Positions 1-64,000 of a stretch of DNA of 64,000 bases are shown here, piece after piece; the stretch's first letter is position 1; every line of letters begins with the position of its first letter. The notes beneath the pieces were generated by a model. It was not told the DNA's origin. It saw only the letters and a list, made by a program, of their open reading frames with translations, and made no database searches. The stretch lies in contig NZ_CP019510.1 in NCBI RefSeq assembly GCF_002002885.1, positions 2,418,001 to 2,482,000 of the forward strand. Direction: 5' to 3'. A program made the position numbers and the translations under genes. Source of the DNA: Janthinobacterium sp. LM6 (GTDB lineage Bacteria; Pseudomonadota; Gammaproteobacteria; Burkholderiales; Burkholderiaceae_D).

Positions 1-341
1 TCGAAAGCCTGGGCGATTTCCGTTTTCAGCAGCAGATCGAACAGTTCCTCGACAGAAATGGCTGGATCGCTTTCGACCCAGCCCGTGGCCAGCAAGGGCA
101 GGGCGGCTGAGCGCGTGTCGCCGATTTCCGGGTAATTAAGCTTGCTTGCGCGAAATAGACAGCCCTTGCGCATGACGAGGCGCACGAACAGGGCGCGCGA
201 CGGCTGCGGCAGCTTGCCGAAGTCGGCGATGAATTGCGTTTCCTCAAGACTCAGCAGATCGGCGTAACGGGCGCTGATCCAGCTCAGCACGTCCTGGAAA
301 TTATCCAGATAGTACAGGGGATTTTCCAGGACTCTCAACAT
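1..341 (-). CDS. VRR-NUC domain nuclease, N-terminal part (truncated by window edge)
   Basis: The reverse strand reads from an ATG at 341 off the left edge of the window, giving about 113 residues with no stop. The protein begins MLRVLENPLYYLDNFQ and continues with an LPQPSRALFVRLVMRKG stretch and a RASKLNYPEIGDT-like segment. This pattern is typical of the N-terminal helical region of bacterial VRR-NUC (FAN1-like) nucleases; the catalytic VRR-NUC domain would lie outside the window. FAN1-type enzymes are structure-specific DNA nucleases linked to crosslink repair. A LexA-type box lies 41-56 bases upstream of the start, which fits a DNA-damage-inducible gene. Function rests on family resemblance of the N-terminus only. 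Confidence 0.75.
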   Translation of the reverse strand, partial: MLRVLENPLYYLDNFQDVLSWISARYADLLSLEETQFIADFGKLPQPSRALFVRLVMRKGCLFRASKLNYPEIGDTRSAALPLLATGWVESDPAISVEELFDLLLKTEIAQAF

Positions 342-379
342 GGGGATGGCAATAGGGCAAGTTGCAAGGTGATCGATTT

Positions 380-399
380 TACTGTGTTTATATACAGTT
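380..399 (-). promoter_or_regulatory. LexA (SOS) box upstream of the VRR-NUC gene
   Basis: TACTGT-N8-ACAGTT, with CTGT at 382-385 and ACAG at 394-397, matches the CTGT-N8-ACAG LexA operator used by gamma- and betaproteobacteria. The AT-rich spacer GTTTATAT also supplies a possible -10 (TATAAA on the minus strand). It sits about 40-55 bases upstream of the nuclease start at 341 and just past the 3' end of the convergently placed SMI1/KNR4 gene. The motif is read directly; SOS control is inferred. Confidence 0.75.
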
Positions 400-435
400 T
401 AAACCTTCAGCCGCCGCTTGCCCAGCGAATTATGT

Positions 436-1140
436 TCAGCCAGCCGTGCTGTAGGCAAAACAGCTGTCGAACTTTTCGTAGGGAATCAGTTCCGCGCGCA
501 GGCCAGCCAGTTCGATATCGCTCAGCAAGCCCCGGTGCGCTTCCTTGCGTCCCTTCGGCAGCAGCACGTCGTAATCGATGATGACCCTGGCCAGCAAGGA
601 TTGCAGCACCTCGGCTTGGCGCGCCGTCAGGTAGCGCGCATGCGTGCCCAGGGTGTTTGCCAGTTGTTCCTTGAATTCCTCGTCGCTGACGTCGTTGTAC
701 GTGTCCTGGTCGGCCATGCTGTTCAACAACATGTGAAACAGGAAATCCTGCAGGTTCTTTGCCAGGTATTGGGCTTCATTCTGGTCATGCCACAGCAGCA
801 CGACGGGCATGTCGCCGTCCTGCTGGCCAGGCGCGAAAAAGCAGTAGTGGTCGCCCGCGCCCGTTTGCGCAAACGGGATGAAGCGGAAGGCGGGATCGAT
901 CTGCCGGTAATCGTCGGGATCGGCCAGTTCTTCCATGGCTGCCGCTGCGGCTTTGACGCTCAGCAACTCGAAATCGTCCGCATGCAGCAGCAGGGTGGGC
1001 CGCTCGGTCAAGGTGGGATAGACCAGCTTGTACCAGTCGGGGCCGTATTCGCCCACGGCCAGCATGCCGTCGCGGTCCAGCTGCCGGTACAGTGCAGGAT
1101 AAGTGAAGCCGTGTTGCTGTTCAATTTCTGCCAGTGTCAT
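436..1140 (-). CDS. SMI1/KNR4 family-like protein
   Basis: This encodes a 234-residue acidic cytoplasmic protein with no signal peptide or membrane segment. The N-terminal MTLAEIEQQHGFTYPALYRQL and following GPDWYKL, FRFIPFAQTGAGDHYCFF and PVVLLWHDQNEAQYLAKNLQDFL segments fit the SMI1/KNR4 (SUKH-like) fold, which often serves as polymorphic-toxin immunity or housekeeping binding protein. The ATG at 1140 is preferred over a TTG at 1155 because an AGGG-type Shine-Dalgarno lies just upstream of it. No toxin gene is adjacent, so an immunity role is not supported here. The specific function is unknown. Confidence 0.7.
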   Translation of the reverse strand: MTLAEIEQQHGFTYPALYRQLDRDGMLAVGEYGPDWYKLVYPTLTERPTLLLHADDFELLSVKAAAAAMEELADPDDYRQIDPAFRFIPFAQTGAGDHYCFFAPGQQDGDMPVVLLWHDQNEAQYLAKNLQDFLFHMLLNSMADQDTYNDVSDEEFKEQLANTLGTHARYLTARQAEVLQSLLARVIIDYDVLLPKGRKEAHRGLLSDIELAGLRAELIPYEKFDSCFAYSTAG

Positions 1141-1233
1141 GTTTGCCCTGTTCAACGTGAGTCATGCGGCAATGATAGCCGAGGCGATGGCGCGCACGGC
1201 TGGCCCCGCGGCGACAATGATGCGCATAATTAA

Positions 1234-1249
1234 TAAACATTTTAGTTTA
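1234..1249. promoter_or_regulatory. Candidate operator upstream of the MFS/regulator operon
   Basis: TAAAC (1234-1238) and GTTTA (1245-1249) form a perfect 5-bp inverted repeat around ATTTTA, in an AT-rich patch 52-67 bases before the MFS start. The second gene of the operon encodes a SufR/ArsR-like regulator, so autoregulation through this site is plausible. The repeat is seen directly; the assignment to that regulator is inferred. Confidence 0.45.
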
Positions 1250-1300
1250 CTTATGTGGCGTGCTCACGTAGTCTGGCCGGACAATCTCCATCGAGCCCGC

Positions 1301-2518
1301 ATGAAAAACATCATCCTGATTTCCGCCGCCTGTTTGCTGGCGCTGCTGTCGACCATCGGCGCCTCCCTGCCGTACCCGATCCTGCCGCCCCTGTTCGCGG
1401 CCGAAGCGCCGAATGCCTTCAATAATTTCCTCAGCTTGCCATCGAAACTGCTGTTCGGCCTGGCGCTGACCATCAACCCGCTGGGCTTGCTGATCGGCTC
1501 GGCCTTGCTGGGGCCGCTGTCGGACCGCTATGGCCGCCGTCCCCTGCTGATGCGCACGGCCGTGGGCGCCGCCATCGGCCACGCCTTCACGGCCTGGGCG
1601 CTGGTGATCCAGTCCTACCCCCTGTTCATCGTCGCCCGTTTCATCACCGGTTTGCTGGAAGGTAACGGCGCCGTGGCGCGCGCCATGCTGGCCGACCAGC
1701 TGACGGGACCGCTGCGCCTGCGCGCCATGTCCTGGCTGAATGGCGCGTTTTACCTGGGCTGGCTGGTGGGGCCGATCCTGGCGGGCGCCACCCTGCATTG
1801 GGGCGTGACGGTGCCGTTCTGGATCGCCGCCGCCGCCCTGATGCTCGTCGCCGTGCTGGTGGCCGTGGGCTTGCCGCGCGAAACGCCGTCCCTGCTGACG
1901 ACGTCGTGGTGGCAAGTGGCGCGCGACCGTCATTCGCTCAATTTGCTGCGTCATGACGAGCTGCGCACGCTGTTCATCGTGCAACTGGCGCTGACCTGCG
2001 GCGTGGCCAGCTTTTACGAGTTCTATCCGCTGTGGCTGGTCGAGACGGCCAATTACCATGCGCAAGAGATTGCCTGGGTGAATGTGGGCCTGTGCGGCAC
2101 GATGACCATCACTTCGCTGCTGGCGGGCGGTCCCAGCCGCCATGCGCCGCTGCTGCGCGCCAGCTGGTATGCGTGCGGCGTGGCGTTGGCCGTGGGAATC
2201 TTGGCGCTTGGCAATATCTGGGTGGGCATCGCCGCCATCGTGCTGTTCGGCCTTCCGAATGCGTTGTACAACACGGTGATCCAGGGCTGGTGCGCCGAGC
2301 GCTTCAGCGCGCACGGCCAGGGCGCCGTGATGGGCTTGCTGGCCACGACCTTTTGCATCGCCAATATCGTCGTCGCCCTCAGCGGCTCCGTGCTGACCCT
2401 GATCGATACGCGGCTGATCCTTGTCGCGGGCGCCTGTTCTGCCGCCTGGGCCGCGTGGCGCATGGCCGCCTGGCGCCGCCAGCTGGCCGGCGCGGTCGAT
2501 GCCGAGGCGGTGGCATGA
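1301..2518 (+). CDS. MFS transporter (drug/metabolite exporter type)
   Basis: This encodes a 405-residue integral membrane protein with about 12 hydrophobic segments. The loop after the second helix reads GPLSDRYGRRPLL, the canonical MFS motif A (GxLaDrxGrrxxl), and RFITGLLEGNGAVARAMLADQ follows as in drug/H+ antiporter-like MFS proteins. The ATG at 1301 places the first helix (MKNIILISAACLLALLSTIG) at the N-terminus; longer in-frame starts would add a non-membrane leader. The stop codon overlaps the start of the next gene (ATGA), so the two are translationally coupled. Its substrate cannot be told from sequence. The coupled Fe-S-type regulator suggests expression responds to a redox, metal or small-molecule signal. 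Confidence 0.85.
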   Translation: MKNIILISAACLLALLSTIGASLPYPILPPLFAAEAPNAFNNFLSLPSKLLFGLALTINPLGLLIGSALLGPLSDRYGRRPLLMRTAVGAAIGHAFTAWALVIQSYPLFIVARFITGLLEGNGAVARAMLADQLTGPLRLRAMSWLNGAFYLGWLVGPILAGATLHWGVTVPFWIAAAALMLVAVLVAVGLPRETPSLLTTSWWQVARDRHSLNLLRHDELRTLFIVQLALTCGVASFYEFYPLWLVETANYHAQEIAWVNVGLCGTMTITSLLAGGPSRHAPLLRASWYACGVALAVGILALGNIWVGIAAIVLFGLPNALYNTVIQGWCAERFSAHGQGAVMGLLATTFCIANIVVALSGSVLTLIDTRLILVAGACSAAWAAWRMAAWRRQLAGAVDAEAVA

Positions 2519-3138
2519 ATACGTCCGAGCAGACGCTGTTCTTGCTGAAGATGCGCGGGCCGCAGACGGCGCAGCAACTGGCGGCCTTGCTCGACATCAC
2601 CTCCATGGGCGCGCGGCGCCAGCTGGAAGCGGCGCAGGACAAGGGCCTGGTGGCTTGCGGCGACGTGGCCGACAAGGTGGGGCGCCCGTCGCGGCGCTGG
2701 CAGCTGACGCCGGCCGGCCACGCGCGCTTTCCCGACCGCCATGCCGACCTGACACTGGAATTGATCGCGCAAGTGAAAACCCTGTTCGGCGACGAGGGGC
2801 TGGATAGACTGATCGGCGCGCGCGAGCGCAGCAGCGAAGCGGCCTACGGCAAGCTGGTCGACCCTCGGCTTGATCTGGCGCAACGGGTGGACAGCCTGGC
2901 GCGGGCGCGCGATGGCGAGGGTTACATGGCCCATGCCGAGCCGCAGGACGATGGCAGTGTCTTGCTGGTGGAAAACCATTGCCCGATTTGTGCGGCCGCC
3001 AAGGCGTGCCAGAATTTCTGCCGCGCAGAGCTGGCCATCTTTCAGCGGGTATTGGGGGACGATTGCACGGTGGAACGCAGCGAATATCTGCTGGAGGGGG
3101 GGCGGCGCTGCGTGTACAGGATCATGCCGGTGGGGTAA
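2515..3138 (+). CDS. HTH transcriptional regulator, SufR/ArsR-like with C-terminal cysteine cluster
   Basis: This encodes a 207-residue regulator. Residues ~1-70 form a winged helix (QTAQQLAALLDITSMGARRQLEAAQDKGLV, then VGRPSRRWQLTPAGHARF). The C-terminal half has a cluster HCPICAAAKACQNFC, a spacing typical of COG2345/SufR-like proteins in which cysteines bind an Fe-S cluster or metal. It overlaps the MFS gene by 4 bases and probably represses that operon through the inverted repeat at 1234-1249. The cysteines are seen; cluster binding is known for relatives (SufR) and inferred here. Confidence 0.75.
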   Translation: MNTSEQTLFLLKMRGPQTAQQLAALLDITSMGARRQLEAAQDKGLVACGDVADKVGRPSRRWQLTPAGHARFPDRHADLTLELIAQVKTLFGDEGLDRLIGARERSSEAAYGKLVDPRLDLAQRVDSLARARDGEGYMAHAEPQDDGSVLLVENHCPICAAAKACQNFCRAELAIFQRVLGDDCTVERSEYLLEGGRRCVYRIMPVG

Positions 3139-3151
3139 AACCCAGCAAAGG

Positions 3152-3183
3152 CCGGGGTCGTACCCTGCAGGGTACGACCCCGG
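3152..3183. repeat. Perfect 32-bp palindrome (GGGGTC-type repeat)
   Basis: A 16-bp arm starting CCGGGGTCGTACCC is followed immediately by its exact reverse complement, with no loop, between the convergent regulator and phasin genes. It shares the GGGGTC...GACCCC outer arms with palindromes at 12584-12612 and 39078-39108. It may act as a bidirectional transcription barrier or be a REP-like dispersed element. Confidence 0.7.
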
Positions 3184-3202
3184 TATCTGCTCCTGGGACT
3201 TG

Positions 3203-3814
3203 TTACTTCTTGGCAGCCTTGGGCTTGGCGGCAGGCGCCGCCTTTTCCGCTGCGGCGGTGGCGCCGCCCGTCGCCTTTTCCGTGGCCTGCGCCACTTGCG
3301 CGCTGGCCTTGGCGATCTGCTCTTCCACTGTTTTCACGGCCTGTTTCGTGGCCTTGGTGACTTGTTCGTAGCCGAGGAAGGCGTTGTCGATGGCGGCCTT
3401 GACGATGGCGACGGCGTTTTCCGAGCCCGGCGGCACGTTTTTCGTCACGTCGTAGATCAGGGCGCTCAAATTGCTTTTCGCTTCGGCCACATGGGCTTCT
3501 GCAGCCGTCGTGAATTCCGTGTGGATTTCCTTGATGATGTCGTCGAGTTGCTGTTTATACGCTTTCGCGCCGGCCACGCCCGGTTGCAGCTGGGCAGCGG
3601 CGGCGGCCATGGCGGCCTTCGGATCCTTGGCCTGGCTGATTTCCTTGCTGGCGGCTAGGCCATCCTCGATACCGGACTTGGCGGTGGCCATGTTCAGCGC
3701 CAATACCTGTTCCACGCCTTGCACGGCCTTGGAGGTGAGGGTGTTGAAGGTCATCAGCTGGAATTCAAACAGGGCCTTGGTGGCCGTTGCGAATTGTTCG
3801 GGATTCGTAAACAT
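3203..3814 (-). CDS. Phasin family protein
   Basis: This encodes a 203-residue protein starting MFTNPEQFATATKALFEFQLMTFNTLTSKAVQGVEQVLALN, the characteristic N-terminus of PhaP-type phasins that coat polyhydroxyalkanoate granules. The centre is a long amphipathic helical region, and the tail is Ala/Lys/Pro-rich (AAPAAKPKAAKK), as in many beta-proteobacterial phasins. There is no signal peptide, which fits a cytosolic granule-associated role. No PHA synthase gene is in the window, so the gene stands alone. It is convergent with the MFS operon across the palindrome at 3152-3183. Confidence 0.88.
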   Translation of the reverse strand: MFTNPEQFATATKALFEFQLMTFNTLTSKAVQGVEQVLALNMATAKSGIEDGLAASKEISQAKDPKAAMAAAAAQLQPGVAGAKAYKQQLDDIIKEIHTEFTTAAEAHVAEAKSNLSALIYDVTKNVPPGSENAVAIVKAAIDNAFLGYEQVTKATKQAVKTVEEQIAKASAQVAQATEKATGGATAAAEKAAPAAKPKAAKK

Positions 3815-3921
3815 GTGGTCTCCTCGGTTTGAATAGATACGTTCTTATCGTTCCATACTCTTTCGACGCCGCATTGCCATCGCTTGCTCTCAAGCCGGTG
3901 CCCCGTGTGGTCATGACCCCA

Positions 3922-4116
3922 TTATTTAACAAGCGCCGGTTTTTCGCAACGGCTATCTTTGTACGGTCCCGAGGCCAGTTCCCAGCCAAATCCCAAGGTC
4001 GATTGGGCGCACGCCAGGGTGCCGTCGATCTTGCTGCGCCATTTGTACCAGGGGGCAGGTCCGGCCATTGCGCCGGCGCAAACTGCCAGCAGGGCAGTGG
4101 CGATAAGGTATTTCAT
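3922..4116 (-). CDS. Small secreted protein of unknown function
   Basis: This encodes a 64-residue protein. MKYLIATALLAVCAGAMA is a clear Sec signal peptide (cleavage after AMA), leaving about 46 mature residues. These are rich in Trp/Tyr/Gly and contain two cysteines (ACAQ and SRCEK) that could pair in a disulfide. The ATG at 4116 has a GGAG Shine-Dalgarno in GGAGCACCC; an upstream ATG at 4146 would bury the signal peptide. I do not recognise the family. It lies between the phasin and a sensor kinase with no obvious link to either. Confidence 0.6.
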   Translation of the reverse strand: MKYLIATALLAVCAGAMAGPAPWYKWRSKIDGTLACAQSTLGFGWELASGPYKDSRCEKPALVK

Positions 4117-4163
4117 GGGTGCTCCGAAAGAAATGCTTGCTGGCATTGTAGCGCGCTTGCCCG

Positions 4164-6404
4164 TCAGGGGGCGGGCGCTTGCGGCGCGGCGGCGGGCAAC
4201 TGCAGGGTGAACGTGGTGCCGCTGCCGTCGCCGGTGCTGCTGGCAACATGGATATGGCCGCCCAGCACGCCCGTGACGATGTTGTGCGCCACGTGCAAGC
4301 CCAGGCCCGACCCGCCGGAACCGAGCTTGGTCGTGAAGAAGGGGTCATAGACATGCACGAGGTCATCGGCGGCGATGCCCACGCCCGTGTCGGCGATGGA
4401 CAGGGTGATCGTCTGTCCGTCGTCGCTGCCGCGCGCGGTGATGGCGATGGTGCCGCCGCTGCGGCCCTCGAAGGCGTGGCGCAGGCAGTTTTCCAGCAGG
4501 TTGCTGAGTACCTGGCCCAGCGGACCGGGATAGCTGTCCATGGCCAGACCCTCGGGCACGTCCTGCGTCAGGCTCAGGCCGGCGGCCTTGAGCGGCGTCG
4601 ACATGGGCAGCATCAGTTCGGCGATGAACTGGCGCAGCAGGAAGTGGCGGCGCTGCGAGCTGGCGCGGTCGACGGCGATCTGCTTGAAGCTGGAGACGAG
4701 GTCGGCGGCGCGCTGCAGGTTGCGCAGCATGATGGCGTCCGCCTCGCTGGCCTGGGTCAGGTAGGCGCCCAGTTCGGAGCGGCGCAAGCCGCCCTGGAAG
4801 CTGGCCTGGATTTCGCGCGTGCGCTCGGCCATGGTGGTGGCCACCACGAGGCCGTTGCCGATCGGCGTATTGAGTTCGTGCGCGATGCCGGCCACCAGCG
4901 CGCCCAGCGCGGCCAGCTTGTCGCGGCGCACCAGTTCTTCCTGCGTGATGGAGAGGTTTTCCAGCGCGGCGGCCAATTCGAGGTTCGTTTGTTCCGAGTG
5001 TTCCTTGGCCTGCGTCAGCGCCGCCGTGCGTTCGGCCACCAGCTCTTCCAGATGGGCGCGGTGGCGCTGCAGCTCGCGTTCGTGGCGCATGCGGCCAATC
5101 GCGATGCCGGCCAGGTCGGTGGCCGTGTCGATCAGCTCCAGGTCGCGCGCGTCGGGCTGGCGCACTTCGCGGTAGTACATGGCGAAGGAACCGAGCACGG
5201 TGCCATCCTGGCCGAAGATGGGGCGCGACCAGCAGGCGCGCAGGCCGAATGGCGCCGCCAGCTCGCGGTAGGGTGCCCACAGCGGATCGCGCATGATGTC
5301 GGTGACGACCACCGGTTCGCGCAGGAACATGGCCGTGCCGCAAGACCCCACGCCGGGGCCGATGGCCACGCCTTCGAGCAGGGCCATGTATTCGGCCGGC
5401 AGGCTGGGGCCGGCCGCGCTATGCATATGGATGCCGTCATCGTCGAGCAGCATGATGGAGCAGAGCACGCCGCGCGACTGGCCTTCGATCAGCAGCAGCA
5501 AGTGGTTCAGGGTGGGAATCAGCGGCGCGCCCTTGGCGACCATTTCCAGCAGGGCGCTCTGGCCCGAGCGCATCGCCTCGGCGAGGTTGCGTTCGGTCAA
5601 GTCGATGATGCGCGCATGCACCAGCTGGCGGCCCGGCACGGACAGGCGCATCAGGCGGATTTCGCAGGCGATCGGGTGGCTGTCGCGGTGGCAGCAGTTG
5701 GCGCGGAAGACGACGATCTTGCCTTGCAAGGTATCGCGGATCTTTTCTTCCAGCAGTTGCGGCGAGGCGCGGCCATCGACCTGGTGCCTGGGGAACAGCG
5801 GTTCCATGCCGCCTTGCAGCAGCTCGGCCAGCGGCATGCCGAACAAATCTTCGGCCAGGTGGTTGGCGTCGATCAGCAGGCGGTTGTCGATATCGAACAG
5901 CAGCACGGCGTCGGGCGAACCGGCCAGGATGGAGTGGTAATTGACTTCCAGCGTTTGCGGGTGCAAGGGGCGCGGCGGCGTGGCGGCACGCGGCGCGGGC
6001 GCTTCGGCCTTGTGCAGCGCCAGTTCCATGAGGATTTTTTCCGCCACGTCGCGCGCATTGAAGGGCATCTTGATGTAGTCGGAAGCGCCGGCGCCCACGC
6101 TGCGGCCTTGCTCTTCGGCGCTGGGGGTGGCCGACATCAGCAGCAGCGGCACGCTGTGGGGCCCGCCCGCATTGCGCAGGCGCATGCAGGTGGCGCCGAT
6201 ATTCGTGCCCGCCAGGGCCGCGTCGAGCAGGATCAGGTCCGTGCCGCCGGCCGCCAGTTCCACGCCTTCGTCGATATCGCCCGCCAGTCCCGTACCCAGG
6301 TTATGCCGGTCCAGCACATACAGCAGTTCGCGCACATCGTTCGGCGAATTGCTGACCAGCAGCACATTGGCCCGGTCAGTGATGGAAGAAATCAACTGGT
6401 TCAT
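4164..6404 (-). CDS. Sensor histidine kinase with receiver-like, PAS, GAF and kinase domains
   Basis: This encodes a 746-residue cytoplasmic kinase with no membrane segment. In order: a receiver-like domain (~12-130), a PAS domain (~155-270, HSILAGSPDAVLLFDIDNR), a GAF domain (~285-440, with VGSCGTAMFLREPVVVTDI), a coiled coil, a phosphoacceptor helix with IAHELNTPIGN, and a HATPase_c domain with an N box (SNLLENCLRHAF), DTGVGIA, DPFFTTK and GSGLGL. The receiver-like domain has SN where the acidic pair (DD) normally sits, although LILLDA, the SAT motif and the lysine in DYIKMP remain. It may therefore be a sensory or dimerising pseudoreceiver. No response regulator gene is adjacent, so this is an orphan kinase. 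Confidence 0.85.
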   Translation of the reverse strand: MNQLISSITDRANVLLVSNSPNDVRELLYVLDRHNLGTGLAGDIDEGVELAAGGTDLILLDAALAGTNIGATCMRLRNAGGPHSVPLLLMSATPSAEEQGRSVGAGASDYIKMPFNARDVAEKILMELALHKAEAPAPRAATPPRPLHPQTLEVNYHSILAGSPDAVLLFDIDNRLLIDANHLAEDLFGMPLAELLQGGMEPLFPRHQVDGRASPQLLEEKIRDTLQGKIVVFRANCCHRDSHPIACEIRLMRLSVPGRQLVHARIIDLTERNLAEAMRSGQSALLEMVAKGAPLIPTLNHLLLLIEGQSRGVLCSIMLLDDDGIHMHSAAGPSLPAEYMALLEGVAIGPGVGSCGTAMFLREPVVVTDIMRDPLWAPYRELAAPFGLRACWSRPIFGQDGTVLGSFAMYYREVRQPDARDLELIDTATDLAGIAIGRMRHERELQRHRAHLEELVAERTAALTQAKEHSEQTNLELAAALENLSITQEELVRRDKLAALGALVAGIAHELNTPIGNGLVVATTMAERTREIQASFQGGLRRSELGAYLTQASEADAIMLRNLQRAADLVSSFKQIAVDRASSQRRHFLLRQFIAELMLPMSTPLKAAGLSLTQDVPEGLAMDSYPGPLGQVLSNLLENCLRHAFEGRSGGTIAITARGSDDGQTITLSIADTGVGIAADDLVHVYDPFFTTKLGSGGSGLGLHVAHNIVTGVLGGHIHVASSTGDGSGTTFTLQLPAAAPQAPAP

Positions 6405-6506
6405 GGTGTCGCGCCCTTACGCGTTTCATGGGCCTAGTATTACATCAAGGCAAGTAGGAGTAAACGATAATTCTTGATGGCTAAAAGCAATGCGGATGGC
6501 TCTCGT

Positions 6507-6935
6507 TCACGCGGCCTTTTGCACGGCCGGTGCCGCATTCAGGTCGGCGCGCGCCTGTTCGATGCGCGGGTAATTATCCTCGATCCAGTCGACCAGCACG
6601 GCCAGGCGTTCAGCCGCCTCGCGTCCCAGCGGCGTAAGGCTGTACTCCACCTTGGGCGGGATCACCAGGTACGCCTGGCGCAGCACGAAACCGTCGCCTG
6701 CCAGCGCTTCCAGGGTTTGCGCCAGCATTTTTTCGCTGACGCCGCCCACTTCGCGGCGCAGTTCGCTGAAGCGCCGCGTGCCGCTCAGCAGCAGTACCAG
6801 CACCAGCACGGCCCAGCGGCTGGTCAGGTGGCTGAGCACGGCGCGCGACGGGCAGGCGGCCGCGAGCAGGTGCGCGCCCTGGTTTTGCCGGGCGAGGGCG
6901 GCGCGCAGGCTGGCGCCGGGAGTGTCTGTGGACAT
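6507..6935 (-). CDS. HxlR family transcriptional regulator (YtfH/QorR-like)
   Basis: This encodes a 142-residue winged-helix protein. The segment CPSRAVLSHLTSRWAVLVLVLLLSG, then RRFSELRREVGGVSEKMLAQTLEALAGDGFVLR and PPKVEYSLTPLGRE, is the signature of the HxlR family; the conserved N-terminal cysteine that senses electrophiles in relatives such as YodB/QorR is present. The ATG at 6935 is chosen because the HxlR core begins right after it. It is divergent from the quinone oxidoreductase gene at 7052, the same arrangement as E. coli ytfH/ytfG (qorB). It therefore probably represses qorB and itself from the shared 116-bp region. Confidence 0.85.
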   Translation of the reverse strand: MSTDTPGASLRAALARQNQGAHLLAAACPSRAVLSHLTSRWAVLVLVLLLSGTRRFSELRREVGGVSEKMLAQTLEALAGDGFVLRQAYLVIPPKVEYSLTPLGREAAERLAVLVDWIEDNYPRIEQARADLNAAPAVQKAA

Positions 6936-6967
6936 GATAGTTGGCCTTCGAAGTTTGGTATCCAAGA

Positions 6968-7005
6968 GTACTTACCAAAAGGTACGTACTTACAATAAGT
7001 AAGTA
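6968..7005. promoter_or_regulatory. Two inverted-repeat operators between hxlR-type regulator and qorB
   Basis: Site 1 (6968-6989) is GTACTTACC-AAAA-GGTACGTAC, an inverted repeat with one mismatch. Site 2 (6987-7005) is TACTTAC-AATAA-GTAAGTA, a perfect 7-bp inverted repeat. The sites abut and share the core TAC-TTAC, similar to known HxlR-family operators. They lie between the two divergent starts, as expected for an autoregulated repressor. Binding is inferred. Confidence 0.65.
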
Positions 7006-7051
7006 ATAGTCCTATTATAGGGTTTTACCACCCACGTACCAAGGAGAAATC

Positions 7052-7903
7052 ATGATCGTCATCACCGGCGCCACAGGCAATCTGGGCCAGCACGTCATCG
7101 CCAGCCTGCTCAAATCCATCCCTGCAGCCAACATCATCGCCGCCGTGCGCAACCCGGCCAAGGCCGCCAGCCTGGCCGCCCAGGGCGTGCAAGTGCGCCA
7201 GGCCGATTACAACGATGGCGCCAGCCTCGATGCGGCGTTCAAGGGTGCAACGAAAATCCTGCTGATCTCGTCGAGCGAAGTGGGCCAGCGCGCGCAGCAG
7301 CACCAGAACGTCATCGATGCGGCCAAGCGCGCCGGCGTAGCCCTGCTGGCCTATACCAGCGTCTTGCGCGCCGACACGTCGCCGCTGGGCCTGGCCGCCG
7401 AGCACGTCGTCACGGAAGCGGCCATCCGCGCATCCGGCCTGCCATACACTTTCCTGCGCAACGGTTGGTACCTGGAAAACCATACGGAACACCTGGCGCC
7501 CGTGCTCGAGCATGGCGTCGTGCTGGGCGCGGCGCAAAACGGGCGTTTCTCGTCGGCCGCGCGTCTCGACTATGCGGCGGCCGCCGCTGCCGTGCTGACG
7601 GCGGCCCAGCCGCAAGCCATCTATGAATTGGCGGGCGACCACGGCTTTACCCTGGCGGAATATGCGGCCGAAGTGGCGCGCCAGTCGGGCAAGGTGATTG
7701 TCTACAAGGATATGCCGCAGGCGGACTTCAAGGCGGCGCTGGTGAGCGTGGGCGTGCCGGAAGGCTTTGCCGATCTGCTGGCTGATTCCGATGCGGGCGC
7801 GGCCAAGGGCGGTCTGGAAGATCATGGCAAGCAATTGAGCACGCTGATTGGCCGTCCGACGACGAGCCTGTTTGACGCCGTGAAGGCGGCGCTGGCCAGG
7901 TAA
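7052..7903 (+). CDS. qorB: NAD(P)H:quinone oxidoreductase, NmrA/SDR family
   Basis: This encodes a 283-residue atypical short-chain dehydrogenase. The N-terminal MIVITGATGNLGQHV gives the GxxGxxG dinucleotide-binding loop, followed by AAVRNPAKA (NADP phosphate contact). Other family features are LLISSSEVGQRAQQHQNVIDAAKRAGV, the segment LPYTFLRNGWYLEN and the absence of a classical YxxxK motif. This matches E. coli QorB (YtfG), which reduces quinones with NADPH. An AAGGAG Shine-Dalgarno lies 8 bases before the ATG. It is divergent from an HxlR regulator with paired operators, the same partnership as qorB/ytfH, suggesting induction by quinones or other electrophiles. Confidence 0.85.
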   Translation: MIVITGATGNLGQHVIASLLKSIPAANIIAAVRNPAKAASLAAQGVQVRQADYNDGASLDAAFKGATKILLISSSEVGQRAQQHQNVIDAAKRAGVALLAYTSVLRADTSPLGLAAEHVVTEAAIRASGLPYTFLRNGWYLENHTEHLAPVLEHGVVLGAAQNGRFSSAARLDYAAAAAAVLTAAQPQAIYELAGDHGFTLAEYAAEVARQSGKVIVYKDMPQADFKAALVSVGVPEGFADLLADSDAGAAKGGLEDHGKQLSTLIGRPTTSLFDAVKAALAR

Positions 7904-7970
7904 GCAAGAGAGGAGGGTGCCGCAGGTGGGGAAACCACGCGGCATCTGCCGTGGAAGACATGCAGAAATG

Positions 7971-8009
7971 AAAAAAGCCGCAAACTTTTACAAGTTTGCG
8001 GCTTTTTTG
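7971..8009. terminator. Bidirectional rho-independent terminator (qorB / tRNA-Leu cluster)
   Basis: AAAAAAGCCGCAAACTT, a short loop, then AAGTTTGCGGCTTTTTT gives a strong GC stem flanked by A- and T-runs on both sides. It can terminate qorB on the plus strand and the three-gene tRNA-Leu unit on the minus strand. An almost identical copy is at 8701-8739. Confidence 0.9.
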
Positions 8010-8021
8010 CGAATTAGGTAA

Positions 8022-8106
8022 TGGTGCCCACGAAGGGACTCGAACCCCTACACCCGAAGGCACATGGACCTGAACCATGCGCGTCTACCAATTCCGCCAC
8101 GTGGGC
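8022..8106 (-). tRNA. tRNA-Leu (anticodon CAG), copy 1
   Basis: On the minus strand the gene starts GCCCACGTGGCGGAATTGG and ends with an encoded CCA. The anticodon arm CATGG-TTCAGGT-CCATG gives anticodon CAG, reading CUG. A long variable arm (TGCCTTCGGGTG) identifies a class II leucine tRNA, and the acceptor pairs GCCCACG with CGTGGGC. It is 85 nt with CCA and the last gene of a three-tRNA unit that ends at the terminator at 7971-8009. Confidence 0.95.
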
Positions 8107-8174
8107 ACTGATGCTGCTTGTTACTATATCTCACTACTGTACTGCGGACTACAACGAAAACGACTCGTTGCTGG

Positions 8175-8259
8175 TGGTGCCCACGAAGGGACTCGAACCC
8201 CTACACCCGAAGGCACATGGACCTGAACCATGCGCGTCTACCAATTCCGCCACGTGGGC
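8175..8259 (-). tRNA. tRNA-Leu (anticodon CAG), copy 2
   Basis: The 85-base gene is identical to the copy at 8022-8106, including the encoded CCA and CAG anticodon. It is the middle gene of the minus-strand unit, separated from its neighbours by AT-rich spacers of about 70 bases that are themselves partly similar (CTACT..ACTGCGGA). Confidence 0.95.
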
Positions 8260-8336
8260 ATTGTGCTGCTTTTGCTGCTTGTTGCTACTATCTGCTACTT
8301 TACTGCGGATCACAACAATGAACAACTTGTTGCTGG

Positions 8337-8421
8337 TGGTGCCCACGAAGGGACTCGAACCCCTACACCCGAAGGCACATGGACCTGAACCATGCGCGTC
8401 TACCAATTCCGCCACGTGGGC
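8337..8421 (-). tRNA. tRNA-Leu (anticodon CAG), copy 3
   Basis: Identical in sequence to the other three copies. It is the first gene of the three-tRNA minus-strand unit and lies about 50 bases downstream of a well-formed sigma-70 promoter (8471-8499). Confidence 0.95.
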
Positions 8422-8470
8422 ATTGTTACTGCTTGCTGCTTGTCGCTGCGTGTTCTGCAGCGAGGACAAA

Positions 8471-8499
8471 ATCATAAGGGCTGGCGCGCATTCGGTCAA
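8471..8499 (-). promoter_or_regulatory. Sigma-70-type promoter for the three-gene tRNA-Leu unit
   Basis: On the minus strand TTGACC (8494-8499) is followed by a 17-base spacer and TATGAT (8471-8476). The gene-free stretch 8422-8751 otherwise holds only the terminator at 8701-8739; I see no coding potential in it. Confidence 0.65.
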
Positions 8500-8700
8500 T
8501 CAACATTTTGCACTTTTCTGCAAGAAACATGCTTTTTCGCCTGAAAAGGGCTTTTCCCTATGAAAAAAGGCTGAATCTGCCTCTTTTTTCAGCGCTTTTC
8601 CGCCGGTTTCTGTCCGTGGGCTTGCCGGGTGGCTCGGTTGCCGCAGTGCGGCCAGTCAAGTTATGTTGGCGGGAGGGGAGGGATGTTTGGCGCGGAAATG

Positions 8701-8739
8701 AAAAAAGCCGCAAACTCGTGAAAGTTTGCGGCTTTTTTG
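8701..8739. terminator. Rho-independent terminator of tRNA-Leu copy 4
   Basis: AAAAAAGCCGCAAACT, loop, AGTTTGCGGCTTTTTT is a near copy of the hairpin at 7971-8009. The identity continues through GCGAATTAGGTAA into the tRNA, so terminator and tRNA were duplicated together. Confidence 0.9.
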
Positions 8740-8751
8740 CGAATTAGGTAA

Positions 8752-8836
8752 TGGTGCCCACGAAGGGACTCGAACCCCTACACCCGAAGGCACATGGACC
8801 TGAACCATGCGCGTCTACCAATTCCGCCACGTGGGC
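8752..8836 (-). tRNA. tRNA-Leu (anticodon CAG), copy 4
   Basis: The 85-base gene is identical to the other three, with CAG anticodon and encoded CCA. It forms its own transcription unit: its own terminator lies downstream (8701-8739) and a TATAAT -10 box upstream (8918-8923). Confidence 0.95.
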
Positions 8837-8917
8837 ACTGATGCTGCTCTATTACTTGTTGCTTACTACTTTACTGCTCGAGTACTTGTTGCAAAATAAC
8901 TTTACAGCAATTCTGCT

Positions 8918-8923
8918 ATTATA
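8918..8923 (-). promoter_or_regulatory. -10 box of the tRNA-Leu copy 4 promoter
   Basis: TATAAT on the minus strand (ATTATA at 8918-8923) lies about 80 bases upstream of the mature tRNA 5' end. No good -35 is visible at 16-18 bases upstream, so the promoter is only half supported. Confidence 0.45.
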
Positions 8924-9154
8924 GCGACTTGAAGAGTTTTGCGCCAGATGAGCTTTCGCTCCATACTGCACATCAACCCTGTACCGCTTTCCTGCAACTG
9001 CATTCCCGTGAAGGTTTGTCGCTGCAAGAGACCGAGATTATAGAGCAATATTTGCCGAAGTCAAATGCATTGCGCAGCTTTTCTCCTTTTTTTCATCGGC
9101 GGGGCACTTGTTCGGTTTCCGCTACGCTGTCCGTTAGGCAAACCAAGGCGTCCT

Positions 9155-9200
9155 CCGGTACACTACCGGACATCACCGTGTCAATATTGACGGTGATGTC
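9155..9200 (+). promoter_or_regulatory. Two tandem hairpins in the rnr upstream region
   Basis: CCGGTA-CAC-TACCGG (9155-9169) is followed by GACATCACC (9169-9177) paired with GGTGATGTC (9192-9200); the intervening segment contains the perfect palindrome GTCAATATTGAC. They end 53 bases before the rnr start. They could be a promoter operator or, if transcribed, a 5' UTR structure. The stretch 8937-9253 holds no other gene I can support. Confidence 0.45.
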
Positions 9201-9253
9201 ATCGGTCTTTGTCTTCCGTTTGATCACTGTCAATAACAACTATAGAAATACTT

Positions 9254-11824
9254 TTGAGCCAAAATACCCACACCATCCCCAGCCGGGAGGACATTCTCGG
9301 CATATTCCGCAGCGTCAGCGCGCCTCTCGACCCGCAGTCTCTCGGGAAAACGCTGCAAGTGCATGCCGATTCCATGGATGTCCTGGTCCGTCGCCTGAAG
9401 GCGATGGAGCGCGACGGCCAGCTCAAGTCTGACGCCAGCGGTGTTTTCTGCCTGGCCGACCAGAGCGCGCTTGTCGCCGGTCGCGTCACCAGCCACCGCG
9501 ACGGTTTCGGCTTTGTCATTCCCGACGACGCCAGCGCCGACCTGTTCCTGCCTGAGAAAGAAATGCAGAAAGTACTGCATGGCGACAAGGTCATGGCCCG
9601 CATCGTCGGCACGGACCGCCGCGGCCGCCCGGAAGGCACGATCGTCGAAGTCACCTACCGCGCCAATACCCACGTCATCGGCCGCCTGATCCAGGAAAAC
9701 GGTACCTGGGTCGTGGCGCCGGAAGACCAGCGCATCGGCCAGGACATTTTGGTCACCGGTTCGGTGGGCAAGGCGAAAGCCGGCCAGATCGTCAGCGTCG
9801 AGCTGACGGAGCAACCGATGCGCTTCAAGCAGCCGGTCGGCAAGATCGTCGAAGTGCTCGGTGCGCTCGATGATCCCGGCATGGAAATTGAAATTGCCGT
9901 GCGCAAATTCAACGTGCCGCACATCTTTTCCGCCGCCGCCCTCAAGCAAGCTGAAAAACTGCCGTTCGAAGTGCGCGCCGCCGACCTGAAAGACCGTGTC
10001 GACCTGCGCGACGTGCCATTGGTGACCATCGACGGCGAAGACGCGCGCGATTTCGACGATGCCGTATATTGCGAACCCGTCAAGATCGGCCGCGCCAACT
10101 GCTTCCGCCTGATCGTGGCGATTGCCGACGTCAGCCATTACGTGAAACCGAACGACGCGCTCGATATCGACGCGCTGGAGCGCAGCACGTCCGTCTACTT
10201 CCCGCGCCGCGTGATCCCGATGCTGCCGGAAAAACTGTCGAATGGCCTGTGCTCGCTGAACCCGGCCGTCGACCGTTTGACCCTCGTCTGCGACGCCGTC
10301 GTCAGCGACAAGGGCGAGCTGAAGGCTTACCAGTTCTATCCGGCCGTCATTCATTCGGCCGCGCGCCTGACGTATGACGAAGTCGCTGCCGTGCTGGGCA
10401 ACACCAAGGGACCGGAAGCGGCACGCCGCGCGGACATCCTGCCGCACCTGCAAAACCTGGAAGCCGTCTACCGCGCCTTGCTGAAAGCGCGCACGGAGCG
10501 GGGCGCCATCGATTTCGAGACGACGGAAACGTATATCGTCTGCAATAGCGCCGGCAAGATCGAAAAGATCATCCCCCGCACGCGCAACGAAGCGCACAAG
10601 ATCATCGAAGAGTGCATGCTGGCGGCCAACGTCTGCGCGGCCGATTTGTTGCTGCGCAACAAGCATCCTGGCACCTACCGCATCCACGCCAGCCCGACCA
10701 AGGAAAAGCTCACGCAAGTGCGCACCTTCCTCAAGCAGGTCGGCCTGAACCTGACGGGCGGCGACACGCCGTCGGCATCCGATTACCAGACCCTGATGCA
10801 GCAGATCAAGGCGCGTCCCGATGCGGCCCTGCTGCAAACGATGCTGCTGCGTTCGATGCAGCAAGCCGTCTACAGCCCGGACAATATCGGCCACTTCGGC
10901 TTGGCGTACGAGGCGTATGCCCACTTCACCAGCCCTATCCGCCGCTATCCCGACCTGCTGACGCACCGCGCCATCAAGGCCATTCTGCAAGGCAAGAAAT
11001 ACGAGCCGAAGCTGTCCGAAAAGACCGTGCTGAACACGAACGTGTCGAACGCCACGCGCAAGCAGCAAGCCAAGGACAAGGCCGACGGCAAGCCGAAGAA
11101 AACTGATCTCACCATCTGGGACGCGCTGGGCGTGCATTGCTCGGCCAACGAACGCCGCGCCGACGAAGCGTCGCGCGACGTGGAAGCCTGGCTGAAGTGC
11201 TACTTCATGCAGGATAAATTGGGCGAAGAGTTCACCGGCACCATTACGGGCGTGACCACCTTCGGCGTGTTCGTGCAGCTCGATACCCTGTTTGTCGAAG
11301 GTCTGGTGCACGTCACCGAGCTGGGCACCGATTACTTCCAGTACGACGATGCGCGCCATGAGTTGCGCGGCGAACGCACGGGCAAGCGTTATCAATTGAC
11401 CGACCGTCTGACGGTGCAAGTGGCGCGTGTTGACCTGGAAACGCGCAAGATCGACCTGCGCCTGGTCACCGACGCGGAACTGGCGGGCGAAGAAGCGCCA
11501 GCCAAGCCGAATGGCGGCGGCAAGCGCAAGGGCGAGAAGAAATCGATGGTCAAGCCCGGTCCCGCGACCGAGCAGCGCCACGAGATCAAGGCCAGCGTCA
11601 GCAACGGCGGCAAATCCGGCAATGGTTCCGGCGGCCGCTCCAACGGCGCCAAGGCGCAAGCCAAGCCTGCCGCCAAGGCAGCCCCGAAGGAAGCCCCGAA
11701 GGCGGCAGCTTCCAAGGCCGCCGCGCCGAAACGCAGCAAGAAACCAGCCGCGGCACCCGCTGCGGCGGCACCACGAGCAGCAAAAACTGTATCTGCATCA
11801 AAAACAAGCAAGAAGAAACGATAA
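9254..11824 (+). CDS. rnr: Ribonuclease R (3'-5' exoribonuclease)
   Basis: This encodes an 856-residue RNase II/R family protein. It has an N-terminal winged-helix domain (~1-70), cold-shock OB domains (VAGRVTSHRDGFGFVIPDD; IVEVLGALDDPGMEIEIAVRK), and the RNB catalytic domain beginning with DGEDARDFDDA (~260-270), whose aspartates bind the metal. An S1 domain follows (EFTGTITGVTTFGVFVQL), then a ~110-residue Lys/Ala/Pro-rich tail. RNase R degrades structured RNA and matures rRNA and tmRNA. The only in-frame start after the stop at 9221 that gives the full N-terminus is a TTG at 9254 with no clear Shine-Dalgarno, suggesting inefficient or controlled initiation. It is co-transcribed with rlmB, as in E. 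coli. Confidence 0.95.
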   Translation: MSQNTHTIPSREDILGIFRSVSAPLDPQSLGKTLQVHADSMDVLVRRLKAMERDGQLKSDASGVFCLADQSALVAGRVTSHRDGFGFVIPDDASADLFLPEKEMQKVLHGDKVMARIVGTDRRGRPEGTIVEVTYRANTHVIGRLIQENGTWVVAPEDQRIGQDILVTGSVGKAKAGQIVSVELTEQPMRFKQPVGKIVEVLGALDDPGMEIEIAVRKFNVPHIFSAAALKQAEKLPFEVRAADLKDRVDLRDVPLVTIDGEDARDFDDAVYCEPVKIGRANCFRLIVAIADVSHYVKPNDALDIDALERSTSVYFPRRVIPMLPEKLSNGLCSLNPAVDRLTLVCDAVVSDKGELKAYQFYPAVIHSAARLTYDEVAAVLGNTKGPEAARRADILPHLQNLEAVYRALLKARTERGAIDFETTETYIVCNSAGKIEKIIPRTRNEAHKIIEECMLAANVCAADLLLRNKHPGTYRIHASPTKEKLTQVRTFLKQVGLNLTGGDTPSASDYQTLMQQIKARPDAALLQTMLLRSMQQAVYSPDNIGHFGLAYEAYAHFTSPIRRYPDLLTHRAIKAILQGKKYEPKLSEKTVLNTNVSNATRKQQAKDKADGKPKKTDLTIWDALGVHCSANERRADEASRDVEAWLKCYFMQDKLGEEFTGTITGVTTFGVFVQLDTLFVEGLVHVTELGTDYFQYDDARHELRGERTGKRYQLTDRLTVQVARVDLETRKIDLRLVTDAELAGEEAPAKPNGGGKRKGEKKSMVKPGPATEQRHEIKASVSNGGKSGNGSGGRSNGAKAQAKPAAKAAPKEAPKAAASKAAAPKRSKKPAAAPAAAAPRAAKTVSASKTSKKKR

Positions 11825-11827
11825 ATA

Positions 11828-12571
11828 ATGAAGAATAAAATGATTTTCGGCTTCCACGCCGTCACCTCGCGTCTGCGTCATGAAGCGTCGTCCGTGGAAG
11901 AAATTTTCGTCGATGCCAGCCGCGTCGACGGCCGCATGAAGGACATGATCGCCGCCGCCAAGGCTGCCAACGTGCGCGTCATGCCTGTCGACTCGTCGCG
12001 TCTCGATAAAATCGTCGGCACGCGCCGTCACCAGGGTGTGATCGCGTTTGCCTCGCAACTGTCGCTGGCGCGCAATCTCGATGAGCTGCTGGACGCCATC
12101 GACGGCCCGCCGCTGCTGTTGATTCTCGACGGCATTACCGATCCGCACAACCTGGGTGCCTGCCTGCGCGTGGCCGACGGCGTCGGCGCACATGCCGTCA
12201 TCGTGCCGAAGGACCGCGCCGTGGGCCTCAACGCCACGGCCGCCAAGGTCGCCAGCGGTGCCGCCGAAACCGTCCCGTACATCACCGTGACGAATCTGGC
12301 GCGCACCATGCGTGAACTCAAGGAACGCGGCATCTGGCTGATCGGCACCTCGGACGACGGCGAAAAAGGCTTGTACGAAGCCGATTTCACGGGCCCGACG
12401 GCCCTCGTCATGGGTTCGGAAGGCGAAGGCATGCGCCGTTTGACGCGCGACACCTGCGACATCCTCGTCAGCATCCCGATGTTCGGCTCCGTCGAGAGCC
12501 TGAACGTGTCGGTCGCTTCCGGTGTCTGTCTGTATGAAGCCCGCCGCCAGCGCATCGCTTTAGAAGCTTAA
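11828..12571 (+). CDS. rlmB: 23S rRNA (guanosine(2251)-2'-O)-methyltransferase
   Basis: This encodes a 247-residue SpoU/TrmH-type (SPOUT) methyltransferase. The N-terminal substrate-binding domain begins [31 protein letters not shown] motif 1 is [21 protein letters not shown], motif 2 [13 protein letters not shown], and motif 3 [22 protein letters not shown], including the NVS deep-knot segment that binds AdoMet. It methylates G2251 in the ribosomal P-loop of 23S rRNA. It follows rnr by 3 bases, so the two form an operon linking RNA decay and rRNA modification. Confidence 0.95.
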
Positions 12572-12583
12572 GTTAGCGTTATT

Positions 12584-12612
12584 TGGGGTCAGACCCGCCG
12601 GGTCTGACCCCA
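12584..12612. repeat. GGGGTCAGACCC palindromic repeat (copy A)
   Basis: TGGGGTCAGACCC-GCC-GGGTCTGACCCCA gives a perfect 13-bp stem with a 3-base loop, 13 bases after rlmB. The same 27-base core recurs exactly at 39080-39106 and a variant is at 3152-3183. There is no T-run, so it is better seen as a dispersed palindromic element than a classical terminator. Confidence 0.8.
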
Positions 12613-12705
12613 GCTTGCCGTTGAGCAGCTTCTCAACGGCAGCCCCCTCCAGCAGTCCCCCTCCGAATACGCTACCATTTGCGTTCCACCTTATCCATTT
12701 TCATT

Positions 12706-13455
12706 ATGTTCCACCACCTGCGCGAAGACATCAACAGCATCATTGAACGTGACCCCGCCGCCCGCAATGGCTGGGAGGTGCTGACCTGTTATCCGGGCTT
12801 GCACGCCATCGTCATGCACGGCTGGGCGCACTGGTGCTGGACGCGGCACCTGAAGTGGGTAGGGCGCTTCATTTCGTATATCGGCCGCATCATCACGGGC
12901 ATCGAGATCCATCCGGGCGCGGTCATCGGCCGGCGCGTCTTCATCGACCATGGTTTCGGCGTGGTGATCGGCGAGACGGCCGTCGTCGGCGACGACTGCA
13001 CCATCTACCAGGGCGTCACCCTGGGCGGCACCTCGCTGCACAGCGGCAGCAAGCGCCATCCGACCCTGGAACGGGGCGTCATCGTCGGCGCGGGCGCGCA
13101 GGTGCTGGGCAGTTTTACCGTGGGCGAGTACGCCAAGGTGGGCTCGAACGCCGTGCTGCTGAAACCCGTGCCGTCCGGCGCCACGGCCGTCGGCAACCCC
13201 GCGCACATCGTGCAAAAGGATGTCAGCGCCTTGCGTGAAGGCAGCACGGCCCATCTGTTCGCCGCGTATGGCGTCACGCCCAACGGCGACGACCCGCTGT
13301 CGAAAGCCCTGCAAGGCTTGATTACGCACGCCGTGGCGCAGGAGCAGCGCATCGAGACCATCCTCGCCACGCTGAAGGCGGCGGGCATCTGCTGCCAGGG
13401 CGTGCCCGAGTGTGATAAATTTGATTCCGAGCAAATGAACAAGCTGGTTGATTAA
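12706..13455 (+). CDS. cysE: Serine O-acetyltransferase
   Basis: This encodes a 249-residue left-handed beta-helix acetyltransferase. The N-terminal MFHHLREDINSIIERDPAARNGWEVLTCYPGLHAI is typical of the short CysE class. Hexapeptide repeats follow (GIEIHPGAVIGRRVFIDHG, VIGETAVVGDDCTIYQGVTLGG), with the catalytic His in IDHG. It acetylates serine with acetyl-CoA to make O-acetylserine for cysteine synthesis. The ATG at 12706 is chosen over an in-frame ATG at 12679 because the family starts there. The C-terminus (CCQGVPECDKFDSEQMNKLVD) is longer than the E. coli tail, which mediates feedback control and CysK binding, so its regulation may differ. Confidence 0.92.
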   Translation: MFHHLREDINSIIERDPAARNGWEVLTCYPGLHAIVMHGWAHWCWTRHLKWVGRFISYIGRIITGIEIHPGAVIGRRVFIDHGFGVVIGETAVVGDDCTIYQGVTLGGTSLHSGSKRHPTLERGVIVGAGAQVLGSFTVGEYAKVGSNAVLLKPVPSGATAVGNPAHIVQKDVSALREGSTAHLFAAYGVTPNGDDPLSKALQGLITHAVAQEQRIETILATLKAAGICCQGVPECDKFDSEQMNKLVD

Positions 13456-13465
13456 GGATACAGGC

Positions 13466-14164
13466 ATGAATACTGATGTGACGGCAGGCGAAAAAAGCAA
13501 TGACAATCCGAATCTGCTCGACCCCTTCGAGATCCGCGTGCTGGCCGTGCTGGCCGAAAAGGAAGCGCTGACGCCGGACAGCTATCCGCTGTCGCTGAAC
13601 GCCCTGACGAACGGCTGCAACCAGCTGTCCAGCCGCGACCCCGTCATGGCCCTGTCCGAAGAAACCGTCTACGACGTGCTGCAGCGTTTGATGCAGCGCA
13701 AGTTCGTCAATGGCATCACGCAGGCGGGCGCCCGGGTCGCCAAGTACGAGCACCGCATGCGCATCAAGTGGTCGCTGGAACAGGACAAGCTGGCCATCCT
13801 GACGATATTGATGCTGCGCGGCTTGCAGACGGCGGGCGAGATCCGCAGCCGCAGCGGCCGCGTGCATGAATTCAAGTCCGTGGCGGAAGTGGAAGCCGGC
13901 CTGCAGTTCCTGATCGATAAATACCCGCCGCTGGTGGCGAAATTGGCCGTCGCGCCCGGCGCCAAGGAGCCGCGCTACGGCCACTTGCTGGGCGGCGAAG
14001 AGGCGCTGGCGCAGATCGAGACGGCGGCCGGTTTCGCCGGTGCCGTCAGCGCGCCGCAGCAGGGCAGTCGTGTGGCCCAGCTGGAACAGGAAGTGCTGCA
14101 ATTGCGCAGCGATTTCGATGGCCTGGCGGCGCAGTTCGAGGCGTTCCGCAAGCAGTTCGAATAA
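13466..14164 (+). CDS. YceH-like DUF480 protein
   Basis: This encodes a 232-residue cytoplasmic protein of the DUF480 family. Two winged-helix domains are visible: LLDPFEIRVLAVLAEKEALTPDSYPLSLNALTNGCNQLSSRDPVM with ETVYDVLQRLMQRKFV, then the second with LAILTILMLRGLQTAGEIRSRSGRVHEF. A C-terminal coiled coil (RVAQLEQEVLQLRSDFDGLAAQFEAFRKQFE) is like that of E. coli YceH, whose function is unsettled. An AAGGA ribosome-binding site lies 8 bases before the ATG at 13466. It follows cysE by 10 bases and precedes a DUF2199 gene, suggesting a three-gene operon without a clear shared function. Confidence 0.85.
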   Translation: MNTDVTAGEKSNDNPNLLDPFEIRVLAVLAEKEALTPDSYPLSLNALTNGCNQLSSRDPVMALSEETVYDVLQRLMQRKFVNGITQAGARVAKYEHRMRIKWSLEQDKLAILTILMLRGLQTAGEIRSRSGRVHEFKSVAEVEAGLQFLIDKYPPLVAKLAVAPGAKEPRYGHLLGGEEALAQIETAAGFAGAVSAPQQGSRVAQLEQEVLQLRSDFDGLAAQFEAFRKQFE

Positions 14165-14177
14165 CCTTACTGCAAGC

Positions 14178-14681
14178 ATGGTTTTTTCCTTCCTGTGCCG
14201 CTCCTGCGGCGAGACCCACACGGGCATGCCCAGCTTCGGCGCCGACGCGCCGTGGCTGTGCGAGCAGATGGCGCCCGCCGAACGGAGCGCGCGCTGCCAG
14301 CTCGACAGCGACGCCTGCATCGTCGACGAAGCGCACTGCTTCGTGCGCGCCACCATCGACATCCCCGTGCATGGCTTTGACGAGCCGTTCAGCTGGGGCG
14401 TGTGGGTGTCGCTGAGCGCTGACAGCTTCGACGCCTGGGACGCTTGCTTCAACGATGCCAAACGGGCGCACATCGGCCCCTTCTTCGGCTGGCTCAGCAC
14501 GCAACTGCCCGTGTATCCGGACACCCTGAACCTGAAAACCCGCGTGCACCTGCGCGACGATGGCATACGTCCGGCAATCGAGCTGGAACCGACGGATCAT
14601 CCGCTGGCGGTGGAACAGCGTGACGGCATCACGGCAGAGCGGGTGGCCGAGCTGTATGCACGACTGATGCATGGCGCGTGA
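14178..14681 (+). CDS. DUF2199 domain-containing protein
   Basis: This encodes a 167-residue protein starting MVFSFLCRSCGETHTGMPSFGADAPW, a DUF2199 hallmark with a zinc-like CxxC pair in the first ten residues. It continues with RATIDIPVHGFDEPFSWGVWVSLSADSF, GPFFGWLSTQLPVYPDTLNLKTRVHLRDDGIRP and IELEPTDHPLAVEQRDGI, all typical of the family. There is no signal peptide; it is probably cytosolic. Function is unknown. It starts 13 bases after the YceH-like gene and is likely co-transcribed with it. Confidence 0.82.
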   Translation: MVFSFLCRSCGETHTGMPSFGADAPWLCEQMAPAERSARCQLDSDACIVDEAHCFVRATIDIPVHGFDEPFSWGVWVSLSADSFDAWDACFNDAKRAHIGPFFGWLSTQLPVYPDTLNLKTRVHLRDDGIRPAIELEPTDHPLAVEQRDGITAERVAELYARLMHGA

Positions 14682-14740
14682 CAGGCCCGGCGTTGCAGCC
14701 GCTCCCTGTCGGACCGCTCATGTTTCCGGTATCATTCGGC

Positions 14741-15385
14741 ATGAATACTATTTCCTTCCAACCGTTTATCATTGGTGTCGCTGGCGGAAGCGGCAGTGGC
14801 AAGTCCACCGTATCCCAACAAGTGCTGGCGTCGTTTGGCGCCGACATGGTCTCGGTCGTGATGCAGGACGACTACTACTGCGACCAAACCCACCTCTCCC
14901 CTGAAGTGCGCCGGCAGCAGAATTACGACCATCCGCAGGCGTTCGAGTGGCCATTGCTGGTGCAGCACATCCAGGCCTTGCGCAATGGCGAGGCGATCGA
15001 GATGCCCGAGTACGACTTCACGCTGCACAATCGCTCCAGCCGGACCATTCCCGTCAAGCCGGCGCCGGTGATCGTCATCGAAGGCCTGTTTGCCCTGTAT
15101 GACGAAAAACTGCGCGACATGATGTCGCTGAAGATCTTTGTCGACACGGCCTCCGACGTGCGCTTCATCCGCCGCATGCAACGCGATATCACGGAACGTG
15201 GCCGTTCGGTCGAGAGCGTCATCGAGCAATACCTGGAAACCGTGCGCCCGATGCACAAGCAATTCATCGAACCGACCAAGCGCAATGCCGATGTCATCCT
15301 GCCGCACGGCGCCAATGGCCCCGCGGTCGACATGATTACGGCCAAGGTGGCCAGCGTCATCGGTCAATTGAAACCGGCCGTTTGA
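14741..15385 (+). CDS. udk: Uridine kinase
   Basis: This encodes a 214-residue P-loop kinase. The Walker A loop is GVAGGSGSGKST near the N-terminus, followed by the substrate segment MQDDYYCDQTHL and NYDHPQAFEWPLL, then VIVIEGLFALYDEKLRDMMSLKIFVDT (Walker B-like) and the lid RRMQRDITERGRSVESVIEQYLETVRPMHKQFIEPTKRNADVILP. It phosphorylates uridine and cytidine for pyrimidine salvage. The ATG at 14741 gives the standard family N-terminus, although no strong Shine-Dalgarno precedes it. It is convergent with the HlyD-type gene. Confidence 0.93.
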   Translation: MNTISFQPFIIGVAGGSGSGKSTVSQQVLASFGADMVSVVMQDDYYCDQTHLSPEVRRQQNYDHPQAFEWPLLVQHIQALRNGEAIEMPEYDFTLHNRSSRTIPVKPAPVIVIEGLFALYDEKLRDMMSLKIFVDTASDVRFIRRMQRDITERGRSVESVIEQYLETVRPMHKQFIEPTKRNADVILPHGANGPAVDMITAKVASVIGQLKPAV

Positions 15386-15392
15386 AGCCTGC

Positions 15393-15418
15393 CGGTGACG
15401 CAGCCCGCTGCGTCACCG
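15393..15418. terminator. Hairpin between convergent udk and T1SS genes
   Basis: CGGTGACGCAG-CCCG-CTGCGTCACCG is an 11-bp perfect stem that overlaps the stop codon of the HlyD-type gene (15413-15415). It lacks a T-run but sits where two convergent transcripts meet. Confidence 0.5.
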
Positions 15419-16582
15419 CTCCCCCATCGACTCCGAGAACGTCTTGGTGATCGGTTTCGTCAGGTAGCGCAAGACCGTCTTGCGACCCGTGTTGATTTCC
15501 ACGGTGGCCGTCATGCCGGGCTGGATCAGAATCGGCTCGCCATTCTTGCCCATCAGCTTGCGCCCGCTGGTCTTGATCTGCACGCGGTAGTACGGCTGCT
15601 CGTTGCCCTTGTTGTCTTCACTTAAAGTGTCTGCGCTGATGTAGCTGACGGTGCCGCGCAGGCGGCCGTAGATGCCGTAGTCATAGGCGTCCAGTTTCAC
15701 GGCCGTGGGCAGGCCGGGCTTGATGAAGGCGATGTCGGCCGGCTTGACTTTCGCCTCGATGATCAGGTCATCGTCCGTGGGCACGATTTGCAGGATTTCC
15801 TCGCCCGGCTTGGCCACGCCGCCCAGGGTGGTGAGCCGGACGTTGCGCACGATGCCGTCGGTGGGCGCGTAGATGTCCGTCGAGCCCAGCTGCTCCTTGC
15901 GCTGCGTCACCGTCTGCAGCACGCCGGCCAGGTCTTCCTGGGCTTTCACCAGGTCTGTCTGGCTGTCTTGCAGGTATTTGTTGCGCCGGTTGGTGATCTG
16001 CGCCTGGATGTCGACCACCTGCCGCCGCAGTTTCAGCACTTCGGCGCGGCTGACGTCCCCCGTTTCCAGCAGCGGCAGATTCATTTCCAGCTCTTCCTTG
16101 ATCAGTTTCATGGCGCTGTCCAGCGAACTCACTTCCGCCTGCACGGCGCCCTGGCGCTTGCTGAACAGGGCCAGCTGGTTGGCGCGAAATTCCGGAAACG
16201 CCTGCAGTTCGGGCGGGAACTTCGGCGCGCCGCCAAACACTTCCGCCTGCAGGCGCGCCACGGCCGCCTTCAGTCCGGCGGCCTTGGCCGTGCTTTCCAG
16301 GTAGCTTGTTTCGGCCCGCGTGCGGTCGAAACGCGCCAGCAATTCGCCCTTTTTCACGATGCTGCCTTCATGCACGCGCAACTCGGCCAGCACGCCGCCA
16401 TCGGCCACCTGGATGATCTGGTTGCGCGAACTGGCGATCACCTGGCCATTGGCGCGCGTGACCTGGTCCAGCTCCGCCCACGATGCCCAGGCGATGACGC
16501 CCGCCAGTGCCGCCGTGCAGCTCCAGATCAGCACCCGGCCCCGTTTCGCTTCTTCCCGCGTTTCGACCTTGGCCAGTTTCAT
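15413..16582 (-). CDS. T1SS periplasmic membrane fusion protein (HlyD family)
   Basis: This encodes a 389-residue protein with one N-terminal membrane helix (VLIWSCTAALAGVIAWASWAEL). A lipoyl/barrel-sandwich half (ANGQVIASSRNQIIQVADGGVLAELRVHEGSIVKKGELLARFD) follows, then a long periplasmic coiled coil (~90-230), the second lipoyl half (IYAPTDGIVRNVRLTTLGGVAKPGEEILQIVP) and a beta-barrel (GMTATVEINTGRKTVLRYL). This is the HlyD/LapC architecture that bridges an inner-membrane ABC exporter to a TolC-type channel. Its ATG overlaps the ABC gene stop by 4 bases (16579-16582), so the two are coupled. It is the last gene of the T1SS operon for the alanine-repeat protein. Confidence 0.9.
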   Translation of the reverse strand: MKLAKVETREEAKRGRVLIWSCTAALAGVIAWASWAELDQVTRANGQVIASSRNQIIQVADGGVLAELRVHEGSIVKKGELLARFDRTRAETSYLESTAKAAGLKAAVARLQAEVFGGAPKFPPELQAFPEFRANQLALFSKRQGAVQAEVSSLDSAMKLIKEELEMNLPLLETGDVSRAEVLKLRRQVVDIQAQITNRRNKYLQDSQTDLVKAQEDLAGVLQTVTQRKEQLGSTDIYAPTDGIVRNVRLTTLGGVAKPGEEILQIVPTDDDLIIEAKVKPADIAFIKPGLPTAVKLDAYDYGIYGRLRGTVSYISADTLSEDNKGNEQPYYRVQIKTSGRKLMGKNGEPILIQPGMTATVEINTGRKTVLRYLTKPITKTFSESMGER

Positions 16583-18726
16583 GCGACGGCTCCTTGCGCC
16601 GCCGCTGCCTGGACCACCGGCGCGGGTGCGGAAGCGGGTACGGCCTGCGGCTTGCCCGACAGCTTGGCCAGTACGGCATCGCGCGGGCCGTCCAGCAGCA
16701 CCCGTCCCGCCTGCAGCACCACCAGGCGGTCGAGCAGGGGCAGGAGGGCGTTCTTGTGCGTGGTGGCGACCATCGTCACGCCTTCGGCCGCCAGCTCGCC
16801 CAACAGCCCGACGATGCGCGCTTCCGTCTTCGCATCCATGGCGCCCGTCGGCTCGTCGAGCAGCCAGATGCGCGGCTTGGCCAGCAGCAGGCGCGTGACG
16901 GCGATCAACTGGCGCTGGCCGCCCGACACGCCCCGTCCGCCTTCGGTGATGCCCAGCGCCAGTCCCCGTGGCTGGCCCAGTATCAGCTCGATCAAGCCCG
17001 TGCGTTTGGCGGCAGCCAGGATCGCTTCTTCGCCCGGGTCGGCCAGTCCCAGCAGCAGGTTGTCGCGCAGGGTGCCGCTGAACAGGCGCGTTTCCTGCGG
17101 CAGGTAGCCGACCATTTCGCGCACCACGGCCGGCGCCAGCAGGGCCATGTCGACGTCGCCCAGGTAGGCTTTTCCCTCGGCCGGCAGGTACAGGCCCGAG
17201 GCCAGTTTCAGCAGGGTGCTCTTGCCCGAGCCGATGGCGCCCACCAGGCCGACGCGCTCGCCGGGGTGGATGGCGAGGTTTTCCACTTCCAGCGCCACCT
17301 TTTGCGCGCCGCCATACGTAAAGCGGATGCGTTCGAAGCGCAAGCCCGTGTCGAGGCTGCGCGGCGTCAGCGCGAACTGCGCATTGTCGGCTTCGTTGGG
17401 CAGGCTGATGACTTGTTCCAGGCCGTCGATCGAGGCGCGCGCATGCGCCCATTGCACCATCACGGCGGGCAGCTGCACGATGGGCATCAGGGCGCGGTTG
17501 CTGATGATGGTGCAGGCCATCAGGGCGCCCATGGTCATCTGGTTTTCGGCCACGAACCAGGCGCCCATGGAGATCAGCGCCACGTTGGTCAGCTGCTGGA
17601 AGGCGGCCGTGATGTTTTGCGACAGGGCCGCATAGTCGCGGATATTCTGCTCGGCGTGGCTGCTCTCGGCCACCAGTTCGGCCCAGCGCGCCTGCATCAT
17701 CCATTCGGCGCTGCTGCCCTTGAGCGTTTCGACGCCGTCGACGGCTTCCACCAGCAAGCCGGCCTTGCGGTTGCTGGCGTTGAGGTTCTTGCGCGTATGG
17801 CTTTCGATGGCGCGCTGGAACATCAGCCCGCATGCGAGGGCCAGCGGCAGGGCCACCAGCGGCACCACCACCAGCGGCCCGCCGATGATGGTGATCATGG
17901 CGAGAAAAATCACGGCGAAGGGCACGTCCGTCAGCACGAACAGCGATGTCGACGTGAGCACGCCGCGCACCATCTCAAAGCCTTTTACCTGCGCCGCCAG
18001 GGTGCCGACGGAAGCGGGGCGCGCCTCCATGCGGATGCCCAGCATGCGCTGGAAAAACCACTCGGACAACTCATGGTCGACGTCATTGCACGAGTGGTCG
18101 ACGATGCGGCTGCGCACCTGCTTGAGGATGAATTCCAGGCCGATCGACAGGGCCACGCCCACCACCAGGACCCACAGGGTGCTGAAGCTCTGGTTCGGGA
18201 TCACGCGGTCGTACACCTGCATGGAAAACAGCGAGGTGGCCATGGTCAGCAGGGTCACCAGCGCGGTGGCCAGCACGGCGTCGACAAACACGCTTTTTTT
18301 CAGCCACAGGGCGTTGCGCACCAGGCCCAGGGCGCCGGGGCGGGCGCCGCTTTTTTCGCTGCGGCGCGGCAGGCTCACGCAAGCCAGGCCGGCCAGCGAG
18401 GCCAGTTGCAAGGCGCGCCCGTCGACGCCTTCGCCGCGCCAGGCGCCGTCGGCGCCGCGCGCCTGCAGCAAGCCCCAGCCCGCGCTGGCGCTGTAGACGG
18501 CGAACGGCAGCTCGCCCGGCGTCGGCTCGTGCAGCGCGCGCGCCGCGCCTTCCAGCCCGGCCGCCTGCCAGATGGTGGTCAATGCCGCGCCGGGGGCGCT
18601 GTTGTCGTCGATGTCATCGAGATGGCGTTGCAGGTCGGCCAGGCGGGCGGCGGGCACGTGCTGTCCCGTCAGGCGGGCGGCCCGCTCGATGAGTGTCAGC
18701 AAGCCATGTTTGATGGAGGTATCCAC
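16579..18726 (-). CDS. T1SS ABC exporter, permease-ATPase fusion with C39-like domain
   Basis: This encodes a 715-residue exporter. Residues ~1-130 form a C39-like domain without a visible catalytic cysteine, as in HlyB/LapB exporters that bind but do not cleave their substrates. Six membrane helices follow (~150-430), with FSMQVYDRVIPNQSFSTLWVL typical of T1SS exporters. The ATPase domain has Walker A GAIGSGKST, signature VSGGQRQ, Walker B IWLLDEPT and the H-loop histidine in TTHKN. It would energise export of the 2,329-residue substrate encoded upstream. It is followed by hlyD with 4-base overlap and preceded by the TolC gene 28 bases away. Confidence 0.92.
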   Translation of the reverse strand: MDTSIKHGLLTLIERAARLTGQHVPAARLADLQRHLDDIDDNSAPGAALTTIWQAAGLEGAARALHEPTPGELPFAVYSASAGWGLLQARGADGAWRGEGVDGRALQLASLAGLACVSLPRRSEKSGARPGALGLVRNALWLKKSVFVDAVLATALVTLLTMATSLFSMQVYDRVIPNQSFSTLWVLVVGVALSIGLEFILKQVRSRIVDHSCNDVDHELSEWFFQRMLGIRMEARPASVGTLAAQVKGFEMVRGVLTSTSLFVLTDVPFAVIFLAMITIIGGPLVVVPLVALPLALACGLMFQRAIESHTRKNLNASNRKAGLLVEAVDGVETLKGSSAEWMMQARWAELVAESSHAEQNIRDYAALSQNITAAFQQLTNVALISMGAWFVAENQMTMGALMACTIISNRALMPIVQLPAVMVQWAHARASIDGLEQVISLPNEADNAQFALTPRSLDTGLRFERIRFTYGGAQKVALEVENLAIHPGERVGLVGAIGSGKSTLLKLASGLYLPAEGKAYLGDVDMALLAPAVVREMVGYLPQETRLFSGTLRDNLLLGLADPGEEAILAAAKRTGLIELILGQPRGLALGITEGGRGVSGGQRQLIAVTRLLLAKPRIWLLDEPTGAMDAKTEARIVGLLGELAAEGVTMVATTHKNALLPLLDRLVVLQAGRVLLDGPRDAVLAKLSGKPQAVPASAPAPVVQAAAAQGAVA

Positions 18727-18754
18727 GCTGTCTCCTGTTCGTGTTCTGTGGCGG

Positions 18755-20047
18755 TCAATTGGCGCGCACCGACGCGGCCGGCGCCGTGCGCCCGGCCAGG
18801 GTGCCTGTTTGCGCGGCCAGGCGCAGGCTGGCGGCGATCGCCTGCGCGCGCGTGTCTTCCAGCGAAAATTGCGCCTGGGTCGCTTCGCGCACGGCGTTGA
18901 GCACGTCGTTCCAGCTCTTGCGGCCGATCACGTACTGGCGCGCATACGATTCGAATACCTGCGTCGAGGTGGTGCTGGCTTCGCCCGCGTTGCCCAGGCG
19001 CTGGCGGCTCGCCTCGGCCTCGTTCCAGTCCAGGGTAAAACGCTCGCGCACCTCGCGTTCGGCCACGTCGTGCGCGGCGCGCGCGCCTTCGCGCCGCGCC
19101 ACGGCGGCATCCACGCCGGCCTTGGCCGACAGGCCCGCGCCCGGCTGCGCCTGCAGCACCAGCATGGCGCGCGTGCGGTTGTCGGCATTCATGCCGCCTG
19201 TCGGCTTTTCCATGCGCAGCACGACTTTCGGCATGTAGGCCGAGCGCTGCATGGTGATTTCGGAATCGGCGGCCTGCGCCTCGAAATCGAGGCGGTGCAG
19301 GGTGGGGGAATAGTCGATGGCCTGGCGCATGACCCGCTCCAGGCTGGCGTCGGGCAGCGGTTCGCCCACGCCGATGCCGGTGGTGCTGACGAGGCGCACG
19401 GGTTTGCCCGCCAGTTGCGACAGCTGCGCCAGCGCGTTTTCCAGTGCCTGGCGCGCATTCGACACGTCGTTGGCCGCCTGGTAGGCGCGCGACTCGGCCA
19501 GGCGTTGGTCCGTCTGCGAGCTGACCGACTGCACCACGCGGCGCTTGATCATGTCCAGCAGGCGCTGGTGCTCGGCCAGGCCCGCCTCGGCCGAGCGCAC
19601 GCGCGCCGTCTGGCGCAGCGCTTCCGTGTAGGCGGCGATCACGCGCAGGGACAGGGTCAGGCGTTCTTCTTCGATGGCCGCACCGGCCGCGTCGACCCGG
19701 CTGCCGGCGGCATCGATGCCGGCGTCGATGCGCCCGCCGCTCCACAGCGGCTGCTCGATGCGCACCACGCCGCCCGTTTCCTGCGAACCGGTGGGGACTT
19801 CCGCCGACAGGCTGGGAAAGCGCTGCCATTGCGCGCCATCGAGGTCGGCGCGCGCGGCCGCCTGCGCCGAACGCCTGCCCTGCACGGCGGGATGGCTTTG
19901 CAGCGCCTGCTGCAGGACCTGGTCGAAGCTCCAGGCGGTGGCGCCCTGGGCATGGGCGAAAGACGCCATGGATGCCATGGCCGCGGCCATCAGCAGGGCC
20001 GCGATGCGTGGCAGTGAAGACAATGCTGGGGAACCGCTTGATCTCAT
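18755..20047 (-). CDS. TolC family outer membrane channel protein
   Basis: This encodes a 430-residue protein with a signal peptide (IAALLMAAAMASMASFAHA). Two outer-membrane-efflux repeats follow: the first begins WSFDQVLQQALQSHPAVQGRRSAQAAARADLDGAQWQRFPSLSAE and the second includes ADSEITMQRSAYMPKVVLRMEK. Long heptad-rich helices fit the periplasmic tunnel. It completes a tripartite T1SS with the downstream ABC and HlyD-type genes. It lies 109 bases downstream of the giant substrate gene, separated by two hairpins that may set the substrate-to-exporter expression ratio. Confidence 0.9.
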   Translation of the reverse strand: MRSSGSPALSSLPRIAALLMAAAMASMASFAHAQGATAWSFDQVLQQALQSHPAVQGRRSAQAAARADLDGAQWQRFPSLSAEVPTGSQETGGVVRIEQPLWSGGRIDAGIDAAGSRVDAAGAAIEEERLTLSLRVIAAYTEALRQTARVRSAEAGLAEHQRLLDMIKRRVVQSVSSQTDQRLAESRAYQAANDVSNARQALENALAQLSQLAGKPVRLVSTTGIGVGEPLPDASLERVMRQAIDYSPTLHRLDFEAQAADSEITMQRSAYMPKVVLRMEKPTGGMNADNRTRAMLVLQAQPGAGLSAKAGVDAAVARREGARAAHDVAEREVRERFTLDWNEAEASRQRLGNAGEASTTSTQVFESYARQYVIGRKSWNDVLNAVREATQAQFSLEDTRAQAIAASLRLAAQTGTLAGRTAPAASVRAN

Positions 20048-20089
20048 CCCGTATTTTTCCGGCCCGAGGCCTGACGCATTTCAAGGTGG

Positions 20090-20143
20090 GCGGGAGCGCG
20101 CCGCCGTGCGCTCCCGCTGCCGCGCCAGGTGCGGCGCCTGGCG
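20090..20143 (-). terminator. Tandem hairpins between substrate gene and T1SS genes
   Basis: GCGGGAGCGC (20090-20099) pairs with GCGCTCCCGC (20108-20117), and a second GC-rich inverted repeat with arms CGCCAGG/GCCTGGCG follows. Neither has a T-run. On the minus strand they come directly after the stop of the alanine-repeat gene, where a partial terminator or 3'-end stabiliser would be expected. Confidence 0.5.
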
Positions 20144-20156
20144 TGGGGGCCCTGCT

Positions 20157-23100
20157 TCAGACGATGAAGTTGGCCGCCGTCAGCTGCGTGATGTTCACCC
20201 CGCTCAGCAGCACCAGCGCCGTGTCGATGGCGTTGGCGTTGCTCAGGTCACTCGAGTGATACACCGTCACGGCGCCGCTGTTTTGCGCATCGGCGATGAC
20301 GATGTAGCCCTGGCCCGACAGGACGCTGTCGTCGGCCGCGATGGCGCCGGCCGCCGCGCCGATCGACACGGACGTGCCGTCGAAGATGAACAGGTTGTCG
20401 TTGCCAAAGTCGGTGCCCACGTTGACGTTCACCGCCACCGCTGCCGTCAGGTGGGCGATGGCCGACATGTCGATCACGTCGCCGCCGGCGGCCGGCAGGC
20501 CGGTGCTGAAGTCGCTCACCGTCAGCGGGTTGTGCAGGGCGTTCTGGCTCAGCACGAACAGCTGGCTCGCATCCGTCAGGTCGGCCTGCGCCTGGGCTGC
20601 CGCCGCGGCTGCGGCTGCGGCATTTGCCGACACCGTCAGCGAGTTTGCGTCCGTCAGGTCCGCCTGCGCCTGCGCCTGCAGGGCGGCGGCGGCGGCCGCA
20701 TCGGCTGCCAGGTGCAGCGCGGTGGCATCCGTCAGGTTGGCCGTCTGCGCCGCGGCCAGGGCGGCGGCCGCAGCCGCATCGGCGGCCTGGGTGAGCGCCA
20801 CGGCATCGGTCTGGTCGGCCAGCGCTTGCACGGCGGCGGCGTGGGCGGCGTCCGCCGCCGACACCACAGCCAGGGCGCTGGCGTCCGTTTGCGCGGCCAG
20901 GGCGTTCGCTTGCACCAGGGCCGCATCGGCTGCCTGCGCGTCGGCGTTGGCCTGGGCCGCTGCCGCATCGTCCGCGTAGGCCGCGTTGGCATTGGCATGT
21001 GCCTGGGCCGCTGCTGCCGCCGCGTTGGCGGCGGCGGCATCGTCGGCTTGCGCGGCCTGGAAGGCCAGCAGCGAGGCGGCGGCCTGGGCCTGGGCCAGCG
21101 GCGCTGCCGCATCGGCGGCATGGGCGGCCAGCGCGGCTGCGGCCGCATTGTTGGCGTTGACGGTGGCCGCTGCCGCTGCCGCATCGTCGGCCTGTGCCTG
21201 CTGCGTGATGGCCAGCGAAATGGCGGCCTGGGCGGCGGCCGCCGCCGCGGCGTCATCGTCGTTCTGCGCCGCGGTGGCGGCGGCCAGGGCGGTGGCTGCC
21301 GTTGCCGCCGTGCTGATGGCCAGGGCATCGGCGGCGATGGCTGCCGTGTGTGCGGCGGTGGCGGCGGCGGCGTTTGCCGCAGCCTGGTTGGCGGCCGTGT
21401 CGTCGGCTTGTGCTGCCTGGGCGGCGAGCAGTGCCGCTGCCGCCGCCGCGGCGCTGGCGGTGGCGGCGGCATCGGCTGCTGCTGCGGCCGTCGCTGCTGC
21501 TTGTGCGAGGGAGGCAGCGGCTGCGGCGTCCGCCGCGGCCTGGTCGTCGGCGACGGCGGCGTTGTGCGCTGCCTGGGCGTTGGCGGCGTTGGCCGCGGCC
21601 AGGGCGGCCGCCGCATCGTCGGCCTGTGCCGCTTGCGTGGCTGCCAGGGTAATGGCGGCCGCGACGGCCGCTGCCGCGGCGGCGGCATCGGCGTCGTGCG
21701 CGTTTTGCGCCGCCAGCTGGGCGGCGGCTGCCGCAGCGGCGGTGGCGGCGACGTTGGCGTCGGCGGCGAGGGCCGCGTTCAGCGCCAGCTGCGCATTCGC
21801 GGCGGCCGTGGCGGCCGCTGCCGCCGTGGCGTCGTCGGCCTGGGCATTGAGCGTGGCGGCCAGCGAGATGGCTGCCTGCGCCGCTGCCGCTGCCGCGGCG
21901 GCATCGGCATTTTGCGCCGCGACGGCTGCCGCATGCGCGGCTGCCGCATTGTTGGCGGCCGTGACGGCCGCCGCATCGTCGGCCTGGGCCGATGTCAGCG
22001 CCGCATGGGCGGCTGCCGCATTGGCGTCGGCCTGGGCTGCCGCATCGGACGCATTTTGCGCGGAGATGAGCAGGTTCAGCTTGAGCGTCTTGTCATTGTC
22101 GGCGTCCAGCGCGTTGGTATCGGCCGTCACCGCCGCGTTCAGGTTGGCGATGGCCGCGTTGAGCGCCGCATGGGCGTTGATGGCGGCCGTGTCGGCCAGT
22201 TGCGCCGCCAGCGTGGCGGCTGCCGAGATTGCCGCCGTGTGCGCGGCACTGGCGGCGGCATCGTCGGCGGCCAGCGCGGCGCTGGCCGCGGCCAGTGCAT
22301 TGTTGGCCGCCGTGGCGAGGGCGGCCAGGCCCGCGTCGGCCAGCAGCGCGGCGTCGGCAATGACTTGCGCGGCCGCGGCGGCGGCTGCCGTGCTTGCCGC
22401 CGTGGCATCGTCGGCCAGGGCGGCATTGGTGGCGGCGAGCGAGGCGCTGGCCGTCAGGATTGCCGCGTTGAGCGCCGTCGTGGCCGCATTCAGGGCCGCT
22501 TGCGCGTTGGCGGCTGCCGTGCCGGCTGCCGCTGCGGCGTTGTCATCGGCCAGGGCCTGGTTCAGGGCGGCCAGCGCGCTCGCTGCGGCCGCCGCCGTCG
22601 TGCCGACGGCCAGGTCGGCCGCCTGCGCGGCTTGCGTGGCGGCCAGCGAGATGGCCGCCGTGAGGGCGGCTGCCGCTGCTGCGGCATCGTCCGCCTGCGC
22701 ATGCTGCGTGGCGGCGGCCGAGATGGCGGCGACGGCGGCGGCAGCGGCGGCGGCCGTATCGGCGGCGGTAGCGGCCGCAGCGGCGGCCGTGGCGTTGGTG
22801 GAGTTGAGGACGGCGGCAGCGGCGGCCGCATCGTCAGCCAATGCCTGGTTCAACGCGGTCAATGCATTGGCGGCGATGGTGGCGGCGCTGGCGGCGGCAT
22901 TGTCGGCCAGCTGCGCCGCTTGCGCGGCCGCTTGCGAGGCATTGGCGACGGTGGCGGCCGTGGCGGCGGCCAGATCGTCGGCGACGGCGGCGGCCGTGGC
23001 CGCATTGGCCGTGACGGCAGCCGCGGCGGTAGCTGCCGCATTCGCGTCGGCGGCCAGGGCCGCATTCAAGGCGGCCAGCGCATTGGCTGCCGTCGCTGCC

Positions 23101-26100
23101 GTCGCGGCGGCGGCGGCATCGGCCGCTTGCGCCGCCTGCGCCGCTGCCAGCGAGGTGGCGGCCACGCCGGCGGCGGTCGCCGCGAGGGTGTCGTCCAGCT
23201 GCGCCGCCGTGGCCGCAGCTTGCGAGGTCAGGGCCAGCGTGGCGGCGGCGGTGGCGGCATTGTCGGCGGCAATCGCATTGTTCAGCGTGACCAGCGAGGC
23301 GGCAGCCGTGGCGGCCGTCGAGGCGGCAGCCGCGTCGTCGGCTTGCGCCGCCAACGCCGCCGTGTGCGACAGGCCGGCCGTGGTGGCGGCCACGGTGGCG
23401 GCCAGCGCGGCCACCAGGTCGAGTGGATGGGCGGCCGAATAGGCGGCGGCCGCGGCGGCGCTGGCGGCATCGTTGTTGGCGATGGTGGTCAGCGCGGCCG
23501 CGTCCGTCAGCGCCGCCTTGGTGGCGGCCACGGTGGCGGCCGTGACGTCGAGCGTATGCTGCGTGCCCAGCACGACGGCGTCGGTCAGGCCGGCGACGGT
23601 GGCGGCGGTCGCGGCGGCGGTGGCATTCACGGTCGCCACCAGGCCCAGGGCGACGGCGTCCGTCAGGTTGGCCGTCGTTTGCGCGGCGGTGGCGGCGGCC
23701 GCATCGACGGTGGCCGTCAGCCCCAGGGCGACGGCATCGGTCAGCGCGGCGGTGGCGGCGGCTGTGTTGGCGGCTGCCGTGGCGGCCGTCGAGACGGTGC
23801 CCAGGGCGACGGCGTCCGTCAGGTTGGCCGCCGTGGCAGCCAGGCCGGCGGCCGTGTTGGCGGCCGTCGAGACGAGGCCCAGTGCCACGGCATCGGTGAG
23901 GTTGGCCGTCGTCTGCGCCGTGGCGGCGAGCGCCGCATCGGCCGTGGCGACGAGGCCCAGGGCCGTGGCGTCCGTCAACGAGGCGGTGGTGGCCGCCGTA
24001 TTGGCGGCCGTGGTGGCGGCTGCCGAGAGCGTGCCCAGGGTAACTGCATCGGTCAGGTTGGCAACATTCGTCGCCGTATTGGCGGCGGCGGCGGCCGCCG
24101 CGGCGGCCAGGCCCAGGGCGGCAGCGTCCGTCAAGTTGGCCGTTGTCAGCAGGGTGGCGGCCAAGGTGGCATCGGCGGTCGAGATCACACCCAGCGCCGT
24201 GGCATCCGTCAGCGCCGCCAGGCTGGCGGCCGAGGCGGCGGCCAGGCCATCGGCGGTGGAAATGAGGCTCAGCGCGATGGCGTCCGTCTGGCCCGCCGTC
24301 GTGACGGCTGCGGCGGCGACCGCATCGGCGGTCGATGACACCACGGCCAGGGCCGCGGCATCGGTCTGGCCGGCCACGAGCTGTGCCGCGGTCAGGGCAT
24401 TTTGCGCCAGCGTATTGGCGGCGGTCAAGGTGGTGACCGCCGTCTGGGCAGCCAGTTCAGCGGCGGCGTCGGCGGTGGAGATCAGGCCCAGCGCGCCGGC
24501 ATCGGTCAGCGCGGCGGTGGCCGCTGCGGCCGTGGCTGCGGCCTGGGCCGCAGCGGCGGCGCTGACGGCCGAGATATCGATCCCGCCCAGCAGGGCGGCC
24601 GTTTCCGCCGCCGAGACGGCAGTGGCGGCTGCGTTGGCGAGCGCCACGGCGTCGGTCAGGTTGGCAGTGGTCAGCGCAGTCGCGGCCGCCAGCGCATCGG
24701 CGGCGGAGATGCCTGCGAGGAGGAGGGCGTCCGTCAGGCTGGCATCGGCATCGGCGCCATCGGCGTCGAGCTGCAAGGCGTTGACGGTGGCCGTCAGGTC
24801 GACGACGCTGGTCTGCCCGGCCGTGACGTTGGCGGCCAGGGCGGCGAGGTTGGCCAGGTTGAAGGCATTCAGGGCAACGTTGACATCCAGCAGGCTCGCT
24901 TGCGAATTGGCGGCCGCCGCATCCGCATCCGCCTGGTCGGCAGCTTGCTGCAGAGCAACTACATCGGTCTGGTCGGCCACTGCCTGGGCATTCGCGGCAT
25001 CGCTGGCTGCCGCCGCGTCGGCAGCGGCCAGGGCGGCAGCATCCGTCTGGTCGGCGGTGGTTTGCGCTGCCAGTGCGGCGGCAGCGTCATTATCGGAGAC
25101 GATTTGCAGCGCGGCCGCATCGGTCAGCGCCGCCTGCGCGGCGGCGGCGGTCGAGGTGTTGGCGGCGGCATCGGCCGTGATCTGCAGGGCGGCCGCGTCG
25201 CTCAGGTTGGCTGTCACCACGGCGTTGGCGGCGGCAGTGGCGGCAGTGGCGGCAGCGATGTCGAGCGCGGCGGCATCCGTGTTGCCGGCCAATGTGGCCG
25301 CTGTCGCCGCTGCGGCGGCATCGGCGCTGGAAATCAGGGCCAGCGCTGCCGCGTCGGTCAGGTCGGCCTGCGCCTGCGCCGCATCCGACGCCAGGGTGGC
25401 CGCATCGGCGATCAGCCCCAGGGTGGGCGCGTCCGTCATGTTGGCTTGTGTCTGCGCGTTTGCGGCGTTCGTGGCGGCGGCATCGGCGGCGGCCTGCAGG
25501 GCCACGGCATCGGTGGCGTTGGCGATCGAGGCATCCCAGGCGGCGACGCCGGCGGCGGCGTCCGCTGCCATGGTCAGCGTCACGGCGTCGGTGAGTCCTG
25601 CTTGCGTGCTGGCTGCCGCAGCGGCATTCGCTGCCGCCGTGGCGGCGACGCCCAGTGCCGCGGCGTCGCTGGCATTGGCGTTGGTTGCCGCATTCGCTGC
25701 CGCGGTAGCGGCCGCATTCGAGGCTGCGGTCAGGGCGGCGGCATCGGTGGCGGCGGCCACGCTGGCGGCCGCGGCGGCGGTGGCCGCATCGGCATCGGAG
25801 ACGAGTGTCAGGGCGGCGGCGTCCGTCAGGCTGGCCTGTATGCCGGCCGCGACGGCGGCATTGGCGGCGGCCGTTGCCGCCAGGTCCAGCGCGGCGGCGT
25901 CCGTGGCATTGGCCAGCGCCGTGGCGGTGGCGGCGGCGGCGGCATCATTGGCCGAGATGACGCCGAGCGCCGCCGCATCGGTCAGTGCTGCCTGGGTATT
26001 GGCGGCGGCGGAGACGACATCGGCTGCATCGGCGATTAATTGCAGTGCGGGGGCGTTGGTCTGGTCCGCTTGCGTCTGTGCCGCATCGGCAGCGGCGTGC

Positions 26101-27146
26101 GCGGCGGCGGCGTTGGCGGCGGCCGTGACGGCAGCCGCATCGGCATTTTGTGCCGACGTGGTGGCGGCCAGCGAAATGGCGGCGGCGGCCGCCGCGGCGG
26201 CGGCCGCGTCGTCGTCGTTCGTGGCAGCCGTGGCAGCGGCTTGCGCACCGGGCACGGCGGCTGCCGTGCTGGCGGCCAGCATATCGTCGCTGGTGGCGTT
26301 ATTGGCTGCGAGCAAGGCTGCTGCCGTCGCGGCGGCCGCTTGCGCCGCCAGCTGGTCGGCGAGGGTGGCCGCATTCGCCGCTGCCAGCGCAGCTGCTGCC
26401 GTGGCTGCTGCTGCGGCGGCGGCTGCATCATCGGCCAGGGCATTGTTGGCCGCCGCGACCGCTGCGGCGGCAGCCAGCACGGCCGCGTCGGTAATGGTGG
26501 TGGTCGTGGATTGATTTCCCGTGCCACCGCCGGTCGAACCGCCCGTGCCGCCGGTACCACCGGTCCCGCCCGTACCTGTGCCGCCCGTGCCGGAGCCGCC
26601 AGCCGCGGCACCGCCTCCGCCGCCACCGCCTGCCGCGGCGGCTACCAGGCCAAGGCCCCCGAGCGCGCCCAGCACGCCAAGTCCGCCCAGACCGCCTGCA
26701 GCACCGGCGCCTGCACCCGCTCCAGCTGATGCTCCCGCGACATCCACGACGCTGCCGCTGGGGATGCCGGCGGCGCCCGCGCCGGTGCCTGCCGCGCCCG
26801 CGGCGCCGCCGTTGTTGTCGCTTTGCGCCGTGCCGGGATCGGCACTGCCGTTGCCGGCCTGGCCTGCGGCCGCACCGCCGCCACCGGCCGCCAAGGCGGC
26901 TGCAGCCACCGCTGCGGCCGTGCCCAGGGCAGCGGCATTGCCGCTATCGGCGCTACCCGTGACTTCCACGACATTTTCAGGCGGCATGGTCGCGCTGGCA
27001 TCGGCCCCTTTAATCAGCTCGTCTTCGTCATACTGCTTGCGGTCGCCGTTTTTCGGATTGACCGCTTTTTTAGCGGGCGTCGCGACCTTGGCGCCAGCGC
27101 CTTCGGCATTGACGGGAACTTGTGCTGGATTTTGGATGGTGGCCAT
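20157..27146 (-). CDS. Giant alanine-rich repeat protein, predicted T1SS-secreted adhesin/fibre
   Basis: This encodes a 2,329-residue acidic protein. Residues ~1-60 form a polar leader, followed by a Gly/Ala-rich hydrophobic stretch (~65-215, ending in GGTGG runs). A long body, visually about half alanine, follows: ~32 units of a strict 26-residue repeat (consensus LTDAxALGLxxxADAAAAxA...) and then ~31 units of a 24-residue repeat (ADDAAAAxAAxxA...ALNxAL), with a few terminal 26-mers. The last ~115 residues (LTVSDFSTGLPAAGGDVIDMSAI ... NITQLTAANFIV) resemble the C-terminal T1SS target domain of RTX/BapA-type adhesins. There are no RTX nonapeptides and no Ig-like domains. A GGAG ribosome-binding site precedes the ATG. 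Adhesin, biofilm fibre or surface-layer roles are inferred. Confidence 0.85.
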   Translation of the reverse strand: MATIQNPAQVPVNAEGAGAKVATPAKKAVNPKNGDRKQYDEDELIKGADASATMPPENVVEVTGSADSGNAAALGTAAAVAAAALAAGGGGAAAGQAGNGSADPGTAQSDNNGGAAGAAGTGAGAAGIPSGSVVDVAGASAGAGAGAGAAGGLGGLGVLGALGGLGLVAAAAGGGGGGGAAAGGSGTGGTGTGGTGGTGGTGGSTGGGTGNQSTTTTITDAAVLAAAAAVAAANNALADDAAAAAAAATAAAALAAANAATLADQLAAQAAAATAAALLAANNATSDDMLAASTAAAVPGAQAAATAATNDDDAAAAAAAAAAISLAATTSAQNADAAAVTAAANAAAAHAAADAAQTQADQTNAPALQLIADAADVVSAAANTQAALTDAAALGVISANDAAAAATATALANATDAAALDLAATAAANAAVAAGIQASLTDAAALTLVSDADAATAAAAASVAAATDAAALTAASNAAATAAANAATNANASDAAALGVAATAAANAAAAASTQAGLTDAVTLTMAADAAAGVAAWDASIANATDAVALQAAADAAATNAANAQTQANMTDAPTLGLIADAATLASDAAQAQADLTDAAALALISSADAAAAATAATLAGNTDAAALDIAAATAATAAANAVVTANLSDAAALQITADAAANTSTAAAAQAALTDAAALQIVSDNDAAAALAAQTTADQTDAAALAAADAAAASDAANAQAVADQTDVVALQQAADQADADAAAANSQASLLDVNVALNAFNLANLAALAANVTAGQTSVVDLTATVNALQLDADGADADASLTDALLLAGISAADALAAATALTTANLTDAVALANAAATAVSAAETAALLGGIDISAVSAAAAAQAAATAAAATAALTDAGALGLISTADAAAELAAQTAVTTLTAANTLAQNALTAAQLVAGQTDAAALAVVSSTADAVAAAAVTTAGQTDAIALSLISTADGLAAASAASLAALTDATALGVISTADATLAATLLTTANLTDAAALGLAAAAAAAAANTATNVANLTDAVTLGTLSAAATTAANTAATTASLTDATALGLVATADAALAATAQTTANLTDAVALGLVSTAANTAAGLAATAANLTDAVALGTVSTAATAAANTAAATAALTDAVALGLTATVDAAAATAAQTTANLTDAVALGLVATVNATAAATAATVAGLTDAVVLGTQHTLDVTAATVAATKAALTDAAALTTIANNDAASAAAAAAYSAAHPLDLVAALAATVAATTAGLSHTAALAAQADDAAAASTAATAAASLVTLNNAIAADNAATAAATLALTSQAAATAAQLDDTLAATAAGVAATSLAAAQAAQAADAAAAATAATAANALAALNAALAADANAAATAAAAVTANAATAAAVADDLAAATAATVANASQAAAQAAQLADNAAASAATIAANALTALNQALADDAAAAAAVLNSTNATAAAAAATAADTAAAAAAAVAAISAAATQHAQADDAAAAAAALTAAISLAATQAAQAADLAVGTTAAAAASALAALNQALADDNAAAAAGTAAANAQAALNAATTALNAAILTASASLAATNAALADDATAASTAAAAAAAQVIADAALLADAGLAALATAANNALAAASAALAADDAAASAAHTAAISAAATLAAQLADTAAINAHAALNAAIANLNAAVTADTNALDADNDKTLKLNLLISAQNASDAAAQADANAAAAHAALTSAQADDAAAVTAANNAAAAHAAAVAAQNADAAAAAAAAQAAISLAATLNAQADDATAAAAATAAANAQLALNAALAADANVAATAAAAAAAQLAAQNAHDADAAAAAAAVAAAITLAATQAAQADDAAAALAAANAANAQAAHNAAVADDQAAADAAAAASLAQAAATAAAAADAAATASAAAAAAALLAAQAAQADDTAANQAAANAAAATAAHTAAIAADALAISTAATAATALAAATAAQNDDDAAAAAAAQAAISLAITQQAQADDAAAAAATVNANNAAAAALAAHAADAAAPLAQAQAAASLLAFQAAQADDAAAANAAAAAAQAHANANAAYADDAAAAQANADAQAADAALVQANALAAQTDASALAVVSAADAAHAAAVQALADQTDAVALTQAADAAAAAALAAAQTANLTDATALHLAADAAAAAALQAQAQADLTDANSLTVSANAAAAAAAAAQAQADLTDASQLFVLSQNALHNPLTVSDFSTGLPAAGGDVIDMSAIAHLTAAVAVNVNVGTDFGNDNLFIFDGTSVSIGAAAGAIAADDSVLSGQGYIVIADAQNSGAVTVYHSSDLSNANAIDTALVLLSGVNITQLTAANFIV
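20899..23342 (-). repeat. 24-residue (72-bp) repeat block in the alanine-rich gene
   Basis: About 31 units, most exactly 24 codons long, each opening with A-D-D or A-A-D and closing with ALN-AL or AATQAAQ-type endings. Two units are longer insertions (around the LKLNLLISAQNAS segment and the ALNAATTALNAAIL segment). The units are related in protein but diverged in DNA, so this is an old amplification. Block limits are approximate. Confidence 0.8.
23432..26065 (-). repeat. 26-residue (78-bp) repeat block in the alanine-rich gene
   Basis: About 32 units, nearly all exactly 26 codons, opening with L/A/Q-T-D-A-x-A-L-G and closing with an Asn or Asp before the next T-D. Neighbouring units at 23,500-24,200 are the most alike (LTDAVALGLV...), suggesting recent local duplication. 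Four more units of this class lie at about 20,555-20,895 just before the C-terminal domain. Limits are approximate. Confidence 0.8.
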
Positions 27147-27855
27147 TTGAAAGTCTCCGGAAGAAGGTTATATGTTCGTTCAACTTTTTAAGATATTAAA
27201 AAATCAATAATTTAATTCGTTTCCTTGCTTACTCCGGCGTGGCTTGGGCCGTGGTTGAAATTGGGTATTGCCGATGCAGATGGTGAAGTAAAACATAACT
27301 GGCAAAAAAACGCTGGCGTAATGGAACGCTTGCCTTGAAATATTAAAAATGCCATTTTTGCATTTGTTTTGCATGGCGCTATTTTCTTGCATCCTGTTTT
27401 TTCGATAACTGGCTTGCCAGGCGATCTACCTCCTGAGACAGCGCAATTTGCATGCAGGCCGCACCAGCTCTCACTCTGATGGTGGTTTCAATTTTGAAAC
27501 TTTCAATTCAATTTTAATCATTTTTCATGACTCTATTCTGTCAAGCCTTGCGCAAGTGAATAATCACGGATTGTCACGGAATGGTGTTTTTCGGCTGAAT
27601 CCGCTACCCAGCGGCAGTGTTTTGGCGCCTTTCATCGAAAAAGCCATATCGCTATCGAATTGCTAGTTGTTGCTTTTTTGTATGGTGATTATCAAATTGG
27701 ATTGGTAATAAAATGCGATAGAAATAATTATTTGCATTTTTTATATTGGACTGATGCTATCGATTGAATAGTCTTTATTCAGGGAGGGAGTTTTTTAATA
27801 ATCACTATCAGAAAGGTAGTGATTGTTTTCAGATGTTTCGATGGTGCAGAAATAG
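27147..27855. other. AT-rich intergenic region upstream of the alanine-rich gene
   Basis: About 700 bases clearly richer in A/T than the rest of the window, with no convincing gene: short ORFs here lack ribosome-binding sites and recognisable products. It contains repeated TTTCAATTTT/TTCAATTCAATTTT tracts, a TTAAAAAATC..TTTAATT patch 30-70 bases before the adhesin start, and an inverted repeat AATCACTA-N9-TAGTGATT (27800-27824). It probably holds the adhesin promoter and could be a nucleoid-protein (H-NS-like) target; I cannot define a -35/-10 pair. Confidence 0.5.
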
Positions 27856-27883
27856 AAAACGCCCCGACGGGCGGGGCGTTTTT
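27856..27883. terminator. Bidirectional rho-independent terminator after the ABC permease gene
   Basis: AAAACGCCCC-GACGGGC-GGGGCGTTTTT is a strong GC stem with A- and T-runs, 24 bases beyond the stop of the minus-strand permease gene. Confidence 0.88.
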
Positions 27884-27906
27884 GACGGGCAAGAGATAGT
27901 GCGCTG

Positions 27907-28908
27907 TCAGCCTTCCTCGCGCCAGCTGCGCAGGCGGATGGCGGCGTAAATCAGCGCCGCGCCTGCCGCCGCACCGAGCCAGGCGGCCGGCAAGGCCAGG
28001 CTGGACCAGGAATTGCTGAACACATCGATGCGCGTCATGTGCGATCCCCCCTCTGCCAGGGCGTGCATGCGCGGCAGCAGTTCCGGTTCGAACAGATACC
28101 AGCTGCCGGGCAGGGTGCCCAGCAGGGCGCGTCCGATGACATTCATCTGTATCCAGCTGACGTCGCTTTCCGTCTGCGTCAGCTTGCCGGCCCAGACTGT
28201 CAGGATAAGCAGCAGCAATGGCACGCCGACGGCCCACAGGAAGACTTTCGACTTGGCCCAGCTCGATACCATCAGCAGCCAGCCGACAGTCGGCAAGGCC
28301 CACAGGCAATACACGGGCAACAAGCCAAACACGCGCAGCGGCCCCAGGTACAGGCCGGAAGAGCCCAGCAGTTCGGCAAACACGTGGATGCCGTTGGCCG
28401 CCAGCACGCCGCTGAGGATCAGGATCAGGGCCAGCGACGTCAGGCTGGCGGCGGCGGCCACGATCAGCGGCGCGACCAGCAGGGCGATGGCCGCTTTCGA
28501 CAGGACCGTCTGCGCATCCGAGATGGGCAGCGATTTCCAGAACAGCACGCTGCGGTCGCGGCGGTCGTCATGCAGGGCGCTGAGGCAATAGAAGAACACG
28601 AGGAAGCCCAGTGCCAGGAACAGCGGCGCGGCCGCGTACGTATAGTTGTTGGCGACGGCGTCGATGATTTCCGTGCGGCGCGGCCCGAAGGTGCGCGTAT
28701 TGAAGACGGTGCTCCAGGAAATTTCCTCGCCATTGACGATGAGCGCCGTGTGCATTTTGGTCTTTGCGACGGTCGCGGCCGCCATCAGGGCGCCCAGCAC
28801 CGTCATGACGACGCCGATCAGGGCCGGCGTCCACACCAGCATGCCCTTGTGTTCCCACAACTCGCGCCGGAGCAGCCATTGCATCTTGTTTACAGGGGAA
28901 ATACTCAT
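27907..28908 (-). CDS. ABC transporter permease
   Basis: This encodes a 333-residue membrane protein with six or more hydrophobic segments (for example WTPALIGVVMTVLGALMAAATV, APLFLALGFLVFFYCLSAL, VAPLIVAAAASLTSLALILILSGV). The motif SALHDDRRDRSVLFWKSLPISDAQTVLSK is typical of ABC-2-like permeases encoded with YtrA-type GntR regulators. It overlaps the ATPase gene by 4 bases. The substrate is unknown; related systems often respond to cell-wall-active compounds. Confidence 0.82.
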   Translation of the reverse strand: MSISPVNKMQWLLRRELWEHKGMLVWTPALIGVVMTVLGALMAAATVAKTKMHTALIVNGEEISWSTVFNTRTFGPRRTEIIDAVANNYTYAAAPLFLALGFLVFFYCLSALHDDRRDRSVLFWKSLPISDAQTVLSKAAIALLVAPLIVAAAASLTSLALILILSGVLAANGIHVFAELLGSSGLYLGPLRVFGLLPVYCLWALPTVGWLLMVSSWAKSKVFLWAVGVPLLLLILTVWAGKLTQTESDVSWIQMNVIGRALLGTLPGSWYLFEPELLPRMHALAEGGSHMTRIDVFSNSWSSLALPAAWLGAAAGAALIYAAIRLRSWREEG

Positions 28909-29777
28909 TGGTACGATCCTTTCATGGTCGCGACAAACAGGTCAGCCAGGCTGGGCGTGCGTACTTCGCCGAGGGCAGCCAGCTGGGTGCGGGCGACGCC
29001 ATCGAACAGCATCACGGACTTGCCGAACACGCTGCGTTCGCTGATCGGCTGCAGGGCGCGCGCGGGATTGACATGCTGCGGGCCCACCATCACCTCGATG
29101 TAGCGCTCGCCCACCTCTTCCATGCTCGACGCCAGCACGATCTTGCCGTCGCGAATGAACATCAGGTCGCTGAGGATGTGTTCCACTTCCTCGATCTGGT
29201 GGGTGGTGATGACGATGGTCTTGTTTTCATCGAAGTAATCTTCCAGCAAGTTCTGGTAGAACTGCTTGCGGTACAGGATATCCAGGCCCAGGGTCGGCTC
29301 GTCGAGCACCAGCAGTTTGGCGTCGATGGCCATCACCAGCGCCAGGTGCAGCTGCACGATCATGCCCTTCGACATGGCCTTGACCTTCATCTTCGGCGCC
29401 AGCTTGGTGTGGGCCAGGTAGCGTTCGGCCTTGCTGCGGTCGAAGCGTGGATGCACGCCGGCAACGAAATCGATGGCGTCGGCCACGCGCAGCCAGCCCG
29501 GCAGGATGGCCACGTCGGCGATGAAGCACACGTCGTCCATCAGCGCGTCGCGCTGCACGCGGGGATCGCGCCCCAGCACGGACAAGTCGCCATCGAAGCC
29601 CGTCAGGCCCAGGATGGCTTTCAGGGTGGTGGTCTTGCCGGAACCGTTAGGCCCGATCAGGCCGACGATGCGCCCCGGTGCGATATCGAAGCTGATGTTG
29701 TCGATGGCTACCTGCTTGCCATACTGCTTGCGCAGGCCGCGCGCGCTGATGACGCTGTCCTTGTTCAATGCATTCAT
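28905..29777 (-). CDS. ABC transporter ATP-binding protein
   Basis: This encodes a 290-residue ATPase with Walker A GPNGSGKTTT, Q-loop region DVCFIADVAILPGWL, Walker B LLVLDEPTLGLD and H-loop TTHQ. The signature helix, usually LSGGQ, reads MSKGMIVQLHLALVMA, a degenerate form also seen in YtrB-like ATPases. It forms the middle gene of a regulator-ATPase-permease operon, overlapping both neighbours by 4 bases. Confidence 0.88.
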   Translation of the reverse strand: MNALNKDSVISARGLRKQYGKQVAIDNISFDIAPGRIVGLIGPNGSGKTTTLKAILGLTGFDGDLSVLGRDPRVQRDALMDDVCFIADVAILPGWLRVADAIDFVAGVHPRFDRSKAERYLAHTKLAPKMKVKAMSKGMIVQLHLALVMAIDAKLLVLDEPTLGLDILYRKQFYQNLLEDYFDENKTIVITTHQIEEVEHILSDLMFIRDGKIVLASSMEEVGERYIEVMVGPQHVNPARALQPISERSVFGKSVMLFDGVARTQLAALGEVRTPSLADLFVATMKGSYQ

Positions 29778-30154
29778 GCGTTCTCTCCGTGTGCGCCGCC
29801 GTCGCGGCTCGCTTGCAGCAGTTGATCGAGATCAAGGCCCAGGCGGGTGATGTGTTCCAGCAAGGCTGGCCATTCTTCGCGCAGGAAGCGCTCGCGTTCG
29901 CTGGCCAGCAATTTGTCGCGGGCGCCTTCCAAGACATACATACCGAGTCCTCTGCGTTTTTCCACCAGGGCATCGTCGACCAGTTCCTGATAGGCGCGCG
30001 AGACCGTGATGGGATTCAATTGATAATCGGCCGCCACCTGGCGCACCGAAGGCAAGGCGTCGCCGGACTGCAGCACGCCATCGAGCATCATGCCCACCAC
30101 CCTGGCCTTGAGCTGGCGGTAGATGGGGCTATTGTCGTTCCATTCCGCGCTCAT
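29774..30154 (-). CDS. GntR family regulator (YtrA subfamily)
   Basis: This encodes a 126-residue short GntR protein. The winged helix reads NSPIYRQLKARVVGMMLDGVLQSGDALPSVRQVAADYQLNPITVSRAYQELVDDALVEKRRGLGMYV, followed only by a ~50-residue helical tail (no ligand domain), as in YtrA regulators of ABC operons. It is first in the operon and probably autorepresses it through the palindrome at 30238-30255. Confidence 0.88.
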   Translation of the reverse strand: MSAEWNDNSPIYRQLKARVVGMMLDGVLQSGDALPSVRQVAADYQLNPITVSRAYQELVDDALVEKRRGLGMYVLEGARDKLLASERERFLREEWPALLEHITRLGLDLDQLLQASRDGGAHGENA

Positions 30155-30237
30155 GGGATGCGCTCCGACAAGGGCGGGGCGGTGCGGCGCATAAAAAGTG
30201 CTGTAGGCATCGAAGCTCCGTGATGTATTGAGTTGGT

Positions 30238-30255
30238 GTTGTAGTTAACTATAAC
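30238..30255. promoter_or_regulatory. Candidate GntR operator
   Basis: GTT-G-TAGTTAACTA-T-AAC: an 18-base palindrome with one mismatched pair around the perfect core TAGTTAACTA, 84 bases upstream of the GntR gene. Position and symmetry fit an autoregulatory site; binding is inferred. Confidence 0.5.
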
Positions 30256-30409
30256 AGTGAAAATTCAAATGTCAACCTATTCATGTTTTTCTATCCATAA
30301 GGAAACTATAATGTTGCGTGTTTGAAAATCCTACTTGATAACTTTTTGCGCGCATGTCGCCACAGCCATGAAAGCAGAAATGATAAATTGCTTTGGAGAA
30401 GTACAGAAT

Positions 30410-32653
30410 TTGTTCAGGCGTGCCGGCTGCGGCGCCGCCCTGTTGGCGCTGGTGAGCGCCTGTGGCGGCGGTTCCGGCGGCGGCACGTCCACGCCGCCAC
30501 CGACACCCGTGGCGCCGGCCGAAACGCCACGCTATCTGCTGGGCGGCACGGTCAGCGGCTTGCTGCCTGGCGCCAGCGTCGTGCTGGCGAACGGCACGGA
30601 AAAGCTGACCGTCACGGCCAACGGTCCCTTCAGCTTTGTTGGCAAGCTGGCGGCGGGCACGGCGTATCAAGGCAAGGTCGACAGCGCCTCCGCTGGCCTG
30701 GGCTGCAGCATCGCGCAAGGCGCGGCGACCATGGGCAGCGCGGATGTCAGCACCCTGGCCGTGCGTTGCCTGCCCATCTTGCTGGCGGGCGTGCAGGAGC
30801 GGATCCAGCGTGTCGATGGCATAGCGCAGGATGGCGCGGGCAATTATTACATCGCCGATGTTCCCTCACAAGTGATCCACAAGCTGGCCCCTGACGGCAG
30901 CCTCAGTATCTACGCCGGCATGCCGGGCAAGGCCGGTGCCGTTGACGGGCCTGCTGCCAGCGCGACTTTTTACATGGGGGGCCGTGCACCGCTGGTGAGC
31001 GACGGCAAGGGGAACCTGTATGTGGCCGACACCTGCAATGGCCAGGTACGAAAAATTACGCCGGCTGGCGTGGTCAGTACACTGGCCGGCAAGCGCCGTG
31101 CCAATTGCAGTGCGACTCTGGCAGAGCCGGATGGTGTGCCTGTGTATGCCGACGGGCCGGGGACGCAAGCCCGGTTTGGAGTGATCGCCAGCATGGCCAT
31201 GGATCCGAACGGTGATTTGCTGCTCGTCGATGATGGACAGTTCCAGGTTCGGCGGGTGACGCCAACTGGCGTGGTCAGTTCCTACAATGTCCTGTTTGCC
31301 GAGCCGAATGGCCAGCCGCGGACGGGACGCGTGGGTCAGATGGCAGTCGATGCCAACGGCGTCATTTACTTGAGCAACAGTAGCGGCAGCAAGATGTATC
31401 GCCTTGCCAATGGCGTGGCCTCCCTGGTCGCCGGAAATGTGAGAACGTCTGGCTATGACGGCAATGGTGTCAATGCCAGCTTCAGGGGCGTGCGCGGCAT
31501 GGTGTTCGAGCGCAGCGGCAATTTGTTGCTGACCGATCGCGAGGCCATCCGCCGCATGACGCCCGATGGCCAGGTGACGACGGTGGTGGGCCGGTATGTG
31601 CCCGACGCGGGAGGGAATTATCTCGACTGGAAAAACCTGACCCAGATATTGATCGGGGATACGGGCAGCATGCTGGTCTACGATTCCACCCTGCAGCGCT
31701 TGAGCCGGGTGGATGGCGGCAACAGGATTGTGATCCTGCCTGTCATACAGGGCAATATCGGGCAGGTGGATGGCGTGGGCGCTGCGGCCCGCGTGGGTAC
31801 TCTTAAGGCATCGGACGTGTGCAGCGACCCTGCCGGGAATGTCTATCTGCTTGAGGCGGCCAACAAGGTGCTGCGCCGGCTGACGCCCAATGGCAAGCTG
31901 GAAGTCTATGTAGGGATTGCCGGCCGCGCCGGCAGCGATGACGGGCCACGGCTCAGCGCGACCATGCTCAGCCCCGTGGCCATTGCTTGCGGCGCGGATG
32001 GCGCCGTGTATGTGGCGGACAGGGCGCCGAATTCTGCTTCATTTAATTTGCGCAAGATCAATGCCGACGGGGTCATGTCCACCGTTGAACCATTGCCAGC
32101 AGACGGTTTTGGCCTTCAGCAGTATATCCTGGCGATTGACAAGGATGGCTATATCACCTGGACGGAGGCTTTGGACGGGGGGATTTACCGGCGCCCGCCC
32201 GGTGGCGTATTTTCCTTGTTTGTGTCTTTTGAGACGCTCGCGCGCTCCTTCGGCGACAGTGAGCTCGGCTTGCAAGATGTTTTGCCTTACAGCATGGTGT
32301 TTGACAGCAAGGGGAATCTGTATTTTGATGACTATTATCATCAAGTGATCTTCAAGGCGGATCGTTCCGGCGCCGTGACCATATTTGCCGGCACCTTGTA
32401 CTCGACTAAAAATGCCGATGGTGCGCCTGGCGTGGGCAGCCTGTCCTTTGCCGGCATGCCCAGCCTGGCCATCGACCAGGCCGACAACCTGTACCTGAGC
32501 GGCCAGGATGGCGTGCGCAAGATCGATACGGCCGGGGTCATTTCCTCACCGCAACTGGCATGGGGAAATCCCATCGTGGAGGCCCTGGCTTTTGGCAACG
32601 GTACCTTGTATGGCTATACCGCCCGCGCCATCATCCAGATGCCCTTGCCTTAA
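30410..32653 (+). CDS. NHL-repeat lipoprotein
   Basis: This is predicted to encode a 747-residue secreted protein. I favour a TTG start at 30410: a GGAGAAG Shine-Dalgarno lies 8 bases upstream, and it gives a textbook lipoprotein signal (FRRAGCGAALLALVSAC with the lipobox cysteine). ATGs at 30368 and 30380 are alternatives without good ribosome-binding sites. After a Gly/Pro linker and a small beta domain (YLLGGTVSGLLPGASVVLANG) come repeated NHL beta-propeller units such as GNLYVADTCNGQVRKITPAGVVSTLAG and GNVYLLEAANKVLRRLTPNGKLEVYVG. It is probably anchored in the outer membrane and binds protein or carbohydrate; its ligand is unknown. The 3' end overlaps the convergent DUF72 gene by 4 bases. 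Confidence 0.8.
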   Translation: MFRRAGCGAALLALVSACGGGSGGGTSTPPPTPVAPAETPRYLLGGTVSGLLPGASVVLANGTEKLTVTANGPFSFVGKLAAGTAYQGKVDSASAGLGCSIAQGAATMGSADVSTLAVRCLPILLAGVQERIQRVDGIAQDGAGNYYIADVPSQVIHKLAPDGSLSIYAGMPGKAGAVDGPAASATFYMGGRAPLVSDGKGNLYVADTCNGQVRKITPAGVVSTLAGKRRANCSATLAEPDGVPVYADGPGTQARFGVIASMAMDPNGDLLLVDDGQFQVRRVTPTGVVSSYNVLFAEPNGQPRTGRVGQMAVDANGVIYLSNSSGSKMYRLANGVASLVAGNVRTSGYDGNGVNASFRGVRGMVFERSGNLLLTDREAIRRMTPDGQVTTVVGRYVPDAGGNYLDWKNLTQILIGDTGSMLVYDSTLQRLSRVDGGNRIVILPVIQGNIGQVDGVGAAARVGTLKASDVCSDPAGNVYLLEAANKVLRRLTPNGKLEVYVGIAGRAGSDDGPRLSATMLSPVAIACGADGAVYVADRAPNSASFNLRKINADGVMSTVEPLPADGFGLQQYILAIDKDGYITWTEALDGGIYRRPPGGVFSLFVSFETLARSFGDSELGLQDVLPYSMVFDSKGNLYFDDYYHQVIFKADRSGAVTIFAGTLYSTKNADGAPGVGSLSFAGMPSLAIDQADNLYLSGQDGVRKIDTAGVISSPQLAWGNPIVEALAFGNGTLYGYTARAIIQMPLP

Positions 32654-33399
32654 ATGGCGCGATGCGCAGGCGCGGCTGGCGCATCCCTCAGCCGCGCCTG
32701 CAAATCCAGCGCATTGAACAGGGCGGCTCCGGCCGCCGTGTTGTCGAAGATGCACCAGTTGTCCGCCTGTGTTTGTGCGTGCAATTCAGCGGCCAGTGCC
32801 GCCAGGTAGTCTGCCGGATAGTCGGAATAGTATATTTTCGGGCTGCCGTGCAGGCGCAGGTAGGCCTCGCTGGTGGTGGGCACGTGCGGCCCCGGTTGGC
32901 CGGCGGGCGGATCGGCGCGCACGCGCGTGATGCGCTGCGCGGTCAACAGTCCGGTGGCCTGCGCCGCGAACCAGTTGGGGTGGCGTGCTTCGCAAGCGAG
33001 CATGCCGCCGAAGCGCTGGCGCAGCGCCTGAAAAAATGCCGCGGCCACGTCCGCCTCGAAACGCAGGCTGGGCGGCAGCTGCACCAGCACGCAGCCCAGC
33101 TTATTGCCCAGTTGCATGACTTCCCCCGCAAAGCGATCCAGTTCGGCCGCGCCATCGCGCAAACGCCGTTCGTGCGTGATGCTGCGCGGCAATTTCACGC
33201 TGAAGCGGAAATGCTCGGGTGTGCTGGCGGCCCAGCGCGCGTAAGTGGCGCTCTGGTGCGAGCGGTAGAAGGAGCTGTTGATTTCCACGCAATCCAGCAC
33301 CTGGGCATAGCGCTGCAGCTGGCTGCCATCGAGGGGGAAGCGGCTGGCGACGGCGCTGGAAAGGCTCCAGCCGGCCGTGCCGATGTATACAGTGTGCAT
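32650..33399 (-). CDS. DUF72 domain-containing protein (YecE-like)
   Basis: This encodes a 249-residue TIM-barrel-like protein. Family marks are the N-terminal YIGTAGWSLSS, VEINSSFYRSHQSATYARWAASTPEHFRFSVKLPRSITHERRL, the LGCVLVQLPPSLRFE strand, CEARHPNW, and the C-terminal LRLHGSPKIYYSDY and NWCIFDNTAAGAALFNALDL. There is no signal peptide. The family is widespread but has no settled biochemical role. Confidence 0.85.
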   Translation of the reverse strand: MHTVYIGTAGWSLSSAVASRFPLDGSQLQRYAQVLDCVEINSSFYRSHQSATYARWAASTPEHFRFSVKLPRSITHERRLRDGAAELDRFAGEVMQLGNKLGCVLVQLPPSLRFEADVAAAFFQALRQRFGGMLACEARHPNWFAAQATGLLTAQRITRVRADPPAGQPGPHVPTTSEAYLRLHGSPKIYYSDYPADYLAALAAELHAQTQADNWCIFDNTAAGAALFNALDLQARLRDAPAAPAHRAI

Positions 33400-33468
33400 G
33401 GCGCCATTACAGCAAGGCCAGGCGGGCGCGGCTATCGGACAAGTGCCCGTGCGGCGGTAGGCGACCGC

Positions 33469-34230
33469 CTAGTCGATGATGTCGCCGTTCAAGTCATGAC
33501 GCGTGATGTTGCCGCGCGCATCGATGGCGATCCAGCCGCCGCGCGGCTGTTGTGGCGGCGTCACGTCGCATTCCCAGTCGGGCAAGACATAGCGCAAGGT
33601 TTCGTCAACTTTATGCAGGGCGGGGCGGTGCGTATGGCCGTGGATCATGACGGTGCTCGCGTGTTCGGCAAATACTTGTGCTACGGCATCGGGCGTGACA
33701 TCCATGATGTCCATGGATTTTTCTCCATTGTGCTCGCGGCTGCTTTTGCGCAAGCCGTCGATGATCGCCTTGCGCTGCGCCAGCGGCATGGAGAGGAACT
33801 GTTTTTGCCAGGCAGGCTGGCGCACCATGGCGCGAAACTCCATGTATTGCACGTCTTTCGTGCATTCGGCGTCGCCATGCAGCAAGACGATGCGCCGGCC
33901 GGCAAGTGTGGCCACGTGCGGTTCGCTGAGCAGGGTGGCGCCGGCGGCGGCGGCAAAGCCGGAGCCGACGAGAAAGTCGCGGTTGCCGGCGATCCAGTAG
34001 ACGTGCACGCCCGCATCGCTGACGGCGCGGATGGCGGCCGTCATGCGCGCATTGAACGGGTCTTCCAGGTCATCGTCGCCGGCCCAGTATTCGAACAGGT
34101 CGCCTAATAGATACAGCGCTTGCGCATATTGCGCATGGTGTTCCAGGAAAGAAAGAAACGCCGCGCTGGTGCGCGGATGCGAGCTCTGCAGATGCAGGTC
34201 GGAAATAAAGAGTGCGGCAGGCATTGTCAT
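33469..34230 (-). CDS. lpxH: UDP-2,3-diacylglucosamine diphosphatase
   Basis: This encodes a 253-residue calcineurin-like phosphoesterase. Metal-ligand motifs are FISDLHL (DxH), LLGDLFEYWAGDD (GDxFE), IAGNRDFL (GNRD), LLHGDAECTKD and IHGHTHRP (GHTH). The combination with YWAGDD and the extra Asp/Arg segments is specific to LpxH, which hydrolyses UDP-2,3-diacylglucosamine to lipid X in lipid A synthesis at the inner membrane. It sits downstream of the cyclophilin genes, separated by the large palindrome at 34321-34441. Confidence 0.93.
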   Translation of the reverse strand: MTMPAALFISDLHLQSSHPRTSAAFLSFLEHHAQYAQALYLLGDLFEYWAGDDDLEDPFNARMTAAIRAVSDAGVHVYWIAGNRDFLVGSGFAAAAGATLLSEPHVATLAGRRIVLLHGDAECTKDVQYMEFRAMVRQPAWQKQFLSMPLAQRKAIIDGLRKSSREHNGEKSMDIMDVTPDAVAQVFAEHASTVMIHGHTHRPALHKVDETLRYVLPDWECDVTPPQQPRGGWIAIDARGNITRHDLNGDIID

Positions 34231-34320
34231 CGTTCAACGCTCCCGTAGTAAAGGGACTGCTTGCTTGCGGGACGCATGATTGCTGCCTGGCTTGTTTGGT
34301 GTATGGAATGAATTGTTGAA

Positions 34321-34441
34321 GGTGGCTCTGAAAACCGTAGCGAGCAAGCCCGATGCCGGGTCGAGTAGCGGAGCTGTACCTTGAGTACAGCGAGCAACGG
34401 AAACCCGGCAGTGGGCTGCGCAGTAGGTTTGCAGGGCTACC
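34321..34441. repeat. 121-bp imperfect palindrome after ppiB
   Basis: Ends GGTGGCTCTG and CAGGGCTACC are 8/10 complementary. Inner paired blocks in order are AAACC/GGTTT (34332-34336 / 34426-34430), AGCCC/GGGCT (34347-34351 / 34413-34417), GCCGGGT/ACCCGGC (34355-34361 / 34403-34409) and, at the tip, GCTGTAC-CTTGA-GTACAGC (34373-34391). It abuts the ppiB stop codon. This could be a non-autonomous palindromic repeat or a large structured 3' UTR. Confidence 0.7.
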
Positions 34442-34933
34442 TTAAGCGGCTTCGACTTTTTCGATGATGACATCGGTCACTGGCACATCGGCGAACATGC
34501 CGGCGCGCGAGGTTTTCACGGCGCGGATGGCGTCGACGACTTCCTTGCCTTCGGTGACTTTACCGAATACGGCGTAGCCCCAGCCGTCCTGGCCTGGATA
34601 GTCGAGGAAGCTGTTGTTCTTGATGTTGATGAAGAACTGGGCCGATGCCGAGTGCGGGTCCGACGTGCGGGCCATGGCCAGCGTGTACGTGTCGTTTTTC
34701 AGGCCGTTCTTGGCTTCGTTTTCCACGGTGGTGTCGGCTGGCTTTTGTTTCATGCCTGGCTCGAAACCGCCGCCCTGGATCATGAAGCCGTCGATGACGC
34801 GGTGGAAAATCGTGTTGTCGTAGTGACCAGCTTGCATGTAGGCCAGGAAGTTGGCAACCGTTTTCGGCGCTTTCTCGGCGTCCAGTTCAGCGGTGATCTT
34901 GCCCAGATTGGTGGTGATGATGACGGAGGTCAT
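34442..34933 (-). CDS. ppiB: Peptidyl-prolyl cis-trans isomerase, cytoplasmic cyclophilin
   Basis: This encodes a 163-residue cyclophilin with no signal peptide, starting MTSVIITTNLGKITAELDAEKAPKTVANFLAYM. Active-site segments are [13 protein letters not shown] (catalytic Arg), MARTSDPHSASAQFFIN and the short bacterial loop DGWGYAVFGKVTEG. It is the same length as E. coli PpiB (164 residues). It follows the exported paralogue at 35007-35636 in the same direction, 73 bases apart with a hairpin between. Confidence 0.92.
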   Translation of the reverse strand: MTSVIITTNLGKITAELDAEKAPKTVANFLAYMQAGHYDNTIFHRVIDGFMIQGGGFEPGMKQKPADTTVENEAKNGLKNDTYTLAMARTSDPHSASAQFFINIKNNSFLDYPGQDGWGYAVFGKVTEGKEVVDAIRAVKTSRAGMFADVPVTDVIIEKVEAA

Positions 34934-34969
34934 GATGATCCTTAATAAATTGGATGAATAATTGATTCA

Positions 34970-34994
34970 GCGGCGCCAGACAGGCGGGCGCCGC
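34970..34994 (-). terminator. Hairpin between the two cyclophilin genes
   Basis: GCGGCGCC (34970-34977) pairs with GGCGCCGC (34987-34994), 12 bases after the stop of the upstream cyclophilin gene. The following minus-strand bases are AT-rich but not a clean T-run, so termination may be partial. Confidence 0.45.
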
Positions 34995-35006
34995 AAAAAC
35001 GCTATT

Positions 35007-35636
35007 TTACAGTTTTGCGGGCGCTGTCTTGAGTAAAGTCGCCGATTCGATCACCACGGGGGTGACGGGCACGTTCTGGTGCGGTCCCTTGTCTGCCACG
35101 GGCACGGCCTTGATCTTGTCGACCACCTCCATGCCGCTGACGACTTTGCCGAACACCGTGTAGCCGAAACCGTCGCGGCCAGGGTAGTCGAGCGGGCCGT
35201 TGTCGTTGACGTTGATGAAGAATTGCGCGGTGGCCGAATGCGGGTCGCCCGTGCGCGCCATGGCGATGCTGTAGGTGACGTTCTGCAAGCCGTTCTGCGC
35301 CTCGTTCCTGATCGGCGCTTTCGTCGGTTTCTGCTTCATGTTCTTGTCGAAGCCGCCGCCCTGTATCATGAAGCCGTCGATGACGCGGTGAAATACGGTG
35401 CCCTTGTAGTAACCGCTGTTGACGTACTGCAGGAAATTGGCCACGCTTTTCGGCGCCTTTTCCTGGTCCAGTTCCAGCACGATCTCGCCCATGCTGGTTT
35501 TCAGGGCCACGTGCGGCGTTGGGTCGACGGCGGTCGCCGGAGCGGCTGCCACGACGGCGCTGCCCAGGGTCAGGCCGGCAAACAGGGTGCAAAAGCGGGC
35601 CAGGAAAGACAGGCGTTTCGATTTGATTTCTTGCAT
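35007..35636 (-). CDS. ppiA: Peptidyl-prolyl cis-trans isomerase, periplasmic cyclophilin
   Basis: This encodes a 209-residue cyclophilin with an N-terminal signal peptide ([25 protein letters not shown]), then the same fold as Ppi[46 protein letters not shown] and [15 protein letters not shown]. It is therefore the exported paralogue, catalysing proline isomerisation during periplasmic folding. The pair probably arose by duplication. The symbol follows its periplasmic location, by analogy with E. coli ppiA. Confidence 0.85.
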
Positions 35637-35915
35637 GAAGGCGTCCTTGATCGTTATTTTTCTTTAAACTTGCTTTAATTGTAAAGAAGTGAAAATTCGG
35701 TTGAACATCGTAAAAACCTGATTCATATCGGGCCAGTATGGTTTTTATCAATGTTATACTTGACCGCTAACGCCCTAATTCTAACAAACAAGAACAACAA
35801 TATAGCGGGTCGTACAGTCTTCGGCGCACACGGCAGTTCTGTGGCGCGGCACCCCCGGTGTCCGCGCCTGTCTGTCGTTTTGCCAGGCTGGCGACCGCTC
35901 CACTTGCAAAGCACG

Positions 35916-37313
35916 ATGAGCAATCTAAAGATTTACAACACCCTGGCTCGCGAGAAGCAGGTATTCGTCCCGATGGAAGCGGGCAAGGTTCGCATGTACG
36001 TGTGCGGCATGACCATCTACGATTATTGCCATATCGGCCATGCGCGCATGATGATGGCGTTCGACGTCATTTACCGCTGGCTGAAGGCGTCCGGTTTCGA
36101 CGTCACCTATGTGCGCAACATTACGGACATCGACGACAAGATCATCCGCCGCGCCGTGGAAAACGGCGAAACGATTTCCCAGCTGACGACGCGTTTCACC
36201 CGCTACATGGATGAAGACACGGCCGCGCTGGGCATCCTGACGCCCGACCACACGCCGCGCGCCACCGAATACGTGCCGCAGATGCTGCGCCTGATCGAGC
36301 AGCTGGAAGCCAAAGATTTGGCTTATCAGGGTGCGGATGGCGATGTGAACTATGCCGTGCGCAATTTCCCCCACTACGGCAAGCTGTCGGGCAAGTCGCT
36401 CGACGACCTGCGCGCGGGCGAGCGTGTCGACGTCAACACGGGCAAGCGCGATCCGCTCGACTTCGTGCTGTGGAAGTCGTCGAAAGAGTCGGAGCCGGAA
36501 GAAGTCAAATGGGATTCGAAGTGGGGCAAGGGCCGCCCGGGCTGGCATATCGAGTGCTCGGCCATGTCGTGCGCCTTGCTCGGTGAACAATTCGACATCC
36601 ACGGCGGCGGCGCGGACTTGCAATTCCCGCACCACGAAAACGAGATCGCCCAATCCGAAGGCGCGTTCGGCCATACCAGCGTCAATTACTGGATACATAA
36701 CGGTTTCGTGCGCCTGGACAATGAAAAAATGTCGAAGTCGCTCGGCAACTTCTTCACCATCCGCGAAGTGCTGCAAAAGTTCGATGCCGAAGTGATCCGC
36801 TTCTTCATCCTGCGCGCGCACTACCGCAGCCCCCTGAATTACTCGGACGTGCACCTCGATGACGCGCGCCTGTCCTTGACCCGTTTGTACACGGCGCTGG
36901 CCGACGTGGCGGTGGAAGAGGGCGCCATCGACTGGAGCGAAGCCCATGCCGTGCGCGTGCGCGAAGCGATGGACGACGATTTCAACACGCCGCTGGCCGT
37001 GGCCGCCCTGTTCGACCTGGCAACGGAAGTCAACAAGAGCAAGTCGCCGGCCCTGGCGCGTCAATTGAAGGGCCTGGCGGGCGTGTTCGGTTTGCTTGAG
37101 CGCACGCCGCAGCAATTCCTGCAAGCCACCGTCGGCGCCGCTGACGGCGGCCAGGATGAGGCGGCCGGCATCGAAGCGGCCATCGCGGCGCGCAGCGCGG
37201 CGAAAAAGGCGCGCGACTTTGCCCAGTCCGACAAGATCCGCGCCGAATTGTTGGCTGCGGGCATCATTCTTGAAGACAAGCCTGACGGCTCGACCAACTG
37301 GCGCCGCGCATGA
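35916..37313 (+). CDS. cysS: Cysteinyl-tRNA synthetase
   Basis: This encodes a 465-residue class I aminoacyl-tRNA synthetase starting [17 protein letters not shown]. It has [21 protein letters not shown] (zinc Cys plus the HIGH signature), the zinc ligands [10 protein letters not shown] and [12 protein letters not shown], and the [11 protein letters not shown] signature. The C-terminal DALR helical bundle closes the protein. The ATG at 35916 is chosen from the conserved N-terminus; further upstream in-frame codons read through the leader. It overlaps the glycosylase gene by 4 bases, starting a cysS-glycosylase-accA run. Confidence 0.95.
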
Positions 37314-38023
37314 TGCCAACGTCCAGGGAAAACGGGGAAGCCCCGGTGGCGGCGCAGGTGATCCAGGTGCCGCATTACTGGGAAGAGGCGAAGATCGAGC
37401 TGATGAAGCGCGACCGCATCATGAAAAAGCTCATCCCGCAATTTGGCGACCTGCACCTGGTCGGCCATAGCGACCCGTTTACCACCCTGGCCCGTTCGCT
37501 GGTGGGGCAGCAGATCACGCCCAAGGCGGCGGATGCTGCCTGGAAAAAACTGCTGCTGGCTTGCCCGAAATGCACGCCTTCGCAAGTATTGAAGGCAGGC
37601 GCCGAGCAACTGTCCGCCTGCGGTTTGTCCAAACGCAAGACCGAATACATCCTCGACCTGGCCGACCATTTCAAGGCCAAGCGCGTGCACGCGAGCCAGT
37701 GGGACCAGATGGATGACGAAGCCGTCATCGCCGAGCTGGTGCAGATCCGCGGCATCGGCCGCTGGACAGCCGAGATGTTTCTGATATTTAATCTGCTCCG
37801 GCCGAATGTCTTGCCGCTCGACGATCCCGGTTTGATCCAGGGCATCAGCGTCAATTATTTCTCCGGCGAACCAGTTTCCCGCAGCGATGCGCGCGAAGTT
37901 TCCGCCAATTGGGAGCCGTGGCGCACCGTGGCGACGTGGTATTTGTGGCGCAGTCTCGACCCTGCAGCCGCCCCTGCCGCATCCGATACAGCCCCCGGCG
38001 CACCAGCCGGTACGGTAAAATAA
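37310..38023 (+). CDS. DNA-3-methyladenine glycosylase family protein (AlkA-like)
   Basis: This encodes a 237-residue HhH-GPD glycosylase. The core has [29 protein letters not shown], a helix-hairpin-helix [20 protein letters not shown] and the catalytic aspartate in [12 protein letters not shown], then [16 protein letters not shown]. It lacks the N-terminal domain of E. coli AlkA, so it belongs to the compact class. It removes alkylated purines in base excision repair. It overlaps cysS by 4 bases, an order common in Burkholderiales. The start could be the first or second of two adjacent methionines. Confidence 0.88.
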
Positions 38024-38077
38024 ACATAGATGACGCCGCGCGCCCTGGCGCCGTGGCCGGTAAAACCTGGAGGTACA

Positions 38078-39052
38078 ATGACTAAAACGACTTTCCTCAA
38101 TTTTGAACAGCCGATCGCGGAACTCGATTCCAAGATCGAAGAGTTGCGCTTCGTGCAAGACGATTCGGCCGTCGACATCTCGGAAGAGATCGACCGCCTG
38201 GCCAAGAAGAGCCAGCAGCTGACCAAGGATATCTACGCCAAGCTGACCCCTTGGCAAGTGGCGCAGATCGCGCGCCACCCGCAGCGGCCCTACACCATGG
38301 ATTATGTGAATGAAATCTTTACCGATTTCCACGAATTGCATGGCGACCGCAGCTACGCGGACGATTTGTCCGTCGTCGGCGGCCTGGCCCGCTTCAACGG
38401 CCAGCCGTGCATGGTCATCGGCCATCAGAAGGGCCGCGACACGAAAGAGCGCGCCATGCGCAATTTCGGCATGCCGAAGCCGGAAGGCTACCGCAAGGCC
38501 ATGCGCCTGATGAAAGTGGCTGAAAAGTTCAACTTGCCTATCTTTACCTTCGTCGACACGCCAGGCGCCTTCCCCGGCATCGACGCGGAAGAGCGCGGCC
38601 AGTCGGAAGCGATCGGCCACAACCTGTACGTGATGGCGGAACTCAAGGTGCCGCTGATCGCCACCATCATCGGTGAAGGCGGTTCCGGCGGCGCGCTGGC
38701 CATCGCCGTGGGCGATGCCGTGCTGATGCTGCAATACTCGACCTATGCCGTGATCTCGCCGGAAGGTTGCGCCTCGATCCTGTGGAAGAGCGCCGAGCGC
38801 GCCTCCGACGCGGCCGAAGCGCTGGGCCTGACGGCGCACCGCCTGAAAGCCATGGGCCTGATCGACAAGATCATCAACGAACCGCTGGGCGGCGCCCACC
38901 GCGATCCGAAACAGATGGCCACCTTGCTGAAACGCGCACTGGCCGACACCCTGCGCCAGTTCCACGGCATGAAAACCAAGGACTTGCTGGCCGCGCGCCA
39001 TGAAAAACTGCTGAGCTACGGCAAGTTCAAGGAAACCACGCCGAGCGAGTAA
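38078..39052 (+). CDS. accA: Acetyl-CoA carboxylase carboxyltransferase subunit alpha
   Basis: This encodes a 324-residue protein starting [29 protein letters not shown], then the crotonase-fold carboxyltransferase core with [49 protein letters not shown] and [21 protein letters not shown] (oxyanion glycines). With AccD it transfers the carboxyl group from biotin to acetyl-CoA, the first step of fatty acid synthesis. A GGAGG Shine-Dalgarno precedes the ATG at 38078. Confidence 0.95.
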
Positions 39053-39066
39053 GTACTATTGGTCAC

Positions 39067-39120
39067 GCAGGCAAATGCCGGGGTCAGACCCGCCGGGTCT
39101 GACCCCGGATTTTTGCCTGC
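39067..39120. repeat. GGGGTCAGACCC palindromic repeat (copy B) in a longer stem
   Basis: The core CCGGGGTCAGACCC-GCC-GGGTCTGACCCCGG (39078-39108) repeats the 27-base core found after rlmB at 12585-12611. Outer arms GCAGGCAAA (39067-39075) and TTTGCCTGC (39112-39120) extend it to a long stem, 14 bases after accA. ATTTTTG after the core could let it act as an accA terminator. Confidence 0.75.
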
Positions 39121-39138
39121 GGTGAGTAAGTTTTACCA

Positions 39139-39182
39139 GGGACAGTCCGCTAAACGACACCATCCGTTTAGCAGCCTGTCCC
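39139..39182. repeat. Second palindrome between accA and tilS
   Basis: GGGACAG (39139-39145) pairs with CTGTCCC (39176-39182), and inside it GCTAAACG (39149-39156) pairs with CGTTTAGC (39165-39172). Lying 18 bases after the previous palindrome, it gives a two-palindrome mosaic, and it ends 22 bases before the tilS start. Confidence 0.7.
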
Positions 39183-39204
39183 TCTTTGCATTCCCGGAGT
39201 CCGA

Positions 39205-40623
39205 ATGAAAAAGCAACAAACCGCCACCGTGCCCGACATCTTCGCCCGCGCACTGGACGCCTGCGCACCTGCACCCGGCAGCACCGTCGGCATCGCCCTC
39301 AGCGGCGGCCTCGATTCCTCTGCCCTGCTGCACCTGGCGCATGCCTGGGCGCACGAGCACGGCGTGGCCCTGCACGCGTTTCACGTGCACCACGGCCTGA
39401 GCCCGAACGCGGATGCGTGGCTGGCCCACTGCGAGCAGTTGTGCGCCGGCATGGGCATCGCCTTCGAGGCACGCAAGGTCACTCTGGAAAAGAATGCGAA
39501 AACGGGCACGGAAGAAGCGGCCCGCAAGCGCCGTTACGCGGCCCTGGGCGAGCTGAGCGCCGCGCACGGCGTGCGCCTGCTGCTCACAGCCCACCACCAG
39601 GATGACCAGGCTGAAACGGTGTTGCTGCAATTGCTGCGCGGCTCCGGCACGGCGGGCCTGTCCGGCATGGATGGCGCCAACAGCGCGCCCGAGCTGCTGG
39701 GCAATCCTGACCTGGTGATGGCGCGCCCGCTGCTGCCCGTGTCGCGCAGGCTACTCGAAGCGTACGTGGCGAAGCACGCGATCGCGCACATCCACGATGA
39801 GTCGAACGACGATCCCCGCTTCGCCCGCAATGCCCTGCGGCACCAGGTGATGCCCGTGCTGGCACAGGCGTTTCCCGGTTTTCAGGAGCGCTTCGCCCGC
39901 AGCGCCCAGCATGCGCAATCGGCGCAGCGCCTGCTGACGGAACTGGCGACGCAGGATCTGGCGGACTGTCTCGATGGCGAGTGCATCGAGCTGGCGAAAT
40001 TGCGCGCGCTGAGCGCGGACCGCTGCTACAACCTGCTGCGCCACTGGTTCGGCACGCGCGGCTTGCGCATGCCGTCGACGGCGTGGCTGGCGGAAATGCT
40101 GGCGCAGCTGCTGGAGGCGCGGCCCGATGCGCAATTGCTGGTCACGCATCCCGAATGCCACGTGCGGCGCCACCGCGACCGTTTATACCTGACGCCGAAG
40201 CTGATTGAGCTGGCCGGCATGCGCGAGCGTGACGATGCGGGCATCCCCGGGCTGGAAAAAGCCGGCCACCAATTTACGTGGCAGGGCGAGGCCAGCCTGG
40301 CGTTTCCCGCGTATGGCGGCGTGCTGCATTTCGATGCGGTGGAAGAGGGCGGCCAGGGTATCGATATTGCCTGGTTGCAAGCACAGACCTTGACCATCGA
40401 CTTCCGCCAAGGCGGCGAGCGATTGAAACTGGCCTTGAACCGTCCCACCAAGAGCTTGAAATACCATTATCAGGCGTTTGACGTGCCCGCCTGGGAGCGC
40501 GAACGGCTGCCCCTTGTCTGTGCGGCGCAACAATTGCTGTTCGCGGCCGGTATTGGCCTCGATTGCCATTGCCTGAGTCTGCTGAATCGTCCCCGCGTCG
40601 CCTTGCGTTGGGTCTCCTGCTGA
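39205..40623 (+). CDS. tilS: tRNA(Ile)-lysidine synthetase
   Basis: This encodes a 472-residue PP-loop ATP pyrophosphatase. The N-terminal GIALSGGLDSSALLHL is the SGGxDS motif, followed by HVHHGLSPNADAWLAHCEQLC and TAHHQDDQAETVLLQLLRGSGTAGLSGM, then HIHDESNDDPRFARNALRHQVMPVL, specific for TilS. The C-terminal substrate-binding domain ends around residue 460 (IDFRQGGERLKLALNRPTKSLK). It converts C34 of tRNA-Ile(CAU) to lysidine so that it reads AUA; the product is normally essential. It is followed by lysC. Confidence 0.94.
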   Translation: MKKQQTATVPDIFARALDACAPAPGSTVGIALSGGLDSSALLHLAHAWAHEHGVALHAFHVHHGLSPNADAWLAHCEQLCAGMGIAFEARKVTLEKNAKTGTEEAARKRRYAALGELSAAHGVRLLLTAHHQDDQAETVLLQLLRGSGTAGLSGMDGANSAPELLGNPDLVMARPLLPVSRRLLEAYVAKHAIAHIHDESNDDPRFARNALRHQVMPVLAQAFPGFQERFARSAQHAQSAQRLLTELATQDLADCLDGECIELAKLRALSADRCYNLLRHWFGTRGLRMPSTAWLAEMLAQLLEARPDAQLLVTHPECHVRRHRDRLYLTPKLIELAGMRERDDAGIPGLEKAGHQFTWQGEASLAFPAYGGVLHFDAVEEGGQGIDIAWLQAQTLTIDFRQGGERLKLALNRPTKSLKYHYQAFDVPAWERERLPLVCAAQQLLFAAGIGLDCHCLSLLNRPRVALRWVSC

Positions 40624-40630
40624 GCGTAAG

Positions 40631-40664
40631 GGCAGCCGCCACGGCCACTCCCGGGGTGGCTGCC
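40631..40664 (+). terminator. Hairpin after tilS
   Basis: GGCAGCC (40631-40637) pairs with GGCTGCC (40658-40664), extended by CCAC/GTGG, just 8 bases after the tilS stop. There is no T-run, so the terminator call is tentative. The remaining ~150 bases before lysC show no gene and presumably hold its promoter. Confidence 0.45.
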
Positions 40665-40819
40665 AAGCGGCTGCTCAAGCCAGCTGGACTGCATGGATTG
40701 GTTATTTCCATATGCGCAATCGGTATGAGCTAATGCGCTTTTTAGCTTGTTATTTTGCATTGCGGCATGTAGAGTAAAGCCCTCCTTTTTTATTCTTCTT
40801 GAGCGGAAACTTCACTCTT

Positions 40820-42067
40820 ATGGCTTTAATCGTCCACAAATATGGCGGTACGTCGATGGGCTCGACTGACCGTATCAAGAATGTCGCCAAGCGCGTTGCC
40901 AAGTGGCACGACGCCGGGCATCAAATCGTGGTGGTGCCATCCGCCATGTCGGGCGAAACCAACCGCCTGATTGGACTGGCCAAGGAAATCATGGATCAAC
41001 CCGATCCCCGTGAACTTGACATGATCGCCTCGACAGGCGAACAAGTGTCCGTCGGCCTATTGTCGATGGCACTGCTGGCGATCGGCAAACAAGCCGTATC
41101 CTATGCTGGCTGGCAAGTCGCGATCAAGACCGATTCCGCCTTTACCAAGGCACGCATCCAGTCGATCGATGACGAAAAAGTCAAACGCGACCTCGATGCA
41201 GGCAAGATTGTCATCATTACCGGTTTCCAGGGCGTCGACGAACACGACAACATCGCGACCCTGGGCCGCGGCGGTTCGGACACCTCGGCCGTGGCGATCG
41301 CCGCCGCCATGAAGGCGGCCGAATGCCTGATCTTCACGGACGTCGACGGCGTCTACACGACCGACCCGCGCGTGGTCTCCGAGGCGCGCCGCCTGAAGAC
41401 CATCACCTTTGAAGAGATGCTGGAACTGGCTTCGCTGGGTTCCAAAGTGCTGCAGACGCGCTCGGTGGAATTTGCCGGCAACTACCGCGTTCCCACGCGC
41501 GTGCTGTCGTCGCTGACCGACCCGATGTTGCCGCTGGAAATAGAAGCCAATTCAGGCACCCTGATTTCGTTTGAGGAAGATACAAACATGGAACAAGCAG
41601 TCATCTCCGGCATCGCCTTCAACCGCGATGAAGCCAAAATCACCGTGCTCGGCGTGCCCGACCGTCCAGGCGTGGCGTACCACATCCTGGGACCGGTGGC
41701 GGACGCGAACATCGAAGTCGACATGATCATACAGAATCAGTCGGTGGACGGTAAAACGGACTTCACCTTCACCGTCTCGCGCGGCGAATACACGCGCGCG
41801 CTGGCCGTGCTGGAAGCGAACCGCGAATCGCTGGGCGCGGCCAGTATCACGGGCGACGCGAAAGTGTCGAAACTGTCCGTCGTCGGCGTGGGCATGCGCA
41901 GCCATGTCGGCGTCGCATCGCAAATGTTCCGCACCTTGTCGGAAGAGGGCATCAACATCATGATGATCTCCACTTCCGAGATCAAGATCTCCGTGCTGAT
42001 CGATGAAAAGTACATGGAACTGGCAGTGCGCGCGCTGCATAAAGCGTTCGAGCTGGAAAAAGCTTAA
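40820..42067 (+). CDS. lysC: Aspartate kinase
   Basis: This encodes a 415-residue aspartokinase of the monofunctional, lysine/threonine-sensitive type. The kinase domain starts MALIVHKYGGTSMGSTDRIKNVA (KYGGTS) and contains GFQGVDEHDNIATLGRGGSDTSAVAIAA and FTDVDGVYTTDPR. Two ACT domains follow (~265-410: ITVLGVPDRPGVAYHILGPVADANIEVDMI and LSVVGVGMRSHVGVASQMFRTLSEEGINIMMIST). It phosphorylates aspartate for Lys, Thr and Met synthesis. An internal ATG near the start of the ACT region (41588, MEQAVISG) could give a separate beta subunit as in other ask genes, but no strong ribosome-binding site is obvious. Confidence 0.94.
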   Translation: MALIVHKYGGTSMGSTDRIKNVAKRVAKWHDAGHQIVVVPSAMSGETNRLIGLAKEIMDQPDPRELDMIASTGEQVSVGLLSMALLAIGKQAVSYAGWQVAIKTDSAFTKARIQSIDDEKVKRDLDAGKIVIITGFQGVDEHDNIATLGRGGSDTSAVAIAAAMKAAECLIFTDVDGVYTTDPRVVSEARRLKTITFEEMLELASLGSKVLQTRSVEFAGNYRVPTRVLSSLTDPMLPLEIEANSGTLISFEEDTNMEQAVISGIAFNRDEAKITVLGVPDRPGVAYHILGPVADANIEVDMIIQNQSVDGKTDFTFTVSRGEYTRALAVLEANRESLGAASITGDAKVSKLSVVGVGMRSHVGVASQMFRTLSEEGINIMMISTSEIKISVLIDEKYMELAVRALHKAFELEKA

Positions 42068-42079
42068 ATATCCAAAAAT

Positions 42080-42113
42080 ATTGCCCCACGCCCTTGACCA
42101 AAGGGGGGGCAAT
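42080..42113 (+). terminator. Hairpin after lysC
   Basis: ATTGCCCC (42080-42087) pairs with GGGGCAAT (42106-42113), with an inner CCCTT/AAGGG pairing, 12 bases after the lysC stop. No T-run follows. Confidence 0.5.
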
Positions 42114-42177
42114 CGATATTATGACGTTCGTCGCTGCAGCGCAGTTAGCTACAGAGACATAGTTGAGTAATCAGCTA

Positions 42178-42270
42178 GGAGACGTGGCCGAGTGGCCGAA
42201 GGCACATCCCTGCTAAGGATGCATACGGCTTATACCTGTATCGTGGGTTCGAATCCCACCGTCTCCGCCA
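42178..42270 (+). tRNA. tRNA-Ser (anticodon GCU)
   Basis: The 93-base class II tRNA begins GGAGACGTGGCCGAGTGG, has the anticodon loop CTGCTAA (anticodon GCU, reading AGC/AGU), a long variable arm (ATACGGCTTATACCTGTAT), T arm GGGTTCGAATCCC and an encoded CCA. The acceptor GGAGACG pairs with the 3' CGTCTCC. It lies downstream of lysC, as in many Burkholderiales. Confidence 0.96.
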
Positions 42271-42278
42271 GAATCAAA

Positions 42279-42310
42279 TAAAAAAGCCTCCCCTGCGGGA
42301 GGCTTTTTTA
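42279..42310 (+). terminator. Rho-independent terminator of tRNA-Ser
   Basis: AAAAAAGCCTCCC-CTGC-GGGAGGCTTTTTT is a perfect 7-bp GC stem with flanking A- and T-runs, starting 9 bases after the tRNA. Confidence 0.93.
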
Positions 42311-42318
42311 TTTGTCTG

Positions 42319-42374
42319 GACGGAACGGTGGGATTCGAAGGACTGGGCCGTGCCGGCCCAGTCCTCTCCGAATC
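42319..42374. repeat. Inverted tRNA-Ser 3'-end fragment fused to a GC-rich hairpin
   Basis: ACGGTGGGATTCGAA (42325-42339) is the exact reverse complement of tRNA-Ser bases 42248-42262, and the similarity continues weakly towards the CCA end. It runs straight into AGGACTGGGCCG-TGC-CGGCCCAGTCCT (42339-42365), a perfect 12-bp stem, framed by GATTCG/CGAATC. This looks like a remnant of a tRNA-associated element. The stretch 42375-42540 is GC-rich with further short inverted repeats and no gene I can support. Confidence 0.55.
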
Positions 42375-42556
42375 GCCCAATCACCGCGCTGCGCGCGGGC
42401 CGTTGGCCGCGCAGCGGCCAACGCCGTCCCCTCACCTCAGGCTCTGGCGGCAAGCGCCCCCTCTGCATCAGCCCCCATCAGTACCCTCATTCCTACCCCC
42501 GTCCCGCCTCAGCAATAAATACAACAAGTGACTTAGTGTGAGTATTGACTCTTTGT

Positions 42557-42570
42557 CATTATGGATAATG
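42557..42570. promoter_or_regulatory. Inverted repeat upstream of the oxidase operon
   Basis: CATTAT-GG-ATAATG is a perfect 6-bp inverted repeat, 70-83 bases before the multicopper oxidase start in an AT-rich patch that also has TTGACT at 42545-42550. Its spacing suits an operator near the operon promoter. The regulator is unknown. Confidence 0.4.
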
Positions 42571-42639
42571 GCAATGTTATTAATAAAAATACGCATGCCC
42601 AGCCATGCTTCCATTGTCCAGTCCAATCGAGGAGTTGTC

Positions 42640-44685
42640 ATGTCCCACCGCCTTCCCCGCAGGTACGTGTCGCTGTGCCTGGCCGCCATGCCGTTCGCTT
42701 GCAGTGCCGCCTTCGCCGCAGAAAGCACGGTCAATCTGAATGTCGACCTGAACCTGCAGTCCGTGCCCAAACTCGAGCTGCGCCTGCTGCAGGAGCCGCC
42801 GAAGCTGAAGGCGCGCGCCAGGCCAGCCAACCGCGCGGCGAGCAAGCGCGACGAGTTTGAAAGGTCGTATGACCTGTACATCCGCTATGCCAACGGCAGC
42901 ATCTATAACCCGACCACGGCCAAGCATGACAAGGTGCGCCTGCGTTCCTACCAGCAGACGGACGGCCTGGCGCTCGATGGACGCGACGAGAATGCGGCCA
43001 CCTTCATGGCGCCCACCGTGGTGATGGCGCCGGGGCAAACCGTGCGCTTCAAGCTGCATAACCAGTTGCCGGCGCTGCCGGCCGAGCAGTGCGCGACGAG
43101 CGATATCAATGCGGCGCGTCCGCTTGGCTGCTTCAACGATACCAATCTGCATTCGCATGGCCTGTGGGTCTCGCCCTCGGGCAATAGCGACAACGTGTTG
43201 ATATCGATCAAGCCTGGCGTGGATTTTGAGTACGAATACAATATTCCCATCGACCACCCGGCCGGCACCTTCTGGTATCACCCGCACCAGCATGGCGCGA
43301 CGGCGATGCAGGTCGCCAGCGGCATGGCCGGCGCGCTGGTGGTCGAAGGCGACCGATATCCGACCGCCACGGCGAATGGCGACCTCGATGTGATACTGAA
43401 GCAATTCCAGCCCGACGATGGCAGCGGCAGCGCCGGCGAGGTGATACTGCTGCAGCAAATTCCCTATGACTGCCCCAGCAACAGCCTGACGCCGACGAAG
43501 CCGTGCGCCACGGATGGAGTCGGCGTGCTGGAGGATTTCAATCAGGTCAAGGATCCGGATGCCTGGCTGATGTCGGGCCGCTATACCTCCGTCAACGGCA
43601 AGGTGCAGCCGGTGCTGAAGATGAAGACGCAGCGCCTGTACCGCTGGCGCATGATCGACACGGGCTTTCAGGCAACGGTGGTGCTGCGCATCCGCCGTGC
43701 CAACGACCCGCAAAAGCTGTTCCGGGCGCTCGGCGTGGCCAACCAGGACAAGGACGTGATGGAGTTGTGCGATGGCGAGGACGTCACGCAATTCGAGGTG
43801 GCCAGCGATGGCTTGACGCACGACAAGATTATCCCCAAGACCTTGAATTACCTGCAGCCGGGTTACCGCAGCGATATTCTGTTTGCCCTGCCGAAAGCCG
43901 GTGCGTATTGCGTATATGCGGAAACCAACCTCAACAACATGACGACGATGCATGACGTCAACAACACGCGCCTGATCGGCGTGATCGCCGCCAAGACCAA
44001 CGCCAAGGCGTCCGCGCGCGCCAGGGCGGGCGAGTCGCCGCGCGATTTCCTGCTGGCCGAATTGCGCAACGCCGTCAAGAGCCTGCCCGGCGCCCAGTTG
44101 CCCGATAACGTCAAGAGCATCATCCTCGGCGACCTGGAGAATGGTCTCAAGCTCGGCAAGTTCGTCCCGCATGCGGGCTTCAGCGAGGCGGCAAAGGACG
44201 CGATGCGCGGCAAGAAGAAGGAGTATGTGACCTTCAATATTGCCAAGTTGGACGGCAAGGTCCGCTTCATGGTGGAAGGCAAGCCGGAAGACTCGCCGAT
44301 ACCCGAGCTGAAGTATGTATATGATCCGCACCGCGTCGACCACACGCTGGTGCTGGGCACCGAGCAGATCTGGGAGCTCGCGTCGAAGAATGGCAGCCAC
44401 CCCTTCCATATCCACGTCAACCCCTTCCAGATCATCGGCATTTCCCGCACCGACGGCGGCACGGTCAATGCGCAGTACAAGGATCTGATCGGCACGTGGA
44501 AAGACACCTTGCTGGTGATGGAGAACCACAAGATCGAGATTGCCACGCGTTACCAGCGCTACATCGGCGAATACGTGCTGCATTGCCACATCCTCGAGCA
44601 TGAAGACCAGGGCATGATGCAAAACGTCAAAGTGGTACTGCCGGATGGCAAGGGTGGTGGCGACGTGGGCGGACACGGACACTGA
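42640..44685 (+). CDS. Multicopper oxidase, secreted
   Basis: This encodes a 681-residue protein with a signal peptide (YVSLCLAAMPFACSAAFAAES). All copper motifs are intact: HLHSHGLWV and WYHPHQHG (types 2/3) in the first cupredoxin domain, HPFHIHVNPFQ, and HCHILEHEDQGMM in the last, whose Cys, +5 His and +10 Met form the type 1 site. It is longer than a typical CueO/CotA, with a helical Lys/Ala-rich insertion around residues 450-550. Such enzymes oxidise phenols, amines or metals with reduction of O2 to water. A GGAG site precedes the ATG at 42640. It heads the oxidase operon and ends 67 bases before the tyrosinase gene. Confidence 0.9.
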   Translation: MSHRLPRRYVSLCLAAMPFACSAAFAAESTVNLNVDLNLQSVPKLELRLLQEPPKLKARARPANRAASKRDEFERSYDLYIRYANGSIYNPTTAKHDKVRLRSYQQTDGLALDGRDENAATFMAPTVVMAPGQTVRFKLHNQLPALPAEQCATSDINAARPLGCFNDTNLHSHGLWVSPSGNSDNVLISIKPGVDFEYEYNIPIDHPAGTFWYHPHQHGATAMQVASGMAGALVVEGDRYPTATANGDLDVILKQFQPDDGSGSAGEVILLQQIPYDCPSNSLTPTKPCATDGVGVLEDFNQVKDPDAWLMSGRYTSVNGKVQPVLKMKTQRLYRWRMIDTGFQATVVLRIRRANDPQKLFRALGVANQDKDVMELCDGEDVTQFEVASDGLTHDKIIPKTLNYLQPGYRSDILFALPKAGAYCVYAETNLNNMTTMHDVNNTRLIGVIAAKTNAKASARARAGESPRDFLLAELRNAVKSLPGAQLPDNVKSIILGDLENGLKLGKFVPHAGFSEAAKDAMRGKKKEYVTFNIAKLDGKVRFMVEGKPEDSPIPELKYVYDPHRVDHTLVLGTEQIWELASKNGSHPFHIHVNPFQIIGISRTDGGTVNAQYKDLIGTWKDTLLVMENHKIEIATRYQRYIGEYVLHCHILEHEDQGMMQNVKVVLPDGKGGGDVGGHGH

Positions 44686-44752
44686 CCGTTCCTGGCGGCA
44701 GCGCGCCCGGCGCGCTTTCGCCTTTCCCAACCTGCTTCCGGAGCAATTGCCC

Positions 44753-46456
44753 ATGTTACGCATGAAAACTTCCCTCCTTCCCCTCCTGGCCGGCTTGCTG
44801 TGCGCGGGCGTCTGCACTGCGGTACAGGCGCAGGCTGGCGTATCTTGCCGCCCGGAATTGCAGGCCCAGGCGGAGCCGGGTGGCGCGCGCGTCGTGCGCT
44901 ACCGCAAGAATATCGATGAGCTGACCCCGGCCGAGCTTGACGCCTTCAAGCATGCGGTGAGCGAGATGAAACGCAAGAGCCAGGAAAACGTGTATGACCG
45001 GCGCGGCTTCCTGTGGCAAGCCTGGGTGCATAACTGCACCTCCGTCGATGTCTTCAATGACCGCCAGGCGGCCTTGCCAGGCGACAGGCTGAAGCAGTTG
45101 CTGGGCGATCCGACGCGCAACAGCTGCGACATTGCTTATTTCATCGACAAGGTGGCGACCGAGGACAATGCCCATGAGGAATTCCCGGGCGAGTGCGAGC
45201 ACCAGAAGAACACCTTCCTGCAATGGCACCGGGCGCAGCTGTACTTTTATGAGCAAGCCCTGCAGGCGGCCGACCCGAACGGCGAGCGTGGCCCCAGCAC
45301 GCGCAACGTCGCGTTGCCGTACTGGAACTTCACCCGCAAGCCTTCCGGCGTGCGTTATCCGAAAGCCTTCGAGGATGTCGATTCGCCGCTGTACGATGCC
45401 ACGCGCAAGAGGGAGGGGCTCGACAGCTCGCTGGCCACGGCTTCGCCCAACTTACTGGCCTACCAGATCTATTACATGGATTGGGCCGATTTTGGCGGCG
45501 ACGAATATGGCAGCCTGGGCGGCGGCAACCTGGAGACGAAGATCCACAATCACATGCACGCCACCTACATGGGCGGCAATATGGGCGACAACGTCACGGC
45601 CGGCCTCGATCCGCTGTTCTATGCCTTCCATAATTTCCTCGATTACAGTTTCGAGAAGTGGCTGGACGAGCATGGCGACGCCGGCATACGCGGCAGCGGG
45701 CGCACGGCGTTCATGCGCAGCGAACAGGACGCCAGCTTGCCACGGCCCGTCGGCTGGAGCGCCGGCAGCGGCGATGCCCAGCGCAGCGATTCGGGCGACT
45801 ATACGGCCAACATGGGCCAGGCGGTGCTGTACTTCGACACCCTCCGGCAAGGCTATGGCTTCCAGCCGCGCTATGGCGGCGAATTTGCCCGCAAGAAGGA
45901 TATCCAGGCTTTGATCGACCGGCACCAGCAGGCGGGGTTTGTATTCGGCGACAACCAGAAAAGCCTGTTCGCCGCCCTGCTCAGCGACGATGCGGCCGAT
46001 GGCGCGGTCGCCAGGCCCGACCTCACCGTGACCAGCGCCTACACGATCCCGGCGCGGCGGGTGGCCAGCGACAAGCGGGCGAACATGGTGCTGGACCGCG
46101 CGCATGCGGACGAAGACTACAGTTTTCAGGCCGATATCTACCTGTATCCCGCCAAGGTGACTGCGCGCATCGGCGACAAGGCGTTCCGCGACCGCTACCT
46201 GGTCACCAGCACCAGCCACTGGGCCCTGTCCGGTGCCCACCAGCATGATAAATATGTCATCGAAACGGATATCACGGGCATCGTCGACAGCCTGGTCCCC
46301 AAGAAGCGCAGGCAGGCCTGGCGCATCACGGCGGCCATCACCACGAATGACAAGGGCCGCGGCCTGATACGGCAAGGCGATTTTTCCACGCCCGTGATCC
46401 AGGTCGTCGACCGCCGCAAACCTGCCGAACCCACGTATGAGGAGAGCAAGCCATGA
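44753..46456 (+). CDS. Tyrosinase family protein, secreted
   Basis: This encodes a 567-residue protein with a signal peptide (LLPLLAGLLCAGVCTAVQAQA). CuA-site histidines are seen at H93 (AWVHNCTS), H150 (ECEHQKN) and H159 (FLQWHRAQLYFYEQ); CuB-site ones at H265/H269 (IHNHMHATYMGGN) and H293 (DPLFYAFHNFLDYSFEKW). The usual His-His pair of the last motif reads Phe-His, keeping the aligned ligand. A beta-rich C-terminal domain (~400-565) follows, possibly covering the active site. It may hydroxylate phenols or oxidise catechols. A GGAG site lies 9 bases before the ATG at 44753 (an ATG at 44762 is possible). It overlaps the next gene by 4 bases. Confidence 0.85.
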   Translation: MLRMKTSLLPLLAGLLCAGVCTAVQAQAGVSCRPELQAQAEPGGARVVRYRKNIDELTPAELDAFKHAVSEMKRKSQENVYDRRGFLWQAWVHNCTSVDVFNDRQAALPGDRLKQLLGDPTRNSCDIAYFIDKVATEDNAHEEFPGECEHQKNTFLQWHRAQLYFYEQALQAADPNGERGPSTRNVALPYWNFTRKPSGVRYPKAFEDVDSPLYDATRKREGLDSSLATASPNLLAYQIYYMDWADFGGDEYGSLGGGNLETKIHNHMHATYMGGNMGDNVTAGLDPLFYAFHNFLDYSFEKWLDEHGDAGIRGSGRTAFMRSEQDASLPRPVGWSAGSGDAQRSDSGDYTANMGQAVLYFDTLRQGYGFQPRYGGEFARKKDIQALIDRHQQAGFVFGDNQKSLFAALLSDDAADGAVARPDLTVTSAYTIPARRVASDKRANMVLDRAHADEDYSFQADIYLYPAKVTARIGDKAFRDRYLVTSTSHWALSGAHQHDKYVIETDITGIVDSLVPKKRRQAWRITAAITTNDKGRGLIRQGDFSTPVIQVVDRRKPAEPTYEESKP

Positions 46457-46812
46457 GCGAACGGACCAGCTTCAAGCGCGACGTGCAGGGCTTGTTTTCC
46501 CGCTACGTGGCCGACATGAACAAGATCAAGCTGTCGAACCCCGAGTCGACGGGCGTGCAGCGGCTGTACCTGAATGACTATGCGAGCGTGAAGGCGTTTG
46601 CCTGGCAAATCCAGGTGGCCATCCACGGTTACGACTATGACAGCCGCAACGCAAAATGGCTGGTGGACGCCGGGCACCGCCTGCGCGCGCCGGGAGGGCG
46701 GGAAGGCGAGTATGTCATGTCCGCGCCGCATCCGATGCCGCCCGACGGGCCGATGCCGCAGGAAGGCATCGATATCTTCGACCAGTGGGTCAGGGACGGC
46801 ATGCAGCCGTGA
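46453..46812 (+). CDS. Small protein of unknown family in the oxidase operon
   Basis: This encodes a 119-residue cytoplasmic protein with no signal peptide and no cysteine. It is rich in Tyr/Trp/Phe and has three histidines. The C-terminus (MPPDGPMPQEGIDIFDQWVRDGM) resembles the tail of some cytochrome c-like domains but lacks a CxxCH haem site. I do not recognise the family. Its start overlaps the tyrosinase stop (ATGA) and it ends 47 bases before the CTQ oxidase gene. It is therefore best placed to be a subunit, copper chaperone or maturation factor of one of the two flanking oxidases; that is inference from position. Confidence 0.75.
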   Translation: MSERTSFKRDVQGLFSRYVADMNKIKLSNPESTGVQRLYLNDYASVKAFAWQIQVAIHGYDYDSRNAKWLVDAGHRLRAPGGREGEYVMSAPHPMPPDGPMPQEGIDIFDQWVRDGMQP

Positions 46813-46859
46813 CTATCAGGCCAACCGGCACAGACACCCTTGATGATCAGGAGTTCAGC

Positions 46860-49046
46860 ATGGCATACACAGGTTTGAGAATTCACCCCGCCATCGGCAT
46901 CGCCCGCGTCGGCAACAGCGAAGAATACTATCTGGGCCCGGAAAGCCTGGCCGGCATGCCGCTGGCTGGCCAGGATGGCACGGGAGGCTTGCCGATCCGG
47001 CCCGGCACGGAAGACACGACCATCGCCAGCACCGAGTTGCGCGACGCCGGCGGAAAGCTCAAGCGGCAGGCGGCCCGCTTCCGGATTTACCAATATGCGT
47101 TCGACGCGGCGGACGGCGTGGAAAGCTACCCGCTGGGCCGGCGGGGCGCGGCGGCCGAAGTGGCCATCGGCAGCATGGTCGATGGCAAGATCGTCAAGGA
47201 CATCGTCTGGACCGTGCACCTGGCCAACAAGAAAGCCAATAGCTGGGAGGGCGGGGAAGGCGTGGCACCGTTCGACAAGCAGCGCGCGCCAGCCCTGCGC
47301 AATCCGGCCTTCGGCACACCAGGCTCGCCGCACTTCGGCACGCCGGCCGACCCACTGCGCCTGAAGCTGCTGGTCATCGACCCTGGACCGCGCACCGTGC
47401 AGGCTTCGCGCCAGGGCGTGCAGCAGTTCGACACATCGACGCCGCCGTCGTGCGCGGATGCGGCCAGCGGCGCCGTGCGCAGCCTGCCCGACTATCCGGT
47501 GTCGTTCCCGCGTGGCGGGCCGCCTGGCGCGCCGGCGCAAGGCCCTGGCGCCATCATCGCCTCGCTGGGCGCCATCGCGACGGAAACGAATGGACGTTTG
47601 CTGGTGCTGGGCGGCTATGGCAAGGCATGCGGCTTCGACGCGCAAGGCAATTATTCGCCCGCCGCCGTCCTGCACGACAATGTCAACAACGACAACTGGT
47701 TCGATGACGTGGCCGATGGTCCCGTCACGGCCATGCTGCTCTTCGCCGACGGCACGGCGCGCAGCGTCGAGGGCAGCGCCTGGGTGATATCGAGCGACCC
47801 GTCGTACGCGCCGCAAACGGCGAACGTTGTCTCGCTGTGGGACGACCTGTATTGCACCTGGCTGGAAAAAATGGCGCTGCGCCCCGCCGTCTACGCGGAT
47901 GGCAGTTACCAGACGGGCTACCGGAGCAATTTCAGCACCGATGTCCAGCCCATCCTGCGCGCGGCCTCGCTGCAGCGCTGGACGACCAGCTTGCCGCCCA
48001 GGGCGATCAAGGAGCACGACTTGCTGGGCAAGATGAAGGCGGACGGCCTGAGCTACCCGATCATGAATTTCATCCGCCATCCCGACCAGACGGGCGCGCC
48101 GTCGCTGAAGCCGCAAATGCCGCTGTCGCTGGGCGACGCGGGCAGCAGCCTGCTGACCCTGACCCGGGCGCAGTATTTTTTCATGGACCAGTGGGCGCAT
48201 GGCCAGTACGTGGCCGACAGCGGCGATTTCCTGCTGGGCGCGGGCGAAGCGCTCGACCGCACCGTCCTGTTCAACTGCCTGGGCGGCCGCTACAGCCCCG
48301 GCATCGAGATGGGTTTTATCGTGCGCGACTCCGGCCTGTACCGGCAGGCGTGGCGGCGCCATGATGCCGGCGGCCCGTTCCGCATCAATGCACAGCATCT
48401 CGATTACGCAGCCGCCGTCAGGGACCAGCCCTTCCTTGGCGCCGGCTACATGCCGCTGCGCGGCGGCGAGGTGCAGCCCGGCGACGTGTCGAAGTTCATG
48501 GCCTTGCCGTGGCATACCGATTACAACTCGTGCGCCACGCATTTGCCCGATCCGAATCCCGGCGGCAAGGTACTCAATAACCAGCAGGCGATCGATGCGG
48601 CCACGGCGCTCAAGGGCAATGGCTACAATACCTTGCTGTATTCCTCCTGGCCGGCGCAGCGGCCCGTAGCCGTGTACACGTATGACGACGTCGTCGCCAA
48701 TGGCGGCGAACTGGCGACGCCGCGCTATTCCGTGCGCGGCAAGGGCACGCGGGCCGATGGGGTGCCATCGACCACAGCGGAAAATGCGGAAATCGACCGG
48801 CCCGCCATGCATGTGGGCCGCTACCAGGACCGCGCGCAGTTCCTGCTGAACTGGCACCGCATCGGCGTGGTCGTGCAAAGCACGGTGATTGCGCGCAAGG
48901 CTGGCGAGAAGGCCATCTGCAAGGATTACTACCTGGAAGTCGAAAGCCTGTTCGACAGCGATGAAAGCAACCTGGTCGAGTATTGGCGCAACACGGCCAT
49001 CGACAAGGTGTACCGGCCGAAGCCGCAGACGAAACCGAAGCCCTGA
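46860..49046 (+). CDS. LodA/GoxA-family CTQ-dependent oxidase
   Basis: This encodes a 728-residue protein without a signal peptide, starting MAYTGLRIHPAIGIARVGNSEEYYLGPE, the LodA family hallmark. The quinone cofactor residues are recognisable: Cys473 in LFNCLGGRYSPGIEMGF and Trp551 in MALPWHTDYNSC, 78 residues apart (65 in Marinomonas LodA). In characterised relatives these crosslink to cysteine tryptophylquinone, and the enzyme oxidises L-lysine (LodA) or glycine (GoxA), releasing H2O2 and ammonia. The substrate here cannot be read from sequence. An AGGAG site lies 6 bases before the ATG. The next gene encodes the LodB-type maturation flavoprotein, overlapping by 1 base. Confidence 0.88.
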   Translation: MAYTGLRIHPAIGIARVGNSEEYYLGPESLAGMPLAGQDGTGGLPIRPGTEDTTIASTELRDAGGKLKRQAARFRIYQYAFDAADGVESYPLGRRGAAAEVAIGSMVDGKIVKDIVWTVHLANKKANSWEGGEGVAPFDKQRAPALRNPAFGTPGSPHFGTPADPLRLKLLVIDPGPRTVQASRQGVQQFDTSTPPSCADAASGAVRSLPDYPVSFPRGGPPGAPAQGPGAIIASLGAIATETNGRLLVLGGYGKACGFDAQGNYSPAAVLHDNVNNDNWFDDVADGPVTAMLLFADGTARSVEGSAWVISSDPSYAPQTANVVSLWDDLYCTWLEKMALRPAVYADGSYQTGYRSNFSTDVQPILRAASLQRWTTSLPPRAIKEHDLLGKMKADGLSYPIMNFIRHPDQTGAPSLKPQMPLSLGDAGSSLLTLTRAQYFFMDQWAHGQYVADSGDFLLGAGEALDRTVLFNCLGGRYSPGIEMGFIVRDSGLYRQAWRRHDAGGPFRINAQHLDYAAAVRDQPFLGAGYMPLRGGEVQPGDVSKFMALPWHTDYNSCATHLPDPNPGGKVLNNQQAIDAATALKGNGYNTLLYSSWPAQRPVAVYTYDDVVANGGELATPRYSVRGKGTRADGVPSTTAENAEIDRPAMHVGRYQDRAQFLLNWHRIGVVVQSTVIARKAGEKAICKDYYLEVESLFDSDESNLVEYWRNTAIDKVYRPKPQTKPKP

Positions 49047-50191
49047 TGGCGGCGGCTGCAGACAGTCCCGGCGCGGCCGGGCCATCGCGGCCGCGCTACC
49101 GGGTCGCCATCATCGGCGGCGGTCCGGCGGGCTGCGCCTGCGCGCTGGCGCTGGCGCAGCATGGCGTGCACGACGTGCTCGTGATCGAGGCGGGCGACTA
49201 CGCTCAATTTCGCATCGGCGAAAGCATTCCGCCCGAAGCCAACCGTCTGTTCCAGGCGCTGGGCATTGCGCAGGATTTTTTCGCCGAGGCGCACGCGCCT
49301 TGCCATGGCAGCTGTTCCTGGTGGGGCAGCGACAAGCGCGGCTACAACGACGCGCTGCTGCATCCGCTGGGCCATGGCTGGCACCTGGAGCGTTCCCGTT
49401 TCAATGGCTTCCTGGCGCGCCAGGCGCGCTTGCGCGGGGCGGAAGTGCTGCTGCGCGCCAGCCTGGCCGCGTCGGCCCCGGCGCAAGGCGGCGGTTTTAC
49501 CCTGGAATTGATGCTGGGCGATCCCGCGCACCCGCGACTGGCCAGCATCCATGCCGATGTGGTGGTCGACGCCAGCGGCACGCGCGCCGTCTTCGCGCGC
49601 CAGCGCGGCAGCCGCAAGGTCGCAACGCTGCCGCTGGTATGCCTGGCGATGCGCTTTGCCGCGCCAGACGGCCCCCGCTCCGGCCTGACGCACCTGGAAG
49701 CGGTCGAACATGGCTGGTGGTATGGCGCCCATCTGCCTGACGCCACCTTGCTGCTGGCGTTTTACAGCGATGCGGCCACCGTCAGGGCGCGGCGCCTGCA
49801 GCATGCCGGGCACTGGCTGGACGGGCTGGCGGCCGCGCCCAACACGGCTGCGCTGGCCCGCGGCGCGGCGCCGCTGGCAGGCGGCGTGCAGAGTTTTCCC
49901 GCGCCGTCCTACTGCCTCGAGCAACTGCATGGCGACGGCTGGCTGGCCATCGGCGACGCCGCCTCGGCCTACGATCCCGTCACTTCGCAAGGCATCGTCA
50001 AGGCGCTGGCCAACGGCATGGCGGCCGCTGGCGCCATCGCCGGCCACGCCACCCTGGACGCGGTGGCGCAGACGGTGGCGCTGCGCCATGCGCAATACCT
50101 GGCGCAGCGCCAGCAGTACTACGGCTGGGAGCAGCGCTGGCCCGCCGCGCCGTTCTGGCGCCAGCTGCATGCGGGGGCGCAGGCGCGCTAG
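49046..50191 (+). CDS. LodB-like FAD-dependent maturation protein
   Basis: This encodes a 381-residue flavoprotein of the tryptophan-halogenase/monooxygenase-like group. The N-terminal VAIIGGGPAGCACALALAQHGV binds FAD. FRIGESIPPEANRLFQALGI is the GESI motif of LodB/halogenase-like proteins, and DGWLAIGDAASAYDPVTSQGIVKALANG is the second FAD motif. The WxWxIP halogenase motif is not seen. In Marinomonas and Pseudoalteromonas, LodB/GoxB are needed to form the CTQ cofactor of the partner oxidase. It overlaps the LodA-type gene in TGATG. Confidence 0.88.
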   Translation: MAAAADSPGAAGPSRPRYRVAIIGGGPAGCACALALAQHGVHDVLVIEAGDYAQFRIGESIPPEANRLFQALGIAQDFFAEAHAPCHGSCSWWGSDKRGYNDALLHPLGHGWHLERSRFNGFLARQARLRGAEVLLRASLAASAPAQGGGFTLELMLGDPAHPRLASIHADVVVDASGTRAVFARQRGSRKVATLPLVCLAMRFAAPDGPRSGLTHLEAVEHGWWYGAHLPDATLLLAFYSDAATVRARRLQHAGHWLDGLAAAPNTAALARGAAPLAGGVQSFPAPSYCLEQLHGDGWLAIGDAASAYDPVTSQGIVKALANGMAAAGAIAGHATLDAVAQTVALRHAQYLAQRQQYYGWEQRWPAAPFWRQLHAGAQAR

Positions 50192-50196
50192 CGGTC

Positions 50197-50721
50197 TTAT
50201 CGCCGCTGCGCTTCGCGTTCGAGCGTATCCTTGCCGATGATCTTCAGGCTGGCGCCGCCCTTGAAGGGCAGCGCTTCCTCGCTGCCCGCCGTCTGGATGC
50301 CGGCCGAGACGCCGATTTCGGCCGTCACATCGATGAATTCCGTACGGAACATGCGCAGCTCGGTGTGCTTGATGACGCTTTGCAGCGCAATCGACTGACC
50401 CGGCGCGATGGGGGTGAAGGCACGCTTGAGCGCGTGATTGGCCAGGCCCGTCTTCAATACCTGGCTTTGTTCGCTCGCGTTGTCGATCAGGCGCATATTG
50501 GGCCCCCGCGCTTGCATGTACTGGAGCGGATAGCCGACTTCCCCGTTGCCGATATTCTTGATGACCACTTCGATGCGCATGTCGCTGCCCGTGAAAATGC
50601 AGGCCGGATTATCGATGCAGTGGGCGCTGATGGAGAGGATGTCGTTCGGCATGGCGTTTCCTGGGAGTTGTAGGGACACTGCGAGCAGTGCGATTAGGAG
50701 CCGTTCAGGATGATATCGCAT
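50197..50721 (-). CDS. Secreted protein, candidate immunity protein for the VgrG effector
   Basis: This encodes a 174-residue protein with an N-terminal signal peptide (LLIALLAVSLQLPGNA) and a mature ~150-residue beta-rich domain (ISAHCIDNPACIFTGSDMRIEVVIKNIGNGEVGYPLQYM), with two cysteines 5 residues apart. Its start lies inside the 3' end of the VgrG gene (28-base overlap, 50694-50721). Effector-immunity pairs of T6SS are usually arranged like this, and periplasmic immunity matches an effector acting on the envelope. The family is not recognised; the role is inferred from position and export. Confidence 0.75.
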   Translation of the reverse strand: MRYHPERLLIALLAVSLQLPGNAMPNDILSISAHCIDNPACIFTGSDMRIEVVIKNIGNGEVGYPLQYMQARGPNMRLIDNASEQSQVLKTGLANHALKRAFTPIAPGQSIALQSVIKHTELRMFRTEFIDVTAEIGVSAGIQTAGSEEALPFKGGASLKIIGKDTLEREAQRR

Positions 50722-53700
50722 TTGATCTGCCTTCCTATTTTCGTCCGCAGCAATTCCTGCACTTCGATGGCGATCTGCCAGGCATGCCGGTCACGGATGA
50801 CGATGGAGCCGGCCGAGTTCATGATGTTGGCAGCGGCCGGTTCCGGTTCCTCATCGTCCGAGAGCGAAGGCACGGGCGCATCCCAGCTGCCGTCCGGCTT
50901 CTTGTATTTGACGGTCTCGTCGTCGCCTTCCACATACGAATATTCATCCGGCAGGCCATAGCAGTGACCGAATTCATGCGCGTGCGTCTGGCCATCGGTC
51001 GAGGCGGACACGTCGATGATGGTACCCGTCACGCTTTCGCGGTCGTAGCGTTTGTGGATCTGCATGACGTAATGCTCGTTGCTCTCCACATAAACGACGC
51101 GGTAGATGATGGGCAGGGTGCGCGTGCCGCATTCCGGATCGCTGATTTTCATCTGGAATTTATTGTTCCAGTGGCTTTCCAGCCCCGTGGTGGCGATGCC
51201 CTTGACGTACTTGATGACGGCGGCGCGCTGCTTGGCCCGCGTGGCGGCCTGCGGGGTACCTTTCTCGCGGTCTTCCAGCGCCTGGTCGGCCGGCTCGAGC
51301 ACCGTGATCACCTTGACGCGCAATTCGGCGATGATGCCGGTATTCGACTTGACGGGCACGTAGATCTTGTAGCGCACGTTGTCGAAATAGTCATGCGGTG
51401 CGCCGGTGGCGCCGAAGGTGTTGTTGTAGCGCGGCACGCTGGAGACGCTAATCTCCTTTTCATAGTCGGCGATCCAGCAGGCGGGGCGCTTGATCAGCAC
51501 TTCCTTGCGCTGTTTGTTGTCGACGGGGCTGGTGCTGGACGTGCCCGTTGCCTTGAATTTCGGTTCGGGTGTGGGCGGCGCCTTGGCCGTCGTGCCGGGC
51601 GCGGGCGCCTTGGCGCGCGTGTCCGAGCCGGGTGGCGGGGCAGGAGCCGGGTCAGGGCTGTTCTCCGTCTCGGGCATCTGGCCCGGCGATTTGAGCAGTT
51701 CGATCACCAGCGCCTCGACGGCGGCAGCGGCCACGATGTGGGTCAAGCCCCTGGCGTCCGTCATGCCCGTTTCGATGCTGCCGTCGGCGCGCTTGACGCG
51801 ATACGGCTGGCGCGGCATCAGCTCACCCGTGTCGCGGTCTTTCAGCACGAAGCCTTCGTCGAACAGTTTCAAGCGGCTGTCCGGCAGCGGCGGCAGGCCG
51901 GCGGCAACGCTGGCGCCGCCGTTGAAGATATGCTGCCCGCCCTTGACCGTAAAATGGCCGGGGCAGCGGAAGGTGATGTCGCCGCCTTCGAGCGTGATCG
52001 AGGATTGTCCCGCCTGCAGGACGATTTTCTGGTTGGCCTTGATGTCGATGCTGTCGCTCACGGAGATCACCGTGACGGCTTGATCGGCGAGGATTTCCAG
52101 CTGGTCGGTATGCGCTTCGAGCGAGACGGGGCCGTTGCCCGCGACGGCCTTGATGCCGCCTTCCTGACTGAACAGCGTGGCCGCGTTGGCCGCTACCGAG
52201 GCGACCGTCTGGCCGGCCGTCATGTGCAGGTCGGCCTGCGCCGTCCAGTGCAGATGCTGGCCCGCGAACAGCACGGTCGACGCGGGCGTGGCCCAGTTGA
52301 TGCTGGTGGGCGACTCCATCAGCACCAGCGGCTGGGCGTAGCGTTCCACGGGCTGCGCCGCATCGGGCGCGCGCGTGCCGCTGCCCGCCTTGCTGGCTTC
52401 CTGGCCGCCGACGTTGGCCTGGTACTTGCCGTCCTGCCCCGGGTCGATCTGCTTCGCCATGTCCAGCTGCGCCTGGTTCGCATCCTTGCTGACGAGGGCT
52501 TTTTGCTGGCTTGCCGATGTCGCCACGGTCTTGCTCAGTTCACAGGCGCCGCGCAGCAGGGCCAGCGCTTCCCTGGTGTCGAGCTGGCTCGACGCCACGC
52601 CGGCGCCCTGGCGCGCGCGCGCCGTGGTCGAGAGCAGCACGCCTTCGCCGGCGCGCAACATGGCCCAGGCATCGGTGCGCAACTCAAAGCCGCTGCCGCG
52701 GTAGCTGCCCCGTTGCGCCGAACTGGCGCCTTGCTGTACCAGGTAGCCCAGATTGAGCTCGGTGGCGGCGCTGCTCGAAGCGAGCCGGGTGCGCAGCTGG
52801 CCCTGGGTATCGTCCAGCACCCACTGGTTGTAGCCGGCACCGTCGAAATTGTGGCTGTGCATGCCCGACAGGACGCCCGCGTGGTTGACGCCCGAATCCT
52901 CGCCGGCCGCATACGGCGGCGTGTCGCTGCCCGTGTAGAGCTGGGCGACGACCAGCGGGCGGTCCATGTCGCCTTCGATGAAGTCGACCAGCACTTCGGT
53001 GCCGAGGCGCGGCGTGAATTGCGAGCCCCAGTTCGGACCGGCCAGCGCTTCGGCCACGCGCACCCAGGCGCCGGAAGCCTCGTTGCCGGGCGCGTTGCCC
53101 TGCTGGTCGGTGTTGTGCGCAAGGCCGCCCGGATTGGCGGCGCTGCCGCGCTGCCAGGCAAACTGGATGCGCACCTGGTGGTCGCGGCCCGTGGTGGCCA
53201 CGCTGTCGGCCAGGCCCACCACCAGCGCCGTCTGCGGGCCCAGCGCCACGGCCGGCGCGCGCGCGGCGGTGGCGCGCGGCACGATGGCCACGCTGGCGCG
53301 CACGCAGCCGAAGCGGTTGCGGTAGGTGCCCGGCTCGATCTGGCCGGCGATCCAGTCGGCCACGCCGCCCAGGCCGGCCGTCCTGGCCAGCTTCGACAGC
53401 ACGCCGCCCAGGCTGGCGCCAGCTGGCCCTGTATTGTTGCGCGCCTGGTGCTCGGCCCACAGTACGGTGAAGGCGTTGGCGCCATCGGCATGCTGCTCGT
53501 GCTGCAGCAGGCGCATGGCGTGGCCGGCGGCCAGGCGGCGCACGGCACCGGCGCCGTCGAACTGCTTGTTGTCCAGTTCCAGCGCTTGCAGCATGCGCTC
53601 GCTGTACGGCCCGGCCGCCGCGCGGTCGGCGTGCAGGCGCTCGCCGGCGCCGTCATACACGGCCAGCTGCGGCAATTGCCCGGCCTCCAGGCTGGAGACC

Positions 53701-54524
53701 TGCTCGGCGGCGGGCGCCGTCACCTGCGCCGGGTCCCAGCTGCTGATGCTGACGGCATTCGATTGCACCTGGCGGCGCGCGCCGAAGCGGTCGATGGCGT
53801 CGTCGGTATCGGTGGCGCGCACGCCGTGAAAGCGCATGTCGCCGCCGCCCGGCGTCTGCGGCGCGGTGGCCTTGCCGTCGAAGATCACCAGTTTGTGCCT
53901 GGCCTGCGCCTCGCCCTCGCCGCCTTCCTGCGCGCCGCCGGGCTGGTCGTGCTCGAAGCGCCAGCTCAGGCCTTCGGCGGCCAGCAGGCGCGCGAAGAAA
54001 TCGAAGTCGCTTTCGCGGTACTGGGTGCGGATGGCGCGGGTGGTCAGCGCCTGGCTGACGTCGAATTCGAAGCGCAGCTGCGGGTAGTCGGCCAGCAGCT
54101 CGGTGACGATGTCGCGCGCATTCTTGTCCTGGAAAATGTAACTGTCGCGGCGCAGCTGCAGCAGGGCCAGGGCCGGCTCGAGGCGCAGCCGGTAGCGCGC
54201 CACGCCGCCGTCGGCGCCCAGCCAGGCGCAATCGGTGCAGATGCCGTGCCAGGCGCGCTGGCTGCCGTCGGGCTGCAGCAGGCACAGCGTCATTTCCTCG
54301 CCGATGAAGGAGGCCAGGTCGAGGCTGGCCGCGGTGCTCAGCGCGTCGACCTCGAAGCGGAACAGTTCATTGACGGCCTCGCGGCCCTCGAACTGTTCCG
54401 CCATCAGCGATTCCGGCTGCCCGGACTGCTGGGCCGTGGCCAGGCTGATGAGCCGTGCATACTGGCTCAGGCCCGTGCCGAACTGGCCCGTTGGTGCCGG
54501 GGTTTGTTGTGCGCCGCCCATCAC
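50694..54524 (-). CDS. vgrG: VgrG with C-terminal zinc-metallopeptidase-like effector domain
   Basis: This encodes a 1,276-residue 'evolved' VgrG. Residues ~20-620 are the gp27/gp5-like spike (RFEVDALSTAASLDLASFIG; YRESDFDFFARLLAAEGLSWRFEHD; RLGTEVLVDFIEGDMDRPLVV). Then comes a DUF2345-like beta-helical stretch (~640-900), a Pro/Ala-rich linker (~985-1040) and a C-terminal domain with HEFGHCYGLPDEY: H1183, H1187 and D1193 form HExxHxxGxxD, with NIMNSAG as a likely Met-turn. This predicts a secreted zinc peptidase delivered on the T6SS spike. It overlaps tssL by 4 bases upstream and the candidate immunity gene by 28 bases downstream. Confidence 0.9.
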   Translation of the reverse strand: MMGGAQQTPAPTGQFGTGLSQYARLISLATAQQSGQPESLMAEQFEGREAVNELFRFEVDALSTAASLDLASFIGEEMTLCLLQPDGSQRAWHGICTDCAWLGADGGVARYRLRLEPALALLQLRRDSYIFQDKNARDIVTELLADYPQLRFEFDVSQALTTRAIRTQYRESDFDFFARLLAAEGLSWRFEHDQPGGAQEGGEGEAQARHKLVIFDGKATAPQTPGGGDMRFHGVRATDTDDAIDRFGARRQVQSNAVSISSWDPAQVTAPAAEQVSSLEAGQLPQLAVYDGAGERLHADRAAAGPYSERMLQALELDNKQFDGAGAVRRLAAGHAMRLLQHEQHADGANAFTVLWAEHQARNNTGPAGASLGGVLSKLARTAGLGGVADWIAGQIEPGTYRNRFGCVRASVAIVPRATAARAPAVALGPQTALVVGLADSVATTGRDHQVRIQFAWQRGSAANPGGLAHNTDQQGNAPGNEASGAWVRVAEALAGPNWGSQFTPRLGTEVLVDFIEGDMDRPLVVAQLYTGSDTPPYAAGEDSGVNHAGVLSGMHSHNFDGAGYNQWVLDDTQGQLRTRLASSSAATELNLGYLVQQGASSAQRGSYRGSGFELRTDAWAMLRAGEGVLLSTTARARQGAGVASSQLDTREALALLRGACELSKTVATSASQQKALVSKDANQAQLDMAKQIDPGQDGKYQANVGGQEASKAGSGTRAPDAAQPVERYAQPLVLMESPTSINWATPASTVLFAGQHLHWTAQADLHMTAGQTVASVAANAATLFSQEGGIKAVAGNGPVSLEAHTDQLEILADQAVTVISVSDSIDIKANQKIVLQAGQSSITLEGGDITFRCPGHFTVKGGQHIFNGGASVAAGLPPLPDSRLKLFDEGFVLKDRDTGELMPRQPYRVKRADGSIETGMTDARGLTHIVAAAAVEALVIELLKSPGQMPETENSPDPAPAPPPGSDTRAKAPAPGTTAKAPPTPEPKFKATGTSSTSPVDNKQRKEVLIKRPACWIADYEKEISVSSVPRYNNTFGATGAPHDYFDNVRYKIYVPVKSNTGIIAELRVKVITVLEPADQALEDREKGTPQAATRAKQRAAVIKYVKGIATTGLESHWNNKFQMKISDPECGTRTLPIIYRVVYVESNEHYVMQIHKRYDRESVTGTIIDVSASTDGQTHAHEFGHCYGLPDEYSYVEGDDETVKYKKPDGSWDAPVPSLSDDEEPEPAAANIMNSAGSIVIRDRHAWQIAIEVQELLRTKIGRQIKCDIILNGS

Positions 54525-55303
54525 GGCAGGGTAATGCTCAGGTTAGCCACGCGCGGCGCCAGCTTGACGATGTCGTTGTAGGCATTGATCTGCGCTTGCG
54601 TCTGTTTGGCCAGCATGGTGCGCAGCCCCAGGTAGCCCAGTGCGCAGATCAGGGCGAACACCGAGCACAGCACCCATGGCGGCACGTTGTTGCGCAGCTT
54701 GTGGATGATCTGGTCGGGCCGCTCGGCATGCGGGGCGAAGCCGGTTTTCTTGCCCTTCATCTGGGCGATTTCGTCGCCCAGGCGCGCCGTCAGGTAATTG
54801 AGTTTTTCCGGGCCTTCGAGGATGTAGCGGCCCTGGAAACCCAGCAGCAGGCACATGTGGAAGACCTCGAGCGCCTGCAGGTGCGCGCTGCCGCGCGCGC
54901 GCAGCGCTTCGAGACGGATGAAGAAGTTTTCGCCGGCCAGCTGGTCGCCGAACAGCACCAGCTGCAACGGCCGCCGCGCCCATTCGTCGCGGATGCTGTA
55001 GGGCGAGCGCAGGATGATTTCATCGACGGCCGCGCAGAACGCATATTTGGCGGCGTCGATGTCGTCCGCCGACGCACCCTGTTTTTTCGCGCCGCGGCTG
55101 AACTCGTCGAGGAAGTGCGTCATCTTGCTGATGAAATCGGCATTGTCTTGCGGCCCGCTGCCGTTCTTCAGCATGAACAGGGCGTAAAAACCGTCGTACA
55201 TCAAGTCCATCAAGGTGTGTTCGGTGCCGGAACCGGCAGCCATGCTGGCGGCATACGCGGCCTGGCTGCCGGACATCAGGGAAGGGGGAGCGCTGGAGTG
55301 CAT
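54521..55303 (-). CDS. tssL: T6SS protein TssL (DotU/IcmH family)
   Basis: This encodes a 260-residue C-tail-anchored inner-membrane protein. The cytoplasmic helical domain has LMDLMYDGFYALFMLKNGSGPQDNADFI, AAVDEIILRSPYSIRDEWARRPLQLVLFGDQLAGENFF and LEVFHMCLLLGFQGRYI, all DotU hallmarks. A single C-terminal helix (WVLCSVFALICALGYLGL) anchors it. TssL joins TssJ and TssM in the membrane complex; no OmpA-like peptidoglycan-binding domain is present. It follows tssK by 9 bases and overlaps vgrG by 4. Confidence 0.93.
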   Translation of the reverse strand: MHSSAPPSLMSGSQAAYAASMAAGSGTEHTLMDLMYDGFYALFMLKNGSGPQDNADFISKMTHFLDEFSRGAKKQGASADDIDAAKYAFCAAVDEIILRSPYSIRDEWARRPLQLVLFGDQLAGENFFIRLEALRARGSAHLQALEVFHMCLLLGFQGRYILEGPEKLNYLTARLGDEIAQMKGKKTGFAPHAERPDQIIHKLRNNVPPWVLCSVFALICALGYLGLRTMLAKQTQAQINAYNDIVKLAPRVANLSITLP

Positions 55304-55312
55304 CGTTGGACC

Positions 55313-56659
55313 TCAGGAAGTGACGGCGACAAGTTCGAGTTTCAGTTCACGCATGCCGGAAGGGACATACACCAGCAGCGACTGCGCCTGCAGCATGCGT
55401 TCGTACATCTGGCCCTTGGCCTCGATGGTGAAATAAAACATGTCGGGGCGCACCGGCACGGCGGCCGGCACCTGCGGCGCATGCTGCAGGCGCACCCCGG
55501 GCAGGGCGGACAGGACGAATTTTTCCACGTCGTCCGGCGCGCCCACCTTGAAGCGCAGCGGCACCACGTCGACCAGTTCCACGCCGGCCATGTCGGCTGA
55601 CACGCCCAGGTAGAACGCCGTCTTGGCATCGATCTTTTCCGAGTCCAGCTTGCCGTGATGGTAGGACGGCTTGGTTTCCGTCAGCGCGATGGCGAAGTAT
55701 TTCGACGAGATCACCGTGTCGAGCAATTCGCGGATCATGGCGTGCAGCTGGGCGAACGCGGGGCCGGGATCGGCATGCCGGTACGGCGGCAGGTCGGCCA
55801 GCGCATGGCTTCGTGAAAAGGTCATCAAGCCGCCCGCCAGGGCCAGCAGCTGTTCGTACAGGCGCTCCGGATGCAGCGCCGGATGATGGAAATAATGGCT
55901 GAGCGAGGCGTAGGCCGCGCTGGCCGTATGCAGCAGCCAGAACGAGGACATGTCGCCGGAGCGGAACTCGATCACGCTCTTGCTCGGCTCGCGGTGATGC
56001 CCATACAGCGCGTTGACCTTGGCTTGCAGCGCGTCGATCAGGCGGCGCAGCTGCAGGAACAGCAGGGGCGCGCTGCGGATGGACAGGCTGGGGGGCACGA
56101 AGGCCGGGTCCTGCTCGAAGCCGCCCGTCGACAGGCGCCGCAGGCGCAGCAGGGGGAAGCTGACGTAGGAATCGCGCGGTTCGGCATCGGCGACCAGACG
56201 CAGGGTTTTTTTCAGGTAGGTCAGTTCGGCCTGCGCGGCCTGGGTGTACAGGTCCGGCGTGCTGAGATTGGCCTGGGCGTAGCGCGCCGCGTTGTTGGGC
56301 TGGCCGCTGGCGGCGAAGTTGCCGCCGAATGGCTTGAAAGCCGGCAAGGCGGCGTGGAAGGTCACCGATTGCAGCGACGACGGCACGTTGCCCAGGTCGA
56401 GCGCGTCGGGCAGGTCATCGCTTCCGGCGGCGTTGTAGATTTCGCCGTCCTGGAAGACCAGCGACAGTTCCAGCAGGCGCAAGCTGTTGTTGGCCAGCGC
56501 ATCGCGGTCGATCTGCAACTGATTCACGCCCCACGCGTACGGGTGCAGCGCCTTGACGCTCTCGTGCAGGCGCTGTTCGTGGTAGTGGTCTTGCTGCTGG
56601 AAATGCTGGGGCCGCAGGAACAGCCCTTCGCCCCATAACAATTTGTTTGCCATGCTCAT
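55313..56659 (-). CDS. tssK: T6SS baseplate protein TssK
   Basis: This encodes a 448-residue protein whose N-terminus (NKLLWGEGLFLRPQHFQQQDHYHE) is the TssK signature, followed by ALHPYAWGVNQLQIDRDALANNSLRLLELSLVFQDGEIYNA. TssK adapts the baseplate to the TssJLM membrane complex. The ATG at 56659 is chosen because GAGGG lies 8 bases upstream; an ATG at 56653 is possible. It is first in the minus-strand T6SS operon, divergent from the TPR lipoprotein gene. Confidence 0.93.
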   Translation of the reverse strand: MSMANKLLWGEGLFLRPQHFQQQDHYHEQRLHESVKALHPYAWGVNQLQIDRDALANNSLRLLELSLVFQDGEIYNAAGSDDLPDALDLGNVPSSLQSVTFHAALPAFKPFGGNFAASGQPNNAARYAQANLSTPDLYTQAAQAELTYLKKTLRLVADAEPRDSYVSFPLLRLRRLSTGGFEQDPAFVPPSLSIRSAPLLFLQLRRLIDALQAKVNALYGHHREPSKSVIEFRSGDMSSFWLLHTASAAYASLSHYFHHPALHPERLYEQLLALAGGLMTFSRSHALADLPPYRHADPGPAFAQLHAMIRELLDTVISSKYFAIALTETKPSYHHGKLDSEKIDAKTAFYLGVSADMAGVELVDVVPLRFKVGAPDDVEKFVLSALPGVRLQHAPQVPAAVPVRPDMFYFTIEAKGQMYERMLQAQSLLVYVPSGMRELKLELVAVTS

Positions 56660-56948
56660 GGATTGCCCTCTATGCCAGACACAGTGAGGCGCGCGGCAGC
56701 GACTAAAAATCATGCTTCGCATCGCGCAACTTGGTGCTTTTTTCGCAACTGCAAGAACCTTAACATTATCTTGAAGAATGGTGCGTACTGTACGTTTTTA
56801 ACGCGAGTAGTGTGAGTTTTCGCGTATTTTCTATTGAACGCAGTGAATTTTCAAATCGTGTTACGCTCCGAAAAATAAACAATTAGCAACTATAAAAAGC
56901 AACTTTTCAATCCGCAGAATGCGCCTCTTTTTTGAAGGAAAGCTCAAC
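56660..56948. promoter_or_regulatory. Divergent T6SS promoter region
   Basis: 289 bases between tssK and the lipoprotein gene, AT-rich at 56755-56900 (GTACGTTTTTAACGCG, TTTTCGCGTATTTTCTATTG, TCAAATCGTGTTACGC). It must hold the promoters of both T6SS operons. I cannot assign a convincing sigma-70 or sigma-54 pair, and no gene fits here. Confidence 0.4.
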
Positions 56949-57521
56949 ATGACACGCCCGGTTTCGCTATGCACGCTTGCAGTTATCGCCTGTGCTTTTG
57001 CCCTCAGCGCCTGCAGTACGGCGCCGGTGGCCAAGCCGCCGCCCGTCGTGGCGCCGACGCTGGAAGAGCTGATGGCCAAGGCCACGCAGGCGGTGGACAC
57101 GGGCAACAAGGCAGCGGCGCTGGCGCTGTGGCAGGAGGCGGCCGCCGCGGCGCCAGCCGACAAGCAGCCTTGGGTGCGCATGGCGCAAAGCCGCTACGAT
57201 GCCGGCCAGTATGGCGAAGCCATCCTCAATGCCCAGGAAGTGCTGGTGCGCGATCCTGCCGACAAGCTGGCCAACAGCGTGATCGCCATCAGCGGCCTGC
57301 GCCTGTCGACGCGGGCGCTGGCCGACCTGAGCCGCCAGAACAACCTGTCCGGCCCGCTGCGCGCGGAATCGCAGGACCTGGCCAAGCTGCTGCGCGAGAG
57401 CCTCGGCGAAACCGTGCTGGTGCCGCCGCCGGACAAGCCGCCCGTGCGCGCTTCGCGCAAGCAGCCAAGCAAGCGCACTGCCGATGAGGGCAGCGCCAAT
57501 CCATTCAATGCCCTGAAGTAG
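56949..57521 (+). CDS. T6SS-associated TPR lipoprotein
   Basis: This encodes a 190-residue protein with a lipoprotein signal (LCTLAVIACAFALSAC, lipobox LSAC). A Pro-rich linker follows, then TPR-like helices (EELMAKATQAVDTGNKAAALALWQEAAAAAPADKQPWVRMAQSRYDAGQYGEAILNAQEVL) and a basic Lys/Arg-rich C-terminus. AAGGAAA lies before the ATG at 56949. It opens the plus-strand T6SS operon, 73 bases before tssB. Similar TPR lipoproteins precede tssB in other Burkholderiales clusters. It lacks the beta-sandwich sequence of TssJ and is not an obvious substitute. Confidence 0.78.
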   Translation: MTRPVSLCTLAVIACAFALSACSTAPVAKPPPVVAPTLEELMAKATQAVDTGNKAAALALWQEAAAAAPADKQPWVRMAQSRYDAGQYGEAILNAQEVLVRDPADKLANSVIAISGLRLSTRALADLSRQNNLSGPLRAESQDLAKLLRESLGETVLVPPPDKPPVRASRKQPSKRTADEGSANPFNALK

Positions 57522-57594
57522 CCAGCCAGGCACAGGTACGCCGCAGTTCAACAGGCGCATCGCCGATGCCGCCAATATTTGGGAAGGGGATGTC

Positions 57595-58104
57595 ATGTCG
57601 AAAAAAGATAGTGTGCAGAAACGCTTGCAAAAGGTACGCCCGCCACGCGTGCAGATGACCTATGACGTCGAGATCGGCGACGCCATCGAAAACAAGGAAC
57701 TGCCCTTCGTGGTGGGCGTGGTGGGCGATTTCGGCGGCAATTCCGAACTCGAACAGAAGCGCCTGAAGGACCGCAAGTTCGTCGATATCGACCGCGATAA
57801 TTTCGATGAAGTGATGAAGGGCATCGAGCCGCGCGCCACCTTCCGCGTGCCGAATGAACTGGGCGCCGCTGGCGGCCAGTTCGGCGTCGAGCTGAAATTT
57901 CGCGCGATCGCCGATTTCCGCCCGGAAGCGGTGGTCGAGCAGGTCGAGCCGCTGCGCAAGCTGCTCGAGGCGCGCACCAAGCTGGCCGACCTGCGCAACA
58001 AGCTGGCCGGCAACGACAAACTGGAAGACATCCTGAATGACGTGCTCAACAGCACGGAAAAACTGGCCCAGCTGGAACAACATTCCCACGTCAGGAAAGA
58101 TTGA
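57595..58104 (+). CDS. tssB: T6SS sheath small subunit TssB (VipA)
   Basis: This encodes a 169-residue protein: MSKKDSVQKRLQKVRPPRVQMTYDVEIGDAIENKELPFVVGVVGDFGG is the TssB N-terminus, and the C-terminal helical part (LRKLLEARTKLADLRNKLAGNDKLEDILNDVL) packs on TssC. It forms the contractile sheath with TssC, encoded immediately downstream, 1 base away. Confidence 0.95.
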   Translation: MSKKDSVQKRLQKVRPPRVQMTYDVEIGDAIENKELPFVVGVVGDFGGNSELEQKRLKDRKFVDIDRDNFDEVMKGIEPRATFRVPNELGAAGGQFGVELKFRAIADFRPEAVVEQVEPLRKLLEARTKLADLRNKLAGNDKLEDILNDVLNSTEKLAQLEQHSHVRKD

Positions 58105-58105
58105 T

Positions 58106-59590
58106 ATGTCCGCACAACTGACCCCCGCACTGAGCGCCGCCGGCGCCGCCGAAATCGACTTGCTCGACCAGATCGTCGAGCAGAGCAAGGTGGCCAAGTC
58201 CAGCGTCGAACACGCCCGCGCCAAGGATCTGATTTCCGAACTGGTCAGCCAGGTCATGGATGGCACGGTGGTGGTATCGAATAACCTGGCCGCCACCATC
58301 GACGCCCGCGTGGCCGAACTGGACCAGCTCATTTCCGCGCAGCTCAGCGCCATCATGCACGCGCCCGAATTCCAGAAGCTGGAAAGCAGCTGGACGGGCC
58401 TGCACTACCTGGTGAAAAACACGGCCACCGGCACGAATCTGAAAATCAAGATGATGAACGCGACCAAGCGCGAACTGGTCAAGGATTTCCAGAGCGCGCT
58501 GGAGTTCGACCAGTCGACCATGTTCAAGAAGGTCTACGAAGAGGAATTCGGCACCTTTGGCGGCGCGCCGTTCGGCACCTTGCTGGGCGACTTCGAATTC
58601 AGCCGCCAGCCGGAAGACATGTATTTCATCGAACAGATGTCGCATGTGGCCGCCGCCGCGCACGCGCCGTTCATCTCGTCCGCGTCGCCGGAACTGTTTG
58701 GGCTGGAAAGCTACAGCGACCTGGGCAAGCCGCGCGACCTGGCCAAGGTCTTCGACACGGTCGAGTATGCGAAGTGGAAATCCTTGCGCGAATCGGAAGA
58801 TTCGCGCTATGTGGGCCTGACCTTGCCCCGATTCCTGGGCCGGCTGCCGTTCAATCCGCTCGATGGCGCCACCGTCGACGGCTTCAATTTCGTCGAGGAC
58901 GTCGACGGCACCGACCACCAGAAATACCTGTGGTGCAACGCCGCCTACGCGTTCGGCACCAAGCTGACGGCTGCCTTCGAGGATTACGGCTGGTGCGCGG
59001 CGATCCGCGGCGTGGAGGGGGGCGGCCTGGTGGAAGACTTGCCGACGCATACCTTCAAGACGGACGAGGGCGAGGTGGCGCTGAAATGCCCGACCGAGAT
59101 CGCGATCACGGACCGTCGCGAAAAGGAACTGAGCGACCTGGGCTTCATTTCCCTCGTGCACTGCAAGAACACGGACTATGCCGCGTTTTTCGGCGCGCAA
59201 TCGGCGCAGAAGGCGAAAAAATACAATACGGATGCCGCCAACGCGAACGCCGTGCTGTCGGCGCAGCTGCAATACATCTTCGCCGTGTCGCGCATCGCCC
59301 ACTACATGAAGGCCATGATGCGCGACAAGATCGGCAGCTTTGCCGCCGCCTCCAACGTGGAAGATTTCCTCAACCGCTGGCTGACGCAGTACGTGCTGCT
59401 CGACGATAACGCCAGCCAGGAACAGAAGGCCCAGTTTCCGCTGCGCGAAGCGTCGGTGCAGGTATCGGAAGTGCCGGGCCGGCCCGGCGTGTACCGCGCC
59501 GTGTCCTTCTTGCGTCCGCATTTTCAGCTCGACGAATTGTCCGTTTCACTCCGTTTGGTCGCGGAGCTTCCGCAGTCGACCAAATCGTAA
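58106..59590 (+). CDS. tssC: T6SS sheath large subunit TssC (VipB)
   Basis: This encodes a 494-residue protein. Family segments include FQKLESSWTGLHYLVKNTATGTNLKIKMMN, EEFGTFGGAPFGTLLGDFEFSRQPEDMYFIEQMSHVAAAAHAPFISSASPELFG, the LPRFLGRLPF motif and the C-terminal FPLREASVQVSEVPGRPGVYRAVSFLRPHFQLDELSVSLRLVAELP. With TssB it makes the sheath that contracts to expel the Hcp/VgrG needle and is then recycled by TssH/ClpV. Confidence 0.95.
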   Translation: MSAQLTPALSAAGAAEIDLLDQIVEQSKVAKSSVEHARAKDLISELVSQVMDGTVVVSNNLAATIDARVAELDQLISAQLSAIMHAPEFQKLESSWTGLHYLVKNTATGTNLKIKMMNATKRELVKDFQSALEFDQSTMFKKVYEEEFGTFGGAPFGTLLGDFEFSRQPEDMYFIEQMSHVAAAAHAPFISSASPELFGLESYSDLGKPRDLAKVFDTVEYAKWKSLRESEDSRYVGLTLPRFLGRLPFNPLDGATVDGFNFVEDVDGTDHQKYLWCNAAYAFGTKLTAAFEDYGWCAAIRGVEGGGLVEDLPTHTFKTDEGEVALKCPTEIAITDRREKELSDLGFISLVHCKNTDYAAFFGAQSAQKAKKYNTDAANANAVLSAQLQYIFAVSRIAHYMKAMMRDKIGSFAAASNVEDFLNRWLTQYVLLDDNASQEQKAQFPLREASVQVSEVPGRPGVYRAVSFLRPHFQLDELSVSLRLVAELPQSTKS

Positions 59591-59623
59591 TGTATTTTTC
59601 TTCACACCCTTGAAAGGAATAAC

Positions 59624-60115
59624 ATGGCAATCGACGTATACTTGCAAATTGATGGCATCAAAGGCGAATCCACGGATAACAGCCACAAAGATTGGATTGA
59701 ATGCAAGTCGGTCCAGTGGCAGGTGTTGCAACCCAAATCGGCGACCGCCTCGACGGGCGGCGGCCATACCGCCGAACGTACCGAGCACAAGGATATCGTC
59801 ATCGCCAAGATGGCCGATCTCGCCAGCCCCCTGCTGCTGCAGACTTGCTCTTCTGGCAAGACCATCCCGAAAGCCAAGCTCGAGTTCCTGCGCGCCGATG
59901 GCCAGGGCGAGCGCATCAAGTACTTCGAGATCGAACTGGAGAATGTGATGATCAGCAGCGTGGCGCCATCGGTGGCCGCGGGCGACATTCTCGGCGAAGA
60001 CCTGGCACTCAAGTATTCGAAGGTCAAGTGGAAGTATACGCAGCAAAAAGTGGGTGGCGGTTCGGGCGGCAACACGTCCGGCGGCTGGGACCTGTCGGCC
60101 AACAAGACGGCCTGA
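59624..60115 (+). CDS. hcp: T6SS tube protein Hcp (TssD)
   Basis: This encodes a 163-residue Hcp. MAIDVYLQIDGIKGESTDNSHKDWIECKSVQWQV is the Hcp N-terminus; HTAERTEHKDIVIAKMADLASPLLLQTCSSGKTIPKAKLEFLRA and the core strand YFEIELENVMISSVAPS follow. The C-terminus has a Gly/Ser-rich tail (VGGGSGGNTSGGWDLSANKTA). Hexameric rings stack into the tube inside the sheath. An AAAGGAA site precedes the ATG. Confidence 0.95.
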   Translation: MAIDVYLQIDGIKGESTDNSHKDWIECKSVQWQVLQPKSATASTGGGHTAERTEHKDIVIAKMADLASPLLLQTCSSGKTIPKAKLEFLRADGQGERIKYFEIELENVMISSVAPSVAAGDILGEDLALKYSKVKWKYTQQKVGGGSGGNTSGGWDLSANKTA

Positions 60116-60220
60116 CCGACTCTGACCGTATCTGACCGCGTACGCCAGCGGCGCGCTGCCGCCGCTGGCTTTCCTGGCCGCCGGCAGCGGCGTCCACGCC
60201 ACCCATGAAACGGGAAGCCC

Positions 60221-60712
60221 ATGAAAGGTTTTACGCCGGGCCTGTTCGACCGCCTGATGGATACGCCCGTGCACGGCGCCTCCAGCGGCACCGTCTCGCG
60301 CCTCTCGCTCGAAGACTTGAAAGACACCGTGGCGCGCGATCTCGAAGCGCTGCTCAACACGCGCGCCGTGCTGCCCGAGGCGCTGCTCAAACCCTTTCCC
60401 GAGTGCGGCAAGTCGATCATCACATACGGCTTGAACGATTTCGCCGGGCTTAGCCTGTCGAGCACGGACGACCGCGCCTATATCTGCCAGTGCCTGGAAA
60501 AGGCCATCGCCCGCCACGAGCCGCGCTTGCGCCAGGTGCGCGCCTCGCTGGAAATCGAGGAAGGCTCGATCAACCGCCTCAATTTCGCCATCAGCGCGCT
60601 GCTGGTGGTGCATGCGGCGCACGAACCGGTCAGTTTCGACGCCATCCTGCAGCCTTCCAGCCTGCATTACACGATCAGCAAGGGACGCCGCGCCGCGTCC
60701 ACGGGAGCCTGA
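60221..60712 (+). CDS. tssE: T6SS baseplate protein TssE
   Basis: This encodes a 163-residue gp25-like protein with GFTPGLFDRLMD, LEDLKDTVARDLEALLNTRAVLPEALLKPFPECGKSIITYGLNDFAGL (the RDLEALLNTR segment is the TssE hallmark) and KAIARHEPRLRQVRASLEI. It belongs to the baseplate wedge with TssF and TssG. It lies 105 bases after hcp, ending 2 bases before tssF. Confidence 0.93.
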   Translation: MKGFTPGLFDRLMDTPVHGASSGTVSRLSLEDLKDTVARDLEALLNTRAVLPEALLKPFPECGKSIITYGLNDFAGLSLSSTDDRAYICQCLEKAIARHEPRLRQVRASLEIEEGSINRLNFAISALLVVHAAHEPVSFDAILQPSSLHYTISKGRRAASTGA

Positions 60713-60714
60713 CC

Positions 60715-62559
60715 TTGGACGAATTGCTGCCCTATTACGAGCGCGAACTGGGTTTCCTGCGCCGCTATTCGCGCGAGTTTTCCGAGCGCTACCCGAAGAT
60801 CGCCGGCCGCCTGCTGATGGGCGGCGAGGTGTGCGAAGACCCGCACATCGAGCGCATGATCCAGTCGTTTGCGCTGCTCAATTCGCGCATCTCGAAGCGC
60901 ATCGACGACGATTATCCCGAATTTACCGAAGCGCTGTTCGAAGTGCTGTATCCGCACTACCTGCGGCCGTTTCCCTCGTGCTCGATCGCGCGCATGGATT
61001 ACGGCGCTGCGGCGGCGCAGCTGACGGCGCCTGCGGAAATCGCCCGCGGCACGGAGCTGACGACGCGCCCCGTGAAAGGCGTGGCCTGCACCTTCCGTAC
61101 CGCCTATCCCGTGACGGTGGCGCCGCTGGCGCTCACGCATGCGGCTTTTTCCGCCATCATCGAGGCGCCGGAACAGGTGCTGCTGCCGGCGAATGCCACC
61201 TCGGGCGTGCGCATCACCATCGAGTCGAGCGCCGCGCAGCTGTCGCTGGGCCAGCTGGGACTGGCGTCGCTGCGCGTGTTCATCGATGGCCAGCCCTCGT
61301 TTTGCGCGGCGCTGCGCGACGCCTTGTTCATGCGCACCGTGAAGGCCTATGCCGAGGCGGACGGCAGCGGCAGCTGGGTCGCGCTCGACGGCATTCCCGT
61401 GCGCAGCGCCGGCTTTGCCGAGGACGATGCACTGATCCCGTTTTCCGCCCGCTCGCATCCGGCCTACCGGCTGCTGACCGAGTATTTCTGCTTTCCCGAA
61501 AAATTCAATTTCTTCGACATCGACCTGGGTGCGCTGTGCGCCGCGCTGCCGTCCGGCAGCCGCCGCATCACCTTGCACCTGGCGCTGAGCGGCTTGCGCA
61601 CCGATTCGAACACGGCGCGCCTGCTGGGGACGATGAACACGCACAACCTGCTGCTGGGCTGCACGCCGGTGGTCAACCTGTTCCGCCAACGCGGCGAGCC
61701 CATCCGCCTCACGCACACGGCCGCCAGCTATCCCGTGCTGGCCGATGCGCGCCGTGCGTATGCGTTTGAGGTGCAGGCCATCGACTCGGTCAAGCTGGTG
61801 CGGCAGACGCCGCAGGGCGAATCCGTGGTGGAATTCCGCCCATTCTATTCGCTGCGCCATGGTGAGACCCCGGCCAGGGATGGCCACTACTGGGTCATGC
61901 GGCGCGACGAGATCATCGCCGGCAAGAGTCCCGGCTACGAGATGCAGATCTCGATCGTCGACATCGATTTCGATCCGGCCGCGGTGGAAACGGACACGCT
62001 CAGCCTGGAGCTCAGCTGCACCAACCGCGACTTGCCGGCGCAGCTGACCTACGGCTTGCACGGCGGCGACCTGTTCCTCGAAGGCGGCTCCAGCGTGCGC
62101 AGCATCAGCCTGCTGCGCAAACCCAGCGAGTCGCACCGTTTCGAACGGGGAAGGGGCGCCCACTGGCGTTTGATTTCGCATCTGTCGCTGAATCACCTGT
62201 CGCTGGCCGGCAGCGGCCTGGAAGCGTTCCAGGAAATGCTGGCACTGTACGACTTGCCGCGCTCGGCCACGTCGCAGCGGCAAATCCGCGGCATCACGGC
62301 CATCGCCCACCAGGCCGCCAATGCCTGGCTGCCAGGCAATCCCTTCGCTTGCCTGGTGCGCGGCGTCGAAGTGCGGCTGACGATAGATGAAGAGGCCTTC
62401 GTCGGCAGCGGCATCCACGCCTTTGCGCATGTGATCGAGTGCTTCCTGGGCTTGTATGTGCATGCGAACAGCTTTACGCAGCTGGTGGTGCTGGCAAAAA
62501 AATCAGGAGAGGAGCTGTGGCGATGCAAACCACGCAGCGGCGATTCGAGCCTAGTGTAA
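60715..62559 (+). CDS. tssF: T6SS baseplate protein TssF
   Basis: This encodes a 614-residue protein beginning (M)DELLPYYERELGFLRRYSREFSERYPKIAGRLLMGGEVCEDPHIERMIQSFALLNSRI, the TssF signature. The C-terminal GNPFACLVRGVEVRLTIDEEAFVGSGIHAFAHVIECFLGLYVHANSFTQLVV is also conserved. Translation starts at TTG 60715, with GGGAG 8 bases upstream; no ATG gives the conserved N-terminus. It overlaps tssG by 37 bases. Confidence 0.93.
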   Translation: MDELLPYYERELGFLRRYSREFSERYPKIAGRLLMGGEVCEDPHIERMIQSFALLNSRISKRIDDDYPEFTEALFEVLYPHYLRPFPSCSIARMDYGAAAAQLTAPAEIARGTELTTRPVKGVACTFRTAYPVTVAPLALTHAAFSAIIEAPEQVLLPANATSGVRITIESSAAQLSLGQLGLASLRVFIDGQPSFCAALRDALFMRTVKAYAEADGSGSWVALDGIPVRSAGFAEDDALIPFSARSHPAYRLLTEYFCFPEKFNFFDIDLGALCAALPSGSRRITLHLALSGLRTDSNTARLLGTMNTHNLLLGCTPVVNLFRQRGEPIRLTHTAASYPVLADARRAYAFEVQAIDSVKLVRQTPQGESVVEFRPFYSLRHGETPARDGHYWVMRRDEIIAGKSPGYEMQISIVDIDFDPAAVETDTLSLELSCTNRDLPAQLTYGLHGGDLFLEGGSSVRSISLLRKPSESHRFERGRGAHWRLISHLSLNHLSLAGSGLEAFQEMLALYDLPRSATSQRQIRGITAIAHQAANAWLPGNPFACLVRGVEVRLTIDEEAFVGSGIHAFAHVIECFLGLYVHANSFTQLVVLAKKSGEELWRCKPRSGDSSLV

Positions 62560-63608
62560 TCGAGCGCCTGTTTGCCCAGCCTTGCCGCTTCCAGTACTTC
62601 CAGGCGGTACGCATGCTGGAGCTTTGGCTCAGGCGCAATGGCTTGCCGCACGACGATGCGGTGGCCAGTTTCCTGCGCTTCCAGAATTCCGTCTCGCTCG
62701 ACTTCGCCCCCAGCCAGATCGAAGCGCTGGCGCCCGAACCGCGCGAACTGGCCACGGACGCCAACGCCCTGGGCGCGGCGCTGCGCAGCGCCCAGCTGAA
62801 ATACGTGCGCGTCACGCCGGCCTTCATGGGTTTTCTCGGCGTCGCCGGCGCGCTGCCGCTGCACTATACGGAACGCATCGCCACGCATCAGCTGTATGAA
62901 AAGGACGAGGGGCCGCGCGCCTTCCTCGACACGTTCTCGAACCGCGCCCTGGCCCTGTTCTATGAAGCGTGGCGCAAGTACCGGCTGGAGCTCAAATATC
63001 AGCTCGACGGCAAGGACCAGTTCCTGCCGCTGCTGCTGTCGCTGGCAGGGCTGGGCAACGCCTCGCTGCGCCAGCGCCTGGCGGGGGACGGCACGGGCGT
63101 GCTCGACGAATCGGTGGGCTACTTTGCCTCCGCCATGCGCCACCGGCCGCCGTCGGCCGTGATGATCGGCCAGGTGCTGTCCGAGTATTTCGGGCAGCGC
63201 ATCGCCGTCAGCCAGTTTGTCGGCTGCTGGTATGAAGTGCCGCGCGAGCAGCAAAGCACGCTGGGCGGCAGCAACGCCGTGCTGGGCGCCACCGCCATGG
63301 TCGGTGCGCGCGTCTGGCAGCGCGACTTGCGCCTGCGGCTGACTATCGGCCCCCTGGCCCGCCGCCACTTCGACGCTTTCCTGCCCGGCGGCGCGGCCGC
63401 CCTCGCGCTCGAGAAGATGCTCGCCATGTTCACCGGCCTGTGCCTGGAATACGAAGTGCAGCTGGTGCTGCGCGCCGCCGACGTGCAGGGCATGGCGCTG
63501 GCAGTGCCGCGCAGCGGCGGGCGCCTGGGCTGGGACAGTTTCCTGATCACCGGCGGCGAGGCGCGCGACCGCGCCGATGTCCGCTATGAACTGCATGCGC
63601 CGGCTTGA
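62523..63608 (+). CDS. tssG: T6SS baseplate protein TssG
   Basis: This encodes a 361-residue protein with FEPSVIERLFAQPCRFQYFQAVRMLELWLRR (TssG start), FRFQNSVSLDFAPSQIEAL-type strand, FMGFLGVAGALPLHYTE, FLDTFSNRALALFYEAWRKYR and the C-terminal LRLRLTIGPLARRHFDAFLPGGAAALALEKMLAMFTG. It forms the wedge with TssE, TssF and TssK. The ATG at 62523 lies inside the tssF 3' end with GGAGAGGAG upstream. Confidence 0.93.
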   Translation: MQTTQRRFEPSVIERLFAQPCRFQYFQAVRMLELWLRRNGLPHDDAVASFLRFQNSVSLDFAPSQIEALAPEPRELATDANALGAALRSAQLKYVRVTPAFMGFLGVAGALPLHYTERIATHQLYEKDEGPRAFLDTFSNRALALFYEAWRKYRLELKYQLDGKDQFLPLLLSLAGLGNASLRQRLAGDGTGVLDESVGYFASAMRHRPPSAVMIGQVLSEYFGQRIAVSQFVGCWYEVPREQQSTLGGSNAVLGATAMVGARVWQRDLRLRLTIGPLARRHFDAFLPGGAAALALEKMLAMFTGLCLEYEVQLVLRAADVQGMALAVPRSGGRLGWDSFLITGGEARDRADVRYELHAPA

Positions 63609-63661
63609 GCGCGCCACTCCACCGATTTCGTCAACCATCACCCGAGAAGGACCGCCGCCCC

Positions 63662-64000
63662 ATGAGCATCAACCTGAAAACCCTGATCAGCAAGTTGAAC
63701 GACACCTGCCGCACTGCCGCCACGCGCGCGGCCAGTCTGTGCGTCGGCCTGGGGCAGTATGAAGTCGACCTGGAGCATGTCTTCCTCGCGCTGCTGGAGC
63801 AGCCGCGCAGCGATTTCGTGCTGATTGCCCGCAGGAGCGGCGTCAGTGTGAGCATGCTGGAAGCGGATTTGCGCGCCGAAGTGGCGCGCCTGCAGACGGG
63901 CAATGCGCGTACGCCCGTGTTTTCCGTGCGCCTGCCGAAACTGTTCGAGCATGCCTGGCTGATCGCTTCGCTCGATTTGCGGGCCGGGCGGCAGGTGAGC
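63662..64000 (+). CDS. tssH: T6SS ATPase TssH (ClpV), N-terminal part (truncated)
   Basis: 113 residues are visible before the window ends: MSINLKTLISKLNDTCRTAATRAASLCVGLGQYEVDLEHVFLALLEQPRSDFVLIARRSGVSVSMLEADLRAEVARL is the Clp N-domain of ClpV-type AAA+ ATPases. TssH disassembles contracted TssBC sheath. The Walker motifs and the rest lie outside the window. The ATG at 63662 is preceded by GAGAAGG. Confidence 0.92.
   Translation, partial: MSINLKTLISKLNDTCRTAATRAASLCVGLGQYEVDLEHVFLALLEQPRSDFVLIARRSGVSVSMLEADLRAEVARLQTGNARTPVFSVRLPKLFEHAWLIASLDLRAGRQVS

What the first reader, a model, noticed from the sequence alone, without database searches (positions are those of the whole stretch)
42640..50191. 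Copper/quinone oxidase operon: multicopper oxidase, tyrosinase, small protein, CTQ oxidase, LodB
Three unrelated O2-using oxidases and a CTQ-maturation flavoprotein lie in one co-directional run, the last four genes overlapping or closely spaced. Marinomonas mediterranea has comparable enzyme types (laccase-like, tyrosinase, LodA) but this compact arrangement is unusual to me. Two products carry Sec signals and two do not, so they must act in different places or use another route. Possible outcomes: melanin or quinone chemistry, H2O2-based antibiosis, or oxidative crosslinking.
Basis: partly seen in the sequence, partly recalled or inferred. Interest (0 to 1): 0.88.

Follow-up and report, generated by a model that had tools for sequence, protein, structure and literature searches.

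The report
Copper pigment operon with CTQ oxidase
A five-gene operon of Janthinobacterium joins two copper enzymes, of kinds that make melanin in a soil bacterium, to a quinone-cofactor oxidase that should make hydrogen peroxide; a similar gene set was reported in 2015, but this version has a different small protein and looks independently assembled.

Summary
Catalytic residues are intact. The host is a Janthinobacterium.

The idea is not new. 'Group ID' lodA operons with tyrosinase, MCO and a small gene were described in 2015 (PMC4417212), and an MCO-small gene-tyrosinase cluster makes melanin in Sinorhizobium meliloti (PMC7010606).

This is a distinct variant. MCO-TYR-SML is a conserved core: of 15 named TYR loci, SML follows TYR in 15, MCO precedes in 13, LodAB follows in 5. 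The LodA clade also exists without copper enzymes. SML is unrelated to the group ID small protein. Trees separate the two versions, so LodAB probably joined MCO-TYR at least twice.

In Janthinobacterium the operon is patchy (8 of 40 genomes held), mostly beside a tRNA-Ser. TYR-SML-LodA comes in two diverged types (5 and 3 genomes), while MCO and LodB do not.

Best reading: copper-dependent phenol oxidation (melanin-like pigment) coupled to amine oxidation and H2O2, probably protective. Substrates, pigment and the role of SML are untested.

The parts
42178..42270 (+). tRNA-Ser (GCT), left border of a variable site
   Evidence: ARAGORN, Rfam RF00005; follows lysC in 15 of 15 fetched Janthinobacterium genomes without the operon
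42521..42579 (+). conserved leader with palindrome CATTATGGATAATG (42557-42570); possible promoter/operator
   Evidence: block alike in 7 Janthinobacterium loci, palindrome perfect in 3 of them; not alike in 2 Undibacterium loci. The sigma-70 consensus scan called no + strand promoter here
42640..44685 (+). multicopper oxidase, McoA-like, signal-like N-terminus
   Evidence: Pfam Cu-oxidase_2/_3; 41% identity over 661 columns to S. meliloti GR4 McoA; motifs HSH, HPH, HPFHIH, HCH
44753..46456 (+). tyrosinase (type 3 copper), signal-like N-terminus, C-terminal beta-rich stretch
   Evidence: Pfam Tyrosinase E 3.4e-25; H93, H150, H159, H265, H269, H293 invariant in 14 sequences; weak model (mean pLDDT 64.7) best matches latent plant polyphenol oxidases, TM-score about 0.4
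46453..46812 (+). SML, 119-aa tyrosinase-linked protein, no signal-like N-terminus
   Evidence: no Pfam, NCBIfam or PDB sequence match; beside TYR in 15 of 15 loci
46860..49046 (+). LodA/GoxA-family CTQ oxidase
   Evidence: Pfam LodA_N and LodA_C; D554, C558 and W597 invariant in 14 family members, among them one that passes the LodA cut-off and one that passes the GoxA cut-off
49046..50191 (+). LodB-like FAD-dependent protein, presumed CTQ maturase
   Evidence: NCBIfam LodB 234 bits, GoxB 188 bits, both below the cut-off of 400

Best explanation
It is a copper-dependent phenol-oxidation (melanin-like pigment) operon to which a CTQ amine or amino-acid oxidase and its maturase were added. Proposed mechanism: MCO and tyrosinase are exported and turn phenols into quinones that polymerise; SML, whose start overlaps the tyrosinase stop, serves the tyrosinase (metallation, folding or assembly). 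LodB makes the CTQ cofactor of LodA in the cytoplasm, and LodA oxidises an unidentified amine or amino acid to an oxidised product, ammonia and H2O2, perhaps outside the cell like LodA of Marinomonas. Together they would lay down an oxidised, protective and mildly antimicrobial layer under copper or competitor stress. Shown here: gene identities, intact catalytic residues, conserved modules, separate ancestry of two such sets. Shown by others: McoA and MepA make melanin in S. meliloti; in Marinomonas LodA is secreted and LodB stays in the cell. Inferred: substrates, pigment, location, role of SML, joint function.
For: MCO is 41% identical over 661 columns to GR4 McoA; deleting mcoA or mepA lowers melanin there, deleting both abolishes it, and the double mutant is more sensitive to Myxococcus (PMC7010606, passages). 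In 15 TYR loci SML follows TYR in 15 and MCO precedes in 13. LodAB pairs with MCO-TYR in Oxalobacteraceae and, in another architecture, in rhizobia and in one Burkholderiales genome; trees keep the sets apart. Catalytic residues are conserved. Among 294 family genomes SML is in 12 (a thirteenth, weak hit dropped), LodA (E up to 1e-40) in 12, both in 9 (Fisher p 1e-12, not corrected for kinship: at most two clades). In the genus TYR and LodA are in the same 8 of 40 genomes. TYR-SML-LodA varies as a block.
Against: No expression, pigment or enzyme data exist for this operon here. The tyrosinase is only distantly like MepA (27-28% over stretches of 81 and 67 columns), so melanin is carried over mainly from the MCO and the pairing. 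In S. [quoted passage not shown] LodA fails both curated equivalog cut-offs, so its substrate is open; the 2015 paper reports no lysine oxidase activity in a group ID organism. SML has no signal-like N-terminus although its presumed partner does, and had no PDB fold match. Two weak SML-like hits (G562, G175) have no TYR, MCO or LodAB match within 15-18 kb. Of the 22 papers that hold both Janthinobacterium and tyrosinase (titles and abstract starts of 15 seen) none appeared to report such a pigment.
Confidence: 0.5

Rival explanations
1. H2O2 weapon: LodA is the main product, an antimicrobial amino-acid oxidase like marinocine, and MCO-TYR-SML protects the producer by handling copper and phenols or by making an antioxidant coat.
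For: Group IA LodA proteins are antimicrobial amino-acid oxidases (PMC4417212 section 9), and Marinomonas LodA is secreted (PMC2855505 passages). In the window the operon lies beside a T6SS VgrG gene.
Against: MCO-TYR-SML stands without LodAB in most named loci (LodAB in 5 of 15), and this LodA scores 215 bits against a LodA cut-off of 600. The VgrG module occurs at the site without the operon in 2 of 15 genomes and is not found beside 3 of the 7 other operons.
Confidence: 0.25
2. Oxidative cross-linking of protein or matrix: tyrosinase makes quinone residues, LodA makes aldehydes from lysine side chains or amines, and the products couple into a sheath.
For: Tyrosinase and amine-oxidase products are chemically complementary (general chemistry, recalled), and TYR-SML-LodA vary as one block.
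Against: No structural-protein substrate gene lies in the operon; no LodA-family enzyme acting on protein-bound lysine was met in the passages read.
Confidence: 0.12
3. Neighbourhood without functional coupling: two oxidase cassettes came to lie together at a variable tRNA-Ser site and share a promoter.
For: The site is variable; an integrase follows the tRNA in one genome without the operon, and an integrase-like gene (by eye) with a copy of the tRNA 3' end precedes the operon in SUN073.
Against: The order is kept in Janthinobacterium and Undibacterium, the MCO, TYR and LodA trees each hold the same six rows together, and LodAB stands with MCO-TYR a second time in group ID loci.
Confidence: 0.13

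Closest known systems
Group ID lodA-like operons (Campillo-Brocal et al. 2015, PMC4417212); architecture seen here in Mesorhizobium huakuii 583, Rhizobium ruizarguesonis NZLR24 and an unnamed Burkholderiales genome (L111)
   Same: MCO, tyrosinase, LodA-like, LodB-like and one small gene, co-directional and close
   Different: There the small gene (138-142 aa) lies between lodA and lodB and belongs to another family (P0006); the tyrosinase has an extra N-terminal part and, by eye, no signal-like N-terminus; the one LodA compared falls on another branch
S. meliloti GR4 mcoA-hypothetical-mepA melanin cluster on pRmeGR4b (PMC7010606)
   Same: MCO 41% identical over 661 columns, next to a tyrosinase and a small protein
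   Different: No LodAB among the features of the 16-kb stretch; the small protein is of the P0006 family and lies between MCO and tyrosinase; MepA is distant from this tyrosinase
Marinomonas mediterranea PpoA laccase, PpoB1/PpoB2 tyrosinase and helper, LodA/LodB (PMC2855505, passages)
   Same: Same three oxidase classes, all affected there by the histidine kinase PpoS
   Different: There in separate loci; PpoB2 is described as like COG5486 transmembrane metal-binding proteins, which SML, by eye, does not resemble
Streptomyces MelC1 helper (caddie) with MelC2 tyrosinase (PMC2855505 passage; PMC6312201 abstract start in a listing)
   Same: Small accessory protein encoded next to a tyrosinase
   Different: No sequence comparison was made; homology is not claimed

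Membership tests
LodA/GoxA CTQ oxidase family | LodA_N and LodA_C domains | tested here: met
   Pfam E 2.8e-49 and 2.8e-35
LodA/GoxA CTQ oxidase family | Cys and Trp that form CTQ | tested here: met
   C558 aligns with C516 of LodA (3weu); C558 and W597 invariant in 14 members
LodA/GoxA CTQ oxidase family | lodB-like gene next to it | tested here: met
   1-nt overlap; best NCBIfam hits LodB and GoxB, below cut-off
LodA lysine epsilon-oxidase (equivalog) | NF038172 score of at least 600 bits | tested here: not met
   215 bits; control from P. piscicida 1132 bits
GoxA glycine oxidase (equivalog) | NF038173 score of at least 750 bits | tested here: not met
   137.5 bits; control from Martelella 1189 bits
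LodB maturase (equivalog) | NF038171 score of at least 400 bits | tested here: not met
   234 bits
LodA-like group ID operon | tyrosinase and MCO in the same operon | tested here: met
   co-directional and adjacent; one transcript not shown
LodA-like group ID operon | small gene of 138-142 aa between lodA and lodB | tested here: not met
   lodA and lodB overlap; P0006 shows no relative in the genome at E up to 1, in a search without a positive control. The paper itself lists one group ID member without the small gene
LodA-like group ID operon | LodA falls in the group ID clade | tested here: inconclusive
   one representative (R. ruizarguesonis, assigned by architecture) lies outside the 10-row clade of this LodA (100/100); the paper's own sequences were not compared
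Type 3 copper tyrosinase | six copper-binding histidines | tested here: met
   invariant in 14 sequences; which histidines bind copper is recalled from the family
Multicopper oxidase | HxH and HCH copper motifs | tested here: met
   motif roles recalled
Melanin-forming McoA-MepA pair | melanin lost on deletion | not testable with these tools
   bench test needed

The most novel reading that the evidence does not exclude
Tyrosinase, SML and LodA form one co-adapted unit: SML is a new family of tyrosinase partners (conserved Met22, His93, Met95, Met117, perhaps a Cu(I) site), and this LodA clade acts on the amine side of the same phenol-derived or protein substrate, so that quinone and aldehyde chemistry are coupled into a new defensive polymer; the unit is exchanged between strains as an allelic cassette.
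Probability: 0.17. Interest if true: 0.72.

Novelty: new variant of a known kind. Interest (0 to 1): 0.45.

Why it matters
It sharpens a 2015 remark into something testable: LodAB appears to have joined an MCO-tyrosinase pair at least twice, which argues for shared chemistry. It also separates the parts (MCO-TYR-SML core, optional LodAB) and points to a conserved, unannotated tyrosinase neighbour that can be deleted and assayed alone.

Tried and rejected
SML as a haemless cytochrome c: the profile's best PDB hit was cytochrome c 2d0s at E 0.23, not significant, and Foldseek gave 12 hits, best E 2.3; left open. SML-like domain fused to the N-terminus of group ID tyrosinases: hhalign probability 9.7%, rejected. 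SML as the group ID small protein: no blastp match between P0003 and P0006 at E up to 1, rejected. Linking the operon to the VgrG module: the module occurs without the operon in 2 of 15 genomes and is not found beside 3 of 7 other operons, rejected. SML as strictly tied to tyrosinase: two weak hits, G562 and G175, have no TYR nearby; they may be chance. Plasmid search with P0002: 6 records, all distant tyrosinases. Draw of 398 genomes of the phylum with the SML profile: 2 matches, the window's own and G562. The sigma-70 scan gave no + strand promoter just before MCO. An earlier count said MCO was present wherever the contig reaches; that was too strong: L050 has 4.9 kb before TYR without MCO, and L054 is too short to tell. 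VIA-align was not available. Literature searches on the topic.
Full report
What is there. The five genes exist at the coordinates given, on one strand, with two overlaps and gaps of 67 and 47 nt. Pfam and NCBIfam support the four enzyme assignments. The 119-aa protein matches no family in Pfam or NCBIfam and no PDB sequence. The genome is one contig of 6.29 Mb.

Catalytic residues. In the LodA-like protein C558 aligns with C516 of LodA in the PDB match. D554, C558 and W597 are invariant in 14 family members, among them one that passes the LodA equivalog cut-off (1132 bits) and one that passes the GoxA cut-off (1189 bits). The window protein passes neither (215 and 137.5 bits), so its substrate cannot be named. 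Six histidines of the tyrosinase copper site are invariant in 14 sequences (their role is recalled). The MCO has its copper motifs. With P0002 as query no other tyrosinase was found in this genome.

Modules. A scan of the genome collection with the tyrosinase profile used two short peptide patterns and gave 15 named loci; it is therefore biased to this subfamily, and the 15 are not independent (two are Novispirillum itersonii, for example). The SML profile finds SML beside TYR in 15 of 15 (13 of the 15 are members of that profile, L050 and L052 are not, and in L052 SML is interrupted by a stop). SML alone as a tblastn query finds it in 14 of 15. MCO is found in 13 of 15: L050 lacks it within 4.9 kb and L054 is too short to tell. 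LodAB follows in 5 of 15, all Janthinobacterium or Undibacterium; L054 is again too short. The loci span Betaproteobacteria, Novispirillum, Pseudoalteromonas peptidolytica and Bacteroidota (Roseivirga, Reichenbachiella). Conversely, the LodA clade of the window occurs without MCO-TYR in Xanthomonas sacchari and Pseudoalteromonas xiamenensis, behind a different upstream gene, and in an Oxalobacteraceae genome (L035). Against a strict link, two weak SML-like hits (G562, G175) have no TYR, MCO or LodAB match in the stretches fetched.

The published relatives. Group ID operons were described in PMC4417212 (passages and sections). M. huakuii 583 and R. ruizarguesonis NZLR24 have MCO-TYR-LodA-small-LodB; an unnamed Burkholderiales genome shows the same order (L111), and a second genome found with the same query has TYR-LodA-LodB with an MCO on the other strand (L110). 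Their small protein P0006 does not match SML, but it is about 50% identical to the hypothetical protein between mcoA and mepA of S. meliloti GR4. PMC7010606 reports that deletion of mcoA or mepA lowers melanin and that the double mutant makes none; the double mutant was more sensitive to Myxococcus, while the single mutants were more resistant (passages). The window MCO is 41% identical to McoA. In the trees the eight Oxalobacteraceae MCOs form a clade (100/99) without the rhizobial ones, the 15 TYRs of the named loci that were used form a clade (98/96) without MepA and the group ID tyrosinases, and this LodA sits in a 10-row clade (100/100) without the R. ruizarguesonis protein. Several of these trees have long branches, which the program flagged. 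Within the MCO and LodA trees the sets with both modules are separated by rows with only one, so the plainest reading is at least two joinings of LodAB to an MCO-TYR pair; one joining with several losses is not excluded.

Setting in Janthinobacterium. In the genus, 8 of 40 genomes held match the LodA query and the same 8 match the TYR query. Of the 7 other carriers, 5 have lysC and tRNA-Ser just before the operon. In SUN073 (L032) an integrase-like gene and a copy of the tRNA 3' end stand there instead, and in its near relative G700 (L113) neither lysC nor the tRNA was found in the 4.2 kb upstream. Of 20 listed non-carriers 15 were fetched; in 15 of 15 lysC-tRNA-Ser is present with none of the five genes in the following 12 kb or so, and in 2 of these the VgrG module follows the tRNA directly. 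So it is a patchy block at a variable tRNA site. A leader of about 60 bases before MCO is alike in the seven Janthinobacterium loci compared; its palindrome is perfect in 3 of the 7.

Cassette exchange. Pairwise dS between the window and SUN073 or J. violaceinigrum is 0.19-0.28 for MCO and LodB but 0.44-0.63 for TYR, SML and LodA; between those two strains it is 0.22-0.36 throughout. Between the window and the four other genomes of its type the values are 0.15-0.36 for all genes. Nucleotide identity falls near 44.6 kb and recovers near 49.0 kb, close to the TYR start and the LodA end at 300-column resolution. A further genome found afterwards, G700, shows the same pattern against the window (MCO 0.27, LodB 0.22; TYR 0.65, SML 0.63, LodA 0.48), but it is a near relative of SUN073 (dS 0.08-0.12), so it adds little independence. 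The three middle genes were most likely exchanged together, perhaps once.

SML. AlphaFold2 gives a fair small model (pLDDT 84, pTM 0.78) with no significant PDB match. D10, M22, G34, L40, Y43, V46, A56, H93, M95, P96, P97, W112, G116 and M117 are invariant in 14 sequences. In a search limited to the fetched loci the profile also finds, more weakly, two proteins of an MCO-TYR cluster on a Mesorhizobium plasmid (P0014 E 6e-6; P0008 E 0.004), one of them directly after its tyrosinase. A service role for the tyrosinase is inferred from position and co-occurrence, not shown.

Verdict.

Noticed in passing
50197-54524 (-): VgrG with a C-terminal metallopeptidase-like stretch (Pfam M6 E 0.002, below its cut-off) and an overlapping 174-aa ORF with, by eye, a signal-like N-terminus: looks like a T6SS effector with a candidate immunity gene.
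   Followed up: partly
42178-42270; L094 1758-2966; L032 (about 15.4-16.6 kb, - in the reversed view): tRNA-Ser(GCT) looks like an integration hotspot: a phage-type integrase (Pfam) lies shortly after it in one genome, and in SUN073 an integrase-like gene and a copy of the tRNA 3' end stand upstream of the operon.
   Followed up: partly
L042 7898-9820 (-), genome about 3.0 Mb: Second LodA/GoxA-family gene with a LodB-like neighbour in the window's genome; GoxA score 425.6 bits against a cut-off of 750.
   Followed up: partly
L061 470-11884: Mesorhizobium sp. AR10 plasmid cluster: radical SAM protein, FAD monooxygenase, MCO, P0006-family protein, tyrosinase, SML-like proteins, cytochrome P460, M4 peptidase and emfourin; possibly a peptide- or cofactor-modifying system.
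   Followed up: no
L062 5989-8633; L052 10840-11367: The group ID lodA of M. huakuii 583 is split into two ORFs, and SML of P. peptidolytica is interrupted by an in-frame stop.
   Followed up: no
L068 7995-8387 and plasmid hits of P0006: P0006 relatives occur in 107 plasmid records, 58 Sinorhizobium and 42 Rhizobium; in GR4 the gene stands between mcoA and mepA. Its function is unknown.
   Followed up: partly
8022-8836 (-): Four clustered tRNA-Leu(CAG) genes.
   Followed up: no
20001-26000: Stretch of 73-76% G+C; the other 2-kb blocks of the window range from 55 to 71%.
   Followed up: no
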